From: Cytophagales bacterium
GTDB lineage: Bacteria > Bacteroidota > Bacteroidia > Cytophagales > Spirosomataceae
Reading direction: 5' to 3'
Length of the DNA stretch: 64,000 nt
NCBI GenBank assembly: GCA_013298025.1
Contig: JAAFJE010000010.1
Location: 124,001 to 188,000 of the forward strand
Part shown: positions 1 through 64,000 of the stretch, in pieces
Position numbering within the stretch: position 1 is the first letter of the stretch
Layout: each line of letters opens with the position of its first letter
Position numbers and translations under genes: made by a program
The notes under the pieces: generated by a model
Database searches by the model: none
What the model was told of the DNA's origin: nothing
What the model saw: the letters and a program-made list of their open reading frames with translations, nothing else

Positions 1-151
1 CTTCAATGGCTTTTTTTATATCTGCCTTATCCCCTTTTTTTAGTTCTTCTTCGCCTTTGTCAATATAGGTTTTAAATAAAGGGCAGTCACTCTGTGCCTG
101 TAAGCACAAAGGCAACAGTAGAAAAGATAGGTAAAAAAATACTTTTTTCAT
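1..151 (-). CDS. Secreted LRR-family protein paralogue, N-terminal part only
   Basis: Reads on the minus strand from ATG at 151-149 and leaves the window at base 1, so only about 50 residues are visible. They are nearly identical to the first 50 residues of the LRR protein at 340-1599: signal peptide MKKVFFYLSFLLLPLCLQAQ, then SDCPLFKTYIDKGEEELKKG. The complete paralogue probably also carries the helical, WG-like and leucine-rich repeat parts, but that lies outside the window. It is last in a minus-strand series STAND partner, STAND NTPase, LRR protein, LRR paralogue. Identity to the neighbouring copy is seen directly; the domain content beyond residue 50 is inference. Confidence 0.75.
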   Translation of the reverse strand, partial: MKKVFFYLSFLLLPLCLQAQSDCPLFKTYIDKGEEELKKGDKADIKKAIE

Positions 152-240
152 GGTTTATTAATGTGGATATTTGTGTTGATATAGGTTTTGTTGTATTCGT
201 AAACTCTTTTTTTATTCGTTTCATGAGTAATCATTATATC
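148..240 (-). pseudogene. Relic of a STAND NTPase C-terminal tail
   Basis: Read on the minus strand, 240-148 encodes DIMITHETNKKRVYEY followed by NKTYINTNIHINKP and a TGA that overlaps the ATG of the LRR paralogue (ATGA overlap). This resembles the last 30 residues of the STAND protein at 1606-3264 (DLIDNETNK...LNIHN), which likewise sits directly before an LRR gene. There is no long open frame upstream. I infer a tandem duplication of the STAND-tail plus LRR-start segment, with decay of the STAND part. The similarity is short and partial, so chance cannot be fully excluded. Confidence 0.4.
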
Positions 241-339
241 TATCGCCTCCCCAAAGAAGATGCCAAATCTATGTTTGTTTGGGGGTTTCTTGTTGAATGT
301 ATTTTATCAAGCTAAATAAAGTCTTACACATTTGCCCTT

Positions 340-1599
340 TCAATAAGAAACTCTACGAATCTCACACTTGGGCAATCTTTTTTTTAGTTTTTCTTCGTCC
401 TCTTGGCTGATTTGAACATTTGAAATATCAAGTATTTGTAAAGCTGTAAGTTTAGTAAGGTTGTCTAAGCCTTCTAGTTTGTTGAGATTACCCCAGATAA
501 TAAGCTTTTGCAAAGCGGTAAGGTTGTCTAAGCCTTCTATTTTACTGAGTTGATTTCCTGAAATAGAAAGCTCATATAAAACTTTTAGATGCTCTAACCC
601 TTCTAGTTTACTAATTTGATTCCACGAAATATCAAAATTTTGTAAAGCCGTTAGATTACCTAAACCTTCGAGTTTGCTGAGTTGATTCCACGAAATATCA
701 AAATTTTGTAAAGCTTTTAGATGCTCTAAGCCTTCGAGTTTGCTGATTTGATTTCCTGAAATCTCAAGTGTTTTTAAAGCGGTAAGCTTGTCTAATCCTT
801 CGAGTTTGCTGATGTTATTTCTTGAAATATTGAGTGTTTGTAAAGAGGCAAGTTTGTCTAAACCTTCGAGTTTGCTGATTTGATTTCCTGAAACCTCAAG
901 TGTTTTTAAAGCTTTTAGATGCTCTAAGCCTTCGAGTTTTTTGAGGTGATTATTACTTAATAGTAAAATTTTTAATTGTGTTTGTTCAAATATATCCTTC
1001 GGAATCTCACTTAAATTTTTACCTCGTAAATCCAAGGCAGTTATTGTAGTGTTCAACTGATTAAGGTCGGTGGCTAAGGTATATTCTGTACCTGTGGTAT
1101 CTATCAAATACGCCACACTATCTCTTTTAACCTTTGCCCAGCCATCATCATCAAAAGAAAAGGCTTCGGTATATTTAAAGTCTATTTTGGTTTGTAAGTT
1201 TTTATCAATAAAACCATATATACCATTTGCATAAGCTAAACCAAATTTGCCATCGTAAAAATAGATTTTATCTAAGGTGGCTTGGGCTTTTGCTAATGCA
1301 TCTTCAGTGGCTTTTTGGGCTTTTTTAGCTAAACTTGCATTTTTTTCGGCTTGGGTTTTTAAGGCGTTAATTGCATCAAAGGCTTTCACAATTTTATTAC
1401 GTGCCTCAGCCGCTTTTGCGGGACAATGTACCATTGCATTGGTAAAGGCTTCAATGGCTTTTTTTATATCTGCCTTATTCCCTTTTTTTAGTTCTGCTTC
1501 GCCTTTGTCAATATAGGTTTTAAACAAAGGGCAATCTCCCTGTGCCTGTAAGCCCAAAGGCAACAGCAGAAAGTATAGGTAAAATAATGCTTTTTTCAT
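340..1599 (-). CDS. Secreted leucine-rich repeat protein with WG-like segment
   Basis: 419 residues. A signal peptide (about 1-20, ending LQAQ) predicts export to the periplasm or cell surface. Residues 25-110 are helical and TPR-like and turn into an Ala/Lys-rich coiled coil. Residues about 112-172 resemble WG repeats (FYDGKFGLAYANGIYGFIDK). Residues about 186-398 are roughly nine leucine-rich repeats of 22 residues with the core SGNQISKLEGL. The repeats are nearly identical at DNA level too. In related Bacteroidota proteins this helical-WG-LRR part is often the C-terminal half of a STAND NTPase chain; here it is a separate secreted protein 6 bases behind the STAND gene. A sensor or ligand-binding role is inference; no enzymatic motif is visible. 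Confidence 0.85.
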   Translation of the reverse strand: MKKALFYLYFLLLPLGLQAQGDCPLFKTYIDKGEAELKKGNKADIKKAIEAFTNAMVHCPAKAAEARNKIVKAFDAINALKTQAEKNASLAKKAQKATEDALAKAQATLDKIYFYDGKFGLAYANGIYGFIDKNLQTKIDFKYTEAFSFDDDGWAKVKRDSVAYLIDTTGTEYTLATDLNQLNTTITALDLRGKNLSEIPKDIFEQTQLKILLLSNNHLKKLEGLEHLKALKTLEVSGNQISKLEGLDKLASLQTLNISRNNISKLEGLDKLTALKTLEISGNQISKLEGLEHLKALQNFDISWNQLSKLEGLGNLTALQNFDISWNQISKLEGLEHLKVLYELSISGNQLSKIEGLDNLTALQKLIIWGNLNKLEGLDNLTKLTALQILDISNVQISQEDEEKLKKRLPKCEIRRVSY

Positions 1600-1605
1600 A
1601 TCTTT

Positions 1606-3264
1606 TTAATTATGGATATTAAGGCTGTCTAATTTGTTTTGATATACTTTTTGTTGTTTTTGTAAAGTATATATTTTATTTGTTTCATTGTCAATCAGAT
1701 CTTTACCAGCATTATTAATTTTGAAGATATTTAGGTTGTTATTAGCATTTTTAATTTCATTCTTAAAGCGTTGTATATCAGAGTTTAAAGAATTTTTCAG
1801 GGCTATTATTGCTGCTTGACTTTGTGTTTCTGCATTTCTTGTTTGTATTATTGCCCAACAGAAGAAACAAAATGCCACTATTGCCACTGCCACAGCAATA
1901 TAGCTACGATATTTGGCCTTTTCACTCAAGCCTCTTTCACGCTCGGCAATGGCAAGGGCTTGGGTTAATGCAGTATTTTTTTCATTTTCAATCGCTGCTT
2001 CACTTGCTTGTATTTTCTCCTTTAACTTATCAGGATAGTCCCAATAGGTTTTATAGGGGCGTATATAATCCAGATCTGTTTGAGAAAATAAGGCAATACG
2101 GTCTTGGTATATAGCATAGATGTCCACTGCTTTTTGGCGTAGCTTTATGTCTTCCGTAAGGTTTTGCCCTACCGCCAAAGCTAATAAATCGTGGGTAATT
2201 TCGTATTTAATGTTGGGTTCGCTACCAAGTTTACGCAAAATGCGGTTTCGTTCAAATATATCAAGTATGTTGTCTATTTGTACTTCATCCAATAAAACCT
2301 GTTTCGCTTTTAGTTCGTCCTTGATTTCCTTGCTTGTTAATTGCAATTTGGTATGCCGTTCCGAAATCATCAATGCCAGTACTTCTAAAGGCAATTTTTT
2401 ACCAAATGTCACTTCCATTGCTTTTAATTGCTTTTTGAGAAAGCTATCCAGAATGGTTTCAAGCTTATCACTATCTTTTACCAATGTATCCTCTAAGCGT
2501 GGTAAACCGTCCTGTCCTTCGCTTGCTCTTTCCCACAATTCACTCAAAAATACTTGTACGTGCGTTAGTTCTATTTCTTTTTGGGCATCAGGAAGTCGCT
2601 CAATGATTTTCTGGGCAAGCAATTGGCTATCGGCTACCGTAAAGGTATCCTGATAAAAAGGAGCATCTAATATCTCTTCTATCACTTGCTGTACATTGTT
2701 TCGGTTCATTTTCTCTAAGCGAAAACGATTTTGAAAAATAGTAGGGCATAAATATTCAAATTCAGAAAGATGTCCAATAAACTCCTCACGCATAATAAAT
2801 AAAATACGACAGGGTACTTTGTAGCGGATGAGGTCGTTGATGGCTTTGAAAAAAGCTATTTTTTCTTCTTGTTCGCCCAAAATCAATAATTCCTCAAATT
2901 GGTCAAAGAGGAGATATACAGGTTGGTACTTTTCAGCGAAAAGACTTTCTACCAAATTGGTAAAATTAAGGGCTTTGTTGGGTTCAAGTTTGTCTTTTAG
3001 TACCTCATTAATAGTCGTAAAAACCGATTCACCAATATTTTTACCCTTGCGGATAGTAAGAGCAAACCAATCGGCATCAGAGAATTGATTACGCAAGCCA
3101 CACTCAATCAAGCTGGTTTTGCCTGCTCCCGAAGGCCCATATACCAACAGGTGTTTTACGCCCGTAAGGGCATTGTAAAGGTTTTCGGTTTCCTTCTTTC
3201 TACCAAAGAAAACCTCCATATCTCCTTGGCTATAGGAATCTAAAAATTTGAAGGGTGCTTTCAT
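1606..3264 (-). CDS. Membrane-anchored STAND (nSTAND1-like) NTPase
   Basis: 552 residues. An N-terminal P-loop module shows FFGRKKE (19-25), Walker A GPSGAGKTS (43-51) and Walker B VYLLFDQFEE (116-125), followed by helical and winged-helix-like parts with EITHDLLALAV, typical of nSTAND1-type switch ATPases. Residues about 400-450 form a helical linker, 455-473 one transmembrane segment (YIAVAVAIVAFCFFCWAII), and the last 79 residues a predicted coiled coil outside the membrane. There is no WD40, TPR or LRR sensor in the chain; that function may be supplied by the secreted LRR protein encoded next. It overlaps the upstream gene by 4 bases (ATGA), implying translational coupling. STAND proteins are signal switches in bacterial immunity and regulation; the exact role here is unknown. 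Confidence 0.85.
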   Translation of the reverse strand: MKAPFKFLDSYSQGDMEVFFGRKKETENLYNALTGVKHLLVYGPSGAGKTSLIECGLRNQFSDADWFALTIRKGKNIGESVFTTINEVLKDKLEPNKALNFTNLVESLFAEKYQPVYLLFDQFEELLILGEQEEKIAFFKAINDLIRYKVPCRILFIMREEFIGHLSEFEYLCPTIFQNRFRLEKMNRNNVQQVIEEILDAPFYQDTFTVADSQLLAQKIIERLPDAQKEIELTHVQVFLSELWERASEGQDGLPRLEDTLVKDSDKLETILDSFLKKQLKAMEVTFGKKLPLEVLALMISERHTKLQLTSKEIKDELKAKQVLLDEVQIDNILDIFERNRILRKLGSEPNIKYEITHDLLALAVGQNLTEDIKLRQKAVDIYAIYQDRIALFSQTDLDYIRPYKTYWDYPDKLKEKIQASEAAIENEKNTALTQALAIAERERGLSEKAKYRSYIAVAVAIVAFCFFCWAIIQTRNAETQSQAAIIALKNSLNSDIQRFKNEIKNANNNLNIFKINNAGKDLIDNETNKIYTLQKQQKVYQNKLDSLNIHN

Positions 3265-4592
3265 GGCTTACTTTTGTGGAAAGGGCTAAGTAATAGGTCT
3301 AAATGCTCAAATAACTGGTTCAATTTAGGAAGCTTCAAATTCTCTTTTTTAACGATTAGTTCTTTATTGGAGCTAAGTTTTTTCACTTCACCAGTCGGTA
3401 ACTCATTTTTATAATTGACAAAATGATAGTTTCTACCATTCATCCCTCCAAAATTGTAAATTTCGGGGGTTTGGGTAATCTTTTCAGAAAATACACTTTG
3501 GTCAATGATAAAGGGCGATAAGGATATATAGTTTTGATGCTCGTGCATTTCACTTAAACAAGCAGAAATGTCCGTTCCTCGGAATAACAAAATACTCTGA
3601 TTGAAGGTAAAAATATCTTTAATAGAAAGCTCTGTATAATCTTCGCCAGCTAATGAACTTTCATAAATGCCATGTAATTCGCCATAAAAGTGAATAAATT
3701 CTTTTGAAGTAGCCCCAAGCTTGTATCGAATATTAATTTCTTTCATCGATACCAAGCGGTATTTGGCAATAAAAGCAAGTTTGCGTAACCAAAAAATCAA
3801 AGCGGTTCTGTATTCTTCCAATAGCTGAGGCAGTGAGGAGTCATCATTGATTTGATTGTGGATAAGTTGCCTACGGATTTTATCTAAATACAAGGCTACG
3901 CTATACAAATCACTGTTTGTATCGCTTAATTCCTCCACAAAATCGACGATTTCTGGAACAAAGTTCTCGTCTCCTAAAGCCTCCGCTCCCAAAAGTAATA
4001 ATTGCTGAAAGTCAAATAATACCTGATTTTCGGGCATGGTTTTGATAAAATCAGTGAAAATTGGGTTGATTACTTTATTTTTTTGTTGAAGTATTTGTGC
4101 TAATTGTATCATGCACAGATAATACAAAGAAGCTTGATAAGCTTCAGTCATAAAGGAAAGTGCACGCAGGGTAATACTCTTACCGACTTCTGTACTCATT
4201 TTTTGTAGAAAAACTTCAATAAGCCAGCCGTAATGGTCAAAGGGTCTGTTGTTTTTTACGGCAATTTTTTGACCAACTAATGCTTGTTTTAAACTTAAAG
4301 CCCAGTTGTCTTCTGAGGAAGCATTTTCTTTTAAATCTTGCGGTAAACCTGCAAAGACAGCCTGTTTAAGGATAAAATCGAAATTGGCAGGCGTAATAGT
4401 GGCAACATTGTAGGTTTTATCAGCCGACTGAAAAGATTTTTGGGAAAGTTTTTCAAACAAAGATAAAAGTTCTTCCAGTTTGCGGTCAATTTCCTTCACT
4501 TCTCCACCAACATTCAGGGTGATGGTGCTATCTGATACATTTTGAATGACAATGTTTTTATTACCTTCTACTTCACTGTTGGTGTTGCTCAT
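3261..4592 (-). CDS. STAND-partner protein of unknown function
   Basis: 443 residues, first gene of the STAND operon and translationally coupled to the NTPase. The N-terminus (about 10-31, GNKNIVIQNVSDSTITLNVGG) is the short beta-hairpin pattern seen at the front of many Bacteroidota conflict-system proteins that accompany STAND ATPases. Residues 36-56 are a short coiled coil. The rest is mixed helical, with a C-terminal block about 330-443 rich in beta strands. I see no signal peptide, membrane segment or recognisable catalytic motif, so it should be cytoplasmic. It could be an effector or adaptor of the NTPase; that is inference from position and the N-terminal motif only. Confidence 0.7.
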   Translation of the reverse strand: MSNTNSEVEGNKNIVIQNVSDSTITLNVGGEVKEIDRKLEELLSLFEKLSQKSFQSADKTYNVATITPANFDFILKQAVFAGLPQDLKENASSEDNWALSLKQALVGQKIAVKNNRPFDHYGWLIEVFLQKMSTEVGKSITLRALSFMTEAYQASLYYLCMIQLAQILQQKNKVINPIFTDFIKTMPENQVLFDFQQLLLLGAEALGDENFVPEIVDFVEELSDTNSDLYSVALYLDKIRRQLIHNQINDDSSLPQLLEEYRTALIFWLRKLAFIAKYRLVSMKEINIRYKLGATSKEFIHFYGELHGIYESSLAGEDYTELSIKDIFTFNQSILLFRGTDISACLSEMHEHQNYISLSPFIIDQSVFSEKITQTPEIYNFGGMNGRNYHFVNYKNELPTGEVKKLSSNKELIVKKENLKLPKLNQLFEHLDLLLSPFHKSKP

Positions 4593-4766
4593 GTGTTTTT
4601 AGAAAAATATATCGTTGGTGAAATACGAAAAATGGTAGGTATCGGTGGTTAAATACGTTTGTTTGGTGCTTTTCTCTTGGCATACATCCATAGAAAAAAG
4701 TTTTAATGCTTAAATATAAGCAAGTTAGCTAAATAAAAATAGCCTTTTCCCATAAATAAAGATGGG

Positions 4767-4812
4767 ATTTCTAATCCGACAAACAACGGCTATTCAATGA
4801 CGGATTAGAAAT
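4767..4812 (-). terminator. Hairpin after the GH5 gene
   Basis: Arms ATTTCTAATCCG (4767-4778) and CGGATTAGAAAT (4801-4812) pair perfectly over 12 bases with a 22-base loop, starting 12 bases beyond the GH5 stop on the minus strand. No clear U-tract follows, so termination is plausible but not certain; it also separates GH5 from the STAND operon. Confidence 0.45.
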
Positions 4813-4824
4813 CGGTGCTACAGT

Positions 4825-6213
4825 CTATTGCAATTTGATAATTTTTTTATAGCCTAATATTTTATTTTTAGCATCAAAAAACTTTAAAATATACATCCCC
4901 GAAGCTTGTGTACTTAGTGTAATCCTATCATTAATTACCTCAAATCTGCCAATTACATTTCCTTGTAAATCTATCAGTTCTGATGACGCAATGGTATTGG
5001 CTGTATTCCTCACGATAAAAACATCTTGGCTGGGATTTGGAAAAACTTCGATGTTATTCAATTCCGATACTTCATCCAATCCCAATACTTTTAAAGTATA
5101 GGTTTCAAGAGCCACTTTCATACAAGTAGCAATCTCGCTTGTCCCTTTTTGAAACATTGAAAAACCAGCATCCCATTCCCACCAAGCACAAGGTATATCT
5201 AATAAACCCAAGGCTATATAAATTGCCATGGCATGACGACAACGACTGTCTGCATCTGAAAACTCACTGTACGAACCAAACTCTCCTAGAAAAATGGGTA
5301 CATTTTTTTGTATCGACCAATCTTTGGCATTAGAAAGAGCGGTATAAATTGCCTCATTAGTACCTTCATTGGCATAGTTTTTAATACTTCCTTCTACCCA
5401 CGTACCTTTGGCAGATGCTGGCACGGTAATCGTAGCATTAGTGCTGTATGGAAAAGGAATATTGCGTAAATCCTTTATTTCCGAACCTGCCCAAGTTGCT
5501 CCTTGATGGGTAAAAATAAAAGGGTCGTAATAATGAAACGTATAAATGATGTTTGCATCGGTAAACGGTTCAGACTGAATCATGGCATTTCGTCCATTCC
5601 AATCGTGAAAACCAACGATGAATGTATGATTTGGGGCAATGGCACGAACCGTATTAATCAATTGATTGGCTTGTGTTCGCCACTCCGCAGCAGTGACATC
5701 GTGCGGTTCATTCTGTAATTCAAAAAATACTTTTTCGGGGTCTGTATTTTTATATCTTTCAGCAATAGATTTCCATAAAGCAAGTTTCCTTTCAATCGTA
5801 TTCGCTCCTTCAATCGAGCCGTCAAATTCGGGATGATGAAAATCTACAATTACTTTTAGATTATTGTTTGCACACCATTTTACCATAGAATCCACTGCCG
5901 TAAGTCCAAGAGGGAAATCCCATTGGTAAGGGGCTTGAATACTGGCAAAAGCACTAAAACAAATGGGAAGACGAACAGTTTTAAAGCCTGCTTTGGCAAT
6001 ATTGGCAAGTATTCCTTTCCGTTTCATGAGTTCGGTCACGTTGACAAAATCACCAAAATGTTTCGCTCTTGAACCACCCCAATAATTTTCTAAATAAGAA
6101 AGATTCATCCCCAAACCCATCGCAGAGGCTCTTTTAAAAGCCAAATTTTGAGCAGATAACTTATGATTCAATCCAAAACATAAGAGGAGTACGCAAACAA
6201 TAAGATTTTTCAT
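4825..6213 (-). CDS. GH5 family endoglucanase-like enzyme with T9SS sorting tail
   Basis: 462 residues. Signal peptide 1-21 (ends KLSAQN). The catalytic domain, about 25-365, is a GH5 (cellulase) TIM barrel: FFELQNEPHD carries the acid/base Glu after Asn, and PIFLGEFGSYS carries the nucleophile Glu; FHHPEFDG and FHYYDPF are further active-site strands. Residues about 385-462 form a Por secretion C-terminal domain (VFPNPSQDVFIV ... GMYILKFF ... KIIKL), which directs the protein through the type IX system to the surface or medium. The substrate is a beta-glucan or mannan; the sequence alone does not decide. It stands alone, followed by a hairpin and preceded by a long repeat-bearing spacer. Confidence 0.92.
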   Translation of the reverse strand: MKNLIVCVLLLCFGLNHKLSAQNLAFKRASAMGLGMNLSYLENYWGGSRAKHFGDFVNVTELMKRKGILANIAKAGFKTVRLPICFSAFASIQAPYQWDFPLGLTAVDSMVKWCANNNLKVIVDFHHPEFDGSIEGANTIERKLALWKSIAERYKNTDPEKVFFELQNEPHDVTAAEWRTQANQLINTVRAIAPNHTFIVGFHDWNGRNAMIQSEPFTDANIIYTFHYYDPFIFTHQGATWAGSEIKDLRNIPFPYSTNATITVPASAKGTWVEGSIKNYANEGTNEAIYTALSNAKDWSIQKNVPIFLGEFGSYSEFSDADSRCRHAMAIYIALGLLDIPCAWWEWDAGFSMFQKGTSEIATCMKVALETYTLKVLGLDEVSELNNIEVFPNPSQDVFIVRNTANTIASSELIDLQGNVIGRFEVINDRITLSTQASGMYILKFFDAKNKILGYKKIIKLQ

Positions 6214-6406
6214 TGAGCTTTAATTTAAAATACTTACCAGCAAAGCTTTTATCGCTCCTGCTTGTATGCCTTAAGAATACGTAAAAATACGCTGATTTGA
6301 TTTAAGAAAAAACAACTAAATCAGTACCTTTCCCAAAAGCAGATTTGGATATTTGCGAATACTCTCACAATCGAAAAACACATATTTTGCTCCGCCTTTT
6401 AGAAGG

Positions 6407-6451
6407 TGTGTTTACTCATGGCATGAGCAATTCATGCCATGAGTAAACACA
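6407..6451. repeat. Perfect 20-bp inverted repeat with 5-base loop
   Basis: Left arm tgtgtttactcatggcatga (6407-6426), loop gcaat, right arm its exact reverse complement (6432-6451). It lies in the spacer between the GH5 start and the hydrolase at 7015. There is no T-tract on either side, so it is not an ordinary intrinsic terminator. It could be a large operator, an mRNA leader stem for GH5, or an MITE remnant. Confidence 0.9.
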
Positions 6452-6452
6452 T

Positions 6453-6779
6453 CATAAAAAAGAGAGATTTTCCTATCTAAAACATAGCCTCGCCTATCTT
6501 GGAGAGAGATTTTTCCATAAAAAAGAGAGGATTTTCCATCTCAAACATAACCTAGCCTATCTTAAAGATAGCTTGTTCCATGAAAAAGAGGGAAATTTTC
6601 ATCTCAAACATAACCTAGCCTATCTTAAAGATAGCTTGTTCCATGAAAAAGAGGGAAATTTTCATCTCAAACATAACCTAGCCCATCTTGAAGATAGCTT
6701 ATTCTATAAAAAAGAGTAAAATTTCTATCTAAAACATAGCCTTGCCCATCTTGGAGATAGCTTATTCTATAAAAAAGAG
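6453..6779. repeat. 63-bp tandem repeat array, about 5.2 copies
   Basis: Units begin at 6453, 6516, 6579, 6642 and 6705, all exactly 63 bases, with a partial sixth from 6768. Units 3 and 4 are almost identical; the outer ones diverge. Each unit holds the core ctatcttaaagatag or a variant (a 7-base palindrome around one base) and an A-rich block (aaaaagaggg). The period is a multiple of three, but every frame I read has a stop in each unit, so it is not coding. The rest of 6214-7014 is AT-rich spacer with no gene that I can support. Confidence 0.92.
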
Positions 6780-7014
6780 GGAAAAATCACACTGCATGAA
6801 GGCTTAAAATTGGCAGATGTTGGAATCAAAAAAAAACAAGGCAACCACAACATAAAATCCGTATTTTTCTGTTATCCATTGGTAGTCATCAACTTTGGTA
6901 AAGGCATTTTTGAGGTTTTCACTTGAACAACAAAGACATTTTTCTAATTTTGTAATACACAAGCATTCGTATCAGTACCCACGCAACATTCACAATTCAT
7001 TACTCCTACTTACT

Positions 7015-8232
7015 ATGGCAAAGTTTCGTATCAAATCCGCATATTTTTTTGTTTTAGCATTCTTTATCCTTGTAAGTTGTAGCAAAAACACCAGCAACGA
7101 CCCTACGCCCGTTGCAAACAAATACCTTGTAAGCACCTCGGTTGTAGGGGAATACACCGCACAAGACATCTTGGCAAGATATGCGAATGGCTTTTTTGGA
7201 CAAAATGATTTTTTGACCCAATTGTATCTTTCGTCTTTAGCCAAATCGGCCATTAAGGTTGTGAAAATCACCTATAATACGCCAAGTGTAGATAACAAAA
7301 CTACACTTCAAGCATCTGGACTGATTATTTATCCTAAAACTTCCGAAAGCCTGCCCTTGATTAGCCAGCATCATGGCACTTTGACCAACAAGGCAGATGC
7401 CCCTTCGTTGTATGGTACAAACAGCGATGCTTATGTATTTGCCTCCTTGGTGTCGTCGAGTGGCTTTATTATGGCGTGTCCCGATTATATTGGCTATGGC
7501 AATACCCAAAATCTGGAGCATCCTTACGAGCATCGGGCAAGCCTTGCCCAAAGTAGCCTCGATATGTTGAGGGCTACAAAAGAATATTTAGCCCAAGAAA
7601 AAATCAATTGGAACAACAAACTGATGCTTACGGGCTATTCGGAAGGGGGCTATACCACGATGGCTTTACAAAAGAAAATAGAAGAAGAAGCGGCAAGCGA
7701 ATTTAACCTTGTAGCGTCTAGTTGTGGGGCTGGAGCGTACAACAAAACCGCTTTCATGAAGTATCTTATCAACCAAACAACCCATGGAATTGCAGCTTAT
7801 AATTCGCTGTACATTTGGGTGACAACCAGTTATAATCAGATTTATGGACTTAATCGGCCCGCAACGTATTACTTCAACGCCCCTTATGCCGCCGAAGTAC
7901 AAAGCAAGGGTTATGCCGCTCAAATTCCCGTGAGTATCAATTTAGCTTTTACCGATACCTTTCGGAATGGTGTCAACAATGCTACTGATACCGACTTTTT
8001 GAATGCCGTAAAAGACAACGATATTTTTGATTGGAAGCCCAAAACGCCCACACAACTCTACCACGGCAATGCCGACCAACACGTATTTTACCTCAATTCC
8101 GAAACGGCTTATAATGCCATGAAAGCCAAAGGGGCCGACGTTACGCTTACGACCATCAATGGAGCCGACCATTTCGGGGCTATTCAACAATACCTGACTG
8201 GTACGTTATCGTTTTTTATGTCGAAAAAATAG
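7015..8232 (+). CDS. Lipoprotein alpha/beta hydrolase (secreted lipase/peptidase-like)
   Basis: 405 residues from ATG 7015. I prefer this start to the open frame running back to 6895 because it places a lipoprotein signal directly at the N-terminus, with lipobox LVSC followed by SKN. The alpha/beta hydrolase fold shows PLISQHHGT (oxyanion region), the nucleophile elbow GYSEGG (Ser), and a late Asp/His pair in GNADQHVFY and GADHFGAI. The closest family by memory is the secretory lipase/prolyl-oligopeptidase-like group. It probably sits on the outer or inner membrane facing outward and hydrolyses an ester or peptide; the substrate is unknown. It stands alone, with no operon partner. Confidence 0.8.
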   Translation: MAKFRIKSAYFFVLAFFILVSCSKNTSNDPTPVANKYLVSTSVVGEYTAQDILARYANGFFGQNDFLTQLYLSSLAKSAIKVVKITYNTPSVDNKTTLQASGLIIYPKTSESLPLISQHHGTLTNKADAPSLYGTNSDAYVFASLVSSSGFIMACPDYIGYGNTQNLEHPYEHRASLAQSSLDMLRATKEYLAQEKINWNNKLMLTGYSEGGYTTMALQKKIEEEAASEFNLVASSCGAGAYNKTAFMKYLINQTTHGIAAYNSLYIWVTTSYNQIYGLNRPATYYFNAPYAAEVQSKGYAAQIPVSINLAFTDTFRNGVNNATDTDFLNAVKDNDIFDWKPKTPTQLYHGNADQHVFYLNSETAYNAMKAKGADVTLTTINGADHFGAIQQYLTGTLSFFMSKK

Positions 8233-8409
8233 TCGTTGTTGGTTTGTTTTGTAGTCGTAATGGCTTTAAAACAAAAGCTTTTTTGTTAAAATCAATCGCT
8301 GCAAATCTCTGTAAGATTTGTTGGTCAAGTCTTTTGTAATTTCTTTGCAATTGTTTAACATTGCGTTTAAATTCGTTTATTGTTTCATCAGTCAAATCAT
8401 GCCAATACT

Positions 8410-8784
8410 ATGCAACTTTCCCTACTTTCTGAAATGCCTGAGTTAGAGAAAAGAGTATTTTTGGATGTATTTGCCAAAGCATATTACGATAAACGTTTGC
8501 GTAAAGCAAGGCTCAAAACCATTGAAGGTCAATTGATTCCTGCCGATTTGAAAATTGGTTGTCCTTGTCGCATTCTCTCCCAATTTCCCGAAGGAACAAT
8601 TTACAAACTAGATGTCCGATTGGTTTTACGCAACGGTCGGCAGCCTTATTTTCTCTCGCTCAATCACCACAAAATACAAAGGGCTTTAGAATTTTTCGAC
8701 CATAATTTACAGGTACAACAAGGTTTGAAGCTCGACCTTCGCCCTAAAAAAATGGTGTTTTACGAAAGACACAAACGCCATTAA
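8410..8784 (+). CDS. Conserved small protein of unknown function
   Basis: 124 residues from ATG 8410; the frame extends to a TTG at 8380, but ATG is the better start. Basic, with ELEKRVFLDVFAKAYYDKRLRKAR at the front, a CPC motif (GCPCRILSQFPEGT) in the middle, and a strand-rich C-terminus ending in a basic tail (YERHKRH). No signal peptide or membrane segment. I do not recognise the family. Codon use resembles the neighbours. It is convergent with the HDAC-like gene, with only 15 bases between the stops. Confidence 0.6.
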   Translation: MQLSLLSEMPELEKRVFLDVFAKAYYDKRLRKARLKTIEGQLIPADLKIGCPCRILSQFPEGTIYKLDVRLVLRNGRQPYFLSLNHHKIQRALEFFDHNLQVQQGLKLDLRPKKMVFYERHKRH

Positions 8785-8799
8785 CCCATATTTTCCCAT

Positions 8800-9702
8800 T
8801 TATTCATAAATCTTTTTTGCCACCCGAAAGGTATTGCAATGGGCCTCTACTATATCGGCAATGCGTGGCGAATAGCCTCCGCCCATACTTGCCACAATTG
8901 GAATATTGGCACGATAGGCTTGTTCAAAAACGAAGCTATCACGCTGATAACAGCCTTCTTTCGACACAGCCAATTTGCCGAGTTTATCTGTCGCCAAAAT
9001 ATCTACACCCGACACAAAAAACAGAAAATCGGGCTGTACTTGCTTCAATAATTTGGGTAATGTTTCTGTTAAAATCTGAAGATACGTTTCGTCAGCAGTA
9101 TAGGTAGGCAAGGCTATATCTACATCTGACTGCTCTTTGTGTAAGGGATAATTCTCTTCGCCGTGCATCGAAAACGTAAAAACCCTTGGCTCTTGCTGAA
9201 AAATCACAGCCGTGCCATTGCCTTGGTGGACATCGAGGTCGATAACCAAAATTTGCTTGGCTAATCCTTTGTCTAGTAAAAAGTTACTCGCAACAGCCAC
9301 GTCGTTGAGCAGACAAAAACCTTCGCCTTTGTCGGCGTAAGCATGGTGCGTACCGCCCGCTACATTGAAGGCAACGCCATGTTGGAGGGCAAATAAGGCA
9401 CAGTCTATTGTTCCTTGCGTAATAATGGTTTCTCGCAACACCAAGGCTTCGGTGAGCGGAAAACCGATTTTCCTTACCATTTTTGGGTCGAGGCTCAGGC
9501 TTTTGAGGGCGTTCCAATAAGCGGCGGTATGTGTTCGGAGAATCCACGACTCAGCCACTGGAATTGGCTCGAAGAAATGAGAAGGTTCAAAACTTCCTTC
9601 ATACAAAAGTTGCTCAGGAATGAGCTCATATTTGAGCATCGGAAAACGATGCCCTTCGGGTAATGGATGTTGGTAAATGGGACTATAGGCTATTTTTATC
9701 AT
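8800..9702 (-). CDS. Histone deacetylase-family (AcuC/HDAC-like) deacylase
   Basis: 300 residues, the usual length for bacterial class II-like HDAC homologues. Zn-site and charge-relay motifs are present: GGTHHAYADKGEGFCLLND (tandem His and the GFC loop), LVIDLDVHQGNGTA (Asp and His zinc ligands), and FFVSGVDILATDKLGKL (third Asp ligand). The family removes acetyl groups from proteins, polyamines or small amides in the cytoplasm. There is no signal peptide and no evident operon. The substrate cannot be read from sequence. Confidence 0.9.
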   Translation of the reverse strand: MIKIAYSPIYQHPLPEGHRFPMLKYELIPEQLLYEGSFEPSHFFEPIPVAESWILRTHTAAYWNALKSLSLDPKMVRKIGFPLTEALVLRETIITQGTIDCALFALQHGVAFNVAGGTHHAYADKGEGFCLLNDVAVASNFLLDKGLAKQILVIDLDVHQGNGTAVIFQQEPRVFTFSMHGEENYPLHKEQSDVDIALPTYTADETYLQILTETLPKLLKQVQPDFLFFVSGVDILATDKLGKLAVSKEGCYQRDSFVFEQAYRANIPIVASMGGGYSPRIADIVEAHCNTFRVAKKIYE

Positions 9703-9778
9703 TGTTTCAACTACAAATCACGAGACTTTTGTCAACGCACATCGCTTATTATTTGCCGAAAAATAGCATATTTTTTCC

Positions 9779-9826
9779 ATAAAAAAAACACCCAATTCAA
9801 GGCTCGAAAGCCCTGTATTGGGTGCT
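9779..9826 (-). terminator. Intrinsic terminator of the GH78 gene
   Basis: On the minus strand the hairpin CACCCAAT (9824-9817) / ATTGGGTG (9796-9789), with an inner GGCT/AGCC stem, is followed by eight T (9788-9781): a classical rho-independent terminator 20 bases past the rhamnosidase stop. Confidence 0.85.
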
Positions 9827-9844
9827 AAATACTATGCAAAAACG

Positions 9845-12538
9845 CTACTCGCAAATGAATGAATATTTACCAGAACCCAGTTCGAGCGTCCAGTCGTTGC
9901 CCTCTTGTTGGGCTTGTATGGCTACGCCATTTTCGGTAATTGATTGACCATTTTTTGTAGGAAAATACACCTTAGCCTTGGTATTAGCAGGGATTTCAAT
10001 GGTCAATTTTACTTGTTTTCCTTCTACTTGCCAAGCCGAAGCCAGCAATCCGTAAGGCGTTTGTAAACTGGCTTTAGCGAATGTTAAGCCTCCGCCCAAT
10101 TGGGGCTTGATGATGGCTTTTTTATACGCCACTTCGTCTTCTTGGGTATCAATTCCTGTAATTGTTCGGTACATCCAATCGCCTACTGCACCATAAGCGT
10201 AGTGGTTGAACGAAGTCATACTTGGGTCTTGGAAAGTGCTGTCGGGTTTCATCGAATCCCAACGCTCCCAAATGGTCGTAGCCCCATGCGATTTGATGGG
10301 ATATAACCAAGAAGGATAGGTATCTTGCAACAATAGTTTGTACGCTACGTCATTTTTACCAAAACGTGTCAACACAGGATTCAAAAATGGTGTTCCTAAA
10401 AAGCCTGTCGTGAGGTGATATTGATACGATTCGATATTTTTTACTAAACGTTCTACCGCTTGCGGACGCAACTCTTCGGGTAGCATATCGAATTGTAATG
10501 CCAGAATATAAGCGGTTTGGGTTTCTGAAATAAGCCTTCCTTTGGCAGTCATAAATTCATGTTGGAATGCTTTTTTCACACGAGCCAACAGTTGTTCATA
10601 CTCCGCCACATCGGCAGTTTTACCCAAAATTTTGGCCGATTTCAACATCAAGTCCACATTATAAGCAAAGAAGCACTGAGCTACCAAATAGTTATCAGTC
10701 ACAGCAGATTTTTGCCCAATCATTCCTTTCGAGTCGTCCACTCGATACGAAAGCCAATCGGCAAACTGAAAGCCTTTGTTCCATAAATCATGCTTTGCTA
10801 GGCTTCTCACGTGGTTGAGGTATTGTTGCATACTGGCATATTGGTTTTCCAATATTTGCTTATCGCCATACACCACATACATATTATACGGAATGATAAT
10901 GCCCGCATCCGACCAGCCTGCTGCTCCTATAAGTTTTCCAAACGTATTGTTTTTCAATACATTTGGTATTACATACGGAATTGCCCCGTCGGGTTCTTGG
11001 TCGGCACTTACGTCTTTGAGCCATTTAGCAAAAAACTGATTTACATTAAAATTAAAGGCTGCTGTGCGTGAAAAAACCTCGGCATCGCCCGTCCAACCCA
11101 AACGCTCGTCACGCTGCGGACAGTCGGTTGGCACGTCGAGGAAATTGCCTTTTTGTCCCCACTGGATATTCTTTTGTAATTGATTCACCATGGGGTTTGA
11201 ACATTCAAAACTACCCGTTGGGGTCATGTCCGAGTGCAAGGCAATCGCCGTAAAGTCATTCGGATTTACGTTGGCTACGCCTTCTACTTTGACATACCTA
11301 AAGCCGAAAAAGGTAAAATGCGGTTCTAAAATATCTTGTCCGCCACTGAGCGTATAAACCGCCTGAGCCTTCGCCGAACGTAAGTTTGTGAGGTACGGCA
11401 CGCCATATTTATCGAGCATTTCTACATGATACAAAGTAATTTTGTCGCCAGCTTTGCCCGTAGCTTTGACTTGCACCCAACCCACGAGGTTTTGTCCGAA
11501 ATCTAAAATCGTTTCTCCTTTCGGTGAGGTAAGCACTTTGACAGGCTTCAAGCTTTCGTGTTTACGGATGGGTTCGTTGATAGCCGCCGTAAGGTTATCG
11601 AATGGAAAGGGATTTTCTTTTACCGAAGTCCAATCATTATCTGCATAGGTTGGCGTTGCCCAAGCAGCTTGCCACTGACGCATATCTTGTTTTTCTCCAT
11701 CGTAAATTTCAGCCAATTGAATATAACTAGGCTTTGTTTTCCAAGAATTATCCGAAATAATGCTTTCGCTCGACCCGTCGGCATATTTGATTTCTAGTTG
11801 AAAAAGCAGGGCTGTTTCTTTGCCATAAATATTGATTTGTCTTTCCCAAGCCAAACGAGTTCTATACCAACCACTGCCCAACAGCACGCCAATGGCATTT
11901 TTTCCTTGGGTCAAAACATTGGTTACGTCATACACTTGGTACTGCAAATGCTTGTTGTAGCTTGTCCAGCCGGGTGTCAAGTAGGCATCGCCTATTCTTT
12001 TGCCATTGATTTGTATTTCGTACAACCCTCTGCTGGTGACAAAAGCCCTTGCCGATACCACTTTTTTAGGGTTCTCGAAGGTCTTTCTAAACATCGGAAC
12101 AATGCCATTGGTGGTATCTGCTGGCAAACCCGACGAAATCCAATGGGCTTTCCAATCGGTTTTCGACAACAATGCCGTGGCAAACGAAGCCGTTGCCCAA
12201 TCCGATACATTGCCGAGGTTGTCCCATACTTTTACTTGCCAAGTGTAGGTTGTATTCGACTGCAAATTTTTGCCCTGATACGGCACAAAAAGCGATTGTT
12301 CAGTGGTGATTTTTCCCGTAGTCCAAACCGTTTCTTTGCCTGCTTTCACTTGAATTTCATAGGCCGTTTGCTTTACATTACGTTTGTCGGAAGTCAATTG
12401 CCAACTAAAACGGGGGGCATTTGTGCCAATACCGATAGGACTAATCGCATTTTCAACTTTGAGTTGAGCCAGCTTGACCTGTGCCATACCAAGCCAAGTA
12501 TGACAAAGAAAAAGCAAACAGATAAGGCTTTTTTTCAT
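9845..12538 (-). CDS. GH78 alpha-L-rhamnosidase
   Basis: 897 residues with a signal peptide (1-19, ends GMAQ). The order matches bacterial GH78 enzymes: N-terminal fibronectin-like domain (LKVENAISPIGI, about 25-125), Bac_rhamnosid_N carbohydrate-binding-like part (about 150-330), the (alpha/alpha)6 catalytic barrel (about 440-790) with CPQRDERLGWTGDAEVF carrying the acidic catalytic cluster, and a C-terminal beta-sandwich. It hydrolyses terminal alpha-L-rhamnose from plant polysaccharides, probably in the periplasm. It is monocistronic and lies about 16 kb from the rhamnogalacturonan locus at 27400-33925, with which it fits functionally. Confidence 0.95.
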   Translation of the reverse strand: MKKSLICLLFLCHTWLGMAQVKLAQLKVENAISPIGIGTNAPRFSWQLTSDKRNVKQTAYEIQVKAGKETVWTTGKITTEQSLFVPYQGKNLQSNTTYTWQVKVWDNLGNVSDWATASFATALLSKTDWKAHWISSGLPADTTNGIVPMFRKTFENPKKVVSARAFVTSRGLYEIQINGKRIGDAYLTPGWTSYNKHLQYQVYDVTNVLTQGKNAIGVLLGSGWYRTRLAWERQINIYGKETALLFQLEIKYADGSSESIISDNSWKTKPSYIQLAEIYDGEKQDMRQWQAAWATPTYADNDWTSVKENPFPFDNLTAAINEPIRKHESLKPVKVLTSPKGETILDFGQNLVGWVQVKATGKAGDKITLYHVEMLDKYGVPYLTNLRSAKAQAVYTLSGGQDILEPHFTFFGFRYVKVEGVANVNPNDFTAIALHSDMTPTGSFECSNPMVNQLQKNIQWGQKGNFLDVPTDCPQRDERLGWTGDAEVFSRTAAFNFNVNQFFAKWLKDVSADQEPDGAIPYVIPNVLKNNTFGKLIGAAGWSDAGIIIPYNMYVVYGDKQILENQYASMQQYLNHVRSLAKHDLWNKGFQFADWLSYRVDDSKGMIGQKSAVTDNYLVAQCFFAYNVDLMLKSAKILGKTADVAEYEQLLARVKKAFQHEFMTAKGRLISETQTAYILALQFDMLPEELRPQAVERLVKNIESYQYHLTTGFLGTPFLNPVLTRFGKNDVAYKLLLQDTYPSWLYPIKSHGATTIWERWDSMKPDSTFQDPSMTSFNHYAYGAVGDWMYRTITGIDTQEDEVAYKKAIIKPQLGGGLTFAKASLQTPYGLLASAWQVEGKQVKLTIEIPANTKAKVYFPTKNGQSITENGVAIQAQQEGNDWTLELGSGKYSFICE

Positions 12539-12911
12539 AAATATTTATGTTAAAAATTGGATGAATGGCATATTTTAATAAAAATATATTATTATTTATT
12601 CGATATATACCATAACAAAACTAACGCTTTACAGAAACTCAACTATCCTTAACTGTGTCAGTTGTATTATTTTTACTGTATTTTTTTGTAAAAAAACAAT
12701 ATAAACTTTTTTATTTGCCAATGGAAACTTCATGATTTTTTATGCAAAAAAATCGTTCTTTACTTTTTTTAAGTATTAAAATCACCTTATACGCCTAACA
12801 TTTGCTAGATTTTTGTAGATTTGTTAGATTTTTTTAGTCAAAGTTTTGGTGACTTTGGTTAAATCAGCCATAATTACTCAAGTATTTTTCACTATTTTTT
12901 GCTACAACGCT
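12539..12911. other. Divergent promoter region of GH78 and parE, no gene seen
   Basis: 373 bases of very AT-rich spacer between two divergently read genes. An open frame on the plus strand continues upstream of the chosen parE start but begins with GTG and lacks family similarity. No strong inverted repeat or consensus -7/-33 pair could be fixed. Confidence 0.5.
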
Positions 12912-14789
12912 ATGTCCACAAATACAACAAACGAAGTGCAATATACCGAAGACAGCATTCGGTCGCTCGATTGGAAAGAACATATTCGTTTACGTCCGGG
13001 AATGTACATCGGTAAACTCGGCGACGGTTCTTCTGCCGACGATGGTATTTATGTGTTGGTCAAAGAAATTGTCGATAACGCTATCGACGAACACATGATG
13101 GGTCATGGCAAAAGTATTGATATAAAAATTACAGACCACCGTGTAGAGGTAAGAGATTACGGCAGGGGCATTCCGTTGGGCAAGGTCATCGACTGCGTAT
13201 CTAAAATCAATACCGGAGGTAAATACGATTCGGGGGCTTTTCAAAAATCGGTTGGCTTGAATGGCGTTGGTACAAAGGCAACCAATGCCCTTTCTAACTA
13301 TTTCAAGGTACAATCGTTCAGAGAAGGGAAAACCAAATGGGCCGAGTTTCAGCGTGGCGAACTCACCGCCGAGTCGGAAGGTGAGCCGCAAAGCAATGCC
13401 CGCAATGGTACAGCGATAGCTTTTGAACCCGACAATACTATCTTCAAAAATTACCATTTTATTCCGCAATACCTTGATAACCTTTTCTGGAATTATGCCT
13501 ACTTGAATGCTGGCTTGTCGATTAATTTCAACGGACAAAAGTATTTTTCTCAGAAAGGACTCTATGATTTATTGAGTAAAAAAACCAACGAAGAAGAAAA
13601 TCGTTACCCGATTATTCACCTCAAAGGAACTGATATTGAGATTGCTATGACGCATGGCAACCAGTATGGCGAAGAATATTATTCGTTTGTCAATGGGCAA
13701 AATACTACCCAAGGGGGTACGCATTTGCAGGCTTTCAGAGAAGCCTTGGTGCGTACTGTAAGAGATTTTTACAAAAAAGATTATGCTCCCGAAGACGTGC
13801 GTGCCAGTATTGTGGCAGCCGTGGCGATACGGGTGCAAGAACCAGTGTTTGAATCGCAAACCAAAACCAAATTGGGCTCTATGGCGATGTCGCCAGAGGC
13901 AAATGCCCAAACGGTGAGAAGTTTTGTGGGCGATTTTATCAAGACCGAACTAGACAATTTTTTACATAAAAACCCAAGCATTGCCGAAGCCTTCAAAAAA
14001 CGTATCGAGCAGTCGGAACGAGAACGCAAAGACATTGCGGGTATTAAAAAATTGGCAAATGAACGAGCTAAAAAGGCCAATTTGCACAACAAAAAACTGC
14101 GGGATTGTCGCATTCATTTGACCAACGAAAAATCGGACGACCGCTACGAAAGTATGTTGTTTATTACCGAAGGTGACTCGGCGAGTGGCTCAATTACAAA
14201 GTCGAGAAATGTGCAAACCCAAGCCGTATTTAGCCTCAGAGGTAAACCACTCAATTGCTATGGGCTGACCAAAAAGATTGTATATGAAAACGAAGAGTTC
14301 AACTTGCTCCAACACGCCCTCAACATTGAAGATGGCTTGGAAGGACTCCGTTACAACAAAATCATCATCGCCACCGATGCCGATGTGGACGGTATGCACA
14401 TTCGGTTGTTGATGATGACCTTTTTCTTGCAGTTTTTCCCTGATTTGGTACGAAATGGGCATTTGTTTATTTTAGAAACACCACTTTTTAGGGTACGCAA
14501 CAAGAAAGAAACCATTTATTGCTATTCCGACGAAGAGCGTATCAGGGCTATCGAGAAGCTAGGGCCTAAGCCCGAAATTACCCGATTCAAGGGTTTAGGC
14601 GAAATTTCGCCCGAAGAATTTGGGAAATTTATTGGCGATAATATTCGTTTAGAACCTGTAATTTTGGAAAAAGATACAACCATACCCAAAATCCTGAATT
14701 ATTATATGGGTAAAAATACACCTGACCGACAGAAATTTATCATCGAAAACTTGATTATTGAAAAAGACCCAGCCGAATTGGCAGCATAG
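12912..14789 (+). CDS. parE: DNA topoisomerase IV subunit B (type IIA topoisomerase ATPase subunit)
   Basis: 625 residues from ATG 12912 ([16 protein letters not shown]); the frame open from 12846 adds a hydrophobic stretch absent from the family. GHKL ATPase: [15 protein letters not shown] (Asn/Asp Mg site), [10 protein letters not shown] and [15 protein letters not shown]. Transducer and TOPRIM follow: [22 protein letters not shown] and [14 protein letters not shown]. Together with ParC it decatenates daughter chromosomes. The length and absence of the GyrB insert fit ParE or a Bacteroidota GyrB-like subunit; I prefer ParE. No parC follows: the next genes are a repeat element and pheA, so its partner is elsewhere. 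Confidence 0.9.
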
Positions 14790-14832
14790 AAATTTGTGAT
14801 TGAGTGCGTTGGTGATTTATTAAGTAACAATG

Positions 14833-14930
14833 TAGAATTGTGAATTGTGAATTAGTGGGTTAATGTTTTGATTTTCAAAAACTTACCTTTTTTTAATCAA
14901 GGTTAACTTTGCACGATTACTTAGTGTATG
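14833..14930. repeat. Dispersed GTGAATTA-type intergenic repeat, copy 1
   Basis: Starts with gaattgtgaattgtgaatta, followed by a degenerate tail (gttttgattttcaaaaactt ... gcacgattact) that is recognisable again at 39297-39381. It lies between parE and pheA and belongs to the family described under the copies at 30387, 33004, 38426, 39297 and 51179. Confidence 0.65.
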
Positions 14931-14956
14931 AAGGTTTGTTTTGTCTTTAAAATGTT

Positions 14957-15015
14957 GTAGCGGCAACCCTTGCGGTTGCCGTGTTGGATATGGCAACCGC
15001 AAGGGTTGCCGCTAC
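14957..15015. repeat. 24-bp perfect inverted repeat, REP-like
   Basis: Arms 14957-14980 and 14992-15015 are exact reverse complements around an 11-base loop. Each arm is itself a mini-hairpin (ggcaacc ... ggttgcc). The GC-rich composition stands out from the AT-rich spacer. No T-tract follows, so it resembles a REP/BIME-type element rather than a terminator. Confidence 0.85.
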
Positions 15016-15206
15016 GTCAAAAATACGCATGGCAAGAACGCTTTTAAACAACATAGAATCCTTCTACATTTTACCTACTTCGTATAAAAAATTGAGATTG
15101 CCTAAATGGTTATCTCAGATGGAAGATTGCTGATGGTATAAACAGTAAATCACGGCATCTAAGCATCACACATTTGAAATAAAAATTGAGCGTTTGTTAA
15201 CCAAAA

Positions 15207-16283
15207 ATGACTTTAGAAGAATTAAGACAACAAATTGATGAGCTAGACAACCAAATGCTCGACATCCTCAACAAGCGTATGGAGGTGGTGAAGCACGTGG
15301 GAGAGCTTAAAAAAACTACGCAAACGGTTATTTATCGCCCCGAGCGAGAAAAGCAAATCATCGACCGTTTGGCGGCTATGAGCCAAGGCTTGCTCAACAG
15401 ACCTGCCATTGAGGCCATTTATTTAGAAATTTTTGCCGTATCTCGCAATTTAGAACTTCCCGAACGCATTGCTTATTTAGGGCCAGAAGGCAGTTTTACA
15501 CACCAAGCCGCCGAAAGTCGTTTTGGGGCTATGAGCGATTATTTAGCCTTACCAAGCATTCGTTCGGTGTTTGAAAGTGTGGACACAGGCAGGGCGAGGT
15601 TTGGGGTTGTGCCTATCGAAAACAACCTCGAAGGCATTGTGAAAGAAACCATTGATTTGCTCAATGAAACCGACCTCAAAATTGTATCGGAAGTGATTAT
15701 TCCAGTACATTTTACCTTTGCAACCAAGGCCGAAAAGCTTTCAGATATTAAGAAAATTTACTCGAAAGATATTGCTTTTGGTCAGTGTGAAAACTTCTTG
15801 CATGAGTATTTTAGCAGTAAAGAAGAAGATTTTTTTGCTCAGGTGGACTCTACCTCTAAAGCAGCCAAATTAGCGTCGCAACAGCCAGATACCGCCGCCG
15901 TGTGTTCGCACATTGCAGCCAAATTGTTTGATGTACCTATTTTGTTTGAAAACATCCAAGATTCTTCGCAAAACCGTACAAGGTTCTTTATTATTGGAAA
16001 AGATTTTGTGAACCAACGCAGTGGCAACGATAAAACCACCATTATTGCCAAATTGCCCGAAGATGGCAAACCCGGTACGTTGGTAAGATTCTTGCAAGAA
16101 TTTGAAAGCCAAGGCATCAACCTTGTGAAAATTGAAAGCCGTCCAGCCAAAGAAGGCGACAGCTTCCATTTCTGGTTTTTGATGGAATTTGACGGCTATT
16201 TCCTTGACGAAAACGTACAAAATATTATGCAAAAGCACGTTTCCGATATTAAATGGCTAGGAAGTTATGTCAAAATGATGTAA
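15207..16283 (+). CDS. pheA: Bifunctional chorismate mutase / prephenate dehydratase
   Basis: 358 residues. The N-terminal AroQ chorismate mutase (1-85) has LRQQIDELDNQMLDILNKR and RPEREKQI. The prephenate dehydratase (about 95-275) shows AYLGPEGSFTHQAA, GVVPIENNLEGIVKET and the catalytic Thr in DSSQNRTRFFIIG. A C-terminal ACT domain (about 285-358) with the ESRP motif (KIESRPAKEGDSFHFWF) should give phenylalanine feedback inhibition. It makes phenylpyruvate for Phe synthesis in the cytoplasm. It is convergent with the DUF5690 gene, with a strong shared hairpin between them. Confidence 0.95.
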   Translation: MTLEELRQQIDELDNQMLDILNKRMEVVKHVGELKKTTQTVIYRPEREKQIIDRLAAMSQGLLNRPAIEAIYLEIFAVSRNLELPERIAYLGPEGSFTHQAAESRFGAMSDYLALPSIRSVFESVDTGRARFGVVPIENNLEGIVKETIDLLNETDLKIVSEVIIPVHFTFATKAEKLSDIKKIYSKDIAFGQCENFLHEYFSSKEEDFFAQVDSTSKAAKLASQQPDTAAVCSHIAAKLFDVPILFENIQDSSQNRTRFFIIGKDFVNQRSGNDKTTIIAKLPEDGKPGTLVRFLQEFESQGINLVKIESRPAKEGDSFHFWFLMEFDGYFLDENVQNIMQKHVSDIKWLGSYVKMM

Positions 16284-16298
16284 CTATCGAAAAATACC

Positions 16299-16361
16299 AA
16301 ATTATGGTTTTTGATTTTAATATTCTGACTATCAATATTTTAAAATCAAAAACCATAATTT
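16299..16361. terminator. Bidirectional hairpin between pheA and the DUF5690 gene
   Basis: Perfect 22-base arms (16299-16320 and 16340-16361) around a 19-base loop. The arms contain A/T-runs so that each strand has T-rich sequence near the stem base. It sits 15 bases after the pheA stop and 5 bases before the stop of the opposing gene, fitting a shared terminator. Confidence 0.75.
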
Positions 16362-16366
16362 AGCTC

Positions 16367-17665
16367 CTACAAAAGTCCTGTATCAAACACCGCTTTTTTG
16401 ACTGTTTGTTGGTGAAAAATATGGTTGAAATAAAAGTAAGACGAAATCACTAAAAAGATACACAAGGTAGGCAACAACTGTGCTAGGGCATTGAGCAAAT
16501 CAAGCCATGATGTTGTTTGGGTTTGTCCAAAGTTTTTAAGTAACAACACCGCCACACTGCCCAAATACCCACTGAAATCGGCTGTAAAAAACAAAAAGCC
16601 CACATTGCCTCGCTCACGCAAAGCCGCCAATAATCGGTCGAATAGCATACCATTGAACGGTACATACACCAAGTACAATCCTAGCCCGTTGCAAACCATC
16701 CACCAAAACCCCGACAACCCATGCGTGTTGAACGCAAAAGTAGAAAACAGCATAATCAAACATCCCAGCACAATCATTAAATGATTGAACCATAAGGCTT
16801 GTTTATGGTTTTTGATAAAAAATGCTACGCCTGTTACCACACTGATAATCACCCCAATAATCACTTCAGTTGTACTAAAAACCGACACTTCGTTGATGCC
16901 CAACGAATGCCAAATTTCCACCCCAAAGTTGTCACGAATATCCCTAAAAATGGTCATCAATACATAAATTACAACCAGTAACAGCATTCCCAAACCATAT
17001 TTTTTCATAAACTTTTTCCGTTGTTTGGCATACATCGGCACTCGTTCCACTCGTTCGAGTTGGTCTTTGGCACTGGCTGGTGGAGCTTGATTCATGGCCC
17101 ATACCGACAACAACAACAAGGGAAAAAACAACAGCCCCGCAACGCAAGGCATCCAAAATTCGTCTATGCCCCAACTCAGCAAGACCCTTGCAATGGTTTT
17201 GATTAAGCCCGACGATACAATAAAACTAACCGCCAAGCCAGCACCCAACAAATCGGTGATGTGCCTGCCTTCGAGGTAACTGAAAACCAAACCATAAATC
17301 ATACCCAAGCCAAGACCATTGAGGTACATAAACATCCAATTGTCGGGGGCTGGTACTAAGGCAAAAAGCAACAAATTGATTTCGGCATAAACAATCATTC
17401 CTATGATGTACCACAAACGTTGGTGAGGCTTGGCTTCTGACACCACCTTGATGCCCAATCCCTTAGCTGTGGCATAGCCCAATACCTGAGCCACTACCAA
17501 AATCACCTTGTAGTCGATGCCCCAAAGCGTGTAACCGCTGTAAGTAGCTGCCGTAAAAGGCTTACGAAAAGCATACATGGCAAAATAGGTACAAAAGGCG
17601 GCGAGACCCAAAAAGCACCCATTGAATAGGCCCGATTGTCGTCGTAAAAAAGCTTGCATATACAT
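16367..17665 (-). CDS. DUF5690-family membrane transporter (MFS-like)
   Basis: 432 residues, about 12 hydrophobic segments, no signal peptide. The N-terminus (FLGLAAFCTYFAMYAFRKPF) resembles phosphate-ester antiporters of the MFS. A cytoplasmic loop lies about residues 195-215. It matches DUF5690, a family known mainly from Bacteroidota, usually beside the two genes found divergently here: a phosphonatase-like hydrolase and a TIGR03364 flavoenzyme. I infer uptake of an organophosphonate or related amine; that substrate is inferred from neighbourhood only. Confidence 0.75.
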   Translation of the reverse strand: MYMQAFLRRQSGLFNGCFLGLAAFCTYFAMYAFRKPFTAATYSGYTLWGIDYKVILVVAQVLGYATAKGLGIKVVSEAKPHQRLWYIIGMIVYAEINLLLFALVPAPDNWMFMYLNGLGLGMIYGLVFSYLEGRHITDLLGAGLAVSFIVSSGLIKTIARVLLSWGIDEFWMPCVAGLLFFPLLLLSVWAMNQAPPASAKDQLERVERVPMYAKQRKKFMKKYGLGMLLLVVIYVLMTIFRDIRDNFGVEIWHSLGINEVSVFSTTEVIIGVIISVVTGVAFFIKNHKQALWFNHLMIVLGCLIMLFSTFAFNTHGLSGFWWMVCNGLGLYLVYVPFNGMLFDRLLAALRERGNVGFLFFTADFSGYLGSVAVLLLKNFGQTQTTSWLDLLNALAQLLPTLCIFLVISSYFYFNHIFHQQTVKKAVFDTGLL

Positions 17666-17769
17666 AACAGAGATGGTCTTTGAGGCAAGATTACAAAGAA
17701 AAAAAGCGAGAAAAAGGCTTGTTATGTGGCTTTAATCGACATTTAATATAGGCTTAAAAATAGGCTGTT

Positions 17770-17777
17770 TACCTTTG
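17770..17777 (+). promoter_or_regulatory. Candidate -7 box (TACCTTTG) of the phosphonate genes
   Basis: Matches the Bacteroidota -7 consensus TAnnTTTG 32 bases before the hydrolase ATG. No convincing -33 TTTG was found at the expected distance, so this is weak. Confidence 0.3.
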
Positions 17778-17808
17778 TTGCCATTAACAGGCACACAACA
17801 ACTATTAC

Positions 17809-18519
17809 ATGATGCGTTCGATTGAATTAGTGGTATTTGATATGGCTGGCACAACGGTACAAGACCAGCACGAGGTAGAAATATGTTTTTTACAGGCAGC
17901 CCAACAAACAGGCTTGGCGGTTACGCCCGAACGGGTATTGGCTTTGCAAGGCTATGCCAAACGCTATGTTTTTGATTTGCTTTGGCACGAGCAACTCGGC
18001 GAAACAGCCGACGTACAAGCCAAAGTAGATAAGTCGTACCAAACTTTTTGCCATATTCTCGAAAATCACTACCGCCAAAACCCCGTTTTACCTACCGAAG
18101 GGTGTTTAGAGATATTTGCTTTTTTACGAGAACAAAACATCAAAATTGCCCTTACCACAGGCTTTTATCGCAAGGTAGCCGATATTATTTTGGGTAAATT
18201 GGGCTGGTTACAAACGCTCAACGAACAGTACGTTGGCGACGGCACGGGTATTATAGATGCCTCTATTACGCCCGACGTTGTACCACAAGGCCGCCCCGAA
18301 CCCTACATGATTCAATATGCCATGCAGTTGTTTGGTATCGACGATGCCCAAAGGGTCATCAATGTGGGCGATACCCCTGCCGACCTGATTTCAGGCTTGC
18401 GGGCTGGGGTTAAGTATTCGTTGGGTGTGACCAACGGTACGCATACCGAAAACCAGTTGAACCTCTACCAAAACGATGGCTTGATACCCAATATCGCTGC
18501 TTTGAAGAACTATATTTAA
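17809..18519 (+). CDS. Phosphonatase-like HAD hydrolase (PhnX-related, TIGR03351 type)
   Basis: 236 residues. HAD motif I is VVFDMAGTTVQD, where phosphonoacetaldehyde hydrolase has DWAGTT. Motif II Thr is in IALTTGFYRK, and motif III/IV in VGDTPADLISG. The PhnX-like signature PDVVPQGRPEPYM is present. In the cap, Lys51 (LQGYAKRY) falls where PhnX has its Schiff-base lysine by my hand alignment. The expected reaction is cleavage of a C-P bond, with phosphonoacetaldehyde or a relative as substrate. It is followed 19 bases later by the flavoenzyme, forming an operon divergent from the DUF5690 transporter. Confidence 0.85.
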   Translation: MMRSIELVVFDMAGTTVQDQHEVEICFLQAAQQTGLAVTPERVLALQGYAKRYVFDLLWHEQLGETADVQAKVDKSYQTFCHILENHYRQNPVLPTEGCLEIFAFLREQNIKIALTTGFYRKVADIILGKLGWLQTLNEQYVGDGTGIIDASITPDVVPQGRPEPYMIQYAMQLFGIDDAQRVINVGDTPADLISGLRAGVKYSLGVTNGTHTENQLNLYQNDGLIPNIAALKNYI

Positions 18520-18538
18520 AGACACCCAATAATCACGC

Positions 18539-19690
18539 ATGACAAAATATGATTTAATTGTAATTGGTGCTGGAAATGTAGGCACATTCCATGCGTATCA
18601 TGCTTTGCAAGCAGGCAAGAAGGTCTTGATGCTCGAAAAAGATGCCATGCCCGTAGAAGCTACCGTGCGAAACTTTGGACAAGTAGTGCCTTCGGGACAA
18701 GCCCTCGACACGTGGTTTGAATATGGCAGAACGGCACTTTCTATTTACGAAAGCATTCAACAAAACGTTGACATCACCGCCCGACAAAACGGCTCGTATT
18801 ACATCGCTTCCGACGACGACGAAGTACAATTGTTGGAAGAAGCCTTTACGCTGTTCAAAGAGCGAGATTATGCGGCAACCTTGCTCACAAGCGAGCGTTG
18901 CAAAGAACGCCTGCCAGCACTCCAACAAACGTATGGTAAAGCAGGGCTTTTTTTCCCCCAAGAGTTTTCGGTAGAACCCCGTTCGATGGTCCATCGGGTA
19001 CGCAATATGCTTATCCAATACAAAGGCTTGGTGTATCAGAACAATACCACTGTGATTGACTGTAGCATCGACCAAGGCATCGTAATGGTCACGAGTGCCA
19101 AAGGAGAAAAGTTTTTTGCCGAAAAAGTCGCTATCTGCAATGGCAGAGATTTCAAAGCCTTACTACCCGAAATTTTTGACAACAGCGGTCTTATCATCAG
19201 CAAACTCAACATGATGGCTACCATGCCTATGCCACAAGTGGCATTGAAAGGCAATATTTTATCGGGACTCAGCATCAGGCGTTACGACAGCTTTAAATCT
19301 TGCCCCTCCTACCCTAGCCTTACAACACCTGCTTGGCAAGCACCGTATCAGCAATGGGGCATTCATATTTTATTCAAGCAAGCCCTTGATGGCAGCATCA
19401 TCATTGGCGATTCGCATGAGTATGCCTCGGTACAAGCAGCCACCGAGCTAGATTTTAGCATTGATATGCGTATCAATCAGTTGATTTTGCAAGAAGCCCA
19501 ACGCATGATACAATTGCCCTCTTGGGAAATACAACAATACTGGGCAGGCTACTATTCCCAAACCACCGATGGCGGTGTGTATGAGTACCAAATAGCCGAT
19601 AAAATATTTATTGCTACGGGCATCGGAGGCAAGGGCATGACCACCGCACCGGGCTATACCCAAAAACGGGTACATGAAATTTTTGCCTAG
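18539..19690 (+). CDS. TIGR03364-type FAD-dependent oxidoreductase of a phosphonate operon
   Basis: 383 residues of the DAO (D-amino-acid oxidase-like) family: N-terminal dinucleotide fold VIGAGNVGTFHAYHAL, RNFGQVVPSGQ shortly after, and a C-terminal FAD motif IATGIGGKGMTTAPGY. Related enzymes oxidise aminoethylphosphonate derivatives (N-methylated forms are known substrates of this group) to phosphonoacetaldehyde, which the HAD enzyme just upstream could cleave. No signal peptide; cytoplasmic. The pairing with a PhnX-like gene is the reason for the pathway call; the exact substrate is inference. Confidence 0.85.
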   Translation: MTKYDLIVIGAGNVGTFHAYHALQAGKKVLMLEKDAMPVEATVRNFGQVVPSGQALDTWFEYGRTALSIYESIQQNVDITARQNGSYYIASDDDEVQLLEEAFTLFKERDYAATLLTSERCKERLPALQQTYGKAGLFFPQEFSVEPRSMVHRVRNMLIQYKGLVYQNNTTVIDCSIDQGIVMVTSAKGEKFFAEKVAICNGRDFKALLPEIFDNSGLIISKLNMMATMPMPQVALKGNILSGLSIRRYDSFKSCPSYPSLTTPAWQAPYQQWGIHILFKQALDGSIIIGDSHEYASVQAATELDFSIDMRINQLILQEAQRMIQLPSWEIQQYWAGYYSQTTDGGVYEYQIADKIFIATGIGGKGMTTAPGYTQKRVHEIFA

Positions 19691-19755
19691 CTACGTACCC
19701 AAGTTCCGTTAGCAACGCAAGCCCTGCAATATGGGAAGTGTCTTTTCTATGCTCA

Positions 19756-19793
19756 AACCCCATCGGCGTGGTATATTCCAGTCCGATGGGGTT
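19756..19793 (+). terminator. Hairpin downstream of the phosphonate operon
   Basis: AACCCCATCGG (19756-19766) pairs perfectly with CCGATGGGGTT (19783-19793), 66 bases after the flavoenzyme stop and before the CRISPR operon. There is no U-tract. Confidence 0.45.
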
Positions 19794-19924
19794 ACGCCTT
19801 TCTATGGCTATACCGATTACAAAAATGTCGCTTCTATGAAGCTACTTTTTATTCCAAATGATGGTTATTTTTTATATTTGGTAAAATAGTGCTACATTCA
19901 ACATAACATATACTTTTAGACACG

Positions 19925-20803
19925 ATGCAAACCATAACCTTTACTTGCGAAGTAATTACGCCGATGTTTCTGGCAGGAGCAGATGGCACAACCCCAGAAC
20001 TCCGCCCTGCCTCTATCAAGGGAGCTTTACGCTTTTGGTGGCGAGCGATGAATGGGCATTTATCAACTGATGATATGCGAAAGCTTGAAGGAGAGATATT
20101 TGGGAGTACTCAACAAAGGAGCAGTGTAATAATTAGAATTGAACAGGACTTGGAAAAAACTTCAAAAGAATCTCTATTACCACACAGAGGAGATTCTTCA
20201 ACTCCTTGTTTTCCCAAATCTGACGAAAGTTTTATTGTGAAGTTCTCTCTAACCAAAATTGAAAATGATTTCACGTTAGAATCAATTAAAGCCCTTTTTA
20301 TACTGACATCCATTTTAGGCGGCTTAGGTAAAAGAAGTAGAAGAGGTTTTGGTTCTTTTAGAATAACTAATATAAATAATCAAGCCTATTCAGAAGAGCA
20401 AAAGATAGAAAATGTATTGCCTTATATGAACGCACTTGTTGTGAAAAATTCAGCTAATGAAGATAAGTTTAAAATTGATATGAACAGAATCCTACTAAAT
20501 GGTAAAAGTTCATACAAGGATTTAGGCGAATTTCCTTATGTGACAGAAATTAAGATAGGAACACAGGTTAAAACAGTATCAGAAATAGGAAATTCCACTC
20601 ATAAGGTAATGTCAAGTGATGCTTTTCTTTATAAAAGTACTGTCGGTTCTGGAAATCCTCGCTTTGCATCTCCTATTTACATTTCTATATTAAAAGATAA
20701 TTTGCCAATTATTACAACACTTAAAACAGTATCACATGGTGATAAAAAATGGAGTTTACAAACAGATTTAAAAAAACAGATTTTAAAAAACGAAATTTTA
20801 TGA
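19925..20803 (+). CDS. cmr1: Type III-B CRISPR RAMP protein Cmr1
   Basis: 292 residues. The opening is diagnostic of Cmr1: TCEVITPMFLAGADGTTPELR, then ASIKGALRFWWRAMNG, and a glycine-rich RAMP loop GGLGKRSRRGFGSF about residues 134-147. Cmr1 sits at one end of the Cmr ribonucleoprotein, near the 3' end of the guide. It is the first gene of a tight seven-gene operon; its stop overlaps the cmr2 start (ATGA at 20800-20803). From about 20100 the sequence is clearly more AT-rich than the upstream metabolic genes, suggesting acquisition by transfer. Confidence 0.9.
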   Translation: MQTITFTCEVITPMFLAGADGTTPELRPASIKGALRFWWRAMNGHLSTDDMRKLEGEIFGSTQQRSSVIIRIEQDLEKTSKESLLPHRGDSSTPCFPKSDESFIVKFSLTKIENDFTLESIKALFILTSILGGLGKRSRRGFGSFRITNINNQAYSEEQKIENVLPYMNALVVKNSANEDKFKIDMNRILLNGKSSYKDLGEFPYVTEIKIGTQVKTVSEIGNSTHKVMSSDAFLYKSTVGSGNPRFASPIYISILKDNLPIITTLKTVSHGDKKWSLQTDLKKQILKNEIL

Positions 20804-22515
20804 GCAATAACAAAACATATCTATTCCTACTAACCATTGGCCCCGTACAATCGTTTATTGCTCAGGCAAGGAAAACGCAAGATTTGTATGCAGGGAGTCA
20901 GTTACTATCTGATTTAATTGGTTTTGCAATGAACCAAACCCAAGAATCGGGCGAAATTATATTCCCATTTTTAGACGCAAAATCGAAACCCAACAGATTT
21001 GTAGCCAAAATTACTTGTCAAGATGTTAAGGTATTCGGCAATAATTTACAAGTCAAAGTAAAAGAGGAACTAAATCGAATAGCTAAAGATGCTTTGGGAA
21101 AATGGTTTGAAGTAGCAAGTTATCAGATAGACGATTTCTTAGAAACGTACTGGACTGCCATTATTTATGACGAAAATAAAAAGTATAACGAACAGTATAA
21201 AGAACTTGAACGAACACTTGGAGGAATAAAAAACTATAGAGTTTTTAAACAACTTTCATTGCCCGAACAAGGACGAAAATGTTCTGTAAATGGCTTCTAT
21301 GATGCTTTATTTTATAGGAAATTAGATAGAGAAACACAACAAGATATTACCTTTTTGAGAGAACAAAGACATCTCAATAATAATGCAATTATTGTTGATA
21401 ATGATACAATGGTCGGTTTAGGTATAATCCAAAAAGGAGAAGGCATTTGTGGCTTAACGCTTCTAAAAAGAAGATATAAAGAAAACGCATACACATTTCC
21501 TTCAACTGCCAATATAGCACTGTTACATATACTTAATAATCCCGTTGTCAAAGACAGTGGAACACTTACGCCTTTATTAATTTGTGATGGTGCAAGCGAG
21601 AATACAATTGATAATTTTAATGGACAGTTGCTGTTTAGTGAAAATATTAATAGTGAATATTTTAAGAAACAGGACATCAAATGTAGAGAAGACGCATTCA
21701 GCGATTGTTTTGAGAGTTTTAAAAAAGTAGTCGAACAAGAGAATTTGAAATTTCTTAAATATTATGCTGTGATTGTATTTGATGCGGATGATATGGGTAA
21801 AAAACTGTCTGCCTGCGATTCAATTGAAAAACACAAAGAGTTATCACGCAAGTTGTCTGAGTATGCAAAATGTGCAAGAGAATATATTGATGAAGGGCGA
21901 GGAAAAACAATTTATGCAGGTGGTGACGACTTTATGGGGCTTCTTAACTTGACAACTTTATTTGAATCAATCCAAAAGTTAAGAGAAACGTTTGAAGAAC
22001 AATTTCAGGCAGAACAGCTAACATTTTCAGCAGGGATAGCTATTGCTCATTACAAAGCACCACTTGGCGAAGTGTTGAACTATGCAAGAAAAATGGAGCA
22101 TAAAGCCAAAGAACAAGATGGGAAAAACGCATTTGGAATTGCTGTTATGAAACAATCAGGAGAAATTCATGAAACTATTTTACCTTGGGTAAACTCATTG
22201 AAGGAATACCGATGGTATCCTTCAATATTGAAACTGATACAAGAAAGTTTGAAAGATAAGATTAGTCCTAGTTTTATCAAAACACTAAATGAAGAAATTA
22301 GCATTTGGGACAATAAATCATCTGATTTCGCAGAAATAACTTCACACGAAATAGTAAGACTTTTGTCGAGAGCTAATAAGTTTGCTGATAAAAAGTTATT
22401 AGAAACAATTGCAGAGGATATTCTATCACTCTACAATGACTCAAACTTTAAGGATAAGACAGACTATTTTACAAATGCTTTAAACATTGCAGACTTCATT
22501 AATAGAAAATTCTAA
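20800..22515 (+). CDS. cmr2: Type III-B Cas10 (Cmr2), cyclase-competent, no HD domain
   Basis: 571 residues from ATG 20800, chosen over an upstream in-frame ATG at 20749 because it gives the standard start MSNNKTYLFLLTIGPVQSFI and an ATGA overlap with cmr1. Cas10 landmarks: GPVQSFIAQARKTQDLYAGS, first palm motif IVFDADDMGKK, and the cyclase motif GGDD at 374-377 (YAGGDDFMG). There is no N-terminal HD nuclease. It should make cyclic oligoadenylates on target RNA binding but lack direct ssDNA cleavage. A CARF effector encoded three genes on is the likely receiver of the signal. Confidence 0.93.
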   Translation: MSNNKTYLFLLTIGPVQSFIAQARKTQDLYAGSQLLSDLIGFAMNQTQESGEIIFPFLDAKSKPNRFVAKITCQDVKVFGNNLQVKVKEELNRIAKDALGKWFEVASYQIDDFLETYWTAIIYDENKKYNEQYKELERTLGGIKNYRVFKQLSLPEQGRKCSVNGFYDALFYRKLDRETQQDITFLREQRHLNNNAIIVDNDTMVGLGIIQKGEGICGLTLLKRRYKENAYTFPSTANIALLHILNNPVVKDSGTLTPLLICDGASENTIDNFNGQLLFSENINSEYFKKQDIKCREDAFSDCFESFKKVVEQENLKFLKYYAVIVFDADDMGKKLSACDSIEKHKELSRKLSEYAKCAREYIDEGRGKTIYAGGDDFMGLLNLTTLFESIQKLRETFEEQFQAEQLTFSAGIAIAHYKAPLGEVLNYARKMEHKAKEQDGKNAFGIAVMKQSGEIHETILPWVNSLKEYRWYPSILKLIQESLKDKISPSFIKTLNEEISIWDNKSSDFAEITSHEIVRLLSRANKFADKKLLETIAEDILSLYNDSNFKDKTDYFTNALNIADFINRKF

Positions 22516-22517
22516 CT

Positions 22518-23612
22518 ATGCAAACAATTCATATACAAGCATCTGATACTCTTTTTTTTAGAGATGCAAAGCCTTTTGAACTATCAGAAGAGTCATGGGC
22601 GAGTAGTATGTTCCCTAATATATCACCAAGCACATTTTTAGGTGCAATTAGAACGGCATTTGGTACACAGAATAATTTAGATGTTACAAAAATTAAAGAT
22701 AGCACATTAGAAGCTACTATTAAAAATTTTGGTATCACTGTCGGAAATGAATTATCTGGTGAAATATATCCAACATTTGCTATGCCTCGTGACTTGATTG
22801 GAAATGGAGGCAAAACGAAAGGGTTACAAATAGTTGACAATACATTCTCAAGTAACCCTTTTAAAAAAGTTTTACTCAATGATACATCTGAGAAGTCGGA
22901 AGATTTAGAAGATTTTAGAATGTCTTTAGAAGATTTTCAGGCATACTTAAATGGAACAAAAGTTTTTTCTTATGATAAAAATAAAACCCTATTTCATTTA
23001 GATGATTTTTGTGTAATCGAGTCTAAAATAGGCATCGGTAGAGATAAGTCTAAAAATGTAACAAGAGAAAGTGCTTTATATAGAGCAGGAATGAATAGAA
23101 TGGAAGGTAAAAAAGGGAAACTGCATTTTTTTGCTACATTGAATAACATCATTTTAGAAAAAGAAGGTATATTAAAACTCGGAGGTGAAAATAAAACAGC
23201 TCTTTATCAAGAAGGAATTTTAGTAGATGTAGATTGTCCAACGGTTGATAATAATACATTTTTATTTAAACTCTATCTTTTCACTCCTGCTATTTTTCAA
23301 AACGGTTCAATACCTGACTTTATTAATTCTCAGTCTTGTGAAGGAGAGATAAATGGTATAGAAGTACAGCTTTTAACTTCTGCTATTGGTCGTTTTATAC
23401 CTTACGGAGGTTTTGATTTAGACAAGAATTGTCCAAAAGCCTTGTATAAAGCTGTCCCCGCTGGAAGTGTTTACTATTTTGCCTTGAAGAATAAAAATCA
23501 ACCTCAAAAGCAAATAGAACAGTTAATTCACTTTTTTAATACCGAGAAAAACTCTATTAGTACTGAGAGGAAAAATGAAGGTTTTGGAATCGTGTACGTA
23601 GCAAACATTTAA
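22518..23612 (+). CDS. cmr3: Type III-B RAMP protein Cmr3
   Basis: 364 residues. The Cmr3 signature DTLFFRDAKPFELSEESWAS is at the N-terminus, followed by PSTFLGAIRTAFG. The C-terminus carries RFIPYGGFDLD and a RAMP glycine loop (NEGFGIVYVANI). Cmr3 caps the 5' handle of the crRNA next to Cas10. It starts 2 bases after the cmr2 stop, so is co-translated. Confidence 0.9.
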   Translation: MQTIHIQASDTLFFRDAKPFELSEESWASSMFPNISPSTFLGAIRTAFGTQNNLDVTKIKDSTLEATIKNFGITVGNELSGEIYPTFAMPRDLIGNGGKTKGLQIVDNTFSSNPFKKVLLNDTSEKSEDLEDFRMSLEDFQAYLNGTKVFSYDKNKTLFHLDDFCVIESKIGIGRDKSKNVTRESALYRAGMNRMEGKKGKLHFFATLNNIILEKEGILKLGGENKTALYQEGILVDVDCPTVDNNTFLFKLYLFTPAIFQNGSIPDFINSQSCEGEINGIEVQLLTSAIGRFIPYGGFDLDKNCPKALYKAVPAGSVYYFALKNKNQPQKQIEQLIHFFNTEKNSISTERKNEGFGIVYVANI

Positions 23613-23619
23613 AGTAGAT

Positions 23620-24951
23620 ATGAAAAAGACGATTATAGTCACAGTAGGAACATCTCTTTGTGAAAACAATGAAGTAAATGCAACAGGGCTTAAAGGATGT
23701 TTGTATAATGAAATCCACAAGCATTTAAAGCAGCAGCATTTAACCCGTTGTAAAAAAGACCTTTTATATTTAATTGAAAATAAACAAGATAATACCATTT
23801 GTGCAGAACTCCAAAGTATTGCCAAAATTAAAGAAAGTAATGTTGATATTGAGATTTACCTCATTTGTACTGATACAATACTATCTCCTTTATGTGCCGA
23901 ATTTATTGCTAAAAGACTGATAAACAACGGCATTTCTGTAAAGTTTGAGTATAATAGCCTCCATATTATTGAAGGTCTTATTGTTGATGGAGCAAATGCT
24001 TCTACAACTTTTGAAGAAAAAGGATTTCCTAATTTAATTCAAATAATAAAGGATATAGAAAAACAGGCAAGTGCGGAAAATCGCCCAATTCTTAATATTT
24101 CAGGAGGTTATAAAGCTTTGATTCCAGTAATGACAATTATGGGGCAACTTTACAACATGGAAATTAACTACATGTACGAGGATGCAGAAGAACTTATCAA
24201 AATTAATAGTTTACCTATCAATTTTGATTGGAATGAGGGAGAATTCTATTTAGAATACTTGAAAAAGAGTGGGTTAAATGAAATTAAACAGTTTTCGGAG
24301 AAATTTTCTGAAATATTAGCTACACTTCGTGGTCTGGGTCTTATTCAAAAAGACAAGTATGAATTAACTGTTATTGGGAACTTGTATAAAGAATATCTTA
24401 TAGGAATTGATACATCACAGAAAAACAATATTAACGGATACCTAGTAGAACTAAAAGTATATAAGCATTTTATGGAAAATCATTCTTTAGATTATATAGA
24501 AATTCGACAAGGAAAAAGTTTTTATTGGGATACAAATGAAAAAAGCAAATTCTATGAGCAAGCTCAATTTGATAACGATGATACTAAGGAACAAAAAATA
24601 GAAATTGATATTTGGCTTAAAACAAATGATAATTTGGAGCTATGGTGTGAAGTAAAGTCACTTTCAGAAACAGGTCTGAAAAAAGCAAAAAAACAAACAT
24701 CAGCCAAGTTAGATTTTATCAGGTATACTCAATATGCTTCAATTGAAGAGTTTAGATTAATTGTTTACAAGTTACCTAAAACCAATATTATGAAATACGA
24801 GCGAAAGCTAAATGAAATTAAAATGCTTTTTCAAGATAGTGAAATTCAATTCAAGCTATTTGTAATAGAGCTTCCTGAAAATAAGAGAGGGCAAATTGAA
24901 CCTAAAAAAATATTTGAAAACAGTCTTACAATTACTCCATTTGAGCTATAA
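23620..24951 (+). CDS. CARF - PD-(D/E)xK nuclease, candidate cOA-activated effector
   Basis: 443 residues. Residues 1-200 form a CARF sensor of the APE2256-like type: IIVTVGTSLCENN at the first strand and LNISGGYKALIPVMTIMGQL at 158-177, the ligand-loop GGYK motif. Residues about 215-262 look like a winged helix. Residues about 270-385 form a restriction-endonuclease-like fold: VELKVYKHF helix, Asp330 (IEIDIW), then Glu344-x-Lys346 (WCEVKSL). Such proteins are switched on by cyclic oligoadenylate from Cas10 and cut DNA or RNA. It lies between cmr3 and cmr4 in the same operon, with gaps of 7 and 12 bases, so it belongs to this system. Family and target specificity are inference. Confidence 0.85.
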   Translation: MKKTIIVTVGTSLCENNEVNATGLKGCLYNEIHKHLKQQHLTRCKKDLLYLIENKQDNTICAELQSIAKIKESNVDIEIYLICTDTILSPLCAEFIAKRLINNGISVKFEYNSLHIIEGLIVDGANASTTFEEKGFPNLIQIIKDIEKQASAENRPILNISGGYKALIPVMTIMGQLYNMEINYMYEDAEELIKINSLPINFDWNEGEFYLEYLKKSGLNEIKQFSEKFSEILATLRGLGLIQKDKYELTVIGNLYKEYLIGIDTSQKNNINGYLVELKVYKHFMENHSLDYIEIRQGKSFYWDTNEKSKFYEQAQFDNDDTKEQKIEIDIWLKTNDNLELWCEVKSLSETGLKKAKKQTSAKLDFIRYTQYASIEEFRLIVYKLPKTNIMKYERKLNEIKMLFQDSEIQFKLFVIELPENKRGQIEPKKIFENSLTITPFEL

Positions 24952-24963
24952 AATCATTCAACT

Positions 24964-25905
24964 ATGTACAAAACATCAGAACCCCTATTTCTTTTTTGTG
25001 AAACACCACTCCATGCTGGTAGTGGTAACGATTTAGGCATTATTGATATGCCCATCCAACGTGAACGCCATACAGGTTTTCCTAAAATAGAAAGTTCAAG
25101 CTTAAAAGGAAGTTTAAGAGAAGCTTTTGAAAGGACAGCTACTAATTTAGTTACACAAGAAAAAATCCATCGTGTATTTGGCTTTGACAATACCAATGCT
25201 GATAAATCTTTAACCACCGAAAACGGTGCTTTTGCTAACAAAAAAGACCAAGATTTTTCAGGTTGTATTGCATTTACTGATGCCAGAATTTTACTTTTTC
25301 CAGTAAAATCTCATACGGGTGTTTTTGCATGGATTACCTGTCCAAGAGTTGTTGGTCGCTTTATTTCCGAAATGAAAGAATATTGTAAATTATCTGATGC
25401 TGAATTAGCAACACTTCAAGTTAATACAACAGGCTCAGGTTCAAAAGTATGCAAAGAGGGTTCAGTTGGTTTAGAAGAATATATTTTTGAAGGAATAACA
25501 GAAGAACAAAATGTTACAGCCTTTGGTAAGTGGATAGCAAGAAAGCTTTTCCCTAATCTCAATAATAATTATTGGTCAACCAAGCTTAAAACCGATATTG
25601 TTGTTTTGTCCGATGATGATTTTGCCGATTTTGTACAACATTCTACCGAAGTAATTACGAGAACAAAAATAAATAATGAAACAGGAACGGTTTCGGATAC
25701 TGCCTTATTTACAGAGGAATATCTTCCTGCGGAAAGCTTGATGTATTCAATCGTAATGTTTGCACCAGAATTTAAGCTTAATGGTATGAAAGAAAATGAG
25801 GTACAACAATTCTATACAGATACACTTCCTGAGATTTTTCAAATTGGAGGTAATGCTACATTAGGCAAAGGAATTGTAAGAACTAAACCTAAAAAACAAG
25901 CATAA
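24964..25905 (+). CDS. cmr4: Type III-B backbone RNase Cmr4
   Basis: 313 residues. The Cmr4 signature is complete: ETPLHAGSGNDLGIIDMPIQ, then HTGFPKIESSSLKGSLREAF. Asp28 (IIDMPIQRE) matches the Asp that cuts target RNA every six nucleotides in known Cmr4 proteins, so the target-RNA cleavage activity looks intact. The C-terminus has GGNATLGKGIVR. Several copies form the helical backbone of the complex. Confidence 0.93.
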   Translation: MYKTSEPLFLFCETPLHAGSGNDLGIIDMPIQRERHTGFPKIESSSLKGSLREAFERTATNLVTQEKIHRVFGFDNTNADKSLTTENGAFANKKDQDFSGCIAFTDARILLFPVKSHTGVFAWITCPRVVGRFISEMKEYCKLSDAELATLQVNTTGSGSKVCKEGSVGLEEYIFEGITEEQNVTAFGKWIARKLFPNLNNNYWSTKLKTDIVVLSDDDFADFVQHSTEVITRTKINNETGTVSDTALFTEEYLPAESLMYSIVMFAPEFKLNGMKENEVQQFYTDTLPEIFQIGGNATLGKGIVRTKPKKQA

Positions 25906-25909
25906 TACA

Positions 25910-26305
25910 ATGGCACAAGAAATAAAACGCAAAGCAATTTCTCAGGAAAGAGCAAAATTTGCTTGGTTATATGCCCAAGAAAGTAAAAATGATAATAAAG
26001 TTTCGGAAAAATATAAATCTCATGTTCGAGAGTTTCCTATGCTGGTTTTAACCAATGGTTTGGTTAACGCTGTAGCATTTGCTTATGAAAAAGGAAATAT
26101 TGGGAGAAATAGAACTTCTGGTGATATAGGTTGGGAATTGGTTTATAATCATTTAGAGAAATGGCTTAAAGATGACTGTGGTATGAACTTGATACAAGCT
26201 GATGGTTTGATTCAAGAACTCTTAAAATGTGAACCTAATAGGCTTCGTATGTTAAGTAATGAAACTATTTCTCTTTTCACTTGGCTAAAACGCTTTGTTT
26301 CATAG
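25910..26305 (+). CDS. cmr5: Type III-B small subunit Cmr5
   Basis: 131 residues, all-helical, starting 4 bases after cmr4. KSHVREFPMLVLTNGLVNAVAFAYEK is typical of Cmr5 (the buried helix that contacts the target strand). Together with Cmr4 it forms the minor filament. No catalytic residues are expected. Confidence 0.9.
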   Translation: MAQEIKRKAISQERAKFAWLYAQESKNDNKVSEKYKSHVREFPMLVLTNGLVNAVAFAYEKGNIGRNRTSGDIGWELVYNHLEKWLKDDCGMNLIQADGLIQELLKCEPNRLRMLSNETISLFTWLKRFVS

Positions 26306-26307
26306 AT

Positions 26308-27198
26308 ATGGAAAATTTCAACTTGTTACTCAATAAAGATGAGCATATTCTAAATAAGAAAACTTTAGAGTTTACTCCATTATCACGAAAAGATAAGAAC
26401 AAAAAAGAAGTTGGTAGAAAAGACCAACTAGAAACGTTCAGACATTGGGATATAATTAAGTGGACTGCTTTAAAGGAAAGGCAGATTAACCACGCCAAAT
26501 TACTATGTCCTGTTACAAGCGTACCTTTAGAGCTTTCGCCTGATTATAGATTAATTGTTGGGTTGGGTAATCCTTCTATTTACGAAACATCTATCACATT
26601 ACATCACATTTACGGCTTTCCATACATTCCTGCCAGTGCAATAAAAGGCGTTTTACGAAACTATGTAATCAATGAGTTTTTTCAACTCAATGATGAAGAA
26701 TTAGCAAAAGTTAAAAAGGAAGACATTGGTCAAGCAAAAGAGCAAAAAGCACTTAAATCAAGTATAGATTTCTGTCATATATTTGGCTGTCCTGAAAACT
26801 CAGCCAAGAAAAACAAAGATGATAAACAGTTAGCATTTATTGGAGATATTATTTTCTTTGATAGTTTTCCTACCCAAAAGCCTAACTTAGAAATGGATGT
26901 AATGACGGTTCATTATCCAAAATATTATGGAGAAGGAACACTTCCGCCAGCAGATTGGCAACAACCTAATCCCATACCATTTTTAACGCTTAAAAATAAT
27001 CCAGCAAAGAATAGAATTAATAAATTCCAGTTTATCATAGGGTTAAGAAATGGAGCAGAAAATAGAGACATTTCTATTGGTAATTATAAAGGGAAATTAG
27101 TAGAGATTACGGCTTCGTTACTCTTTCAAGCCCTCACCAACCACGGCATTGGTGCAAAAACCGCCGTGGGTTATGGATATTTCGGAGAACAGAAATAA
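26308..27198 (+). CDS. cmr6: Type III-B RAMP protein Cmr6
   Basis: 296 residues from ATG 26308, two bases after the cmr5 stop; the open frame back to 26281 begins with TTG inside cmr5 and is rejected. Cmr6 features: NPSIYETSITLHHIYGFPYIP, ASAIKGVLRNYV, the cysteine/His segment HIFGCPE, and a C-terminal RAMP glycine loop GIGAKTAVGYG. It occupies the guide 3' end of the complex next to Cmr1. It is the last gene of the operon and is followed by a terminator. Confidence 0.92.
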   Translation: MENFNLLLNKDEHILNKKTLEFTPLSRKDKNKKEVGRKDQLETFRHWDIIKWTALKERQINHAKLLCPVTSVPLELSPDYRLIVGLGNPSIYETSITLHHIYGFPYIPASAIKGVLRNYVINEFFQLNDEELAKVKKEDIGQAKEQKALKSSIDFCHIFGCPENSAKKNKDDKQLAFIGDIIFFDSFPTQKPNLEMDVMTVHYPKYYGEGTLPPADWQQPNPIPFLTLKNNPAKNRINKFQFIIGLRNGAENRDISIGNYKGKLVEITASLLFQALTNHGIGAKTAVGYGYFGEQK

Positions 27199-27216
27199 GT
27201 ATAAAGCCCAAAAACA

Positions 27217-27250
27217 AAATCCGCCCAGATACTAGGCGGATTTTTTACTT
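27217..27250 (+). terminator. Terminator of the cmr operon
   Basis: AAATCCGCC (27217-27225) pairs with GGCGGATTT (27235-27243) around a 9-base loop and is followed by TTT, 18 bases after the cmr6 stop. Confidence 0.85.
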
Positions 27251-27399
27251 GTTTAGCTTTCCAACATTACACAATGGAGGTCTATACAGTATTGCTTTAT
27301 CATCAATCAAAATCGTTTAGGCAATATTGAACGACATATAAGTATTTAAAAATCAAAACAATAACCCATAATCGACAATTTGAAAATTTGCCTTGTTAC

Positions 27400-28440
27400 T
27401 TACAATGAATTTCTTACATTCACTTCAAAAGGATTGGCTACGTGCTTTTTCGATTTATCAAGAATAAGCCTTGCCGCCGATTTGCCCATTTCGGTAAAGT
27501 TGGTCGAAATAGTGGTGATACCATCTAAAATAATCTCTTTCAAAGGCGTTTCGTTATACGAAATTACGCCCACATCTTTGCCTACACGCAAATGATTATT
27601 CAAGATTTTCTTTATTAATATTACTAAATCGTCTTCCATCAAATTGATATACACTTCGCCTGTTTGTACTTCTTCGTGTTTGATGTTGTCAACGACGTGT
27701 CCGTCGAAAGCAAAATCCTGACAAAAGTTCAAAAACCCTTTCTGGATTTCGTAAGGATAACAGCTATTTTTCGGAAAAATCAATTTGAGGGTTGAGTAAT
27801 TCCGAAGCCTATCCAATACCTGTGTAAGTGCATTATAAATGTCGTGTTCAAAGTTTTCATACACCGCTCCATAAATCCCTTGCAAACCAGACACAAACTT
27901 ATCTAAAATAATGAGCTTGTCACGAGGAATGAGGTTTACCACTTCTTCCACCTTACCGTTATCGTCTAAAAAATACGGAATGACCACAAAATGCGAGTAG
28001 TTTTCATCTTTTTTAGCCGAAATGATTTTTTTGAACAACGAAAAATCATTGTTATATACATAAAAATCAATCGCCACTTGCTGACCTAATTCCCGCACAA
28101 AAGAATCGAAAATGATTTTCTTATGTGCCGACAACTTATTAAACAACAACAACACTTTTTTGGGTTTTTCAAAATCAGTATTTTTAATATAATACCCTTT
28201 GCTAGGCACTGACTCTAAAATTCCCATCTGTTTGAGTTGGCGATACGATTTTTCGACCGTATCACGCGATACATCCAATTCAAAGCTAACCTCATTGATG
28301 GAAGGAAGTCGGTCGTTGACCGCAATTTGACCCGATTCAATTCCTTTCAATGTAGAATGTACAATTTGTAAATATTTCGGGGTAGCCGAAATATCATCTA
28401 CCCGAATAATATCCCAAATTTTCTGCTTTTTTGCAATCAT
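27400..28440 (-). CDS. GntR-type regulator with sugar-binding-protein-like sensor domain
   Basis: 346 residues from ATG 28440; five more codons are open upstream but start with TTG. Residues about 15-75 are a GntR winged helix (NDRLPSINEVSFELDVSRDT, then YRQLKQMGILESVPSKGYYI). The rest, about 85-346, resembles the periplasmic-binding-protein fold of LacI regulators (VISYNETPLKEIILDGITTI near the end). This GntR-PBP architecture is common in Bacteroidota sugar loci. It is divergent from, and 570 bases from, the rhamnogalacturonan genes; I infer that it controls them in response to an RG-I-derived sugar. Confidence 0.85.
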   Translation of the reverse strand: MIAKKQKIWDIIRVDDISATPKYLQIVHSTLKGIESGQIAVNDRLPSINEVSFELDVSRDTVEKSYRQLKQMGILESVPSKGYYIKNTDFEKPKKVLLLFNKLSAHKKIIFDSFVRELGQQVAIDFYVYNNDFSLFKKIISAKKDENYSHFVVIPYFLDDNGKVEEVVNLIPRDKLIILDKFVSGLQGIYGAVYENFEHDIYNALTQVLDRLRNYSTLKLIFPKNSCYPYEIQKGFLNFCQDFAFDGHVVDNIKHEEVQTGEVYINLMEDDLVILIKKILNNHLRVGKDVGVISYNETPLKEIILDGITTISTNFTEMGKSAARLILDKSKKHVANPFEVNVRNSL

Positions 28441-29010
28441 CTTGTTACACAATGGTTAATAATCGTTCTGAGAAAGACTCTATTACTATGGTATAAAAAC
28501 TATTTTTTATCAACTATTTATCAAATCAATACGAGAAAGAGTAAATTGAAATATTTTTATATATAATAATAATTTATATATATGAAAGGTGGTTTTTGAT
28601 ACATCAAGCTTAGTATAAAGCTATCGGCATTTCAATATTTCAAGAATAAATATTTATGCAATCGTTGTCGGGAACGTTGCCAAAAATAGCTTCTTATAGT
28701 CAAAAAAGCCTTTTTTCCTCAAAATCTACTACTAAAAGGGGCTTTTGTATGCAAGAGTATGTAGTAAATTTATATGCAAGCTATTGTACTTTTTTAAGAA
28801 TGCTTTTTTAAAATAGGTTGAGCTTGTAGGGCTTTGTCGGTTTTTACTGGATGAAACAGGACGGAGTAAAAAGCAATGAAATTTATCTTTGAGGAAGTTG
28901 TACAAATCAAAGACAAAACCAGTAGATTATCCTTTTTATCTTCTTTGCTTGGGCAACGTATTATAGCCATACAAATCAGACGATTACCGTACATAATTGA
29001 TAATTTAACC
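28441..29010. other. Regulatory spacer between GntR and the GH105 gene
   Basis: 570 bases without a supported gene. It contains an extreme AT block with near-palindromic TATA repeats (about 28551-28585). An open frame runs into GH105 from 28876, but the signal peptide starts at 29011. The region is long enough for operators of the GntR regulator and promoters in both directions, but I could not assign one site. Confidence 0.5.
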
Positions 29011-30381
29011 ATGAATAAAAGCCAAATCAGTCGAGTATTACTGCTCTCTTTAAGCTTGTCGAGCGGTGCTTTTGCCCAAAAGAATGTTACAAAAGCCAAC
29101 GATTCCAACACGCCTTTGCACTTAATCCAACCCGATTATCCTGTGCCTTACCAAATCGCCAAGCCCGAAGAAGTAAAGGCCTTGCTGCAAAGGATTCATG
29201 GCTATTTAGACCAAGTAACGCCCACCAATTTTGTCAACAGCAAAACCAACGAAGTACTGACCGATTTGAGCAAAATTGACGAAAACACCGCTTTGCAAAA
29301 AGGCGATTTTCGTTTGGTAAGTTACGAATGGGGCGTTACCTACGGAGCGATGTTGGCAGCAGCCAAGGCTACTGGCGATAAGCGTTTTAGTGATTATGCC
29401 GAAAAACGCTTGAAATTCATTGCCGATGCCGTACCGTATTTCAAAAAGACCCAAGATGCCCACGAAGATTGGGGTACAAAAGGCCCGTTGAAGGGGCTGT
29501 TGCATCCGCATGCTTTAGACGACTGTGGTGCCATGTGTGCCGCTATGATTAAGGCTTCGCTTGCGGGCAATCCCAATAATTTCCGCCCCTTGATTGATAG
29601 CCATATCGAATATATTACGAAAAAAGAACACCGTTTGTCTGATGGCACATTGGCCCGCAACCGTCCGCAACCCAATACAATGTGGCTCGACGATATGTTT
29701 ATGGGTATTCCTGCCATTGCGTTGATGGGCAAACTTACTGGCGATACCAAATATTATGACGAAGCCGTTAAGCAAATCAAGCAATTCTCTAAACGAATGT
29801 TCAACCCCGAAAAAGGCGTGTATATGCACGGCTGGGTAGAAGGCATGGACGAGCATCCGCAGTTTCATTGGGCAAGAGCCAACGGCTGGGCGATTCTTAC
29901 CAAAATAGAAGTACTTGAGGTATTGCCCGAAAACCACCCTGGCAGGGCAGAAATTTTGGCTTTGTTGAAAGCCCATGTAAAAGGACTCAGCCGCTACCAA
30001 TCGGGGGCAGGTTTTTGGCACCAATTACTCGACCGCAACGACTCTTACCTCGAAACTTCCGCTACGGCCATTTACGCCTACTGCTTTGCCAAAGCCATCA
30101 ATAAAGGCTGGATAGATGCCCTTGCTTATACGCCTGCAACGATGTTGGCTTGGAATGCCGTAAGTACCAAAATCAACGAAAAAGGACAAGTAGAAGGCAC
30201 TTGCGTAGGCACAGGCATGGGCTTCGACCCTGCGTTTTACTATCACCGCCCTATCAGCCCCTTTGCTGCCCACGGCTATGGCCCTGCTATTTTGGCTGGT
30301 AGCGAAATTTTGACGCTATTGCAAAACAATAAGTTTGAAATCAACGACAGCTCTGTGCAGTTGTTGAAACCTAAAAAATAA
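29011..30381 (+). CDS. GH105 unsaturated rhamnogalacturonyl hydrolase (first copy)
   Basis: 456 residues from ATG 29011, chosen because it starts a signal peptide (MNKSQISRVLLLSLSLSSGAFAQ cleavage region). The (alpha/alpha)6 barrel of GH105: YEWGVTYGAMLAAAKATGD, LHPHALDDCGAMCAAM with the catalytic Asp, MWLDDMFMGIPAIALMGK, and RANGWAILTKIEVLEVLP. It removes the 4,5-unsaturated galacturonic acid left by pectate or rhamnogalacturonan lyases, probably in the periplasm. First structural gene of the RG-I cluster, read away from the GntR regulator. Confidence 0.92.
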   Translation: MNKSQISRVLLLSLSLSSGAFAQKNVTKANDSNTPLHLIQPDYPVPYQIAKPEEVKALLQRIHGYLDQVTPTNFVNSKTNEVLTDLSKIDENTALQKGDFRLVSYEWGVTYGAMLAAAKATGDKRFSDYAEKRLKFIADAVPYFKKTQDAHEDWGTKGPLKGLLHPHALDDCGAMCAAMIKASLAGNPNNFRPLIDSHIEYITKKEHRLSDGTLARNRPQPNTMWLDDMFMGIPAIALMGKLTGDTKYYDEAVKQIKQFSKRMFNPEKGVYMHGWVEGMDEHPQFHWARANGWAILTKIEVLEVLPENHPGRAEILALLKAHVKGLSRYQSGAGFWHQLLDRNDSYLETSATAIYAYCFAKAINKGWIDALAYTPATMLAWNAVSTKINEKGQVEGTCVGTGMGFDPAFYYHRPISPFAAHGYGPAILAGSEILTLLQNNKFEINDSSVQLLKPKK

Positions 30382-30386
30382 GGTTT

Positions 30387-30498
30387 ACTTAGTTGTGAGT
30401 TAGTGAATTAGTTAGTTGTGAATAAGCAATGTAGTGAGCTTCCATCACTCTATTACTACTTAACCATTCGCTAACTCACAACTCACTAACTCATTCCG
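30387..30498. repeat. Dispersed GTGAATTA-type repeat, hairpin form, copy 2
   Basis: Left block ttgtgagttagtgaattagt (near 30393) and right block ctaactcacaactcactaac (near 30471) are inverted with respect to one another, so transcripts of the GH105-esterase spacer can fold into a long stem. It sits between two co-directional genes. Confidence 0.75.
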
Positions 30499-30502
30499 AC
30501 AC

Positions 30503-31819
30503 ATGAACAAGCACATCCTAAACCTATGCTTGTGTTGTATGCCCTTGTTGGGTATAGCACAAACGCATTTTAAATTTGACTTTGGCGAAGGCGATGTACA
30601 AAAAGGCTTTTTACCCGTCGGTAGTACATCGTTTTATACGAAAGAAAAAGGCTATGGTTTTATGCCCGGTGCTACCATCAAGGCAGTGACGCACAAAGCC
30701 AAAAACGCCCTTACGAGCGATTACCTAAGCAGCCAACAACCCTTTTTCTTTACCGTAGATATACCCGAAGGCAATTATCGAGTAAAAGTTTGGCTTGGCG
30801 ATAGCGAAGCCGAAAGTCGCACGACTATCAAAGCCGAATGCCGACGCTTGATGGTACAAAAAGCCCAAACTCGTGCAGGCGAAATCAAAGAGGTATCGTT
30901 TTTGGTACATATCAGAACGCCCCAAATTCAAGGTGATGAAAAGGTAAAATTGAAGCCCAGAGAAATAGAGTATCTGCATTGGGACAACCAATTGACGCTA
31001 GAGTTTAGCGATAAACTTCCCAAAATTTGTGGCTTAGAAATCAGCCCTGCTCCCCATACAACTACGGTGTATTTGGCTGGTAACTCTACGGTAGTAGATC
31101 AAGCCATCGAGCCTTTTGCTGCTTGGGGACAAATGATTCCTGCTTTTTTTGATGATAAAAAAATAGTCATTGCCAATTATGCCGAATCGGGCGAAACCCT
31201 CAAAAGTTTTACGACCGAAAAACGTTTGGCTAAAATCATGAGCCAAATCAAGGCAGGCGACTATTTCTTTATCGAATTTGCCCACAACGACCAAAAGAAA
31301 GGCAGTGGCGTAGATGACCTCGAAACGTACAAAAGCTATCTCAAAGATTTCATCCGACAAGCCAAAGAAAAAGGAGCTACGCCAGTGCTGGTGACATCTA
31401 TGCACCGACGTAGTTTTGACGAGCAAGGAAAAATCATCAATACCTTAGTTGGTTTTCCCGATGCCATGCGTCAGGTAGCCCAAGAAGAAAAGGTAAAGCT
31501 CATCGACCTCAACAGCATGAGTAAAACCTTGTACGAGGCTTTGGGCCTTGAGCCATCCAAAAAAGCATTTGTGCATTATCCTGCCAATAGCTTTCCAAAC
31601 CAGCCCAACCCTATTGCCGACAATACCCATTTTAGTCCGTATGGAGCTTATTTATTGGCTTCTTGTATTGTAGAAGGAATGAAAAAAGCTGATTTACCGT
31701 TGGTGAAATATTTGAAAAAAGGACTAAAACCCTTTGACCCAGCCCAACCCGATAAGGCAGAAGATTGGGATTTGCCTTTGAGTCCGCTCGTAAGCGTCAT
31801 TAAACCCGATGGCAATTAG
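30503..31819 (+). CDS. Rhamnogalacturonan acetylesterase (CE12-type SGNH) with N-terminal beta domain
   Basis: 438 residues with a signal peptide (ends GIAQT). Residues about 20-170 form a galactose-binding-like beta-sandwich (FKFDFGEGDVQKGF ... VDIPEGNYRVKVWLGD). Residues 185-420 are the SGNH esterase: block I VYLAGNSTVVDQ with nucleophile Ser (Asn replaces the usual Asp before it), block III FIEFAHNDQKK, and DNTHFSPYGAY with the Asp-x-x-His pair. It removes acetyl groups from RG-I so that lyases and GH105 can act. Second of four RG-I genes. Confidence 0.9.
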   Translation: MNKHILNLCLCCMPLLGIAQTHFKFDFGEGDVQKGFLPVGSTSFYTKEKGYGFMPGATIKAVTHKAKNALTSDYLSSQQPFFFTVDIPEGNYRVKVWLGDSEAESRTTIKAECRRLMVQKAQTRAGEIKEVSFLVHIRTPQIQGDEKVKLKPREIEYLHWDNQLTLEFSDKLPKICGLEISPAPHTTTVYLAGNSTVVDQAIEPFAAWGQMIPAFFDDKKIVIANYAESGETLKSFTTEKRLAKIMSQIKAGDYFFIEFAHNDQKKGSGVDDLETYKSYLKDFIRQAKEKGATPVLVTSMHRRSFDEQGKIINTLVGFPDAMRQVAQEEKVKLIDLNSMSKTLYEALGLEPSKKAFVHYPANSFPNQPNPIADNTHFSPYGAYLLASCIVEGMKKADLPLVKYLKKGLKPFDPAQPDKAEDWDLPLSPLVSVIKPDGN

Positions 31820-31874
31820 AACAACAGCGTTGATGCTATTGTTCGCCAACATTTTATATCAAATTACATACTTT

Positions 31875-32993
31875 ATGAAAAAACTATTCTTATTCATTGG
31901 GCTGCTGAGTGCCTTTACTGGACTAGCACAGACAAAGCCGAGTCGGGAAGAAGTATTGGGCGTATTGCGTAAAGCCAACGATTATTTTATGCAAAAATGG
32001 CCCGACACAGGCAAGCCAATTGTCACCAACAAAACACGCCCAAGTAATATCTGGACAAGAGCCGTGTATTATGAAGGATTGATGGAATTGTATAAAATTG
32101 ACCCACAACAAAAATACTATGATTACGCCGTTTCTTGGGGCGAAAACCATAAATGGGGCTTACGTTCAGGGCTAAAAACCCACAATGCCGATGACCAATG
32201 TTGTGGACAAACCTATATTGATTTGTATTTGCTCGACCGCAAAGAAGAACGCATCCGTGACATTAAGTTGAATATGGATAGCCTCGTGGCAAACCCCAAC
32301 AACAGCTATTGGACATGGATTGATGCCCTACAAATGGCAATGCCCGTATTGGCAAAACTAGGCGTTTTGTACAAAGACGATAAGTATTATGAGAAAATGT
32401 ACCAAATGTATATGCACAGCAAAACCATCGAAGGCGGAAAAGGGCTGTTCAATCCTGCCGATGGCTTGTGGTGGAGAGATAAAGACTTTGTGCCACCTTA
32501 CAAAGAACCCAATGGCGAAGATTGCTACTGGTCGAGAGGCAATGGCTGGATTGTAGCGGCTTTGGTAAGGGTATTAGAAATTATGCCTAAAAACGCTCCT
32601 CACCGCAGCGAATACGAAAAGATGTTTAAAACCATGATGAAGGCTTTATTGCCCCTTCAACGCACAGACGGCTTCTGGAACGTAAGTTTACATGACCCTA
32701 CAAATTATGGTGGAAAAGAACTTACGGGCACGGCTTTGTTTACCTATGGCATGGCTTGGGGCATCAATCATGGTTATTTGAGTGCCAAAAAATATCGTCC
32801 TGCCATCTTGAAAGCTTGGAACGCCATGGCAACCGAAGGCGTACAAAGCAACGGATTTTTGGGTTGGGTACAAGGCACAGGCAAAGAACCAAAAGATGGT
32901 CAGCCATTGGCTGTTGATAAAATTCCTGATTTCGAGGATTATGGCTTGGGTTGCTTCTTATTGGCAGGGGCTGAATTAACCCGAATGAAATAA
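31875..32993 (+). CDS. GH105 unsaturated rhamnogalacturonyl hydrolase (second copy)
   Basis: 372 residues from ATG 31875, which begins a signal peptide (MKKLFLFIGLLSAFTGLAQ); the frame is open from 31809 but overlaps the esterase end. GH105 motifs: IWTRAVYYEGLMELYKID, LKTHNADDQCCGQTYIDLY, WTWIDALQMAMPVLAKLG, and YWSRGNGWIVAALVRVLE. It differs clearly from the first copy (shorter, different active-site loops), so the two may take different oligomers. Confidence 0.92.
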   Translation: MKKLFLFIGLLSAFTGLAQTKPSREEVLGVLRKANDYFMQKWPDTGKPIVTNKTRPSNIWTRAVYYEGLMELYKIDPQQKYYDYAVSWGENHKWGLRSGLKTHNADDQCCGQTYIDLYLLDRKEERIRDIKLNMDSLVANPNNSYWTWIDALQMAMPVLAKLGVLYKDDKYYEKMYQMYMHSKTIEGGKGLFNPADGLWWRDKDFVPPYKEPNGEDCYWSRGNGWIVAALVRVLEIMPKNAPHRSEYEKMFKTMMKALLPLQRTDGFWNVSLHDPTNYGGKELTGTALFTYGMAWGINHGYLSAKKYRPAILKAWNAMATEGVQSNGFLGWVQGTGKEPKDGQPLAVDKIPDFEDYGLGCFLLAGAELTRMK

Positions 32994-33003
32994 CCTTAAA
33001 ATA

Positions 33004-33100
33004 TTGTGTGAATTGTGAGTTGTGAATGAGCGAATTGTGAATTAATCTATTCATTTTCAAAAGATTAATTCACTCATTCACTAACTCACTCATTCACAAT
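33004..33100. repeat. Dispersed GTGAATTA-type repeat, hairpin form, copy 3
   Basis: Left block 33004-33048 and right block 33062-33100 consist of the same 7-8 base words (gtgaatt, gtgagtt, gtgaatg) in opposite orientation. The innermost stem GAATTAATCT/AGATTAATTC is perfect around attcattttcaaa. Located between GH105 and the second esterase. Confidence 0.8.
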
Positions 33101-33154
33101 GCTGCATAACTACTTACAAACAATTGATTTAAAAAAAATTAAAATTACCTCCGC

Positions 33155-33925
33155 ATGAAAAAAATTGCTTTTTGGATAAGTATTATTCTCGTGGGTGCGT
33201 CTTTTACTTTATTGAAGGAGAAACCCACCGTGTATATCATCGGCGACTCTACGGTACGCAACGGCTCGGGCAAAGGCTCAGATGGCTTATGGGGTTGGGG
33301 CAGTTTTATCGATAAGTATTTCGATACGACTAAAATCAACATCCAAAACCACGCCATTGGAGGCCGAAGTAGCCGTACCTTCTTGACAGAAGGCCGTTGG
33401 GATAAAATCATGGCAAAGCTCAAAAAAGGCGATTACGTGATTATGCAGTTTGGTCATAACGACGGCGGTGCCATCAACGACACTTCTCGTGCCAGAGGTA
33501 CAATCAAGGGCATTGGCGAAGAAACGGAAGAAATAGACAACCTCCTCACCAAAAAGCACGAGGTAGTGCATAGCTATGGCTGGTATATGCGTAAGTACAT
33601 TACCGAAACCCAAGGCAAAGGAGCAATCGCCATTGTGTGTTCGCCTGTGCCTCGCAACGTCTGGAAAGCTGGCAAAGTAGAACGCTCTCCTCAAAGTTAT
33701 ACAGGTTGGGCAGAAACAGTAGCCAAACAAAACAATGCCTATTTTATTAATCTCAACGATTTGGTAGCTACCAAATACGAACAAATGGGAGCAGATTCGG
33801 TAAAGAAGTTTTTTCCAACCGACCATACGCACCCCAACTACGCAGGCTCGTCACTAACGGCCTCGATGGTGGTAGAGCAATTGAAGCAGTTGAAAAAATG
33901 TAAGCTCAAAAAATGGATGCTCTAA
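33155..33925 (+). CDS. Rhamnogalacturonan acetylesterase (CE12-type SGNH), single domain
   Basis: 256 residues. A hydrophobic N-terminus (KKIAFWISIILVGASFTLL) suggests a signal peptide or anchor. SGNH blocks: VYIIGDSTVRNGSG (nucleophile Ser), NHAIGGRSSRTF (Gly), VIMQFGHNDGG (Asn) and FPTDHTHPNYAGS (Asp and His). It deacetylates RG-I backbone galacturonic acid. Last of the RG-I run; unlike the one at 30503 it has no extra N-terminal domain. Confidence 0.92.
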   Translation: MKKIAFWISIILVGASFTLLKEKPTVYIIGDSTVRNGSGKGSDGLWGWGSFIDKYFDTTKINIQNHAIGGRSSRTFLTEGRWDKIMAKLKKGDYVIMQFGHNDGGAINDTSRARGTIKGIGEETEEIDNLLTKKHEVVHSYGWYMRKYITETQGKGAIAIVCSPVPRNVWKAGKVERSPQSYTGWAETVAKQNNAYFINLNDLVATKYEQMGADSVKKFFPTDHTHPNYAGSSLTASMVVEQLKQLKKCKLKKWML

Positions 33926-33987
33926 GCAAGCCATTCCGCTAACACATTACCAGATTATTTTAGTATTTAGCACAGATTTAGGGATAA

Positions 33988-34026
33988 ACAATAAAGGGGA
34001 GCATTGAAGGTTCCCCATTTATTTTG
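33988..34026 (+). terminator. Probable terminator of the RG-I cluster
   Basis: AATAAAGGGGA pairs imperfectly with TCCCCATTTATT around a 10-12 base loop and is followed by TTTTG, about 65 bases after the esterase stop. Confidence 0.5.
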
Positions 34027-34164
34027 TCGAATATTGTCGGAGTTTGATAGATGCAAGTCGAGCTATGGTAGAATCACCTCCTCTCCTCTTTTGGTTTTCC
34101 TTCCTTTCTTTTTAGCTTTACCTTAGTTTTGTATTTATCCAATCTCTAATTATATTTTTATTAT

Positions 34165-35004
34165 ATGAAATCTAAAAATCTTATCAGCCTTACCCTTGCC
34201 TTGGCTTTTTTGGCGATGGGTGTGACGGGCTTGTTTTTGTACTTCGGACAAAAGCAATGGCACGCCGTAGAAACCCTGCATATCCTTTTTGGGGTATTAT
34301 TTTTGGGCTTTGCCATTTTCCACATACTCAACAACTGGAGTTCCATCAAAGGGTATTCAAAAAGTAAAAAAGAGAACAAATGGCAAAAAGAACTGGGCGT
34401 AGCGGGCCTTATTTTTGTGATTTTCATGGTAGGAGGAGCTTTAGAACTAGGCCCATTTAAGGCATTGGCTCATGGCGGAAAAATCTTGTTTGGTGCTAAA
34501 CGAGAACGCAGCCAACAATTAACTTTCGACGAGGTAAAAACCACCGATACCACAGGCAGCGTTGCCCTTGAAGTATTATTACAAAAAGCAGAGGCCGTTA
34601 AAACACCCATCGTAGCAATATGGCTAGAAGATTCGGCACATCATTTTGTACAAAACTTGTTTGTTCCTGAAAAAACCGTGAGCCTAAGCAATCCCAACGA
34701 ACCCATCCAACGAGCCATTGCCGAAGGCGAAGCAAACATACAACCTTTCAATGCTCGTGTGTTGCCTACTTTCGCTCAACAAGCCAAAGATGTCAAGCCT
34801 AATTTTAGCTCTTTTACGCCTGTCCAAAACTTTAGGCTACACAGTACACTCAAAGCTACTGGTACTTATACCGTGTATCTCGAAATCAAAGAAGGTGATA
34901 CCGTCGAACTCTACCAAGCAGCCATACAAGCCACAGCACACGGGGCAACTCGCCTACAAAGTAACGCCAATACTTTGGTAAGCAACGCCGTAGTAATATG
35001 GTAG
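34165..35004 (+). CDS. DUF4405-type membrane protein with C-terminal soluble domain
   Basis: 279 residues. Three transmembrane segments (about 6-26, 38-57, 77-97) with His residues at WHAVETLHILFG and FHILNNW, as in DUF4405 cytochrome-b-like proteins where paired His could bind heme. Residues about 110-279 are a soluble, beta-rich domain (LEVLLQKAEAVKTPIVAIWLED ... HSTLKATGTYTVYLEIKEGD) that resembles a DUF2271-like fold, probably periplasmic. Function unknown; a membrane redox role is inference. It stands alone and has a good terminator. Confidence 0.7.
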   Translation: MKSKNLISLTLALAFLAMGVTGLFLYFGQKQWHAVETLHILFGVLFLGFAIFHILNNWSSIKGYSKSKKENKWQKELGVAGLIFVIFMVGGALELGPFKALAHGGKILFGAKRERSQQLTFDEVKTTDTTGSVALEVLLQKAEAVKTPIVAIWLEDSAHHFVQNLFVPEKTVSLSNPNEPIQRAIAEGEANIQPFNARVLPTFAQQAKDVKPNFSSFTPVQNFRLHSTLKATGTYTVYLEIKEGDTVELYQAAIQATAHGATRLQSNANTLVSNAVVIW

Positions 35005-35054
35005 TTATCAAGCAATTACTTATATAAAAATCAGCATAACACTTACGCTATCAG

Positions 35055-35108
35055 CAGCCTCCATTCTCTTTGCATCGAGAGGATTGAGGCTGTTTTTTAT
35101 TCGACGTA
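35055..35108 (+). terminator. Intrinsic terminator after the DUF4405 gene
   Basis: CAGCCTC (35055-35061) pairs with GAGGCTG (35096-35102), with an inner TCTCT/AGAG stem, followed by TTTTTT. The remaining spacer to 35327 is AT-rich and contains a TAnnTTTG box (TACTTTTG, 35312-35319) 8 bases before the next ATG; I see nothing else there. Confidence 0.9.
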
Positions 35109-35327
35109 TTGTTTTTTATGCAAAAAGCAAACAAATGAAGCACAAGAAATGTTATTTAGACATCAACTTTTCCTTATTTTTTTCTACGAAAATCATTTTT
35201 TCTACTTTTATTTCATATATTTAACTTATAAACTCCTACTTAATACAAACATTGCCTAAGAGACAACAGTAGTTTTTCATTTTTTATAAACAGACATTTT
35301 ACTCATTGCCCTACTTTTGTTAAACGT

Positions 35328-36494
35328 ATGTTTGAAAACCACACAATTGATATAGGCGTGCTAGAGCAGCGAGCCTATAATTTGCGGTGGGCAACTGTGC
35401 CAGCAGGTGTTATTCCGCTTACGGCTGCCGACCCCGACTTTCCCTGTGCACCTGAAATTACGGAGGCGATTACACGCTATGTTCAGGACAGGTACTTATG
35501 TTATGGCCCTCCCGAAGGGCTTCCGATATTTAAAGAAACCGTTGCCACTTTTTTTCAAGACAAACGCCAAGTAAAGGCTCATCCTGCTTACACCTTTCCT
35601 GTCGATAGTGCCGCTTTTGGCATTTATACCATTTGTAAAGCGTTTCTACAACCGGGCGACGAAGCCATCATTTTTGACCCAGTAGATTTTTTGTTTAGAT
35701 ACGCCATCGAAACCGTAGGAGCTGTGGCCGTTCCTTTTGCCATTCCTGCTGGTTCGGGTTTTGTTGATTTCGAGGCGTTGAGTGTGCTTATTACTCCAAA
35801 AACCAAGCTTATTTGTTTGTGTAATCCTTTGAATCCTACGGGAAAAGTTTTTACAAAAGAAGAATTACAACAGCTTGGTGCTATTGCCTGTCGATATAAT
35901 CTAACCATTATGTCGGATGAAATTTGGAGTGATATAGTTTTTAGTCCGCATGTTTATACCAGTATTGCCAGTTTGGATGAAGCCATTCGTGAACGCACCA
36001 TCATCGTAACGGGCTACAGCAAATCGTATGGATTGGCAGGCTTGCGTATTGGGGCTATTGTAGCACCCAACGAAGCCATGTATGCACGGGTTTTTCAAGC
36101 CTCCTTGCACCAATCTACTATTCACGGAGCCAATGTATTAGGGCAAGTAGCCGCCAGTACGGCCCTTCAATCGTGCGATTATTGGCTACACGCATTTGTG
36201 GCCCATTTGCAACAAATGCGTGACTTATGCGTAAGCTCGCTCAATGCCACCAAGGGCATCGAGTGCATTGCACCACAAGGTTGTTATGTAGCGTTTGCCA
36301 ACATCACACAAACAGGCAAAACCAGTACCGAAATACATGAATTATTATTAAACAAAGCCAAAGTAGCAATTGTACCGGGGCTAAAGCAATGGTTTGGAGA
36401 AGGAGCAGAAGGACACATCCGCCTGTGTTTTGCCACTTCCGAACAAATCTTGACCCAAGCACTTGTACAAACTAAAAATGTATTGAACTCATGA
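35328..36494 (+). CDS. PLP-dependent class I/II aminotransferase, MalY/PatB-like
   Basis: 388 residues. PLP fold-type I: VPAGVIPLTAADPDFPCAPE near the start, NPLNPTGKVF, SDEIWSDIVF (Asp for the pyridine nitrogen), Lys in TGYSKSYGLAGLRIG, and RLCFATSEQ with the carboxylate Arg. The opening resembles MalY/PatB cystathionine beta-lyase-type enzymes more than AspC. It overlaps the downstream flavoprotein fusion by 4 bases (ATGA), so both act in one pathway. Substrate unknown. Confidence 0.85.
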   Translation: MFENHTIDIGVLEQRAYNLRWATVPAGVIPLTAADPDFPCAPEITEAITRYVQDRYLCYGPPEGLPIFKETVATFFQDKRQVKAHPAYTFPVDSAAFGIYTICKAFLQPGDEAIIFDPVDFLFRYAIETVGAVAVPFAIPAGSGFVDFEALSVLITPKTKLICLCNPLNPTGKVFTKEELQQLGAIACRYNLTIMSDEIWSDIVFSPHVYTSIASLDEAIRERTIIVTGYSKSYGLAGLRIGAIVAPNEAMYARVFQASLHQSTIHGANVLGQVAASTALQSCDYWLHAFVAHLQQMRDLCVSSLNATKGIECIAPQGCYVAFANITQTGKTSTEIHELLLNKAKVAIVPGLKQWFGEGAEGHIRLCFATSEQILTQALVQTKNVLNS

Positions 36495-38428
36495 TGAAAG
36501 TAGTTATCATTGGCGGCGGTGTAGCTGGCCTAACCCTTGGATGTTTACTCAACAAAGCAAATGTAGAAGTTGTTATTTTTGAAAAACAACTCGAACCTAC
36601 TTCTCGTGGCCATGCCTTTCTGATGCACATAGATGGCTGGTCGATTTTAGAAGAACTTACGCCCTGTCCTCAAACAATGCCTTTACCGGGCGAAGAGATT
36701 GCGGCGTTTTGTCTGAAAAATCAAGACGGGAAAGCACTAAAGAAGCAAAAGTTAAACCTTTGGCGTTGTATCAAACGCAAAGACTTGATGGCGTTTTTTT
36801 ACAAAATTTTCCCTTCACAACAAATCAAATGGGGGCGTTCGTTCTCGCATTTTATCTATGAAAATGGCAAAGTCATTGCCGCCCAATTTACCAACGGCGA
36901 AATCGAATACGGCGATGTATTTGTAGGCGCCGATGGCAGTAATTCTGCCGTAAGAGAAGCCATTTTTGGAAAAGTAAATTTTACGCCCGTAGAAGTGAAA
37001 GAAGTGGTAGGAATCTGCCGCAACGATGCCCTCGCTACGAGCCATCAAAATATGTTTACCAAATACCAAAGCGATGTAAAAGGACTAAGCTTTGGGATGA
37101 TACCTGTGTCGGGCAACGAGTTTGTATGGTTTATGCAGTATAATTGCAAAGAAAACGATTGCAACAACTGTACTCCCGAAGAACTCAAAGCCTTTTGCAA
37201 CTATATGCTCGCCGATTTTCCGCCAGTGGTATCAACTTTATTAGAAAGCAACGATTTCTCAACAAGTTATATCTGGAATACCCGTGATTTTGGCGTATTG
37301 CCTCGTTTTCACCAAAACAATGTGGTACTCATGGGCGATGCCGCTCATTTGGCCTTGCCGTTTACCAGTGCCGGTACGACAAATGCTATTTTAGATGCGA
37401 AAATCTTATCTCGTAAACTGCTACAAATCAACAATATAAATACTGTTTTCGAGCAATTTTATACCCGCAGAGTAGATGCCATCAGCAAACACGTGGCTCT
37501 TGGCCGAGAACTCAAAGAAGCTTTTTTGAATCCGCAACGCAAAACCATTGGCGATAAGCTGGTTGTACCGCTTATTTCTAAAAAAGAAAAAGGATTACAA
37601 GGCAACAAACCCATTCAGGTACAGTACTTTACCGACCCCATTTGCTCTACTTGTTGGGTGGTGCAACCGATGTTGCGTAAACTCAAACTCGAATATGGGC
37701 AGTACTTTGATATTGATTACCGCATGGGCGGCTTATTACCTTCGTGGGACGATTATCAGCGTGGTCCGATTTCAAAACCAACCGATGTAGCCCCCCACTG
37801 GGAAGAGGTTTGTATGATTCATGGTATTCCGCTCGATGGCGATATTTGGCTCGAAGACCCGCTGCCGTCGTCGTACCCGCCTTCTATTGCTTTTAAAGCC
37901 GCCCAGATGCAAGATGGCGACCTAGCGGTGGTTTTCCTGCGTCGTATCAAAGAGATGGTTTTTTTAGAAAAAAAGAACATCGTTGATATGGAATACTTAG
38001 AAAAAGCGGCTTTTGAAGTAGGACTCGACTCGGCAAAATTTGTGCGAGATTATGAGGAAAAAGCCAACGAAGAATTTAGAAAAGATTTGCAATTGGCACA
38101 AAAAATGCAAGTTGGCGTTTTTCCAACTTTGATTTTTACCAATCAAGCCAACCAACAATTTGAAAGCAAAGGCTATCAAGAATATGAGTATTTAGAAAAT
38201 ATCATTTTACAACTTGTCCCTAATGCCGAAAAAAAGCCTATCAATACCGACCCGATTTTCTTGTTTAGTAATTTTTCTACCATGACCAACAAAGAGTTTT
38301 CGTTTTTGAGCGATACGACCATAGAACAAAGCGACGCTGTCTTGGAAGAACTTTACCAAAAAGGTTATATCGACAAATACGAAAGCAAAAACGGTATTAT
38401 TTGGAAAAGCAGACTGGCCAATTATTGA
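36491..38428 (+). CDS. FAD-dependent monooxygenase fused to DsbA/Thioredoxin_5-like domain
   Basis: 645 residues in one uninterrupted frame. Residues 1-350 are a PHBH-type flavin monooxygenase: VVIIGGGVAGLTLGCLL, DVFVGADGSNSAVREAIFG, and VLMGDAAHLALPFTSAGTTN. Residues about 376-585 are a DsbA-like thioredoxin domain: QYFTDPICSTCW with Cys385 and Cys388, and a cis-Pro loop VGVFPTLIF. The tail 590-645 looks like a small winged helix (LEELYQKGYIDKYESKNG). The thioredoxin part resembles FrnE/YjbH-type Thioredoxin_5 proteins. No signal peptide, so cytoplasmic. Coupled to the PLP enzyme. Function unknown; no break in frame suggests that the fusion is real. Confidence 0.8.
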   Translation: MMKVVIIGGGVAGLTLGCLLNKANVEVVIFEKQLEPTSRGHAFLMHIDGWSILEELTPCPQTMPLPGEEIAAFCLKNQDGKALKKQKLNLWRCIKRKDLMAFFYKIFPSQQIKWGRSFSHFIYENGKVIAAQFTNGEIEYGDVFVGADGSNSAVREAIFGKVNFTPVEVKEVVGICRNDALATSHQNMFTKYQSDVKGLSFGMIPVSGNEFVWFMQYNCKENDCNNCTPEELKAFCNYMLADFPPVVSTLLESNDFSTSYIWNTRDFGVLPRFHQNNVVLMGDAAHLALPFTSAGTTNAILDAKILSRKLLQINNINTVFEQFYTRRVDAISKHVALGRELKEAFLNPQRKTIGDKLVVPLISKKEKGLQGNKPIQVQYFTDPICSTCWVVQPMLRKLKLEYGQYFDIDYRMGGLLPSWDDYQRGPISKPTDVAPHWEEVCMIHGIPLDGDIWLEDPLPSSYPPSIAFKAAQMQDGDLAVVFLRRIKEMVFLEKKNIVDMEYLEKAAFEVGLDSAKFVRDYEEKANEEFRKDLQLAQKMQVGVFPTLIFTNQANQQFESKGYQEYEYLENIILQLVPNAEKKPINTDPIFLFSNFSTMTNKEFSFLSDTTIEQSDAVLEELYQKGYIDKYESKNGIIWKSRLANY

Positions 38429-38512
38429 GTGAGTTAGTGAATTGTGAGTTAGTGAATTACATACCAAACAATTCACTAACTCACAACTCTCTCATTCACA
38501 ACTCACTTAAAA
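38426..38512. repeat. Dispersed GTGAATTA-type repeat, hairpin form, copy 4
   Basis: Left block gagtgagttagtgaattgtg (from 38428) and right block attcactaactcacaactct (near 38470) are inverted. The element overlaps the stop codon of the fusion gene and the C-terminal codons of the convergent TSUP gene, so it may act as a bidirectional terminator. Confidence 0.8.
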
Positions 38513-39258
38513 ATATCGTATCCAAATCGCACGATTACACCTATGACGACTATCACAAAGAAGATTCTGACAAAATTACTGCCTTTTTTCAAAGCCAAAC
38601 GAGAGCCTATTATCGAACCTGCTATATTGGCGATACCCAAGGGAATGGCTATGTCGAAAAGCACATCGCCCGACGACATAAAGAAAATAATGGCAGGAAT
38701 ATTGGAGGCACAGTTGAGGATTTTGGCATAAGCAGAAGCGTGCACAAAGTCGAGTCCAAAGATAGATACGAATGCAAATATCAAAAAACTCCCCATGCCT
38801 GGGCCAAAAAAGCCATCGTAAAAGCCCAATATTGCTCCCGTTGCCAATATCCCCCACAGCAAAACCTTGCCTTGGTACTTAGGGCTATGCGATGTACCTA
38901 AATTCTTTTTAAACAAGGTATAAAGCAATACCGCCACCAACAAGCCCAAAATGAGGGGTTTGAGTACGTTTTTATCCAGACTTGTCACCAACCTTGCTCC
39001 CATCAAAGCAAATACGCCCGTCACCAACACCGCAGGCAACATGATTTTCCAATCGACCTTGATTCGTTTCATGTATTGCGATGCCGCTACCAATGTACCC
39101 GACACCGAGGCCAATTTATGCGTACCAATAATCGTAGGAATGGCATATTGAGGCAAAAAAATCAACAAAGCAGGCAACTGTATCAAGCCTCCTCCGCCAA
39201 CAATGGCATCGACAAAGCCCGCACTAAACGCAAAAAGACAGAGGATTATTAGGAGCAT
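38503..39258 (-). CDS. TSUP family (TauE/SafE) membrane exporter
   Basis: 251 residues from ATG 39258; 13 additional upstream codons lack hydrophobicity typical of the start. About eight membrane segments. The family hallmark AGFVDAIVGGGGLIQLPALL is at the N-terminus and GFYDGFFGPGMGSF in the middle. TSUP proteins move sulfite, organosulfonates or related anions; the substrate is not decided. The C-terminal codons run into the GTGAATTA repeat, so the last 4-5 residues derive from repeat sequence. Confidence 0.9.
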   Translation of the reverse strand: MLLIILCLFAFSAGFVDAIVGGGGLIQLPALLIFLPQYAIPTIIGTHKLASVSGTLVAASQYMKRIKVDWKIMLPAVLVTGVFALMGARLVTSLDKNVLKPLILGLLVAVLLYTLFKKNLGTSHSPKYQGKVLLWGILATGAILGFYDGFFGPGMGSFLIFAFVSIFGLDFVHASAYAKILNCASNIPAIIFFMSSGDVLFDIAIPLGIANIAGSIIGSRLALKKGSNFVRIFFVIVVIGVIVRFGYDIFK

Positions 39259-39296
39259 GGGGGATTGTAGATTTCTGGGATTTGAGTAACAATACA

Positions 39297-39381
39297 AAAT
39301 TGTGAATTGTCAATTGTGAGCTAGTGTTCTGATTATCATAAATTTACATTTTTAGTTAAAATTAATATCGCATGATTATTT
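39297..39381. repeat. Dispersed GTGAATTA-type repeat, copy 5 with long tail
   Basis: ttgtgaattgtcaattgtga followed by a tail (gtgttctgattatcataaat ... gcatgattattt) that aligns with the tail of copy 1 at 14833-14930. It lies between the TSUP gene start and the methyltransferase relic. Confidence 0.65.
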
Positions 39382-39391
39382 GATTTGGGAT

Positions 39392-39643
39392 TTATATATT
39401 TTTACCTGCATTCGCAATCAAGAGGTACACCAAGTCCACTTTTATACCATACTCTTTCAGGTAGGCACAAGCCGAAATATACTCTCCACGTATTACTAAG
39501 TTTTCAGTTCGTTCTCCTACTGTTTCAAAAGGTTCTACTTCGTAAAAGGCATACCTCTTTTAATGCGGTCGTAAACCTTGTCGTTTTCACGGCAACGCAA
39601 CACTCACTGTGTTCGGGTAATACGGAATGTATTTTATGGGCAT
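39392..39643 (-). pseudogene. Frameshifted relic of a site-specific DNA methyltransferase
   Basis: On the minus strand ATG 39643 begins MPIKYIPYYPNTVS, then the frame breaks; a second frame continues RENDKVYDRIKRGMPF, and after a one-base loss (TTTTACGAAG) a third reads EVEPFETVGERTENLVIRG and YISACAYLKEYGIKVDLVY before leaving family sequence and stopping at 39392. These pieces match the N-terminus of large adenine-type DNA methyltransferases just before their IDPP (DPPY) catalytic motif, which is missing. The relic ATG lies 6 bases behind the ptuB stop, so it once was the next gene of that operon. Confidence 0.75.
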
Positions 39644-39649
39644 TGTTGC

Positions 39650-40462
39650 TTAGTTGTTATTGGTTCTAAAATAATTCAAAAAATATTTGTACTTTATTAA
39701 AGTTTGCCAGTTAGAAAGGGTTTTGAAAGAATCAATTATCTTTCCATCTTTAGATAGTTTTGATGGATTTACATCTAAGTTCAAGGCAATGATTTCTCTT
39801 ATTTCTGTTTCGTTTGTAACGTTCATTATTTCATCTTCTGTAACATCAGACTTTGCAAATAAGAACCAAATACGTCTAATGTTTTTTAGCAAATCCTTAT
39901 TCAGATTTAAGGGATTAATTAAACGATTATCTATTTCGTCGTTTACATAGTACAGCGTACCATCATTCAGATAAGCTATACTATTGGGCATCAAGTTAAA
40001 TGGAGGAACGAAATCGTTTCCTCGGCTACGATTACAACATAGGTATTCCGATGTATCAATAATTCTACCATTACAAGAGGCGACAATATTATGGTAAGCA
40101 ATATGGTGAGGAAATGGAGGCGTTGCTTGTTGCGTAGCTGAATCTCTAAAACTACGCTGTAAAACAATATTTTGCGCTAAAATATTACTGTAATCAAAAT
40201 AACGTTGCAATTCTGTGTTATCAATATTTTGTGCTCTTGGAATGATATGTTCCAATTCAGTGTTTCGTGAATTATCTATTTGTCTGCAACAATAACAACA
40301 AATGTTATTTTGTTCTTCCAAACAATACGTTCTATATGCTGAAACATCTATATCATTATATCCAATATTAATATATCTATTAGCTTCTGGCTGCCATTGT
40401 CCATTTATAAAATTAGAAACGTAATCAATCGCAGCTTGATTGTCTTTATTTACAGTTATCAT
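39650..40462 (-). CDS. ptuB: Septu defence HNH nuclease PtuB
   Basis: 270 residues. HNH signature: NNICCYCCRQIDNS with two CxxC-type cysteine pairs, NTELEHIIPRAQ with the catalytic His, and CNRSRGNDFVPPFNLMP as third element, so cysteine-clamped HNH. Septu is a two-gene anti-phage system of an ATPase (PtuA) and this nuclease; the assignment rests on the pairing with the OLD-like ATPase encoded 6 bases upstream. AT-rich composition differs from flanks. Expected to cleave DNA when PtuA is released from nucleotide inhibition. Confidence 0.88.
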   Translation of the reverse strand: MITVNKDNQAAIDYVSNFINGQWQPEANRYINIGYNDIDVSAYRTYCLEEQNNICCYCCRQIDNSRNTELEHIIPRAQNIDNTELQRYFDYSNILAQNIVLQRSFRDSATQQATPPFPHHIAYHNIVASCNGRIIDTSEYLCCNRSRGNDFVPPFNLMPNSIAYLNDGTLYYVNDEIDNRLINPLNLNKDLLKNIRRIWFLFAKSDVTEDEIMNVTNETEIREIIALNLDVNPSKLSKDGKIIDSFKTLSNWQTLIKYKYFLNYFRTNNN

Positions 40463-40468
40463 GGCATA

Positions 40469-41830
40469 CTATTTTTTATTCATTTCGATACGACTCTCAA
40501 TTTCTTTTTGAATGTAGTGGTTGTTCTCACCAACAATAGCAGATAGCTCATTTTTAAGCTTTTCAGCATCATCAACCCTATTTCTACTTGCCAAAATAAC
40601 AATCGAATCAATGAGGTTATCAATAGTAGATGCTCTGTATTTAGCACCCATTACTTCCATTAAACTAGTGGTATAATCTATTCCAAAAACATTTTCGATA
40701 TCTTCGTTCCAGTACTCTGTACCCGCATTTTTAAGTTTAACAATTTTATTTTCTAAGCCATCAGCTTTTAGATTGCTTATTACCAAAGGCGAATGTGTAC
40801 TTATGATAAATTGCATATTAGGAAACGTTTTTTTAAATCGTTGAATAACCTCTTGTTGAAGCGAAGGATGAAGGTGTAGTTCAATTTCATCAATCAACAC
40901 CACTCCTTGTGGCTCTTGCTCTCCGTTTAACACATAACTACGATAAGCAATGTCAAACACAATAGAAAGCAAACGATTGTACCCTTGAGGTAGGTGTTCA
41001 AAAAAAATTTCTCTTTTATCTTGAAATAGAAATTTAATAGAGATAGCATTTTCTTCTCTTAATGGACGTTCAAGCACTACTTTATGAATAGTTAACTCAC
41101 TATTGATAAATTCAAAATTGGGGTTTAAAGCTGAGGTAAACAACTTTAAACGTTCGTCTATGAAAGCTATTTCCTTTCTTTCTTTCAGGGTGTCTTCTTC
41201 TGAATTTTTAAAATCGTTTATTTTGGAGTATTGAGAAATATACCTATTCTGCCATATTTCAGCACAGTTAGCCTCTGCATCCCACTGATAATAAGCAAAT
41301 GCTCGTGGGATAATACCACTTTTTAATACACTTTTTGCATAAGAACCTATATTGATTTTTTTATGTGGATATGAATCAGAAAAAAAGGCAAAAATAGGTA
41401 GTTTTGAGTTTTTTAAGTCAGCATTATAGCTCCTTGTAAAATCTAAAAAGGCATCTCGATACCTTGTTTCAAGCAGTCTTCCATCTGCACTATTTTTAAC
41501 AATAGCCCAATCAAATTCATTATTATTGATGTTGGCTTTGCATTCAATAGTTATAGGATAACTATAAAACTTGGTACTGCTATCAATAAAAGCATCAGTT
41601 TTAGACAAATTTGCCAAATGCAGGTCAGGGGTATTACCAAGCAATTCGAGTTTTTCATTTTTATCCTTATACTTTGAGAATACAAAGCTCATAGCAGTTT
41701 TTATTGAGTTCATCAAAGTAGTTTTACCTGTTCCATTTTTCCCAAAAAGCACAGTTGTTTTTTCTGCGAATGAAATTTCATATTGCTTAAAACATCTAAA
41801 GTTTTCTAAGGCTATACTATTAATCTTCAT
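40469..41830 (-). CDS. ptuA: Septu defence AAA/OLD-like ATPase PtuA
   Basis: 453 residues. ABC/OLD-type ATPase: IALENFRCFKQYEISF (AAA_15/23 start), Walker A FGKNGTGKTTLM (30-41), signature region FEHLPQGYNRLLSIVF, Walker B GVVLIDEIELHLHPSLQ, and switch His in FIISTHSPLVISN. No TOPRIM follows; the C-terminus is a helical nuclease-binding tail. Same strand and 6 bases before ptuB. Forms the Septu complex that senses phage infection. Confidence 0.88.
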   Translation of the reverse strand: MKINSIALENFRCFKQYEISFAEKTTVLFGKNGTGKTTLMNSIKTAMSFVFSKYKDKNEKLELLGNTPDLHLANLSKTDAFIDSSTKFYSYPITIECKANINNNEFDWAIVKNSADGRLLETRYRDAFLDFTRSYNADLKNSKLPIFAFFSDSYPHKKINIGSYAKSVLKSGIIPRAFAYYQWDAEANCAEIWQNRYISQYSKINDFKNSEEDTLKERKEIAFIDERLKLFTSALNPNFEFINSELTIHKVVLERPLREENAISIKFLFQDKREIFFEHLPQGYNRLLSIVFDIAYRSYVLNGEQEPQGVVLIDEIELHLHPSLQQEVIQRFKKTFPNMQFIISTHSPLVISNLKADGLENKIVKLKNAGTEYWNEDIENVFGIDYTTSLMEVMGAKYRASTIDNLIDSIVILASRNRVDDAEKLKNELSAIVGENNHYIQKEIESRIEMNKK

Positions 41831-41913
41831 ATCTTAATCGTTAAAAAAAACTGGTCTAACTTACTATTTAATTTGATGATGTGTTGTATCAGCATTGTCT
41901 TTATTCAACCAAA

Positions 41914-42120
41914 TCAAAGCCGTTTCTTCGGGGCGACCTCCCACTTTTGCTTTATCCACTTGGCGTAAACACCTGCAAGATGTTTGTAACACCATATTTT
42001 TTCGTTTCTCTCAAACTTACTGATGATAGCTTGGTCAATATCCAATTCTGTAGCAACCTGCCTTCGAAATAGTTCTTTGCTTTCCCTCGCTAGTTTTGTT
42101 AAGTCTCTAAATGTGTTCAC
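41914..42120 (-). pseudogene. Truncated XRE-type HTH controller
   Basis: 68 codons from a GTG at 42120. Residues 1-40 are an HTH_3 domain with the pattern LRRQVATELDIDQAIISKFE of restriction-modification controller proteins, which normally continue (GERKPTKEQV...) through the second half of the domain. Here the frame runs into unrelated sequence (WCYKHLAGVYAKWIKQKW) and stops. Another frame over 42010-41880 gives ...GGRPEETALIWLNKD, which may be the end of a different lost gene. I infer a decayed controller, upstream of ptuA in the same direction. Confidence 0.55.
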
Positions 42121-42134
42121 TAGACAATATATAT

Positions 42135-42153
42135 TTTGACAAAATTAGTCAAA
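42135..42153. promoter_or_regulatory. Palindromic operator TTTGAC-N7-GTCAAA
   Basis: TTTGAC (42135-42140), seven bases, GTCAAA (42148-42153), 15 bases before the GTG of the HTH relic. This size and place fit autoregulation by the HTH controller. Confidence 0.5.
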
Positions 42154-42323
42154 TTTAATTATTATTTCGGGATGTTAGTTCTTGCAGTAGGAAATTTCGG
42201 CTATTGTATTAGTTTTAGGCAAGGTCGATTTGTGTGTAAACCTGTCAATCAAATATGCTAAGATATACGACTAGAAAAGAAAAAATTAAAATGAAGAATG
42301 ACAAAAATTTTGGAACATTAGAT

Positions 42324-42331
42324 TCAAGTAA
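42324..42331. repeat. Target-site duplication TCAAGTAA, left copy (right copy 43613-43620)
   Basis: Identical 8-base words flank the two terminal inverted repeats of the IS element. Confidence 0.8.
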
Positions 42332-43612
42332 CTGACCTTTCGCAGGTAAAATATTATGATTTTACAATAAAAAGATTAATAAAGGCAAAAACCTGCTTAA
42401 ATTTCATTTTTCAAACCTCAAACATAGCAAAATGAAAAACCCACAATTAATGGACATTTATAGTGATTACCTGATAACATCGTTTGGATTAGTAACGTCA
42501 ACAGGGTTATCTAAAATGCTTGATAATGGGTATAGTCATGATCAAATCAGTAGGTTTTTGGCACAACGAGAGTTTGACCAACAAGACTACTGGAAAATGG
42601 TTAAAAAAATCATACGCAAAATCGAAAGCATTGATTATGGGATTTTGGCAATTGATGATACAATAGAAGAAAAACCCTACACCACAGAAAATGATATAAT
42701 CTGTTGGCATTGGGATCATTCTAAGAATTGTAACATAAAGGGTATCAACATTTTAAATTTTTTGTTTACTCGTAAATTAGATGACGGACAAGAAGTTTCG
42801 ATTCCTGTCGCATTTGAAGTAGTAAAAAAAACAGAACAATATCTTGATACAAAAGAAAATATAGTCAAACGCCGTAGTCCCATCACTAAAAACGAAATGC
42901 TTTTGAATAGGCTTCGTGTCTTAACCCAACTCAATAAAGTTCAATACAAGTATGTTGTTTGGGACACTTGGTTTTCTTCAAAGGAAAATTTTGAATGTGT
43001 TCACCATGAGTTCAAAAAACACTTTGTATGTGCCCTAAAAAGCAATAGGACAGTTGCAATATCCGAGCAAGCAAAACGTCAAGGTAAATTCCTAAAAGTA
43101 GAACAGTTAGACTTACAACCTAATCAGACACGGACAGTATGGCTTAAAGGAATGGATTTCCCAATCCTTTTAGTCAAACAGGTCTTTACAAACCAAGATG
43201 GTTCGACTGGAGCGTTGTATATCGTTACCAACGATTTAGATTTATCTTATGACGACATCACTACAATCTATAAAAGACGATGGAACGTAGAGTCCTTCCA
43301 CAAATCGCTCAAAAGCAATGTTAATTTAGAAAATTCACCAACAAAGTATGAAACAACTCAGGCTAATCACATTTTTGCATCAATGATTGCCTTTTGTAAA
43401 CTGGAGTTGCTCAAGTTTAAAGTTGGCTGTAACCATTTTGCTCTAAAAGCTAAACTATACATCAAAGCTCTTCAAGCTTCCTATTCAGAATTACAAAAAT
43501 TCAAGCAAACAGATGTTTTTAGAATTGATACTAAACACGATGCCGCCCTTTTGGAGGCTTCCCATTAATACAATTTTTTAATCTTCAAAATTTTTGACCT
43601 GCGAAAGGTCAG
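42332..43612 (+). mobile_element. IS4-superfamily insertion sequence with TIR and 8-bp target duplication
   Basis: 16-base terminal inverted repeats CTGACCTTTCGCAGGT (42332-42347) and ACCTGCGAAAGGTCAG (43597-43612), total 1281 bp. Flanks carry the direct repeat TCAAGTAA (42324-42331 and 43613-43620), a target-site duplication. One intact transposase gene fills it. Both ends and the duplication are intact, so the insertion looks recent. Confidence 0.9.
42432..43568 (+). CDS. IS4-type DDE transposase
   Basis: 378 residues. First Asp in GILAIDDTIEEKPY, second in YVVWDTWFSSKENF, and the Glu block RRWNVESFHKSLKSN (the Y-x2-R-W-x-E signature typical of IS4-like transposases). Length and all three catalytic acids look complete. 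It sits wholly inside the terminal repeats at 42332-43612. Confidence 0.92.
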   Translation: MKNPQLMDIYSDYLITSFGLVTSTGLSKMLDNGYSHDQISRFLAQREFDQQDYWKMVKKIIRKIESIDYGILAIDDTIEEKPYTTENDIICWHWDHSKNCNIKGINILNFLFTRKLDDGQEVSIPVAFEVVKKTEQYLDTKENIVKRRSPITKNEMLLNRLRVLTQLNKVQYKYVVWDTWFSSKENFECVHHEFKKHFVCALKSNRTVAISEQAKRQGKFLKVEQLDLQPNQTRTVWLKGMDFPILLVKQVFTNQDGSTGALYIVTNDLDLSYDDITTIYKRRWNVESFHKSLKSNVNLENSPTKYETTQANHIFASMIAFCKLELLKFKVGCNHFALKAKLYIKALQASYSELQKFKQTDVFRIDTKHDAALLEASH

Positions 43613-43719
43613 TCAAGTAATAAATGTATCCGTTTAAGGTTGTAAAAAAAACGCTTTCGGAGATCGCTGTCAAAAGTTACGGCATTCTTGAAACTCTTCA
43701 TCAACAAATCCATAACCAA

Positions 43720-43779
43720 CATCCATTACTCATAAATCATCGAACAAGACCTTGTTTGATGATTTATGAATAACGGATG
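43720..43779 (-). terminator. Long hairpin after the GH65 operon
   Basis: CATAAATCATC (43731-43741) pairs with GATGATTTATG (43758-43768), continued inward by AACAAG/CTTGTT and outward by CATCC/GGATG. It lies about 50 bases past the GH65 stop on the minus strand. Confidence 0.65.
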
Positions 43780-43827
43780 TACAGAATAAACAATCGTGCA
43801 AAATTAATTTAATTAAAACCCTATTAC

Positions 43828-46143
43828 TTAACCCAATAGCTCGGTGGTCACTTTTGCTCCAGCGGCGAGGGTTATGGGATTTCCGTGTACAAAAATGCTA
43901 ATTTCGTCGCCTGCTAAGTTTTCAAGGGTTACGCTTGTCGCTGCCGTTGTAATATTGATGACGTTGGTTCTAAAACGGATTTTAAATGAAAACGAAGTCC
44001 AGTTTTCTGGCACAAACGGAGCTAAATACACTTGACCGTTGCGTACACGCATACCGCCAAATCCTTTGACAATCGACATCCATGTACCGGCCATCGACGT
44101 AATATGACAACCGTCTTCGGTATCGTTGTTGTAATCGTCGAGGTCGAGGCGAGCCGAGCGTTGGTAAAACTCATAACTGCGGGCTTTATCGCCCAATTTT
44201 GCTGCAATAATCGAGTGTACACAAGGACTCAAAGACGATTCATGCACGGTCATTGGCTCGTAGAAATCATAGTTTCTACGCATGGTTTCGATGTCGAAAT
44301 CGTCTTCAAAGAAATAAATGCCTTGCAATACATCCGCTTGTTTGATAAAGCAAGAACGGAGGATTCTGTCCCAAGACCATTTTTGGTTGATAGGTCGCTC
44401 GGAAGCAGGCAAGTCTTTTACCTGAATTAATTCTTTGTCTAAGAATCCATCTTGTTGCAAATATACGCCCAAGGTTTTGTCTTCTGGCAAATACATTTTT
44501 TCGATAATATCCTGAAAATGAGCAAACTCAACGCTTTCGTCAAGTTTGAGTAAGTCGGTCAATTCCGCATAACGAGCCTCGTCTATTGCCTTGATTTTTT
44601 GGGCAGCTTCCAAGGTATATTTCAAGCACCACACCGCAATATAACTGGTGTACCAGTTGTTGTTTACGTTGTTTTCGTATTCGTTTGGCCCTGTTACACC
44701 CAGCATAACGTACTGTTGTTTGTGTGCCGACCAGTTGACACGCTGTGCCCAAAAACGAGCAATGCCCAATAGCACTTCAAAGCCATATTCGGCCAAATAC
44801 GCTTCGTCATCGGTGTAGTTGATGTAGTCGTAAATGGCGTAAGCGATAGCACCATTGCGGTGAATTTCTTCAAACGTAATTTCCCATTCGTTGTGGCATT
44901 CTTCGCCGTTCATTGTCACCATTGGGTATAAAGCTGCTCCATTTTTGAAGCCCAATTTCCCTGCATTTTCAATGGCTCTACCCAATTGTTTCCAACGATA
45001 CACCAATAAGTTACGGGCCACTTGTTGGTCGGCGGTAGCCAAGTAAAACGGAATACAGTACGCCTCGGTGTCCCAATAAGTCGAGCCACCGTATTTTTCG
45101 CCCGTAAAGCCTTTAGGGCCAATATTCAAGCGTGCGTCTTCGCCTGTATAAGTTTGGTTGAGTTGGAAAATATTGAAACGAATGCCTTGCTGTGCTGCCA
45201 CATCGCCTTCAATCACGATGTCGTTTATTTGCCATTTGGCGGCCCATTTGTCGGCTTGTTCAGCGAGCATTTTATCAAAACCTTTGGCTGCAATGCGATG
45301 AAGATACGCCTTTGCAGCAGGAAGCAAGTCGGCAACGGCGTAGTTTTCAGACGATAAATTGCAGGCGTATTTGACCAATACCGTTTCTTGCCCAACAATT
45401 ACATCTAATTGTACTTGGCTTGCCACGTATTTTTCAGCTTTTTTCGGAAAACTCTGAAAATCAATCACTTTTCCATTTTGATAAAGCTCAAATTTTTGCC
45501 CCGTCAATACATGAAAGCCTGTTTTCTTGGTACGTAGTTCGAGGTATCCTTCGGCAAAAGCAGTTTCTTTATGGATTTCATCCCAAAACTTCTCGTCATA
45601 ATTGGCATCTTTGTTTTTGATGTCGCCATCAATAAACGGTGTTAAGACCAATCTTCCATCAAAATTCAAAGGCGTAATCGCATAGCGAATCGCCCCAGCT
45701 TCGTCGTCAACGATAGAATTGATACGTTTGGTAGCCACCTTCACTTGTTTGCCACTAGGCAAGGTTGCCACAAATGAGCGTTCGAGGTAGCCTTCTTTCA
45801 TGTTGAGTACCCGACGGAAATCGTGTACTTCGCAAAGGTTCAAATCTAATTCTTCGTGATCTATTTCTACTTTAATGCCAATCCAATTGGCAGCGTTCAA
45901 TACTTTTGCAAAATATTCGGGGTATCCGTTTTTCCACCAGCCCACACGTGTCTTGTCGGGATAATACACCCCTGCTACATAATTGCCTTGCAAGGTTTTG
46001 CCGGTAAAGGTTTCTTCAAAATTCCCTCTTTGGCCCATGCGACCATTGCCTAATGAGCATACCGATTCCGTAATTTCGTTGTATTCTCTGTGAAATCCTT
46101 CTTCAATAATGCACCATTCGTCATGCTTTAAATAGTTTTTCAT
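43828..46143 (-). CDS. GH65 maltose (or related alpha-glucobiose) phosphorylase
   Basis: 771 residues, no signal peptide, full family length. N-terminal beta-sandwich (LGNGRMGQRGNFEET), (alpha/alpha)6 catalytic barrel with YGGSTYWDTEAYCIPFYL and the general acid Glu in TGPNEYENNVNNNWYTS, and a C-terminal jelly roll. It phosphorolyses maltose to beta-glucose 1-phosphate and glucose; the beta-phosphoglucomutase encoded just upstream would convert the product. Kojibiose or trehalose phosphorylase are alternatives, but the maltose setting favours maltose. Confidence 0.92.
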   Translation of the reverse strand: MKNYLKHDEWCIIEEGFHREYNEITESVCSLGNGRMGQRGNFEETFTGKTLQGNYVAGVYYPDKTRVGWWKNGYPEYFAKVLNAANWIGIKVEIDHEELDLNLCEVHDFRRVLNMKEGYLERSFVATLPSGKQVKVATKRINSIVDDEAGAIRYAITPLNFDGRLVLTPFIDGDIKNKDANYDEKFWDEIHKETAFAEGYLELRTKKTGFHVLTGQKFELYQNGKVIDFQSFPKKAEKYVASQVQLDVIVGQETVLVKYACNLSSENYAVADLLPAAKAYLHRIAAKGFDKMLAEQADKWAAKWQINDIVIEGDVAAQQGIRFNIFQLNQTYTGEDARLNIGPKGFTGEKYGGSTYWDTEAYCIPFYLATADQQVARNLLVYRWKQLGRAIENAGKLGFKNGAALYPMVTMNGEECHNEWEITFEEIHRNGAIAYAIYDYINYTDDEAYLAEYGFEVLLGIARFWAQRVNWSAHKQQYVMLGVTGPNEYENNVNNNWYTSYIAVWCLKYTLEAAQKIKAIDEARYAELTDLLKLDESVEFAHFQDIIEKMYLPEDKTLGVYLQQDGFLDKELIQVKDLPASERPINQKWSWDRILRSCFIKQADVLQGIYFFEDDFDIETMRRNYDFYEPMTVHESSLSPCVHSIIAAKLGDKARSYEFYQRSARLDLDDYNNDTEDGCHITSMAGTWMSIVKGFGGMRVRNGQVYLAPFVPENWTSFSFKIRFRTNVINITTAATSVTLENLAGDEISIFVHGNPITLAAGAKVTTELLG

Positions 46144-46332
46144 TGTCTTATTGTTGGATGGTTAATGGCAAGGTATTCAACTATTTCCAATCTTTCAAGC
46201 CCAAAGCCAATCTTTTTCCTTCAAGTTCTTGGAATAATCCAAACCATTGGTTTAATGTTTTTATTAGGGAGCAAAAATAAAGGAAAGCACAAGAAAAATA
46301 TTTGCTGTGCTAAGGTGTTTTTTACAAATAAT

Positions 46333-46371
46333 CAAGGCGGAGGTTCGCTTTTTGAGGAAACATCCGCCTTG
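46333..46371 (-). terminator. Hairpin between pgmB and the GH65 gene
   Basis: CAAGGCGGA (46333-46341) and TCCGCCTTG (46363-46371) pair over 9 bases with a 21-base loop, 3 bases after the pgmB stop. There is no clean T-run, so partial termination or mRNA protection is also possible. Confidence 0.5.
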
Positions 46372-46374
46372 GGT

Positions 46375-47016
46375 TTATAGTTTTTCTACCGACATTTCTT
46401 CAAAAGAAGCAATCACAAAATCGGCTTGCGTCAGAACATCGGCCGAGCCTACGCCAATGGCTTTCATGCCTCCTGCTTTGGCGGCTTGAATCCCTGCCAC
46501 GGCATCTTCAAACACTACGCATTCGGCAGGTGTACAGCCTACGGCCTCCGCTCCCATCAAAAATACTTGGGGGTCGGGTTTGCCTTTGGTGATGTTGTTG
46601 CCGTCGATGATGGCATCAAAAAACGAAAGCATTTCGATGCGTTCTAAAATCAATTTCGAGTTTTTACTCGCCGAGCCCAAGGCTATTTTAATGCCATTGT
46701 CACGCAGTGTGGTCAAGAAAGCTTGAACGCCTGGTAAAATTTCGTTGGGTGTCATTTGCATCACCAAGGCCAAATACCATTCATTTTTCTTGGTAGCCCA
46801 CGCCAGTTTTTCGGCTTCGCTGAGTTGTACACCTCCCCAACCCAAAATCAATTCTAGCGATTCCATGCGACTGATGCCTTTGAGTTGTTCGTTTTGGTGT
46901 TCGGTAAAATCAAAACCCAATTCGTTGGCCAAGCGTCGCCAAGCTTGAAAATGATATACTGCCGTGTCAACAATCACGCCATCTAAATCGAATAGGCAGG
47001 CTTTTATTTGTGTCAT
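46375..47016 (-). CDS. pgmB: Beta-phosphoglucomutase
   Basis: 213 residues. HAD subfamily IA with pgmB features: nucleophile DLDGVIVDTAVYHFQAWRRL (Asp pair and cap His), RMESLELIL, LGSASKNSKLIL, and GKPDPQVFLMGAEAVG with VFEDAVAGIQAAKAGG. Converts beta-glucose 1-phosphate to glucose 6-phosphate in the cytoplasm. Lies between the GH13 enzyme and GH65, matching the maltose phosphorylase route. Confidence 0.93.
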   Translation of the reverse strand: MTQIKACLFDLDGVIVDTAVYHFQAWRRLANELGFDFTEHQNEQLKGISRMESLELILGWGGVQLSEAEKLAWATKKNEWYLALVMQMTPNEILPGVQAFLTTLRDNGIKIALGSASKNSKLILERIEMLSFFDAIIDGNNITKGKPDPQVFLMGAEAVGCTPAECVVFEDAVAGIQAAKAGGMKAIGVGSADVLTQADFVIASFEEMSVEKL

Positions 47017-47051
47017 TTTGTTATATATAAATGTTTGTTTGAATACTGCTC

Positions 47052-48956
47052 TTATTTCGCCAATGCTATCACCTGAATGCTCATGGGCTGTACGTTGATT
47101 TGCTTGAGGTCGGTTAATGTTTTGCCAGAAATTACTTCCTTACCTGTGGTAAATCCTTGCAAATTTTCGGCAAATCGCTCGGTGCTGAGGGTTTTGGCTT
47201 CTTTATTTTGACTCATAATCACCATAACGCTTTGGGTAGCATTGTGACGAAAATATACATAAATGCCTTCTTGCGGCAAATATTGCGTAAGTTTTCCTGT
47301 TTGCAAGGCAGGCGAATTTTTACGATAATTGGCCAAAGTTTTAACAAAAGTAAAAGCTTCATTTTCTTGTGCCGTGCGACCTTCCGCCACAAATTTATTT
47401 ACTTTATCCTCAGCCCAACCACCGGGAAAATCTTGGCGAACTTCGGCATCAGAAGGGTTTTTGAAATTTTTCATCAATACTTCTGTTCCATAATACAAGT
47501 GTGGCGTACCACGGGTGGTGAGCAAAAAGCCCAAGCCGAGTTTATATTTATTCAAATCTTCGCCAATAACCGAGAAATAGCGGTCTTGGTCGTGGTTATC
47601 GACGAAGGTCATGTTTAAATCTGGATTTTCGTACAAACCATCAGAAGCCAAGGTCGAATAAATACGGTTAAAGCCCTTGCCCCAATCGAAGTTTTGATTC
47701 AAAGCGTCATTAATGGCATAATACAACACAAAATCGTTGGGCGAAGGCAAGTTACTTTTAAAAGGCACTTGCAACACATTGCGTGTATAATACGCTTGGC
47801 TCACGATATTGCTCACCGAGTTTTCGCCCGTAATAAACATATTCGGATACTCTTCGAGCAAGGCGGTGTTGCAACGATTCATAAAATTCAAATCATTGTA
47901 TTGGTAGGTGTCCACACGCCAGCCATCAATGCCAAAGTACTCTACCGTCCACAAGGCGTGCTGAATTAAGTAATTGGCTACAAAGGCATTATCCTGATTA
48001 AGGTCGGGCAAAAACGGCACAAACCAACCATTTTGTTGTACCTTAAAATCGGCTTTATTGCCATGCAAAATATCAATCACAGGCTCGTCACGATACGAGG
48101 TATTGGTATAAGTATCCCATTGATGCAACCAATCTTTCATGGGTATATCTTTCAAAATCCAATGGTTGATACCCACGTGGTTATACACGGCATCTTGGAT
48201 AACCTTCAAGCCTTTTTTGTGGGCTTCGGTCACGAGGGTCAAATACGCTTCGTTGCCTCCCAAACGGCGGTCCACGTTGTATTGGTCGGTAAAGCCATAG
48301 CCATGATACGCCGAACGCATCGCTCCGCCTTCGTTGGTTTGTGGCTGGTCGTTTTCAATGACAGGATTGAGCCAAAGCGTTGTAACGCCCAAGTCTTTAA
48401 AATAATCCAAATGCTGTGTAATGCCCTGCAAGTCGCCTCCATGACGCAAGAAAGGATTTTTGCGGTCGGCGGCGGTATCGGCCATGCTGGCAAATTTATC
48501 GTTGCGTACATCGCCATTGGCAAAGCGGTCGGGCAAAATCAAATAAATAAAATCTTGTGAATTAACCACTTGAGGCTTTTTATCTCGTACTTTCAAGCTG
48601 TAAGGCTGGGTTATTTTCACCACTTGGTCGATGGACTTTTTCTTGCCTTTTTGTATGGTAATGTTTTTGGTAAATTCCAATTTCAATTCTCCCGCTTGGG
48701 TTTCAGGAGCAATTTTCAGGTCGAGGAATAAGTAATTAGGATTTTCAACCGTATGTACTTTTTCGAGCGTTACTCCCGGATAATTGACGGCAACCGTCGA
48801 GCCTTTGAGGTTTTTGCCATATACCAACAACTGCAAAGCGGGGTTTTTCATGCCCACCCACCAGTTGGTAGGATTGATACGTTGAACGCTCGGCGTTTGT
48901 GCCTCTACCACTTTACAGAGGCATAATAATGCTAATACAGCAAGTAATTTTTTCAT
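47052..48956 (-). CDS. GH13 alpha-amylase/neopullulanase, SusA-like
   Basis: 634 residues with a signal peptide (ends VVEAQ). An N-terminal cyclomaltodextrinase-type immunoglobulin domain (about 22-125) precedes the GH13 barrel: VIQDAVYNHVG, GIDGWRVDTYQYND (nucleophile Asp), MFITGENSVSN (acid/base Glu) and TFVDNHDQDRY (third Asp). Cuts maltodextrins, pullulan or cyclodextrins in the periplasm to maltose-size products. First gene of the minus-strand maltose operon (35 bases to pgmB). Confidence 0.93.
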   Translation of the reverse strand: MKKLLAVLALLCLCKVVEAQTPSVQRINPTNWWVGMKNPALQLLVYGKNLKGSTVAVNYPGVTLEKVHTVENPNYLFLDLKIAPETQAGELKLEFTKNITIQKGKKKSIDQVVKITQPYSLKVRDKKPQVVNSQDFIYLILPDRFANGDVRNDKFASMADTAADRKNPFLRHGGDLQGITQHLDYFKDLGVTTLWLNPVIENDQPQTNEGGAMRSAYHGYGFTDQYNVDRRLGGNEAYLTLVTEAHKKGLKVIQDAVYNHVGINHWILKDIPMKDWLHQWDTYTNTSYRDEPVIDILHGNKADFKVQQNGWFVPFLPDLNQDNAFVANYLIQHALWTVEYFGIDGWRVDTYQYNDLNFMNRCNTALLEEYPNMFITGENSVSNIVSQAYYTRNVLQVPFKSNLPSPNDFVLYYAINDALNQNFDWGKGFNRIYSTLASDGLYENPDLNMTFVDNHDQDRYFSVIGEDLNKYKLGLGFLLTTRGTPHLYYGTEVLMKNFKNPSDAEVRQDFPGGWAEDKVNKFVAEGRTAQENEAFTFVKTLANYRKNSPALQTGKLTQYLPQEGIYVYFRHNATQSVMVIMSQNKEAKTLSTERFAENLQGFTTGKEVISGKTLTDLKQINVQPMSIQVIALAK

Positions 48957-49005
48957 GTTGTTTGATAAAAGAAATGGTTAATGGAAATGGTTTCGTGGGC
49001 TATAC

Positions 49006-49052
49006 AGCACGCTATTTGTAGCACAACGATGGTTTCGCTACGACAGCGTGCT
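49006..49052. promoter_or_regulatory. Nested inverted repeat in the divergent GH13 promoter region
   Basis: AGCACGCT (49006-49013) / AGCGTGCT (49045-49052) enclose a second stem GTAGC (49018-49022) / GCTAC (49037-49041). It lies in the 266-base spacer between two divergent GH13 genes, 50 bases from the minus-strand start, so could be an operator or an extruding cruciform. Confidence 0.4.
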
Positions 49053-49222
49053 TGTACCAGTAAAGAGATTTTTTACAAAAAACTTCTGCAATTTTTCAAA
49101 TAAATTCAGGAAAATCCTAATAATAAAATCTTAAATTCGAGCATTTTTTTATAAACAAAAAAGTGTGGTTTGTACAATAAATCTGTGCTAAACTGTGCTA
49201 ATCAGCAAATATTATTCTAAAA

Positions 49223-51136
49223 ATGGCAAGAAATTATAGTTTTTTCAAAATTTTATTAGGCTTGTTTTTACTTAGCCTTACAACTATTGGGCAAACAAGC
49301 AACAGCCCACAAAAGCCTTCGACCCAGAACGCTATTGCAAAAACAAAGAATTATCGTAATTTCAAACATAAAGCAAAATCCCTACAATCAAACCAAGCAA
49401 GTACATTAGCAAAAACTATGACTACAAAAAACGACAAATTGGTTATTTTACAAATGATGTTTCACCTATGGGGCAATACCAATACCACCAACAAAATGAA
49501 TGGTTCGGCTGCCGAAAACGGTGTAACAAAGTTTAAGGATATCAATGACAAAGCACTAAAAGAAATCAAGAAATTTGGCTATTCGCATATTTACGCCACA
49601 GGGCTAATCGAACACGCCACGATGGAAGACCTCACGGCTTTGGGCATTCCGAAAGACCACCCCGATGTGGTAAAAGGACGTTGTGGCTCGCCATTTGCCA
49701 TCAAAGATTACTACGACGTGAACCCGTTTTTTGCCACCAAACCAGCCAAACGCATGGATGAATTTGAGGCAATGTTGGCACGTATTCATAAAAATGGCTT
49801 GAAACTTGTCATGGATTTTGTCCCCAATCACGTAGCAAGGGTGTATCATTCAGACATGAAGCCAGCGGGCATCCGTGATTTTGGCGTGGACGACGACACC
49901 AGCAAGGCATTCGACCCGCACAATAACTTTTATTATTTGCCCAATACCCAATTCCATATTCCAGATGGAGTAGAATCGCCCGTAAAAGCCGATGCTCCTT
50001 ACAACGAATCGCCAGCAAAAGCCTCTGGAAATGATGTATTTACAGCAAAACCAAGCATTCACGATTGGTTTGAAACGGTTAAATTGAATTATGGCGTTGA
50101 CATCCTCAACGGTCGCAGCCGCCATTTCGACCCTATTCCTTCTACTTGGCTCAAAATGGTAGAAATCCTGAAATATTGGTCGGGCAAAGGAGTGGACGGT
50201 TTCCGTTGCGACATGGCAGAAATGGTACCTGCCGAGTTTTGGCAATACGCCACCAAAGAAATCAAAAAAGAATTTCCTCATATTATTTTTATTGCCGAAA
50301 TCTACAACCCTAACGAATACCACAACTACATCAAAGTGGGTGGTTTCGACTACCTTTACGATAAAGTGGGCTTGTACGATGGGCTCAGAAGATTGGTAGA
50401 GAATAGTCCGAATGGTACGGTAGAAGACATCACCCGTGTATGGCAACACGAATCGGGCGATATATCGGAACACATGTTGCGTTTCTTAGAAAACCACGAC
50501 GAGCATCGCATCAATACACCTGTGTTCTCGAAAGGGTATCCGTTTACAGCCGTACCTGCGATGGTGGTTACAGCCACCTTGCACACAGGGCCTGTGATGA
50601 TTTATTTCGGACAAGAATTGGGCGAAAAAGCAGCCGACCGAGAAGGCTTCAACCAAGCCGACGACCGCACCACAATGTTTGACTTTTGGGGTGTCGATAC
50701 GCACCAGCGTTGGATGAACGGCGGTAAATTTGACGGAGCATTGCTCACGCCAGAAGAAGTACGTTTACGCAACTTTTACAAAGATTTACTCCAACTGGTC
50801 AATAAATCGGAAGCCATTCAAAAAGGTTCATTTTTTGACCTACAATACATCCAAGGCAACTCCTATGACCGCCGCAAAGTGTATAGTTATTTGCGATACA
50901 GCGAAAACCAAAAAATCTTGATTGTTTGTAATTTCGACCATTTCAAAACCCAAGAACTCAGCGTCAACATTCCAGAAGGTGCTTGGCGTGCCATGCAGAT
51001 AGAGCCATCGGCGACAGTAAACTTCCAACAAATTTTTGAAGGAAAAAATAGCTTTAGCCAAGGGGCAAATCAAGGAATATCTTTAAAAATAGCACCAAAT
51101 TCTATTGCTATTTATGAGATTTCCACGAAAAAATAG
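49223..51136 (+). CDS. GH13 alpha-amylase family enzyme
   Basis: 637 residues with a signal peptide (about 1-24). A low-complexity Lys/Ser/Thr-rich stretch follows (25-70). Catalytic barrel: LVMDFVPNHVARVYH, GVDGFRCDMAEMVPAEFW (nucleophile Asp), IIFIAEIYNPNEYH (Glu) and RFLENHDEHRI (Asp). A C-terminal beta domain is visible about 545-637. It degrades alpha-glucans outside the cytoplasm. Divergent from the SusA-like gene and followed by the sugar carrier. Confidence 0.92.
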   Translation: MARNYSFFKILLGLFLLSLTTIGQTSNSPQKPSTQNAIAKTKNYRNFKHKAKSLQSNQASTLAKTMTTKNDKLVILQMMFHLWGNTNTTNKMNGSAAENGVTKFKDINDKALKEIKKFGYSHIYATGLIEHATMEDLTALGIPKDHPDVVKGRCGSPFAIKDYYDVNPFFATKPAKRMDEFEAMLARIHKNGLKLVMDFVPNHVARVYHSDMKPAGIRDFGVDDDTSKAFDPHNNFYYLPNTQFHIPDGVESPVKADAPYNESPAKASGNDVFTAKPSIHDWFETVKLNYGVDILNGRSRHFDPIPSTWLKMVEILKYWSGKGVDGFRCDMAEMVPAEFWQYATKEIKKEFPHIIFIAEIYNPNEYHNYIKVGGFDYLYDKVGLYDGLRRLVENSPNGTVEDITRVWQHESGDISEHMLRFLENHDEHRINTPVFSKGYPFTAVPAMVVTATLHTGPVMIYFGQELGEKAADREGFNQADDRTTMFDFWGVDTHQRWMNGGKFDGALLTPEEVRLRNFYKDLLQLVNKSEAIQKGSFFDLQYIQGNSYDRRKVYSYLRYSENQKILIVCNFDHFKTQELSVNIPEGAWRAMQIEPSATVNFQQIFEGKNSFSQGANQGISLKIAPNSIAIYEISTKK

Positions 51137-51178
51137 TATTTTGCATCAGTGTTTTACGATAAAATGCTTACGCTACTA

Positions 51179-51342
51179 TTGAGTGAATGAGTGATTGAGC
51201 GAGTTAGTGAATGGTGAGTTAGTTTTTCATTTTCTAAATATTTACCATTTGTTTTGATGAAAATTAAGTTAGATTAAAATAGACTGTAAGTTGTTGTAAA
51301 TCAAAACACTAATTCACAATTCACTAACTCACAACTCACTCA
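51179..51342. repeat. Dispersed GTGAATTA-type repeat, hairpin form, copy 6
   Basis: Left block 51179-51224 (gagtgaatgagtgattgagc ...) and right block 51305-51342 (actaattcacaattcactaa ...) are inverted. The 80-base centre is AT-rich with ttttgatgaaaatt, related to the tails of copies 1 and 5. Located between the amylase and the sugar carrier. Confidence 0.8.
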
Positions 51343-51400
51343 ATAAAGCATCAAGCTCGTAGGCACAACTATGTTGTATCCCATCCATTAACCATTTTTT

Positions 51401-52723
51401 ATGAAAAAAATTACCAAGCCAAGGTTAAACCTATCGCAAATCATCAATATGAGTGTAGGTTTTTTAGGCATTCAATTTGGTTTTGCTTTACAAAACGGCA
51501 ACGCTTCACGCATTCTTCAAACCTACGGTGCAGACGTAGAACATCTGTCGTGGTTTTGGCTGGCAGCACCACTCACGGGGATGATTGTACAGCCCATCAT
51601 TGGTCACTTTTCCGATAACATTTGGACTTCTTTCGGTAGGCGAAAACCCTTTTTCCTCACAGGAGCGATATTGGCAGCATTGGCGATGGCATTTATGCCC
51701 AATGCTTCTTTTTTGGCAGGAGTATTGCCTACGGTTGTTTTAGGAGCAGGCTTTCTGATGTTTATGGATGCCTCTTTCAACATAGCCATGGAACCATTCA
51801 GGGCTTTGGTAGCCGATAATTTGCCCGAAGAACAAAACACCACAGGTTTTTCGGTGCAAACTACGCTTATTGGTATTGGTGCTGTGGTAGGTGGTTTTTT
51901 ACCCCAATTGCTCAACAAAGTTTTTGGTGTATCGAACGAATCTATCGGGGGAAAAGTACAAGACAATGTACTCTATTCTTTTTACATCGGAGCCTTCATG
52001 ATTTTGGCAGCGATTATCTGGACGGTTGTTACTACCAAAGAATATTCGCCCAGCGAACGTAAAGCCTTTGGTTTTGGCGACGAATCGCAAGAAGGAGGAA
52101 GCCTGAGCGATATTTTCAAAGATTTTAGCAATATGCCTGCCACGATGAAGCAATTGGGCTTTGTGCAGTTTTTCTCATGGATAGCCCTATTTTCGATGTG
52201 GGTATATGCCACGCCAGCCATCGCCCACCAAGTATATGGCTTGCCTTTGAGCGACCACAGTTCAAAAACCTACAACGACGCAGGCGACTGGGTAAGCTCC
52301 CTATTTGGGATTTACAACGGCGTTTCGGCCTTGTATGCCTTGGTATTGCCAAGCATTGCCGCCAAATTCGGGAAGAAAACAACCCATGCTTTTTCCTTGG
52401 TTTGCGGTGGATTGGGACTTATCTCCATCTTTTTCATCAAAGACCCTAATTTGCTCATTGTAAGCATGATAGGCATTGGTATTGCGTGGGCAAGTATTCT
52501 GGCAATGCCTTATGCCATTTTGGCCAACAGCATTCCTATTCATAAAATGGGCGTTTACATGGGCATTTTCAATTTCTTTATCACTTTCCCCCAAATCGTA
52601 AACGGGATTTTTGGCGGAATCATCGTAAAAGAACTGTACGGCTCAAATGCGATTTATGCCATTGTGATGGCAGGCGTGTTTATGATTTTAGGGGCAATTT
52701 CTGCCCTTTTTGTGAAGGAGTAA
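51401..52723 (+). CDS. SLC45-type MFS sugar transporter, probable maltose carrier
   Basis: 440 residues with about 12 membrane segments. FGFALQNGNASRILQTYGAD in the first helix, and the MFS loop DNIWTSFGRRKPFF between helices 2 and 3. This family (SLC45/GPH-like) imports maltose or sucrose with protons and in Bacteroidota is encoded with GH65 and pgmB. It completes the module: GH13 outside, carrier, phosphorylase and pgmB inside. Confidence 0.88.
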   Translation: MKKITKPRLNLSQIINMSVGFLGIQFGFALQNGNASRILQTYGADVEHLSWFWLAAPLTGMIVQPIIGHFSDNIWTSFGRRKPFFLTGAILAALAMAFMPNASFLAGVLPTVVLGAGFLMFMDASFNIAMEPFRALVADNLPEEQNTTGFSVQTTLIGIGAVVGGFLPQLLNKVFGVSNESIGGKVQDNVLYSFYIGAFMILAAIIWTVVTTKEYSPSERKAFGFGDESQEGGSLSDIFKDFSNMPATMKQLGFVQFFSWIALFSMWVYATPAIAHQVYGLPLSDHSSKTYNDAGDWVSSLFGIYNGVSALYALVLPSIAAKFGKKTTHAFSLVCGGLGLISIFFIKDPNLLIVSMIGIGIAWASILAMPYAILANSIPIHKMGVYMGIFNFFITFPQIVNGIFGGIIVKELYGSNAIYAIVMAGVFMILGAISALFVKE

Positions 52724-52786
52724 AGCCTACCATAGGTTTATCACCATAGATACAATTTCCCAATCAAACGCAGGATAATCATCTCA

Positions 52787-52826
52787 ACGAATTAGTGTTA
52801 TTTGCACAAATCATACACTAATTCGT
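52787..52826 (+). promoter_or_regulatory. 12-bp perfect hairpin just before the DUF1460 start
   Basis: ACGAATTAGTGT (52787-52798) pairs with ACACTAATTCGT (52815-52826) around a 16-base loop, ending 5 bases before the ATG. It could mask the start in mRNA or be a small copy of the GTGAATTA repeat family. Confidence 0.55.
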
Positions 52827-52831
52827 ATTTT

Positions 52832-53647
52832 ATGCGTTCACTTTTCAACTATATTACAGCCATACTATTCTTAGCTGTATCCCTACCACTTTACGCCCAA
52901 GAAAGCGACAATAAATTCATTTTTAAGCAAATAGCTCAACCTTCACTTGCAACAAACAAAGTGGAGAGATTGCTATTTTTTGCCCAACAGTTCATCGGAA
53001 AACCCTACGTGGCTCATACGCTCGAAAAGCCTAAAGAAACCTTAGTTGTCAATTTTCAAGCTTTCGATTGTGCCACGTTTGTCGAAACGGTGATAGCCTT
53101 GACGCTCGCACAAGATAGTTCGTTTGAAAGTTTTCAGCACCAGCTACAACAATTGCGTTATCGCTATGGCAAAGTAAATGGCTATGCTTCTCGTTTGCAT
53201 TATTTCAGCGATTGGCTCGTCACCAACGAAAGAAAAGGCTATATTCAAAATATTACCTCGTCGTGTGGCGGACAACCCTACAACAAAGACATTTCGTATA
53301 TGTCGGCACATACCCAGCAGTACCCAGCCTTAGCAGATTATAAAAGTTTGGAAGGAATCAAAATGGCAGAATGGGATTTGAAAAGAGCCAAATTAAGCTA
53401 TATTCCTAAAAATAAGCTCCTAGCACTAGAATCATGTATCCAGACGGGCGATATTATTGCCATTACAAGCAGCATTACAGGGCTCGACATCGCCCATGAA
53501 GGTTTTGCCATTCGACAAAATGGCAGGGTATATTTACTTCATGCTTCGCAAGATTTTGGGAAAGTCATGATTACAAAAGAACCCTTGGTTGAGTATTTAA
53601 GCCGTCATCCCAAACAAACAGGTGTGATGATTTCGAGAGTGAAATAG
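52832..53647 (+). CDS. DUF1460 amidase-like (NlpC/P60-related) secreted protein
   Basis: 271 residues from ATG 52832, which starts a signal peptide (ends PLYAQ); ten extra codons open from a TTG are rejected. The DUF1460 core: FIGKPYVAHTLEKPKET, FDCATFVETVIALTL with the presumed catalytic Cys, ISSITGLDIAHEGFAI with His, and LLHASQDFGKV. The family is related to N-acetylmuramoyl-L-alanine amidases of peptidoglycan recycling. Periplasmic. Isolated gene. Confidence 0.88.
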   Translation: MRSLFNYITAILFLAVSLPLYAQESDNKFIFKQIAQPSLATNKVERLLFFAQQFIGKPYVAHTLEKPKETLVVNFQAFDCATFVETVIALTLAQDSSFESFQHQLQQLRYRYGKVNGYASRLHYFSDWLVTNERKGYIQNITSSCGGQPYNKDISYMSAHTQQYPALADYKSLEGIKMAEWDLKRAKLSYIPKNKLLALESCIQTGDIIAITSSITGLDIAHEGFAIRQNGRVYLLHASQDFGKVMITKEPLVEYLSRHPKQTGVMISRVK

Positions 53648-53661
53648 CCTTTATTATACAT

Positions 53662-53705
53662 AAAAAATCACGTTGCCTTAGCAAGTAAAGCAACGTGATT
53701 TTTTG
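53662..53705. terminator. Bidirectional terminator, DUF1460 / coiled-coil lipoprotein
   Basis: AAAAAATCACGTTGC (53662-53676) and GCAACGTGATTTTTT (53690-53704) pair perfectly; each strand has a T-run at the stem end. It lies between two convergent genes. Confidence 0.9.
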
Positions 53706-53718
53706 TATCAACTTATGT

Positions 53719-54153
53719 TTATCTCCGCTTACGACGCACCGATTTTTTTACGATACGAGCAGAAGAGCGTGTTTTATACGATTTTTCTAAATCATTGATG
53801 CGTGCCTTAGCACGTTCAGCACTTTCGGCGTTGGCTTTCTCTAAGGTTTCTACACTAGCCGTAAGTTGGTTATAATCAGTCAACAAGCGATTATAACGCT
53901 CAGTAAGGCTTTCGAGGGTTTCTTTACCATCTTCTTGGCACTTCACGTAGTCGTCGGCTTTTTTCTTAAATTGGCTCTCTAAACTAAAGCGGAAACTGCT
54001 CAGTTCTACGTTTTCTTCTCTTTCTTTTTTCAACGTATTTTCAAGCTGATTGATTTGTTGGCGCATCGCAACCAATTGCTTCGACTCTGTACATTGGGTA
54101 AGAGCCACGATAACAGCAGCAGCAGAGAGGTATTTTTGTACGGGGTTCATCAT
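53719..54153 (-). CDS. Small coiled-coil lipoprotein
   Basis: 144 residues from ATG 54153; a longer frame to 54249 has no sense as a signal. The N-terminus is a lipoprotein signal with lipobox ALTQC. Then about 100 residues of continuous coiled coil (RQQINQLENTLKKEREEN ... LTASVETLEKANAESAERA) and a very basic tail (KKSVRRKRR). It probably sits on a membrane facing the periplasm as a spacer or peptidoglycan-contacting rod. Family not recognised. Confidence 0.65.
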   Translation of the reverse strand: MMNPVQKYLSAAAVIVALTQCTESKQLVAMRQQINQLENTLKKEREENVELSSFRFSLESQFKKKADDYVKCQEDGKETLESLTERYNRLLTDYNQLTASVETLEKANAESAERAKARINDLEKSYKTRSSARIVKKSVRRKRR

Positions 54154-54458
54154 GAGCTTATGGGTCTTTTGTTGTGTATCTAAATATGCTTCCGAGGTAA
54201 GGATTATGTGCCTATATGCTACCTGTAGTAGCAAATTGATACACAGCATCGTATTTTAACCTAGCAAATTTAGTATAGTTTTTACTTAAAATATTCTATT
54301 CTATAGAAAATAGTTTAAATTTAATACAAAATAATGCTATGCTTATACGCTTTCGGAGCAATTTCTGTACGAAATATACAGATTTTCAGGTAATTCCAAA
54401 AATTTATTCGACAAATATTTTATTTACTACACCAAAATGCTCCTATCTCAACCAATCT
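54154..54458. other. Spacer between nhaD and the coiled-coil lipoprotein, nothing clear
   Basis: 305 bases of AT-rich sequence between two minus-strand genes; I see no gene, RNA or strong inverted repeat. Confidence 0.5.
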
Positions 54459-55721
54459 TTAAAAAAGTAGCAAATAGCAAACCGCTCCTGCTACATACCC
54501 CAATGCCGCCAAGAAAGAGATGCGTTTGAAGTACCAGCCAAAGTCTATGCGTTCCATGCCCATGACCGCTACGCCTGCCGCCGAGCCTATGATGAGCATA
54601 CTGCCTCCTGTACCAGCACAATACGCTAGGAATGTCCATAAAGGGGCATCGGTCGGATACTGTTGTAAATCGTACATTCCCATGCTTGCCGCTACCAAGG
54701 GTACGTTGTCTATGATGGCAGAGGCTACGCCGATGGTCATCACAATTACCGACTGATTACCTAGCCATTGTTGCATCACTTGGGCAAAATCTTGCAACAG
54801 ATGGGTACTTTCTAAAGCCCCTATGGCTATCAGAATCCCTAAGAAAAATAAAATACTAGGAGCGTCTATTTTTTGTAAAGCATGAATCGCCGAGTATTTC
54901 GACTTTACAGCTTCGTCTTTGTCGTGGTGCAACAATTCCGAAACTACCCACACGATACCCAAGCCCAAGAGCATTCCCATATAGGGCGGCAAGTGTGTGA
55001 TGGTTTTAAAAACAGGTACAAAAAGCAACACGCCCACACCTACGCCAAACATAACATTACGAGCTTTGTCGGAGGTAGCATCCGTTTCTTTTATCCGATT
55101 GGGCAATAACTGTGTGGTGCTTTTAAAGGTCAATTGTAAATAAAGCAACGGCACAACCAACGACACAATACTGGGCAATAATACCGTTTTGATTACGCCC
55201 CAAGCCGATACTTGTGTGCCAATCCACAGCATAGTGGTCGTAACATCGCCCAAAGGCGACCAAGCACCGCCTGCATTTGCGGCAATGATAACCAAACCTA
55301 CCATGATTTTACGGGTTTCGCCTGCGGGCAAAAGTTTTCTGAGCAAAGAAGTCATCACAATAGCCGTGGTGAGGTTGTCGAGTAAAGCCGACATAAAGAA
55401 AGTTAGCAGGGCTATTAGCCACATCAACGACTTGATTTGCTGGGTTTTGATGCGTTTCGTAATCAGTTGAAAACCATCATGGGCATCTATCAACTCGACG
55501 ATAGTCATGGCCGATAATAAGAAAAAAACGATTTCGGCAATGCTCGACAAATGGTGTGCAAGGGCTTCGCTCACTTCGTGCGTTTCGGCATAACAGGCAT
55601 ATACTGTCCAGCATAATACACCGCCCAACAAAGCTGTAGCTGTTTTATTGAGATGAATGGCGTGTTCGAGTGTAATAGCCGTGTAGGCTACAACAAAAAT
55701 GAGTAATATAAGCGTGGTCAT
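54459..55721 (-). CDS. nhaD: Na+/H+ antiporter, NhaD family
   Basis: 420 residues with about 11-12 membrane segments and no signal peptide. Family motifs: ALLDNLTTAIVMTSLLRKLL (the Asp-Asn pair of the ion path), GGAWSPLGDVTTTMLWIG, SAIIDNVPLVAASMG, and TGGSMLIIGSAAGVAVMGM. Exports Na+ or Li+ in exchange for protons in the cytoplasmic membrane. Isolated gene. Confidence 0.9.
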   Translation of the reverse strand: MTTLILLIFVVAYTAITLEHAIHLNKTATALLGGVLCWTVYACYAETHEVSEALAHHLSSIAEIVFFLLSAMTIVELIDAHDGFQLITKRIKTQQIKSLMWLIALLTFFMSALLDNLTTAIVMTSLLRKLLPAGETRKIMVGLVIIAANAGGAWSPLGDVTTTMLWIGTQVSAWGVIKTVLLPSIVSLVVPLLYLQLTFKSTTQLLPNRIKETDATSDKARNVMFGVGVGVLLFVPVFKTITHLPPYMGMLLGLGIVWVVSELLHHDKDEAVKSKYSAIHALQKIDAPSILFFLGILIAIGALESTHLLQDFAQVMQQWLGNQSVIVMTIGVASAIIDNVPLVAASMGMYDLQQYPTDAPLWTFLAYCAGTGGSMLIIGSAAGVAVMGMERIDFGWYFKRISFLAALGYVAGAVCYLLLF

Positions 55722-55902
55722 ACAAGTATCGTTCGTTTATGGGCATACAGCCTAAGAAAAAAGAATGCCCACAAAAATCGGCAAAGATGTTAAAGAAGCG
55801 ATTAAGCTAAGATTAGAAATAACTTATAAATGAGGGGGAATAGTAAAGATGGAATGTTGTGGACACACCTATTGGCACCCACTTAAAAAATCACAAAAAA
55901 CA

Positions 55903-56096
55903 TTACAAATAGTTACAAATATATTATTTTACAAAAATTTGTCAACCAAATTTGTAAACTTTTACATTTAGCTATATTTTCACAAAATATGTATTTTTTT
56001 AGATTTAAACTCAGTATTACATAATATCACAGTTACAGTCTTGAGTAAATAAATAGTCTTATTATTTCATATTTGTAAACTAAAATATTACTTTTG
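55903..56096 (+). promoter_or_regulatory. Cluster of TTACAAAT / ATTTGTAA half-sites before the HTH-ImmA gene
   Basis: TTACAAAT at 55903-55910 and 55913-55920; the inverse ATTTGTAA at 55950-55957 and 56071-56078; and ACAAAAATTTGT palindrome at 55931-55942. A -7-like TACTTTTG lies at 56089-56096, 26 bases before the ATG. The spacing suggests operators for autoregulation by the HTH protein. The remainder of 55722-56121 is AT-rich with no gene. Confidence 0.5.
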
Positions 56097-56121
56097 TATC
56101 ATCAATAAAACATCCCTAAAA

Positions 56122-57180
56122 ATGAAAGAGATATTTGCAGAACGGTTTAAGTCAGCTCGTTTAATGAAAGGTTTTTCATTACAGGACTTGGCTGACGCTT
56201 TGGATAATCAATTATCTCGTCAGGCATTGCATCGTTACGAGAAAGGGGAAGTAATGCCCGATAATAACAAAATTAACTTATTGAGTAAGGTATTAAATGT
56301 AAAGCCCGATTACTTTTTCAGAAGTACCAAAGTGGAGTTAAGCGAAATTGAATATCGTAAATTGAGTAAAATGCCACAAAAAGAGGCTGCTATCATCAAG
56401 GAAAAAACCAAAGAGTATCTTTCACGCTATTTAGAGCTAGAAGAAATTTTAGGATTGGATGTTGAATTTGAAAATCCACTCAAAAACATTGGCATTGTTA
56501 CTTCTTACAAACAAGTAAATCAAGCCGCAAATCAATTAAGAGAATATTGGAGCTTAGGCAACGGAGCAATTTTTAATGTTGTTGAACTTTTAGAAGATAA
56601 AAATATTAAGGTTGTAAAGTTAGATGTTGATGAAGATTTTGACGGTTTGCAAACTTTTGTAAACGACACTATTCCTGTGGTTGCATATAACATCAAGAAA
56701 ACCAATAAACCCGACCGAATTAGGCTTACGCTTTTACACGAATTAGCACACTTGCTTTTGACTTTTGGCGATATTACTTCAAAGCAAAAAGAAACTTTAT
56801 GCTTTCAGTTTGCAGGTGCTATGTTATTGCCCGAAAAAACTTTGAAAGCAGAGTTGGGCGATTATAGAAATAAGCTTTCAATAAATGAGTTAGGTAATAT
56901 CAAAAAACAATATGGTATCTCTATGCAAGCTATTGTTATGAGAGCCAAAGACTGTGGTATTATCAACGAGCACTATACCAAACAATTCTTCTTCCTAATT
57001 AAGCAAATGAATTGGAAAATAGATGAGCCTGTTGAATACAGTGGTGCAGAAGAATCAAACCGTTTTGAGCAACTGCTATTCAGGGCATTAATTGAAGACC
57101 AAATTTCAATGTCTAAAGCAGCTTCATTGAACAATCAAACGTTGGCTGATTTTAGAAAGGAACATCAAATGGCATTTTAA
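56122..57180 (+). CDS. HTH (XRE) - ImmA/IrrE metallopeptidase-type regulator
   Basis: 352 residues. Residues 5-65 are an XRE helix-turn-helix (FSLQDLADALDNQLSRQALH). Residues about 180-300 are an ImmA/IrrE (COG2856) Zn-peptidase domain with HELAHLLL (HExxH) and the following FAGAMLLPEK. Such proteins act as regulators that can cut repressors, or as antitoxins of adjacent PIN or other toxins. It is followed 24 bases later by a PIN protein, suggesting a toxin-antitoxin-like pair. Zn ligands look complete. Confidence 0.88.
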   Translation: MKEIFAERFKSARLMKGFSLQDLADALDNQLSRQALHRYEKGEVMPDNNKINLLSKVLNVKPDYFFRSTKVELSEIEYRKLSKMPQKEAAIIKEKTKEYLSRYLELEEILGLDVEFENPLKNIGIVTSYKQVNQAANQLREYWSLGNGAIFNVVELLEDKNIKVVKLDVDEDFDGLQTFVNDTIPVVAYNIKKTNKPDRIRLTLLHELAHLLLTFGDITSKQKETLCFQFAGAMLLPEKTLKAELGDYRNKLSINELGNIKKQYGISMQAIVMRAKDCGIINEHYTKQFFFLIKQMNWKIDEPVEYSGAEESNRFEQLLFRALIEDQISMSKAASLNNQTLADFRKEHQMAF

Positions 57181-57204
57181 TTTCATCATTCCTTGTGCTA
57201 CCCT

Positions 57205-57717
57205 ATGAAAGTAAAAATTGCCGTTACAGATGCCAATATCTTTATTGATTTGTACGATTTAGGATTGACAAAACCTTTCTTCAATCTTGATTTAGAAATA
57301 CATACAACTTCCGCAGTTCTATTTGAATTGTATCCGGAACAGCAGGAAATTCTTCAGGCCTATCAGTCGGTTGGTCGGCTTGAAATTCATAATCTACAAG
57401 AACAAGACTTCATTGAAATTTACAACGAGCATTATCCCAAATCTTTATCAGAAGCTGACAAATCTGTTTTACACGTTGCTAATAAAATCAATGCTTGCGT
57501 ATTGAGTAGTGATAAAACCCTTCGGAACTGTGCCAAAAACAAAGCTATTGAGTACCACGGTATGATTTGGATTTTTGATAAATTCGTTGAAATGGCAAGT
57601 TTAACCCCAAAAGAAGCAAAGGCAAAATTAAACCAACTTATAGCTTCTAATTTTCTTTTTCGCAACAATCAAAAACTGATTGAAGAAATTGAAAAACGAT
57701 TAAAAATTTGGAAATAG
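57205..57717 (+). CDS. PIN-domain protein, probable RNase partner of the ImmA/IrrE gene
   Basis: 170 residues from ATG 57205; four codons open from a TTG upstream are ignored. The PIN fold has the acidic residues: VTDANIFIDLYDLG (Asp), SAVLFELYPE (Glu), LSEADKSVLHVA (Asp) and CVLSSDKTLRN (Asp). Small Mg-dependent RNase, commonly the toxin of HTH-ImmA pairs. Its stop is directly followed, in the same frame, by a relic of a DUF1016 nuclease. Confidence 0.85.
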   Translation: MKVKIAVTDANIFIDLYDLGLTKPFFNLDLEIHTTSAVLFELYPEQQEILQAYQSVGRLEIHNLQEQDFIEIYNEHYPKSLSEADKSVLHVANKINACVLSSDKTLRNCAKNKAIEYHGMIWIFDKFVEMASLTPKEAKAKLNQLIASNFLFRNNQKLIEEIEKRLKIWK

Positions 57718-57720
57718 ACC

Positions 57721-57912
57721 CTCTCCAAAAACGTGCAAGCGGAGTTTAATGGGGTAAAGGGTTTTTCAGAAAGAAACCTGCGACTAATGCGTTTTGTGTA
57801 TGAAGAAATTGCAGAAAATCTAATTTGGCAACAAGCTGTTGCCAAATTGCATTGGGGCATATCCCGTAGGAAATCATTAACCTCAAAAAAATACAAGCTG
57901 CGAAAGCGGTAA
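57721..57912 (+). pseudogene. DUF1016 N-terminal domain relic
   Basis: 63 codons without a start, beginning one codon after the PIN stop: LSKNVQAEFNGVKGFSERNL, then RLMRFVYEEIAENL and WQQAVAKLHWG, after which sequence diverges (ISRRKSLTSKK) and stops at 57912. The pattern is that of the DUF1016 N-terminal domain (LSxDLQxEFPGxKGFSxxNL ... LPWGH). The 5' part and the nuclease domain are lost. An intact DUF1016 gene follows, 34 bases on. Confidence 0.7.
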
Positions 57913-57946
57913 AATGGCAAGCGACTAACAAAAAGAAACGGAAAGA

Positions 57947-59086
57947 ATGAATACACTAGATGCTGCACATAGCTCAATAGAAACGCATTTCGAGCAAGTT
58001 CATGCCATTATTCACCTACACCGCTCACGTGCGTTGAAGGTAGTCAATAATGAAAGTTTGCTTATTTGTTGGAACGTAGGGCAGTATGTATCTCAAAAAC
58101 TAAGACAAAGCCAATGGGGAGGTAAAGTAGTTACGCAACTTTCTGAGTATTTACGTACCCAAGACCCAAGCCTAAAAGGATATAGCAGACGTAACATTTA
58201 CAATATGGTTTCTTTTTTTGAAACCTATTCTTCACCTCAATTTGTAGCATTGCTGCATACTTTTCATGCACAAAATGAATTTGTGCAATTTCAAACTGCA
58301 CAAATAGAAAACACAGATAATGAACTCCTTAAGCTTATGCAGGTTGACGATGAGCAATCGCAGGAGATAGAAAAACTTCCCAAAATACTTAGTTTGATTA
58401 ATTGGACAAACCACGTAGAAATACTTTCTTCTTGTAAGTTTCTCGAAGAGAAGTTGTTCTATATTTTATACGCCTCTAAAGAACGTTTTGAAGTAAAAGA
58501 GTTGAAGCGAGCCATCAAAACAAATGCCTACGCTCATATTCTAAAAACAGAAAACAATCAGTCGAAAGGCATGGAAACAGCCTATCCACAATCAAATTAT
58601 TTGTTTAAAGATGTGGCTTATCTCGACTTTTTAGGCTTACCACAGAAACACAGCGAGAAGCGTTTGCAAAATGATATTCTGGCAAACATGAAAGATTTTA
58701 TCCTAGAATTGGGGAAAGACTTTCTTTTTATTGGTCAAGAATATCCGCTACAAGTCGGAGGAAAAACCTTTAAAATTGATTTGCTTTTTTTCCACAGAGC
58801 CTTACAATGTTTGGTGGCAGTAGAACTAAAAACAACGGAGTTTGAACCTGCCTTTATGGGGCAGTTAGAGTTTTATTTAGAGGCATTAGACAACGATGTA
58901 AAACGAAGTAACGAAAACCCTTCTATCGGAATATTACTCTGCAAAGAAACAAATCGGGAAATCGTTCGCTACGCACTTAACAGAAGTTTAAGCCCAACCA
59001 TGATAGCAAAATACGAGCGAGAGCTGATACCTAAAGAGGTATTACAAAAATCATTACACGAGTTTCTACATTTTATCAAAGAATAA
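57947..59086 (+). CDS. DUF1016 (YhcG-type) PD-(D/E)xK nuclease
   Basis: 379 residues. The DUF1016 N-terminal domain (about 10-190) has LLICWNVGQYVSQKLRQS, WGGKVVTQLSEYLRTQDPSL and GYSRRNIYNMVSFFETY. The C-terminal nuclease (about 205-370) shows YLDFLGLPQKHSEKRL, FKIDLLFFHRALQCLVAVELKT, i.e. Asp then Glu-x-Lys of PD-(D/E)xK, and GILLCKETNREIV. Found in restriction loci and defence islands; the natural target is unclear. AT-rich like the ImmA/PIN pair upstream. Confidence 0.9.
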   Translation: MNTLDAAHSSIETHFEQVHAIIHLHRSRALKVVNNESLLICWNVGQYVSQKLRQSQWGGKVVTQLSEYLRTQDPSLKGYSRRNIYNMVSFFETYSSPQFVALLHTFHAQNEFVQFQTAQIENTDNELLKLMQVDDEQSQEIEKLPKILSLINWTNHVEILSSCKFLEEKLFYILYASKERFEVKELKRAIKTNAYAHILKTENNQSKGMETAYPQSNYLFKDVAYLDFLGLPQKHSEKRLQNDILANMKDFILELGKDFLFIGQEYPLQVGGKTFKIDLLFFHRALQCLVAVELKTTEFEPAFMGQLEFYLEALDNDVKRSNENPSIGILLCKETNREIVRYALNRSLSPTMIAKYERELIPKEVLQKSLHEFLHFIKE

Positions 59087-59112
59087 GATGTGTAAAAGCC
59101 TATTGAAGAGAA

Positions 59113-59150
59113 AAAACGAGCTATGAAAAGCGTATTTCATAGCTCGTTTT
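59113..59150. terminator. Bidirectional terminator between the DUF1016 gene and folD
   Basis: AAAACGAGCTATGAAA (59113-59128) and TTTCATAGCTCGTTTT (59135-59150) pair perfectly around a 6-base loop, with a T-run after the stem on the plus strand and T-rich sequence on the minus strand. Confidence 0.9.
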
Positions 59151-59153
59151 TGT

Positions 59154-60035
59154 TTATTGATAAATCGCTTTTTTAGCGGATAACAAGGTATTTTTCATCA
59201 ACGAAACAATGGTCATTGGGCCTACACCTTTAGGCACAGGGGTAATAAAGGAGCATTTAGGAGCAACTTCGTCGAATTTCACATCTCCTTTGAGGGCAAA
59301 GCCTGATTTTTTCGTGATGTCTATCACACGAGTAAGACCCACGTCGATTACTACAGCTCCTTCTTTTACGTATTCGGCTGTGATAAATTCGGGGCGACCC
59401 AAGGCGGCAATCAAAATATCGGCCGAAGCACATACTGCTGCTAAGTTTTGGGTTTTCGAGTGGGTAAGCGTTACGGTGCAATTGCCCACTTTGTGATTGC
59501 GTTGCATCAAAATAGACATAGGCAAGCCTACAATTTGGCTACGACCCACCACTACGCAATGTTTGCCCGAAGTTTCGATATGGTAGCGTTCCAACAAATC
59601 TAATACGCCTTGTGGCGTTGCCGAAATATAGGCGGGCAAGCCTTTTGCCATGCGTCCGATATTGATTGGATGAAAGCCATCTACGTCTTTGCTTGGGTCG
59701 ATGGTTTCCATTACTTTATCTGGATTGATGTGGTCGGGCAAGGGCAATTGCACAATCAAACCATCCATATCGTCGTTTTGGTTGATTTTGCGTACTTCTT
59801 CTAGCAGTTCGTCTTCGGTAATGCTCGGTTCAAAACGCAACAAAGTCGATTTGAAGCCCAATTCTTCGCAAGATTTCACCTTGTTGGCAACATACGTTTC
59901 GGAAGCACCATTGTTACCTACCAAAATAGCTACCAAGTGAGGTGTTTTTTCTCCTGCGGCTTTCATAGCGGCTACCTCCGCCCCTATTTCTTTTTTGATT
60001 TCGTCTGCTACGGCTTTACCGTCTATAATTTGCAT
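59154..60035 (-). CDS. folD: Methylene-THF dehydrogenase / methenyl-THF cyclohydrolase
   Basis: 293 residues from ATG 60035 ([13 protein letters not shown]); ten codons upstream open from a TTG are rejected. FolD motifs: [20 protein letters not shown] (Tyr and Lys of the catalytic YxxxK), [29 protein letters not shown] (NADP site) and [12 protein letters not shown]. It interconverts one-carbon folates in the cytoplasm. Isolated from, and co-directional with, the mogA gene. Confidence 0.95.
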
Positions 60036-60117
60036 GGATGATACAGTTTGATTTTTATACTGCAAAATTAGAAAATATTTGGATGCGTTCTGCTATCCAC
60101 CATCTTTTCCCGATGAT

Positions 60118-60654
60118 TTATGCGTTTTTCGGACGAAAAGCCTTCATTACGGCTTCATTGCATACCAAAAATGGTCCTTCGATGAGGTCGATACAATAGG
60201 GTACGGCTGGGAAAACGGCATCTAAACATTGCCGAATGGCCTTGGGCTTGCCGGGCAAATTGATAATCAACGATTGCCCACGAATGCCTGCGGTTTGTCG
60301 TGATAAAATGGCGGTAGGCACATATTTGAGGCTTTCGGTACGCATGAGTTCGCCAAAACCGGGAAGCATCTTTTGGCAAACGGCCTCGGTGGCTTCGGGG
60401 GTTACATCTCTTTTGGCTGGGCCCGTGCCACCTGTCGTGACGATTAAGCAGCATTGTTCTTCGTCGGCCATCCAACGAAGGGTATCGGCAATCAAGTCTT
60501 GCTCGTCGGGAATCACTTTATACACCGTTTCAAATGCCGACACGAGATATTCTTTCAATGTTTCGACCACCGCTTTGCCCGGAATGTCTTCATAAATACC
60601 CGCACTGGCACGGTCGGATACATTGATTACGCCTATTTTAATTTTTTCCATCAT
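60118..60654 (-). CDS. mogA: Molybdopterin adenylyltransferase (MogA/MoaB family)
   Basis: 178 residues (a second ATG lies at 60651). MogA/MoaB core: IGVINVSDRASAGIYEDIPG, LIVTTGGTGPAKRDVTPEAT and SLIINLPGKPKAIRQCLD. It adenylates molybdopterin so that molybdate can be inserted. The DVTPEA segment favours MogA. No other molybdenum genes are in the window. Confidence 0.88.
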   Translation of the reverse strand: MMEKIKIGVINVSDRASAGIYEDIPGKAVVETLKEYLVSAFETVYKVIPDEQDLIADTLRWMADEEQCCLIVTTGGTGPAKRDVTPEATEAVCQKMLPGFGELMRTESLKYVPTAILSRQTAGIRGQSLIINLPGKPKAIRQCLDAVFPAVPYCIDLIEGPFLVCNEAVMKAFRPKNA

Positions 60655-60792
60655 TACCTTTACTTATTTGCTTGCGAAATTAGCCAAATTTATAAAATAA
60701 TGAATAGGCTTTTGTAATTTTGACCAAGCATACAACCCATAGCTTTCCTGCGACAAGTTGTCTTTTACGAACAAAAACCAACCCTTACAACC

Positions 60793-60915
60793 ATGCTTTA
60801 TTTGCAATCGAAACTTCCTGATGGGATAGAAAAAGTCATGACGTTTGTCATTTTCGGACTTATTTTACTAGGACTTTATGTAGCCATGAAGGTTTTTAAT
60901 AAAAATAAAAAATAG
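60793..60915 (+). CDS. 40-residue single-pass membrane peptide
   Basis: ATG 60793 to TAG 60915. The first 15 residues are polar (MLYLQSKLPDGIEKV), then one hydrophobic helix (TFVIFGLILLGLYVAM), then a basic end KVFNKNKK. The composition and the separate promoter-like TAATTTTG (60715-60722) in the 138-base spacer suggest a real small protein, but there is no family match that I can name. Confidence 0.5.
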   Translation: MLYLQSKLPDGIEKVMTFVIFGLILLGLYVAMKVFNKNKK

Positions 60916-60933
60916 GTTTTTGTGCTATTTTAT

Positions 60934-60979
60934 TTGTGTAATTCCTTATTTATCAATAGTGTTACAAGGAATTACACAA
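60934..60979. terminator. Convergent hairpin, small peptide gene / TetR gene
   Basis: TTGTGTAATTCCTT (60934-60947) and AAGGAATTACACAA (60966-60979) pair perfectly over 14 bases with an 18-base loop, between convergent genes. There is no clear T-run. Confidence 0.6.
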
Positions 60980-60986
60980 AATCCGT

Positions 60987-61565
60987 TTATTGCCTTTTGA
61001 TGCCATCCCAACAAGCAAAAAACGCCTGCTCAATATCGGAACTGGTAAGCTGGAAATCGCCTGACAATTGTAATTTCACCAGCGAACCAACGCTACCCAA
61101 CAGCATCGAAATCATGATTTTAGGCGGAATGTCACGCACTGCTTGCATGAATACGGCTTTACGTAGAAAGTCGTAAATGGGCTGGTCGAGTCGCTGTAGG
61201 TCTTGTCTTGGTATAGCCTGAATAAAAGGCGAATTGGAAAACTGTTCTAAAAAATAAAACTCTTTGGGATTTTGGGTAAAGTACCTGAAATTTTGTAAGT
61301 AAAAACTTCTGATGCGTTCACGGTAATGTTTATTGGCATCGTCTTGCTTGAGCAATGTTTCGGTCGTTTTTTCCTTCAAACGCACATACAAAGCACAAAT
61401 CAAATCGTCTTTGCTTTTGAAATAATGGTAAATTGTGCCAGCGGCAACATTTGCTTGCTTGGCAACCTCAGACATCGGAGAGCTATGAAAGCCATGTTTG
61501 GAAACTAACTCAAGGGTTGCGGCAAAAATTGCTTCTTTTTTGTCAAAATCTTTTTGTGTGGCCAT
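60987..61565 (-). CDS. TetR/AcrR-family repressor
   Basis: 192 residues. The N-terminal HTH (about 10-60) shows ATLELVSKHGFHSSPMSEVA and GTIYHYFKSKDDLICALYV, typical of TetR. The ligand domain is helical with no recognisable specificity. Divergent from the small secreted gene at 61866; a palindrome at 61669 could be its operator. Confidence 0.9.
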   Translation of the reverse strand: MATQKDFDKKEAIFAATLELVSKHGFHSSPMSEVAKQANVAAGTIYHYFKSKDDLICALYVRLKEKTTETLLKQDDANKHYRERIRSFYLQNFRYFTQNPKEFYFLEQFSNSPFIQAIPRQDLQRLDQPIYDFLRKAVFMQAVRDIPPKIMISMLLGSVGSLVKLQLSGDFQLTSSDIEQAFFACWDGIKRQ

Positions 61566-61668
61566 GTCAATGTGGTTCTGTTGGGCATTGCCTCGAAAGG
61601 CAACAACTAAGTAAGTTTCTTTTCTAAAGGTTAGTATATAAAGTCTATGTCAGAGGTTAAAACAAACA

Positions 61669-61685
61669 ATAAATCATTGATTTAT
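61669..61685. promoter_or_regulatory. Palindrome ATAAATCA-T-TGATTTAT, possible TetR operator
   Basis: A perfect 8-base inverted repeat around one base, 104 bases before the TetR start and 180 bases before the divergent gene. Size fits TetR-type operators. The rest of 61566-61865 is AT-rich spacer. Confidence 0.45.
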
Positions 61686-61865
61686 AAATATTTAAAGTAA
61701 TACATTATTCAAAGTATTGGCACTAAACACAAAGGCGGCAACTTAAATAAATACAATTTTTTTATCATTCTACTGAAAAATAGGTTATTTTAGCAATATT
61801 CATTGGGGCATCGCACCAAGTGCCCTTGTTTTTTTGTTATCAACACAAGTAAACTACCGCAGATT

Positions 61866-62267
61866 ATGACTAAATACGTTACCTTCGTCGCCTTGTTTTT
61901 GTTGTTAAGTTATGGGGGATTCGGCCAAAAAATGCTTACGGGGAAAGTCCTCGATGCCGAAACAAATCTTCCTATTCAAGGGGCAACTGTTACCTTACAA
62001 GGCAGTGTAAATCGGGCTACAACAACCGACATCCAAGGAAAATTCAATCTTAGAGCCGATGCCAATGTATCAGCTATTGTTGTGACGGTAGATGAATACG
62101 TTCCCCTGAAAATCAAGCTTTTACCTAATACACAAAGCCTTACTTTGCTCATTACGCCTGCCAACGAAGATGCCAACGAAGCACGTTCGGTAGGATTTGT
62201 AGAAAAAACTTTGCCAAAATCGCTAGTAAATTCTGAAAAAACAACTATTTTTTATGGAAAAAAGTAA
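61866..62267 (+). CDS. Small secreted protein with carboxypeptidase regulatory-like domain
   Basis: 133 residues from ATG 61866; the frame open from 61803 precedes the signal peptide (TFVALFLLLSYGGFGQ). Residues 22-100 match the CarboxypepD_reg-like beta-sandwich: LTGKVLDAETNLPIQGATV and TTDIQGKFNLRADANVSA. This module is the first domain of many TonB-dependent receptors (SusC); here it stands alone without plug or barrel, followed by a short C-terminal tail. Its role is unknown. Confidence 0.75.
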   Translation: MTKYVTFVALFLLLSYGGFGQKMLTGKVLDAETNLPIQGATVTLQGSVNRATTTDIQGKFNLRADANVSAIVVTVDEYVPLKIKLLPNTQSLTLLITPANEDANEARSVGFVEKTLPKSLVNSEKTTIFYGKK

Positions 62268-62315
62268 ATAAATAGCATACTAGCCTTGCTTTCGGAATAG
62301 AAATATTGTAAAAAC

Positions 62316-63707
62316 ATGAATATTCGCAACCCCAGAACTGGGAAATTTGATTATGTCTTGCAGTCCATTGATACCAACGGGATTCGGTCGAAAACCATCT
62401 CTTTGCGTGCAGCCCAACCCAATTGGCTCGACAAAGGGATTGATTTTAGGGCTAAAACCTTGCATCATTGGAAGGAATTATTAGAAGATTATTATGCCGA
62501 TTTGCTCGAAGCCCTTATCGACGATACGGGAAGAAAAGCCGAATCGGAACAAGAAATTAGCTATGTATTTCGGGCTATTGACCACTGGAGTATCATTGCT
62601 CAACATTTTTTGCGTGAACCCGAAGTGATGCCCACGTCTATTGAAGGTTTACAACTCGAAAACCACTACGAATCGTTCCCTTTGGTGGGCGTTATCAGTG
62701 GTTGGTGCTTTCCGTTGGCTCATTTGATGAAAGAAATTATTCCTGCTTTATTGGCTGGAAGCACCGTTATTGCCAAGCCGAGTTGTATCACGCCTCGTTT
62801 CCTCAAAATTATCAACCATACGATTTATCGAACCAAAGGACTCAAAGAGGTGCTTGCCGTGGTAGAAGGCGACGACGAGCTACTCGAACCTTTGTGCAAA
62901 GCCGTAGATTTTGTTTGCTACAACGGCACCGACTCCGAAGCCAAAAGCATAGCCGATATTACCCATCGACTGTATAAAAAAGCGAGTATTCAACACGGAA
63001 AAAAAAATACGGTTATCGTAACCGAATCGGCCGATTTAGAGGCAGCTACCACAGCCATTTTACAAAGTGGTTTCTGGAATGCCGGGCAGTCGTCGTCGTC
63101 GGTCGAGCGTGTGTATGTGCACCGCAATGTGTATCATTTGTTTTTGTCGAGGTTAGTAGGCAAAACCAACCTTATCAAGTTGGCATACCCAACCACCGAT
63201 TCGGGACAAATTGGGCCCATTATTGCCGAATCGCAAATCAACCGCATCAACGACCAACTATGGGAGGCTTTAGAAAAAGGTGCTAGATTGCTCACGGGTA
63301 TTGGGCAATGCGAGAAATGGGAAGGAGGCTATTATTGTCGCCCAACCATTGTAGTAAATGTAACGCCTGAGATGAAAATTATGCAAGAAGAAACCCTTGC
63401 TCCTATTTTGCCTATTATGTTGTATCAGGACGTTGACGAGCTACAAGGATTGGTCAACGGACAAAAAGCTTGTCGTTCAGGGGCTATTTTTGCACGACAA
63501 GTACAAGATGCCATTGCATTAGGCAAAATGCTTGGCATTCCTGTGCTTTCGGTAAATGATATTGCCTTAGAAGAGTTTTTGGAAGTAGCCAAGCATACGC
63601 TTACCAGTAAAAATGCCTTAGATTTTGAAAGTTATTTTTCAGATTACAGAAAATTCTTCAATCGTAAAACCTTCATTATCAACCAACAAAACCCTTTAAT
63701 TTGGTAA
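62316..63707 (+). CDS. Aldehyde dehydrogenase-like protein lacking catalytic Cys and Glu
   Basis: 463 residues with the ALDH fold: VGVISGWCFPLAHLMKEIIPAL, AGSTVIAKPSCITP (cofactor Lys), and EETLAPILPIMLY near the C-terminus. The active-site loop reads NAGQSSSSVERV (255-265), so the usual Cys, two residues after Gln, is Ser260; the general-base Glu of ELGGK is Gln226 (QHGKKN). Both catalytic residues are therefore replaced while most of the cofactor site remains. It may be a pseudoenzyme, regulator or enzyme with another chemistry. Neighbour genes give no hint. Confidence 0.82.
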   Translation: MNIRNPRTGKFDYVLQSIDTNGIRSKTISLRAAQPNWLDKGIDFRAKTLHHWKELLEDYYADLLEALIDDTGRKAESEQEISYVFRAIDHWSIIAQHFLREPEVMPTSIEGLQLENHYESFPLVGVISGWCFPLAHLMKEIIPALLAGSTVIAKPSCITPRFLKIINHTIYRTKGLKEVLAVVEGDDELLEPLCKAVDFVCYNGTDSEAKSIADITHRLYKKASIQHGKKNTVIVTESADLEAATTAILQSGFWNAGQSSSSVERVYVHRNVYHLFLSRLVGKTNLIKLAYPTTDSGQIGPIIAESQINRINDQLWEALEKGARLLTGIGQCEKWEGGYYCRPTIVVNVTPEMKIMQEETLAPILPIMLYQDVDELQGLVNGQKACRSGAIFARQVQDAIALGKMLGIPVLSVNDIALEEFLEVAKHTLTSKNALDFESYFSDYRKFFNRKTFIINQQNPLIW

Positions 63708-63824
63708 TTGTTTGTTTTTTTATAGCCCAACACTGTACGAAAGTCTATAAAAATTATTGGTTTTGGATTTCGGATTGATAAAATGAAAATAGGTTTTTAA
63801 TCTCTCCGAAATCCAACATACCTT

Positions 63825-64000
63825 TTAGTTTCCTAGTAAAATACGCCATAATTGCTGTAAGCCAACACTGGCTTTTTCCTCAATAAAGTGTAAATTCTTG
63901 CGATAGGAAATGCCCGGCTTGTGGGGGTCGATTACATAAATAGGCACGTGTTTATCAACGTAATTAATCAATCCTGCTGCTGGATATACCTGCATAGACG
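63825..64000 (-). CDS. Sirtuin (Sir2/CobB-type) deacylase, C-terminal end
   Basis: 58 codons at the right edge, read on the minus strand and cut by the window end. VYPAAGLINYVDKHVPIYVI followed by DPHKPGIS and HFIEEKASVGLQQLW match the C-terminal Rossmann part of NAD-dependent sirtuins (P-A-A-x-L and I-D-P motifs). Start and catalytic His lie outside the window. It is convergent with the ALDH-like gene. Confidence 0.75.
   Translation of the reverse strand, partial: SMQVYPAAGLINYVDKHVPIYVIDPHKPGISYRKNLHFIEEKASVGLQQLWRILLGN

Follow-up and report, generated by a model that had tools for sequence, protein, structure and literature searches.

Results

The window, a 64,000-nucleotide stretch of DNA from a Cytophagales bacterium, carries on its minus strand a palindrome, the relic of an HTH controller gene, two relics of a restriction gene (res), the genes ptuA and ptuB of a Septu pair, and the relic of a DNA methylase gene (mod). 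A preliminary description of this DNA had given the order as HTH relic, ptuA, ptuB and, 6 bases on, a methyltransferase relic. That order is borne out, and the two res relics are an addition to it, as only the HTH and methyltransferase relics had been named. The features are listed below as they follow one another along the minus strand, with L numbers denoting loci of relatives.

42331..43613, plus strand: IS701-type insertion sequence, a neighbor outside the system (IS701 transposase 2.3e-91, inverted ends, CAAGTA on both sides)
42135..42153, no strand assigned: palindrome TTTGAC-N7-GTCAAA, putative operator of the old restriction operon (exact; also exact in L033, 8948-8966)
41998..42120, minus strand: XRE/HTH controller relic, first 41 codons with a GTG start, fused to res via a deletion (25/41 residues identical to the L033 HTH protein)
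41886..42000, minus strand: res relic, helicase-motif piece (MVLQTSCRCLRQV...) (best tblastn match L016 res, E 5.5e-15; aligned as DNA with L033 res)
41831..41902, minus strand: res relic, 3′ end with stop codon and 3-base spacer, abutting the ptuA ATG (51-base L033 stretch, score 63)
40469..41830, minus strand: ptuA, Septu ATPase, 453 aa, intact (best PADLOC PtuA match 6.7e-63)
39650..40462, minus strand: ptuB, Septu HNH nuclease, 270 aa, intact (best PADLOC PtuB match 4.8e-22)
39425..39643, minus strand: mod relic (DNA methylase), an N-terminal part carrying an internal deletion and a frameshift, remainder gone (tblastn best E 1e-15; aligned as DNA with mod of L022 and of L033)

The Septu genes and their surroundings

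The reading frames of ptuA and ptuB are open, without a lesion over ~2.2 kb, and are separated by 6 bases. PtuA matches Pfam AAA_15 (5.3e-28), and its residues K36, D314 and E315 are invariant in an alignment of five sequences, the window included, from which L022 (partial) and L024 (ptuA split into two ORFs) were omitted. PtuB is a distant protein for which no PDB chain was found at E 0.1, and an AlphaFold model built from seven sequences (mean pLDDT 54) was too poor for use. Its residues C55, C58, H72 and N125 are invariant among seven aligned sequences, the window again included. L027, with a shortened ORF and ~30% identity, was left out of both this alignment and the identity table. The putative HNH roles of H72 and N125 are assigned by motif, and the match to Pfam HNH_4 (0.0059) falls under the cut-off. 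PADLOC models of the type I-A retron ATPase and HNH proteins also match the two products (2.4e-52 and 1.6e-13), and the NCBIfam model for PtuA of the retron Ec78 type gives the window protein 174 bits, far below its 500-bit cut-off. Reverse transcriptase is absent from the stretch between operator and ptuA, because that stretch is made up of the relics of HTH and res.

The GC content of the block is 31-35%, against 39-44% in intervals fully outside it. The IS701-type element lies ~180 bases upstream of the operator and, as judged by the 6-base CAAGTA direct repeat that flanks it, is a clean insertion; the other neighbor of the locus is a gene for a TauE-type exporter. At a separate place in the window (19925-27198, plus strand) are type III-B CRISPR effector genes encoding Cmr2/Cas10, Cmr3, three RAMP proteins and Cas_APE2256, of a ring-nuclease/Csm6-like family.

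Relics of a restriction operon

Using six res and mod proteins from intact relatives as tblastn queries against the window, we placed the res helicase piece at 42001-41867 and mod at 39643-39422. The longer piece of the mod relic is ~83% identical to L022 mod DNA (163/197 bases, a figure derived from the alignment score). Measured against the intact operon of L033, counterparts remain for ~123/294 bases of HTH, ~170/2892 of res and ~219/2013 of mod, or ~512/5199 bases (~10%) of the host operon when the DNA alignments are summed. A working res and mod of a type III restriction-modification system are thus not present in the window, and no further copy was found in its own genome of either mod (E 1e-6 and 1e-15) or res (E 1e-5). 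The deletion within res is bounded by the near-repeats AAAGACAATGC and AAAGACATTGC, and a small deletion in mod by two near-copies of ATTACCCNAACAC. The res relic at 41886-42000 also contains ~16 bases that are absent from L033 at that position.

By itself the HTH relic is weak (HTH_3 E 0.012, under the curated cut-off). Its alignment with the intact 97-aa XRE protein of L033 (8981-9274) scores 127, against 27-40 with the XRE proteins encoded before ptuA in L025, L023 and L026. We considered the relic as a regulator of Septu and rejected it on these scores; its sequence fits a restriction controller, unlike the XRE genes before ptuA in L023, L025 and L026. The proposal that the flanks derive from a restriction-modification locus holds, with 25/41 HTH residues shared with L033 and a mod match at 1e-15.

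The palindrome was looked for in the window and in L033. It is exact and the sole match when one mismatch or fewer is allowed; since 0.40 matches are expected by chance, it would not be striking alone. It lies 14 bases from the HTH start in the window and L033 alike, and the promoter regions around it can be aligned between the two, so the earlier statement that the operator remains is upheld at the same site. The promoter before ptuAB may resemble those of Bacteroidota.

The position of Septu can be given to the base. The 21 bases running through the ptuA ATG are identical to the res end, stop codon, spacer and mod ATG of L033. Just upstream, a run of T is longer by two in the window, among other minor differences, and the 51-base stretch of the L033 res end still scores 63 against the window, where 40 shuffled versions reach 32 at most. 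By this alignment the ptuA ATG occupies the place of the mod ATG in L033. With the res 3′ end before ptuA and the mod relic beginning 6 bases after the ptuB stop, ptuAB is seated between res and mod. The suggestion that Septu had replaced the core of a restriction system is rejected, as the window still has both the end of res and the start of mod; the core was lost around ptuAB.

Could the flanking relics be chance deletion joints whose history is not shared with Septu? They are short, and the palindrome taken alone is near chance level. We find this hardly credible when the relics match at 1e-15 (mod) and 5.5e-15 (res), 21 bases are identical at the ptuA start and the operator spacing is conserved, and L022 and L033, described below, already contradict it.

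Intact restriction operons in relatives

In L033, a contig of genome G857 from the same class as the window genome, intact genes for HTH (97 aa, an HTH_3/XRE controller), res (963 aa) and mod (670 aa) stand in a row, with SIR2-like and HerA genes after them. Two res-mod pairs of one family lie on this contig (3420-16973), the second having the XRE controller and SIR2-HerA behind it. Judged from ORF starts, an XRE gene stands ahead of res in 1/7 readable loci (L011, L012, L014, L017, two in L033, L042), so this controller is not universal in the res-mod family. Complete res proteins measure 925-996 aa, and at unfilled junctions their genes end 2-12 bases ahead of the mod ORF.

Part of the mod relic, used as a query, matched 8 of 194 genomes of the order, namely the window's own and seven with an open mod; a later mod query found 9 of 380, the same set plus G260, which is alone in its genus in the collection. 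Among 325 genomes of the class two were found, the window's own and G857 (two copies), and G857 was the only one to match among the seven genomes of its genus. Plasmids yielded 21 records that match 44-60% of the mod protein with 31-42% identity. A mod alignment found 70 loci in viral contigs, of which the two full-length ones (L042 and L043) were read and the 68 partial relatives (24-39% identity) were excluded from our counts.

Relatives of the Septu pair

An alignment of two ptuB sequences, run against the species-genome collection, returned seven loci (L021-L027). L022, a contig of a Chitinophagales MAG, carries the end of ptuA, then ptuB and, 2 bases after ptuB, the start of an open mod of 620 aa. 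The link between ptuAB and mod is therefore real, and the proposed search for ptuAB-methyltransferase operons in relatives succeeded, with an open mod on an independent contig. When the seven loci were searched with res and mod by tblastn (E 0.05), L022 alone matched, so that mod is linked in 1/7 ptuB relatives, or 2/8 counting the window. No res is visible in L022 because the contig begins inside ptuA, and searches elsewhere in this MAG for the ptuA start (E 1e-10) and for res (E 1e-5) found neither. The possibility raised beforehand, that such relics are never linked to Septu in relatives, is contradicted by this one locus.

PtuB proteins of the window, L021 and L022 share 57-60% mutual identity and are 42-48% identical to those of L023-L026. 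L021, from a Saprospiraceae MAG, encodes the PtuB closest to that of the window (60%) and has PDDEXK_3 and RhuM genes ahead of ptuAB, without mod. In L023, L025 and L026 ptuA is preceded by an XRE gene of another kind (seen by Pfam scan in L023 and L026), and the ORF list shows none for L024 and L027. As for HTH genes in front, an HTH-res-mod operon with the same operator exists intact in L033; the XRE genes before ptuA in L023, L025 and L026 differ from the window HTH. That Septu had grown out of a restriction locus is unsupported, ptuAB occurring without res or mod in 6/7 loci.

The narrow gap between ptuB and mod in two lineages (2-6 bases, with PtuB 57% identical) might suggest that ptuAB and mod work together as a single system, a Septu that has a methylase of its own, to which res and HTH are mere neighbors. 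This seems to us very improbable, as the closest PtuB (L021) has no mod beside it and in 12/12 other open-mod loci read, mod follows res, without ptuAB. It is also conceivable, if unlikely, that Septu was a late arrival in an already dead restriction locus and that its seat between relics is a coincidence. The heavy decay of the host relics next to a whole ptuAB would agree with such a history, as would the lack of res and mod at most ptuB relatives; however, the start of ptuA coincides exactly with the position of the mod start codon, the res end is unbroken save for small changes, and L022 has the same joint of ptuB to mod with mod open.

Further searches for the Septu genes yielded little. 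At E 1e-10, ptuB was found among 390 genomes of the order in the window's own genome alone; at E 1e-5, among 395 genomes of the phylum, in its own genome and G610, the same two that ptuA found among 296 genomes of the phylum at E 1e-40. In plasmids ptuB had no match at E 1e-5 and ptuA matched nine records at 24-26% identity (E 1e-20), and in viral contigs no ptuB was confirmed among 1 and 354 pattern stretches.

The res-mod junction and the space behind mod

Thirteen loci have the res end and the mod start both visible, the window and 12 with an open mod; L022 stands outside this count. The junction is empty in nine (L011, L012, L013, L014, L015, both in L033, L042 and L043) and filled in four. 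Besides Septu in the window, it holds genes for a Polbeta-type nucleotidyltransferase and PDDEXK_3 in L016 (1878-2589), Polbeta-type and HepT-like genes in L112 (110-919; genome G260, of the family of the window genome), and a GIY-YIG gene in L017. Behind mod, on the same strand, L033 has SIR2-HerA at 4 bases, L014 a Tiamat-type TmtA (PADLOC; 1850 aa, 8403-13955) at 25 bases, L011 a truncated AAA gene at 57 bases and L043 a TIR gene at 175 bases. In L042, an IMG/VR contig from the virus collection, res-mod is followed 7 bases on by Hachiman HamA-HamB, also on the same strand (3128-11519).

Discussion

Septu in this genome is best understood as a guest that took its place between res and mod of an HTH-res-mod operon, which then decayed around an intact ptuAB; we give this reading a probability of about 0.8. 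The sequence itself establishes the order of the genes, where exactly Septu sits, that ptuAB is intact, the relics and the relatives. In favor of a guest, relics of three host genes lie in the right order around ptuAB, 3/12 loci with an open mod hold other genes at this junction, and the block differs in GC content from the DNA outside it. Against it, no intact HTH-res-ptuAB-mod operon was found among the relatives, the L022 contig is cut off within ptuA, only 1/7 ptuB relatives has mod, the nearest of them (L021) has none, an XRE controller precedes res in only 1/7 readable loci, and 9/13 junctions are empty.

We propose that a type III-like restriction operon under HTH control took up a ptuA-ptuB cassette exactly between the res stop and the mod start, at a time when res would still have been intact, and that ptuA and ptuB became two added cistrons of the host operon. 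The restriction system would then have decayed through a number of deletions affecting HTH, res and mod, while ptuAB stayed whole behind the old operator and promoter and a short leader of relic sequence. Today that promoter, together with its operator, is probably what drives ptuAB. Repression is probably gone, because the controller has lost more than half its length, and the loss of most of the repressor would have freed ptuAB from the old control. On the analogy of E. coli Septu, the PtuA ATPase and the PtuB HNH protein may perform the same kind of act, though not necessarily on the same target, and ptuAB would have a Septu function that includes phage defense.

The locus offers an example of a defense cassette outliving its carrier restriction operon, with a docking point known to the base, and the conserved operator provides a direct test of how the guest is controlled. 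The res-mod slot and the space behind mod, which in single relatives holds SIR2-HerA, Tiamat-type or Hachiman genes, are searchable places for defense genes. One may speculate further that backup effectors dock at the res-mod junction as a rule of this restriction family, so that HTH, res, a guest (Septu, MNT-HEPN or other) and mod would form a layered unit under one repressor and the guest would stop the cell upon restriction failure. The window would then be an end state, with the guest holding the promoter of its dead host; we regard this extension as tentative and rather doubtful.

How does the locus compare with known systems? The window pair resembles type I Septu (PtuA-PtuB) in its adjoining ATPase and HNH genes, PADLOC matches and retained motif residues, and differs from it in lying amid what is left of a restriction operon. 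In E. coli, one Septu requires the Walker motifs of PtuA and the H-N-H residues of PtuB, and infection leads to cleavage of tRNA-Tyr, according to the available part of one report (PMC13096335). PtuA-PtuB is also the effector pair of type I-A retrons. These retrons (Septu type II) have a reverse transcriptase in front, as the accessible portion of another report describes (PMC8565338). The window differs from such retrons in having no reverse transcriptase between operator and ptuA.

The host operon is akin to type III restriction-modification systems. L011 res, the one res scanned, matches ResIII (2.5e-8), with a RE_endonuc match under the cut-off and no PADLOC match at E 0.001. L022 mod, the one mod scanned, matches N6_N4_Mtase (4.4e-44) and PADLOC MTase_III (2.8e-47), with a type II methylase model scoring slightly above the type III model. 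Type III systems usually have the order mod-res, whereas the relatives of this operon have res-mod.

A known parallel is DarTG2, which is embedded between hsdS and hsdR and controlled by the RptR repressor, in a report whose available part also cites Septu in Hma (PMC12255303); Hma itself was discovered via its frequent neighborhood with Septu, in what is accessible of that account (PMC8565338). As far as the available part of the DarTG2 report goes, both cases have a guest defense cassette between two host genes, behind a small repressor gene and a palindrome (PMC12255303). The present case differs from what is described there in its type III-like, dead host, its Septu guest, its XRE regulator, and a 19-base palindrome in place of TAGCTA repeats. 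The HTH_3/XRE type of the L033 controller and this conserved palindrome speak against control by RptR. While the host is dead in the window, mod is open in L022, with res off the contig. A 2024 preprint by Payne et al. reportedly deals with embedded defenses and may already contain Septu inside such operons. Among the literature matches listed in our limited searches there was no account of Septu with type III restriction-modification, and the limited searches make any novelty provisional. Genes embedded in restriction operons are already known, and we provisionally place Septu in a type III-like host among them as a new variant, not a new system.
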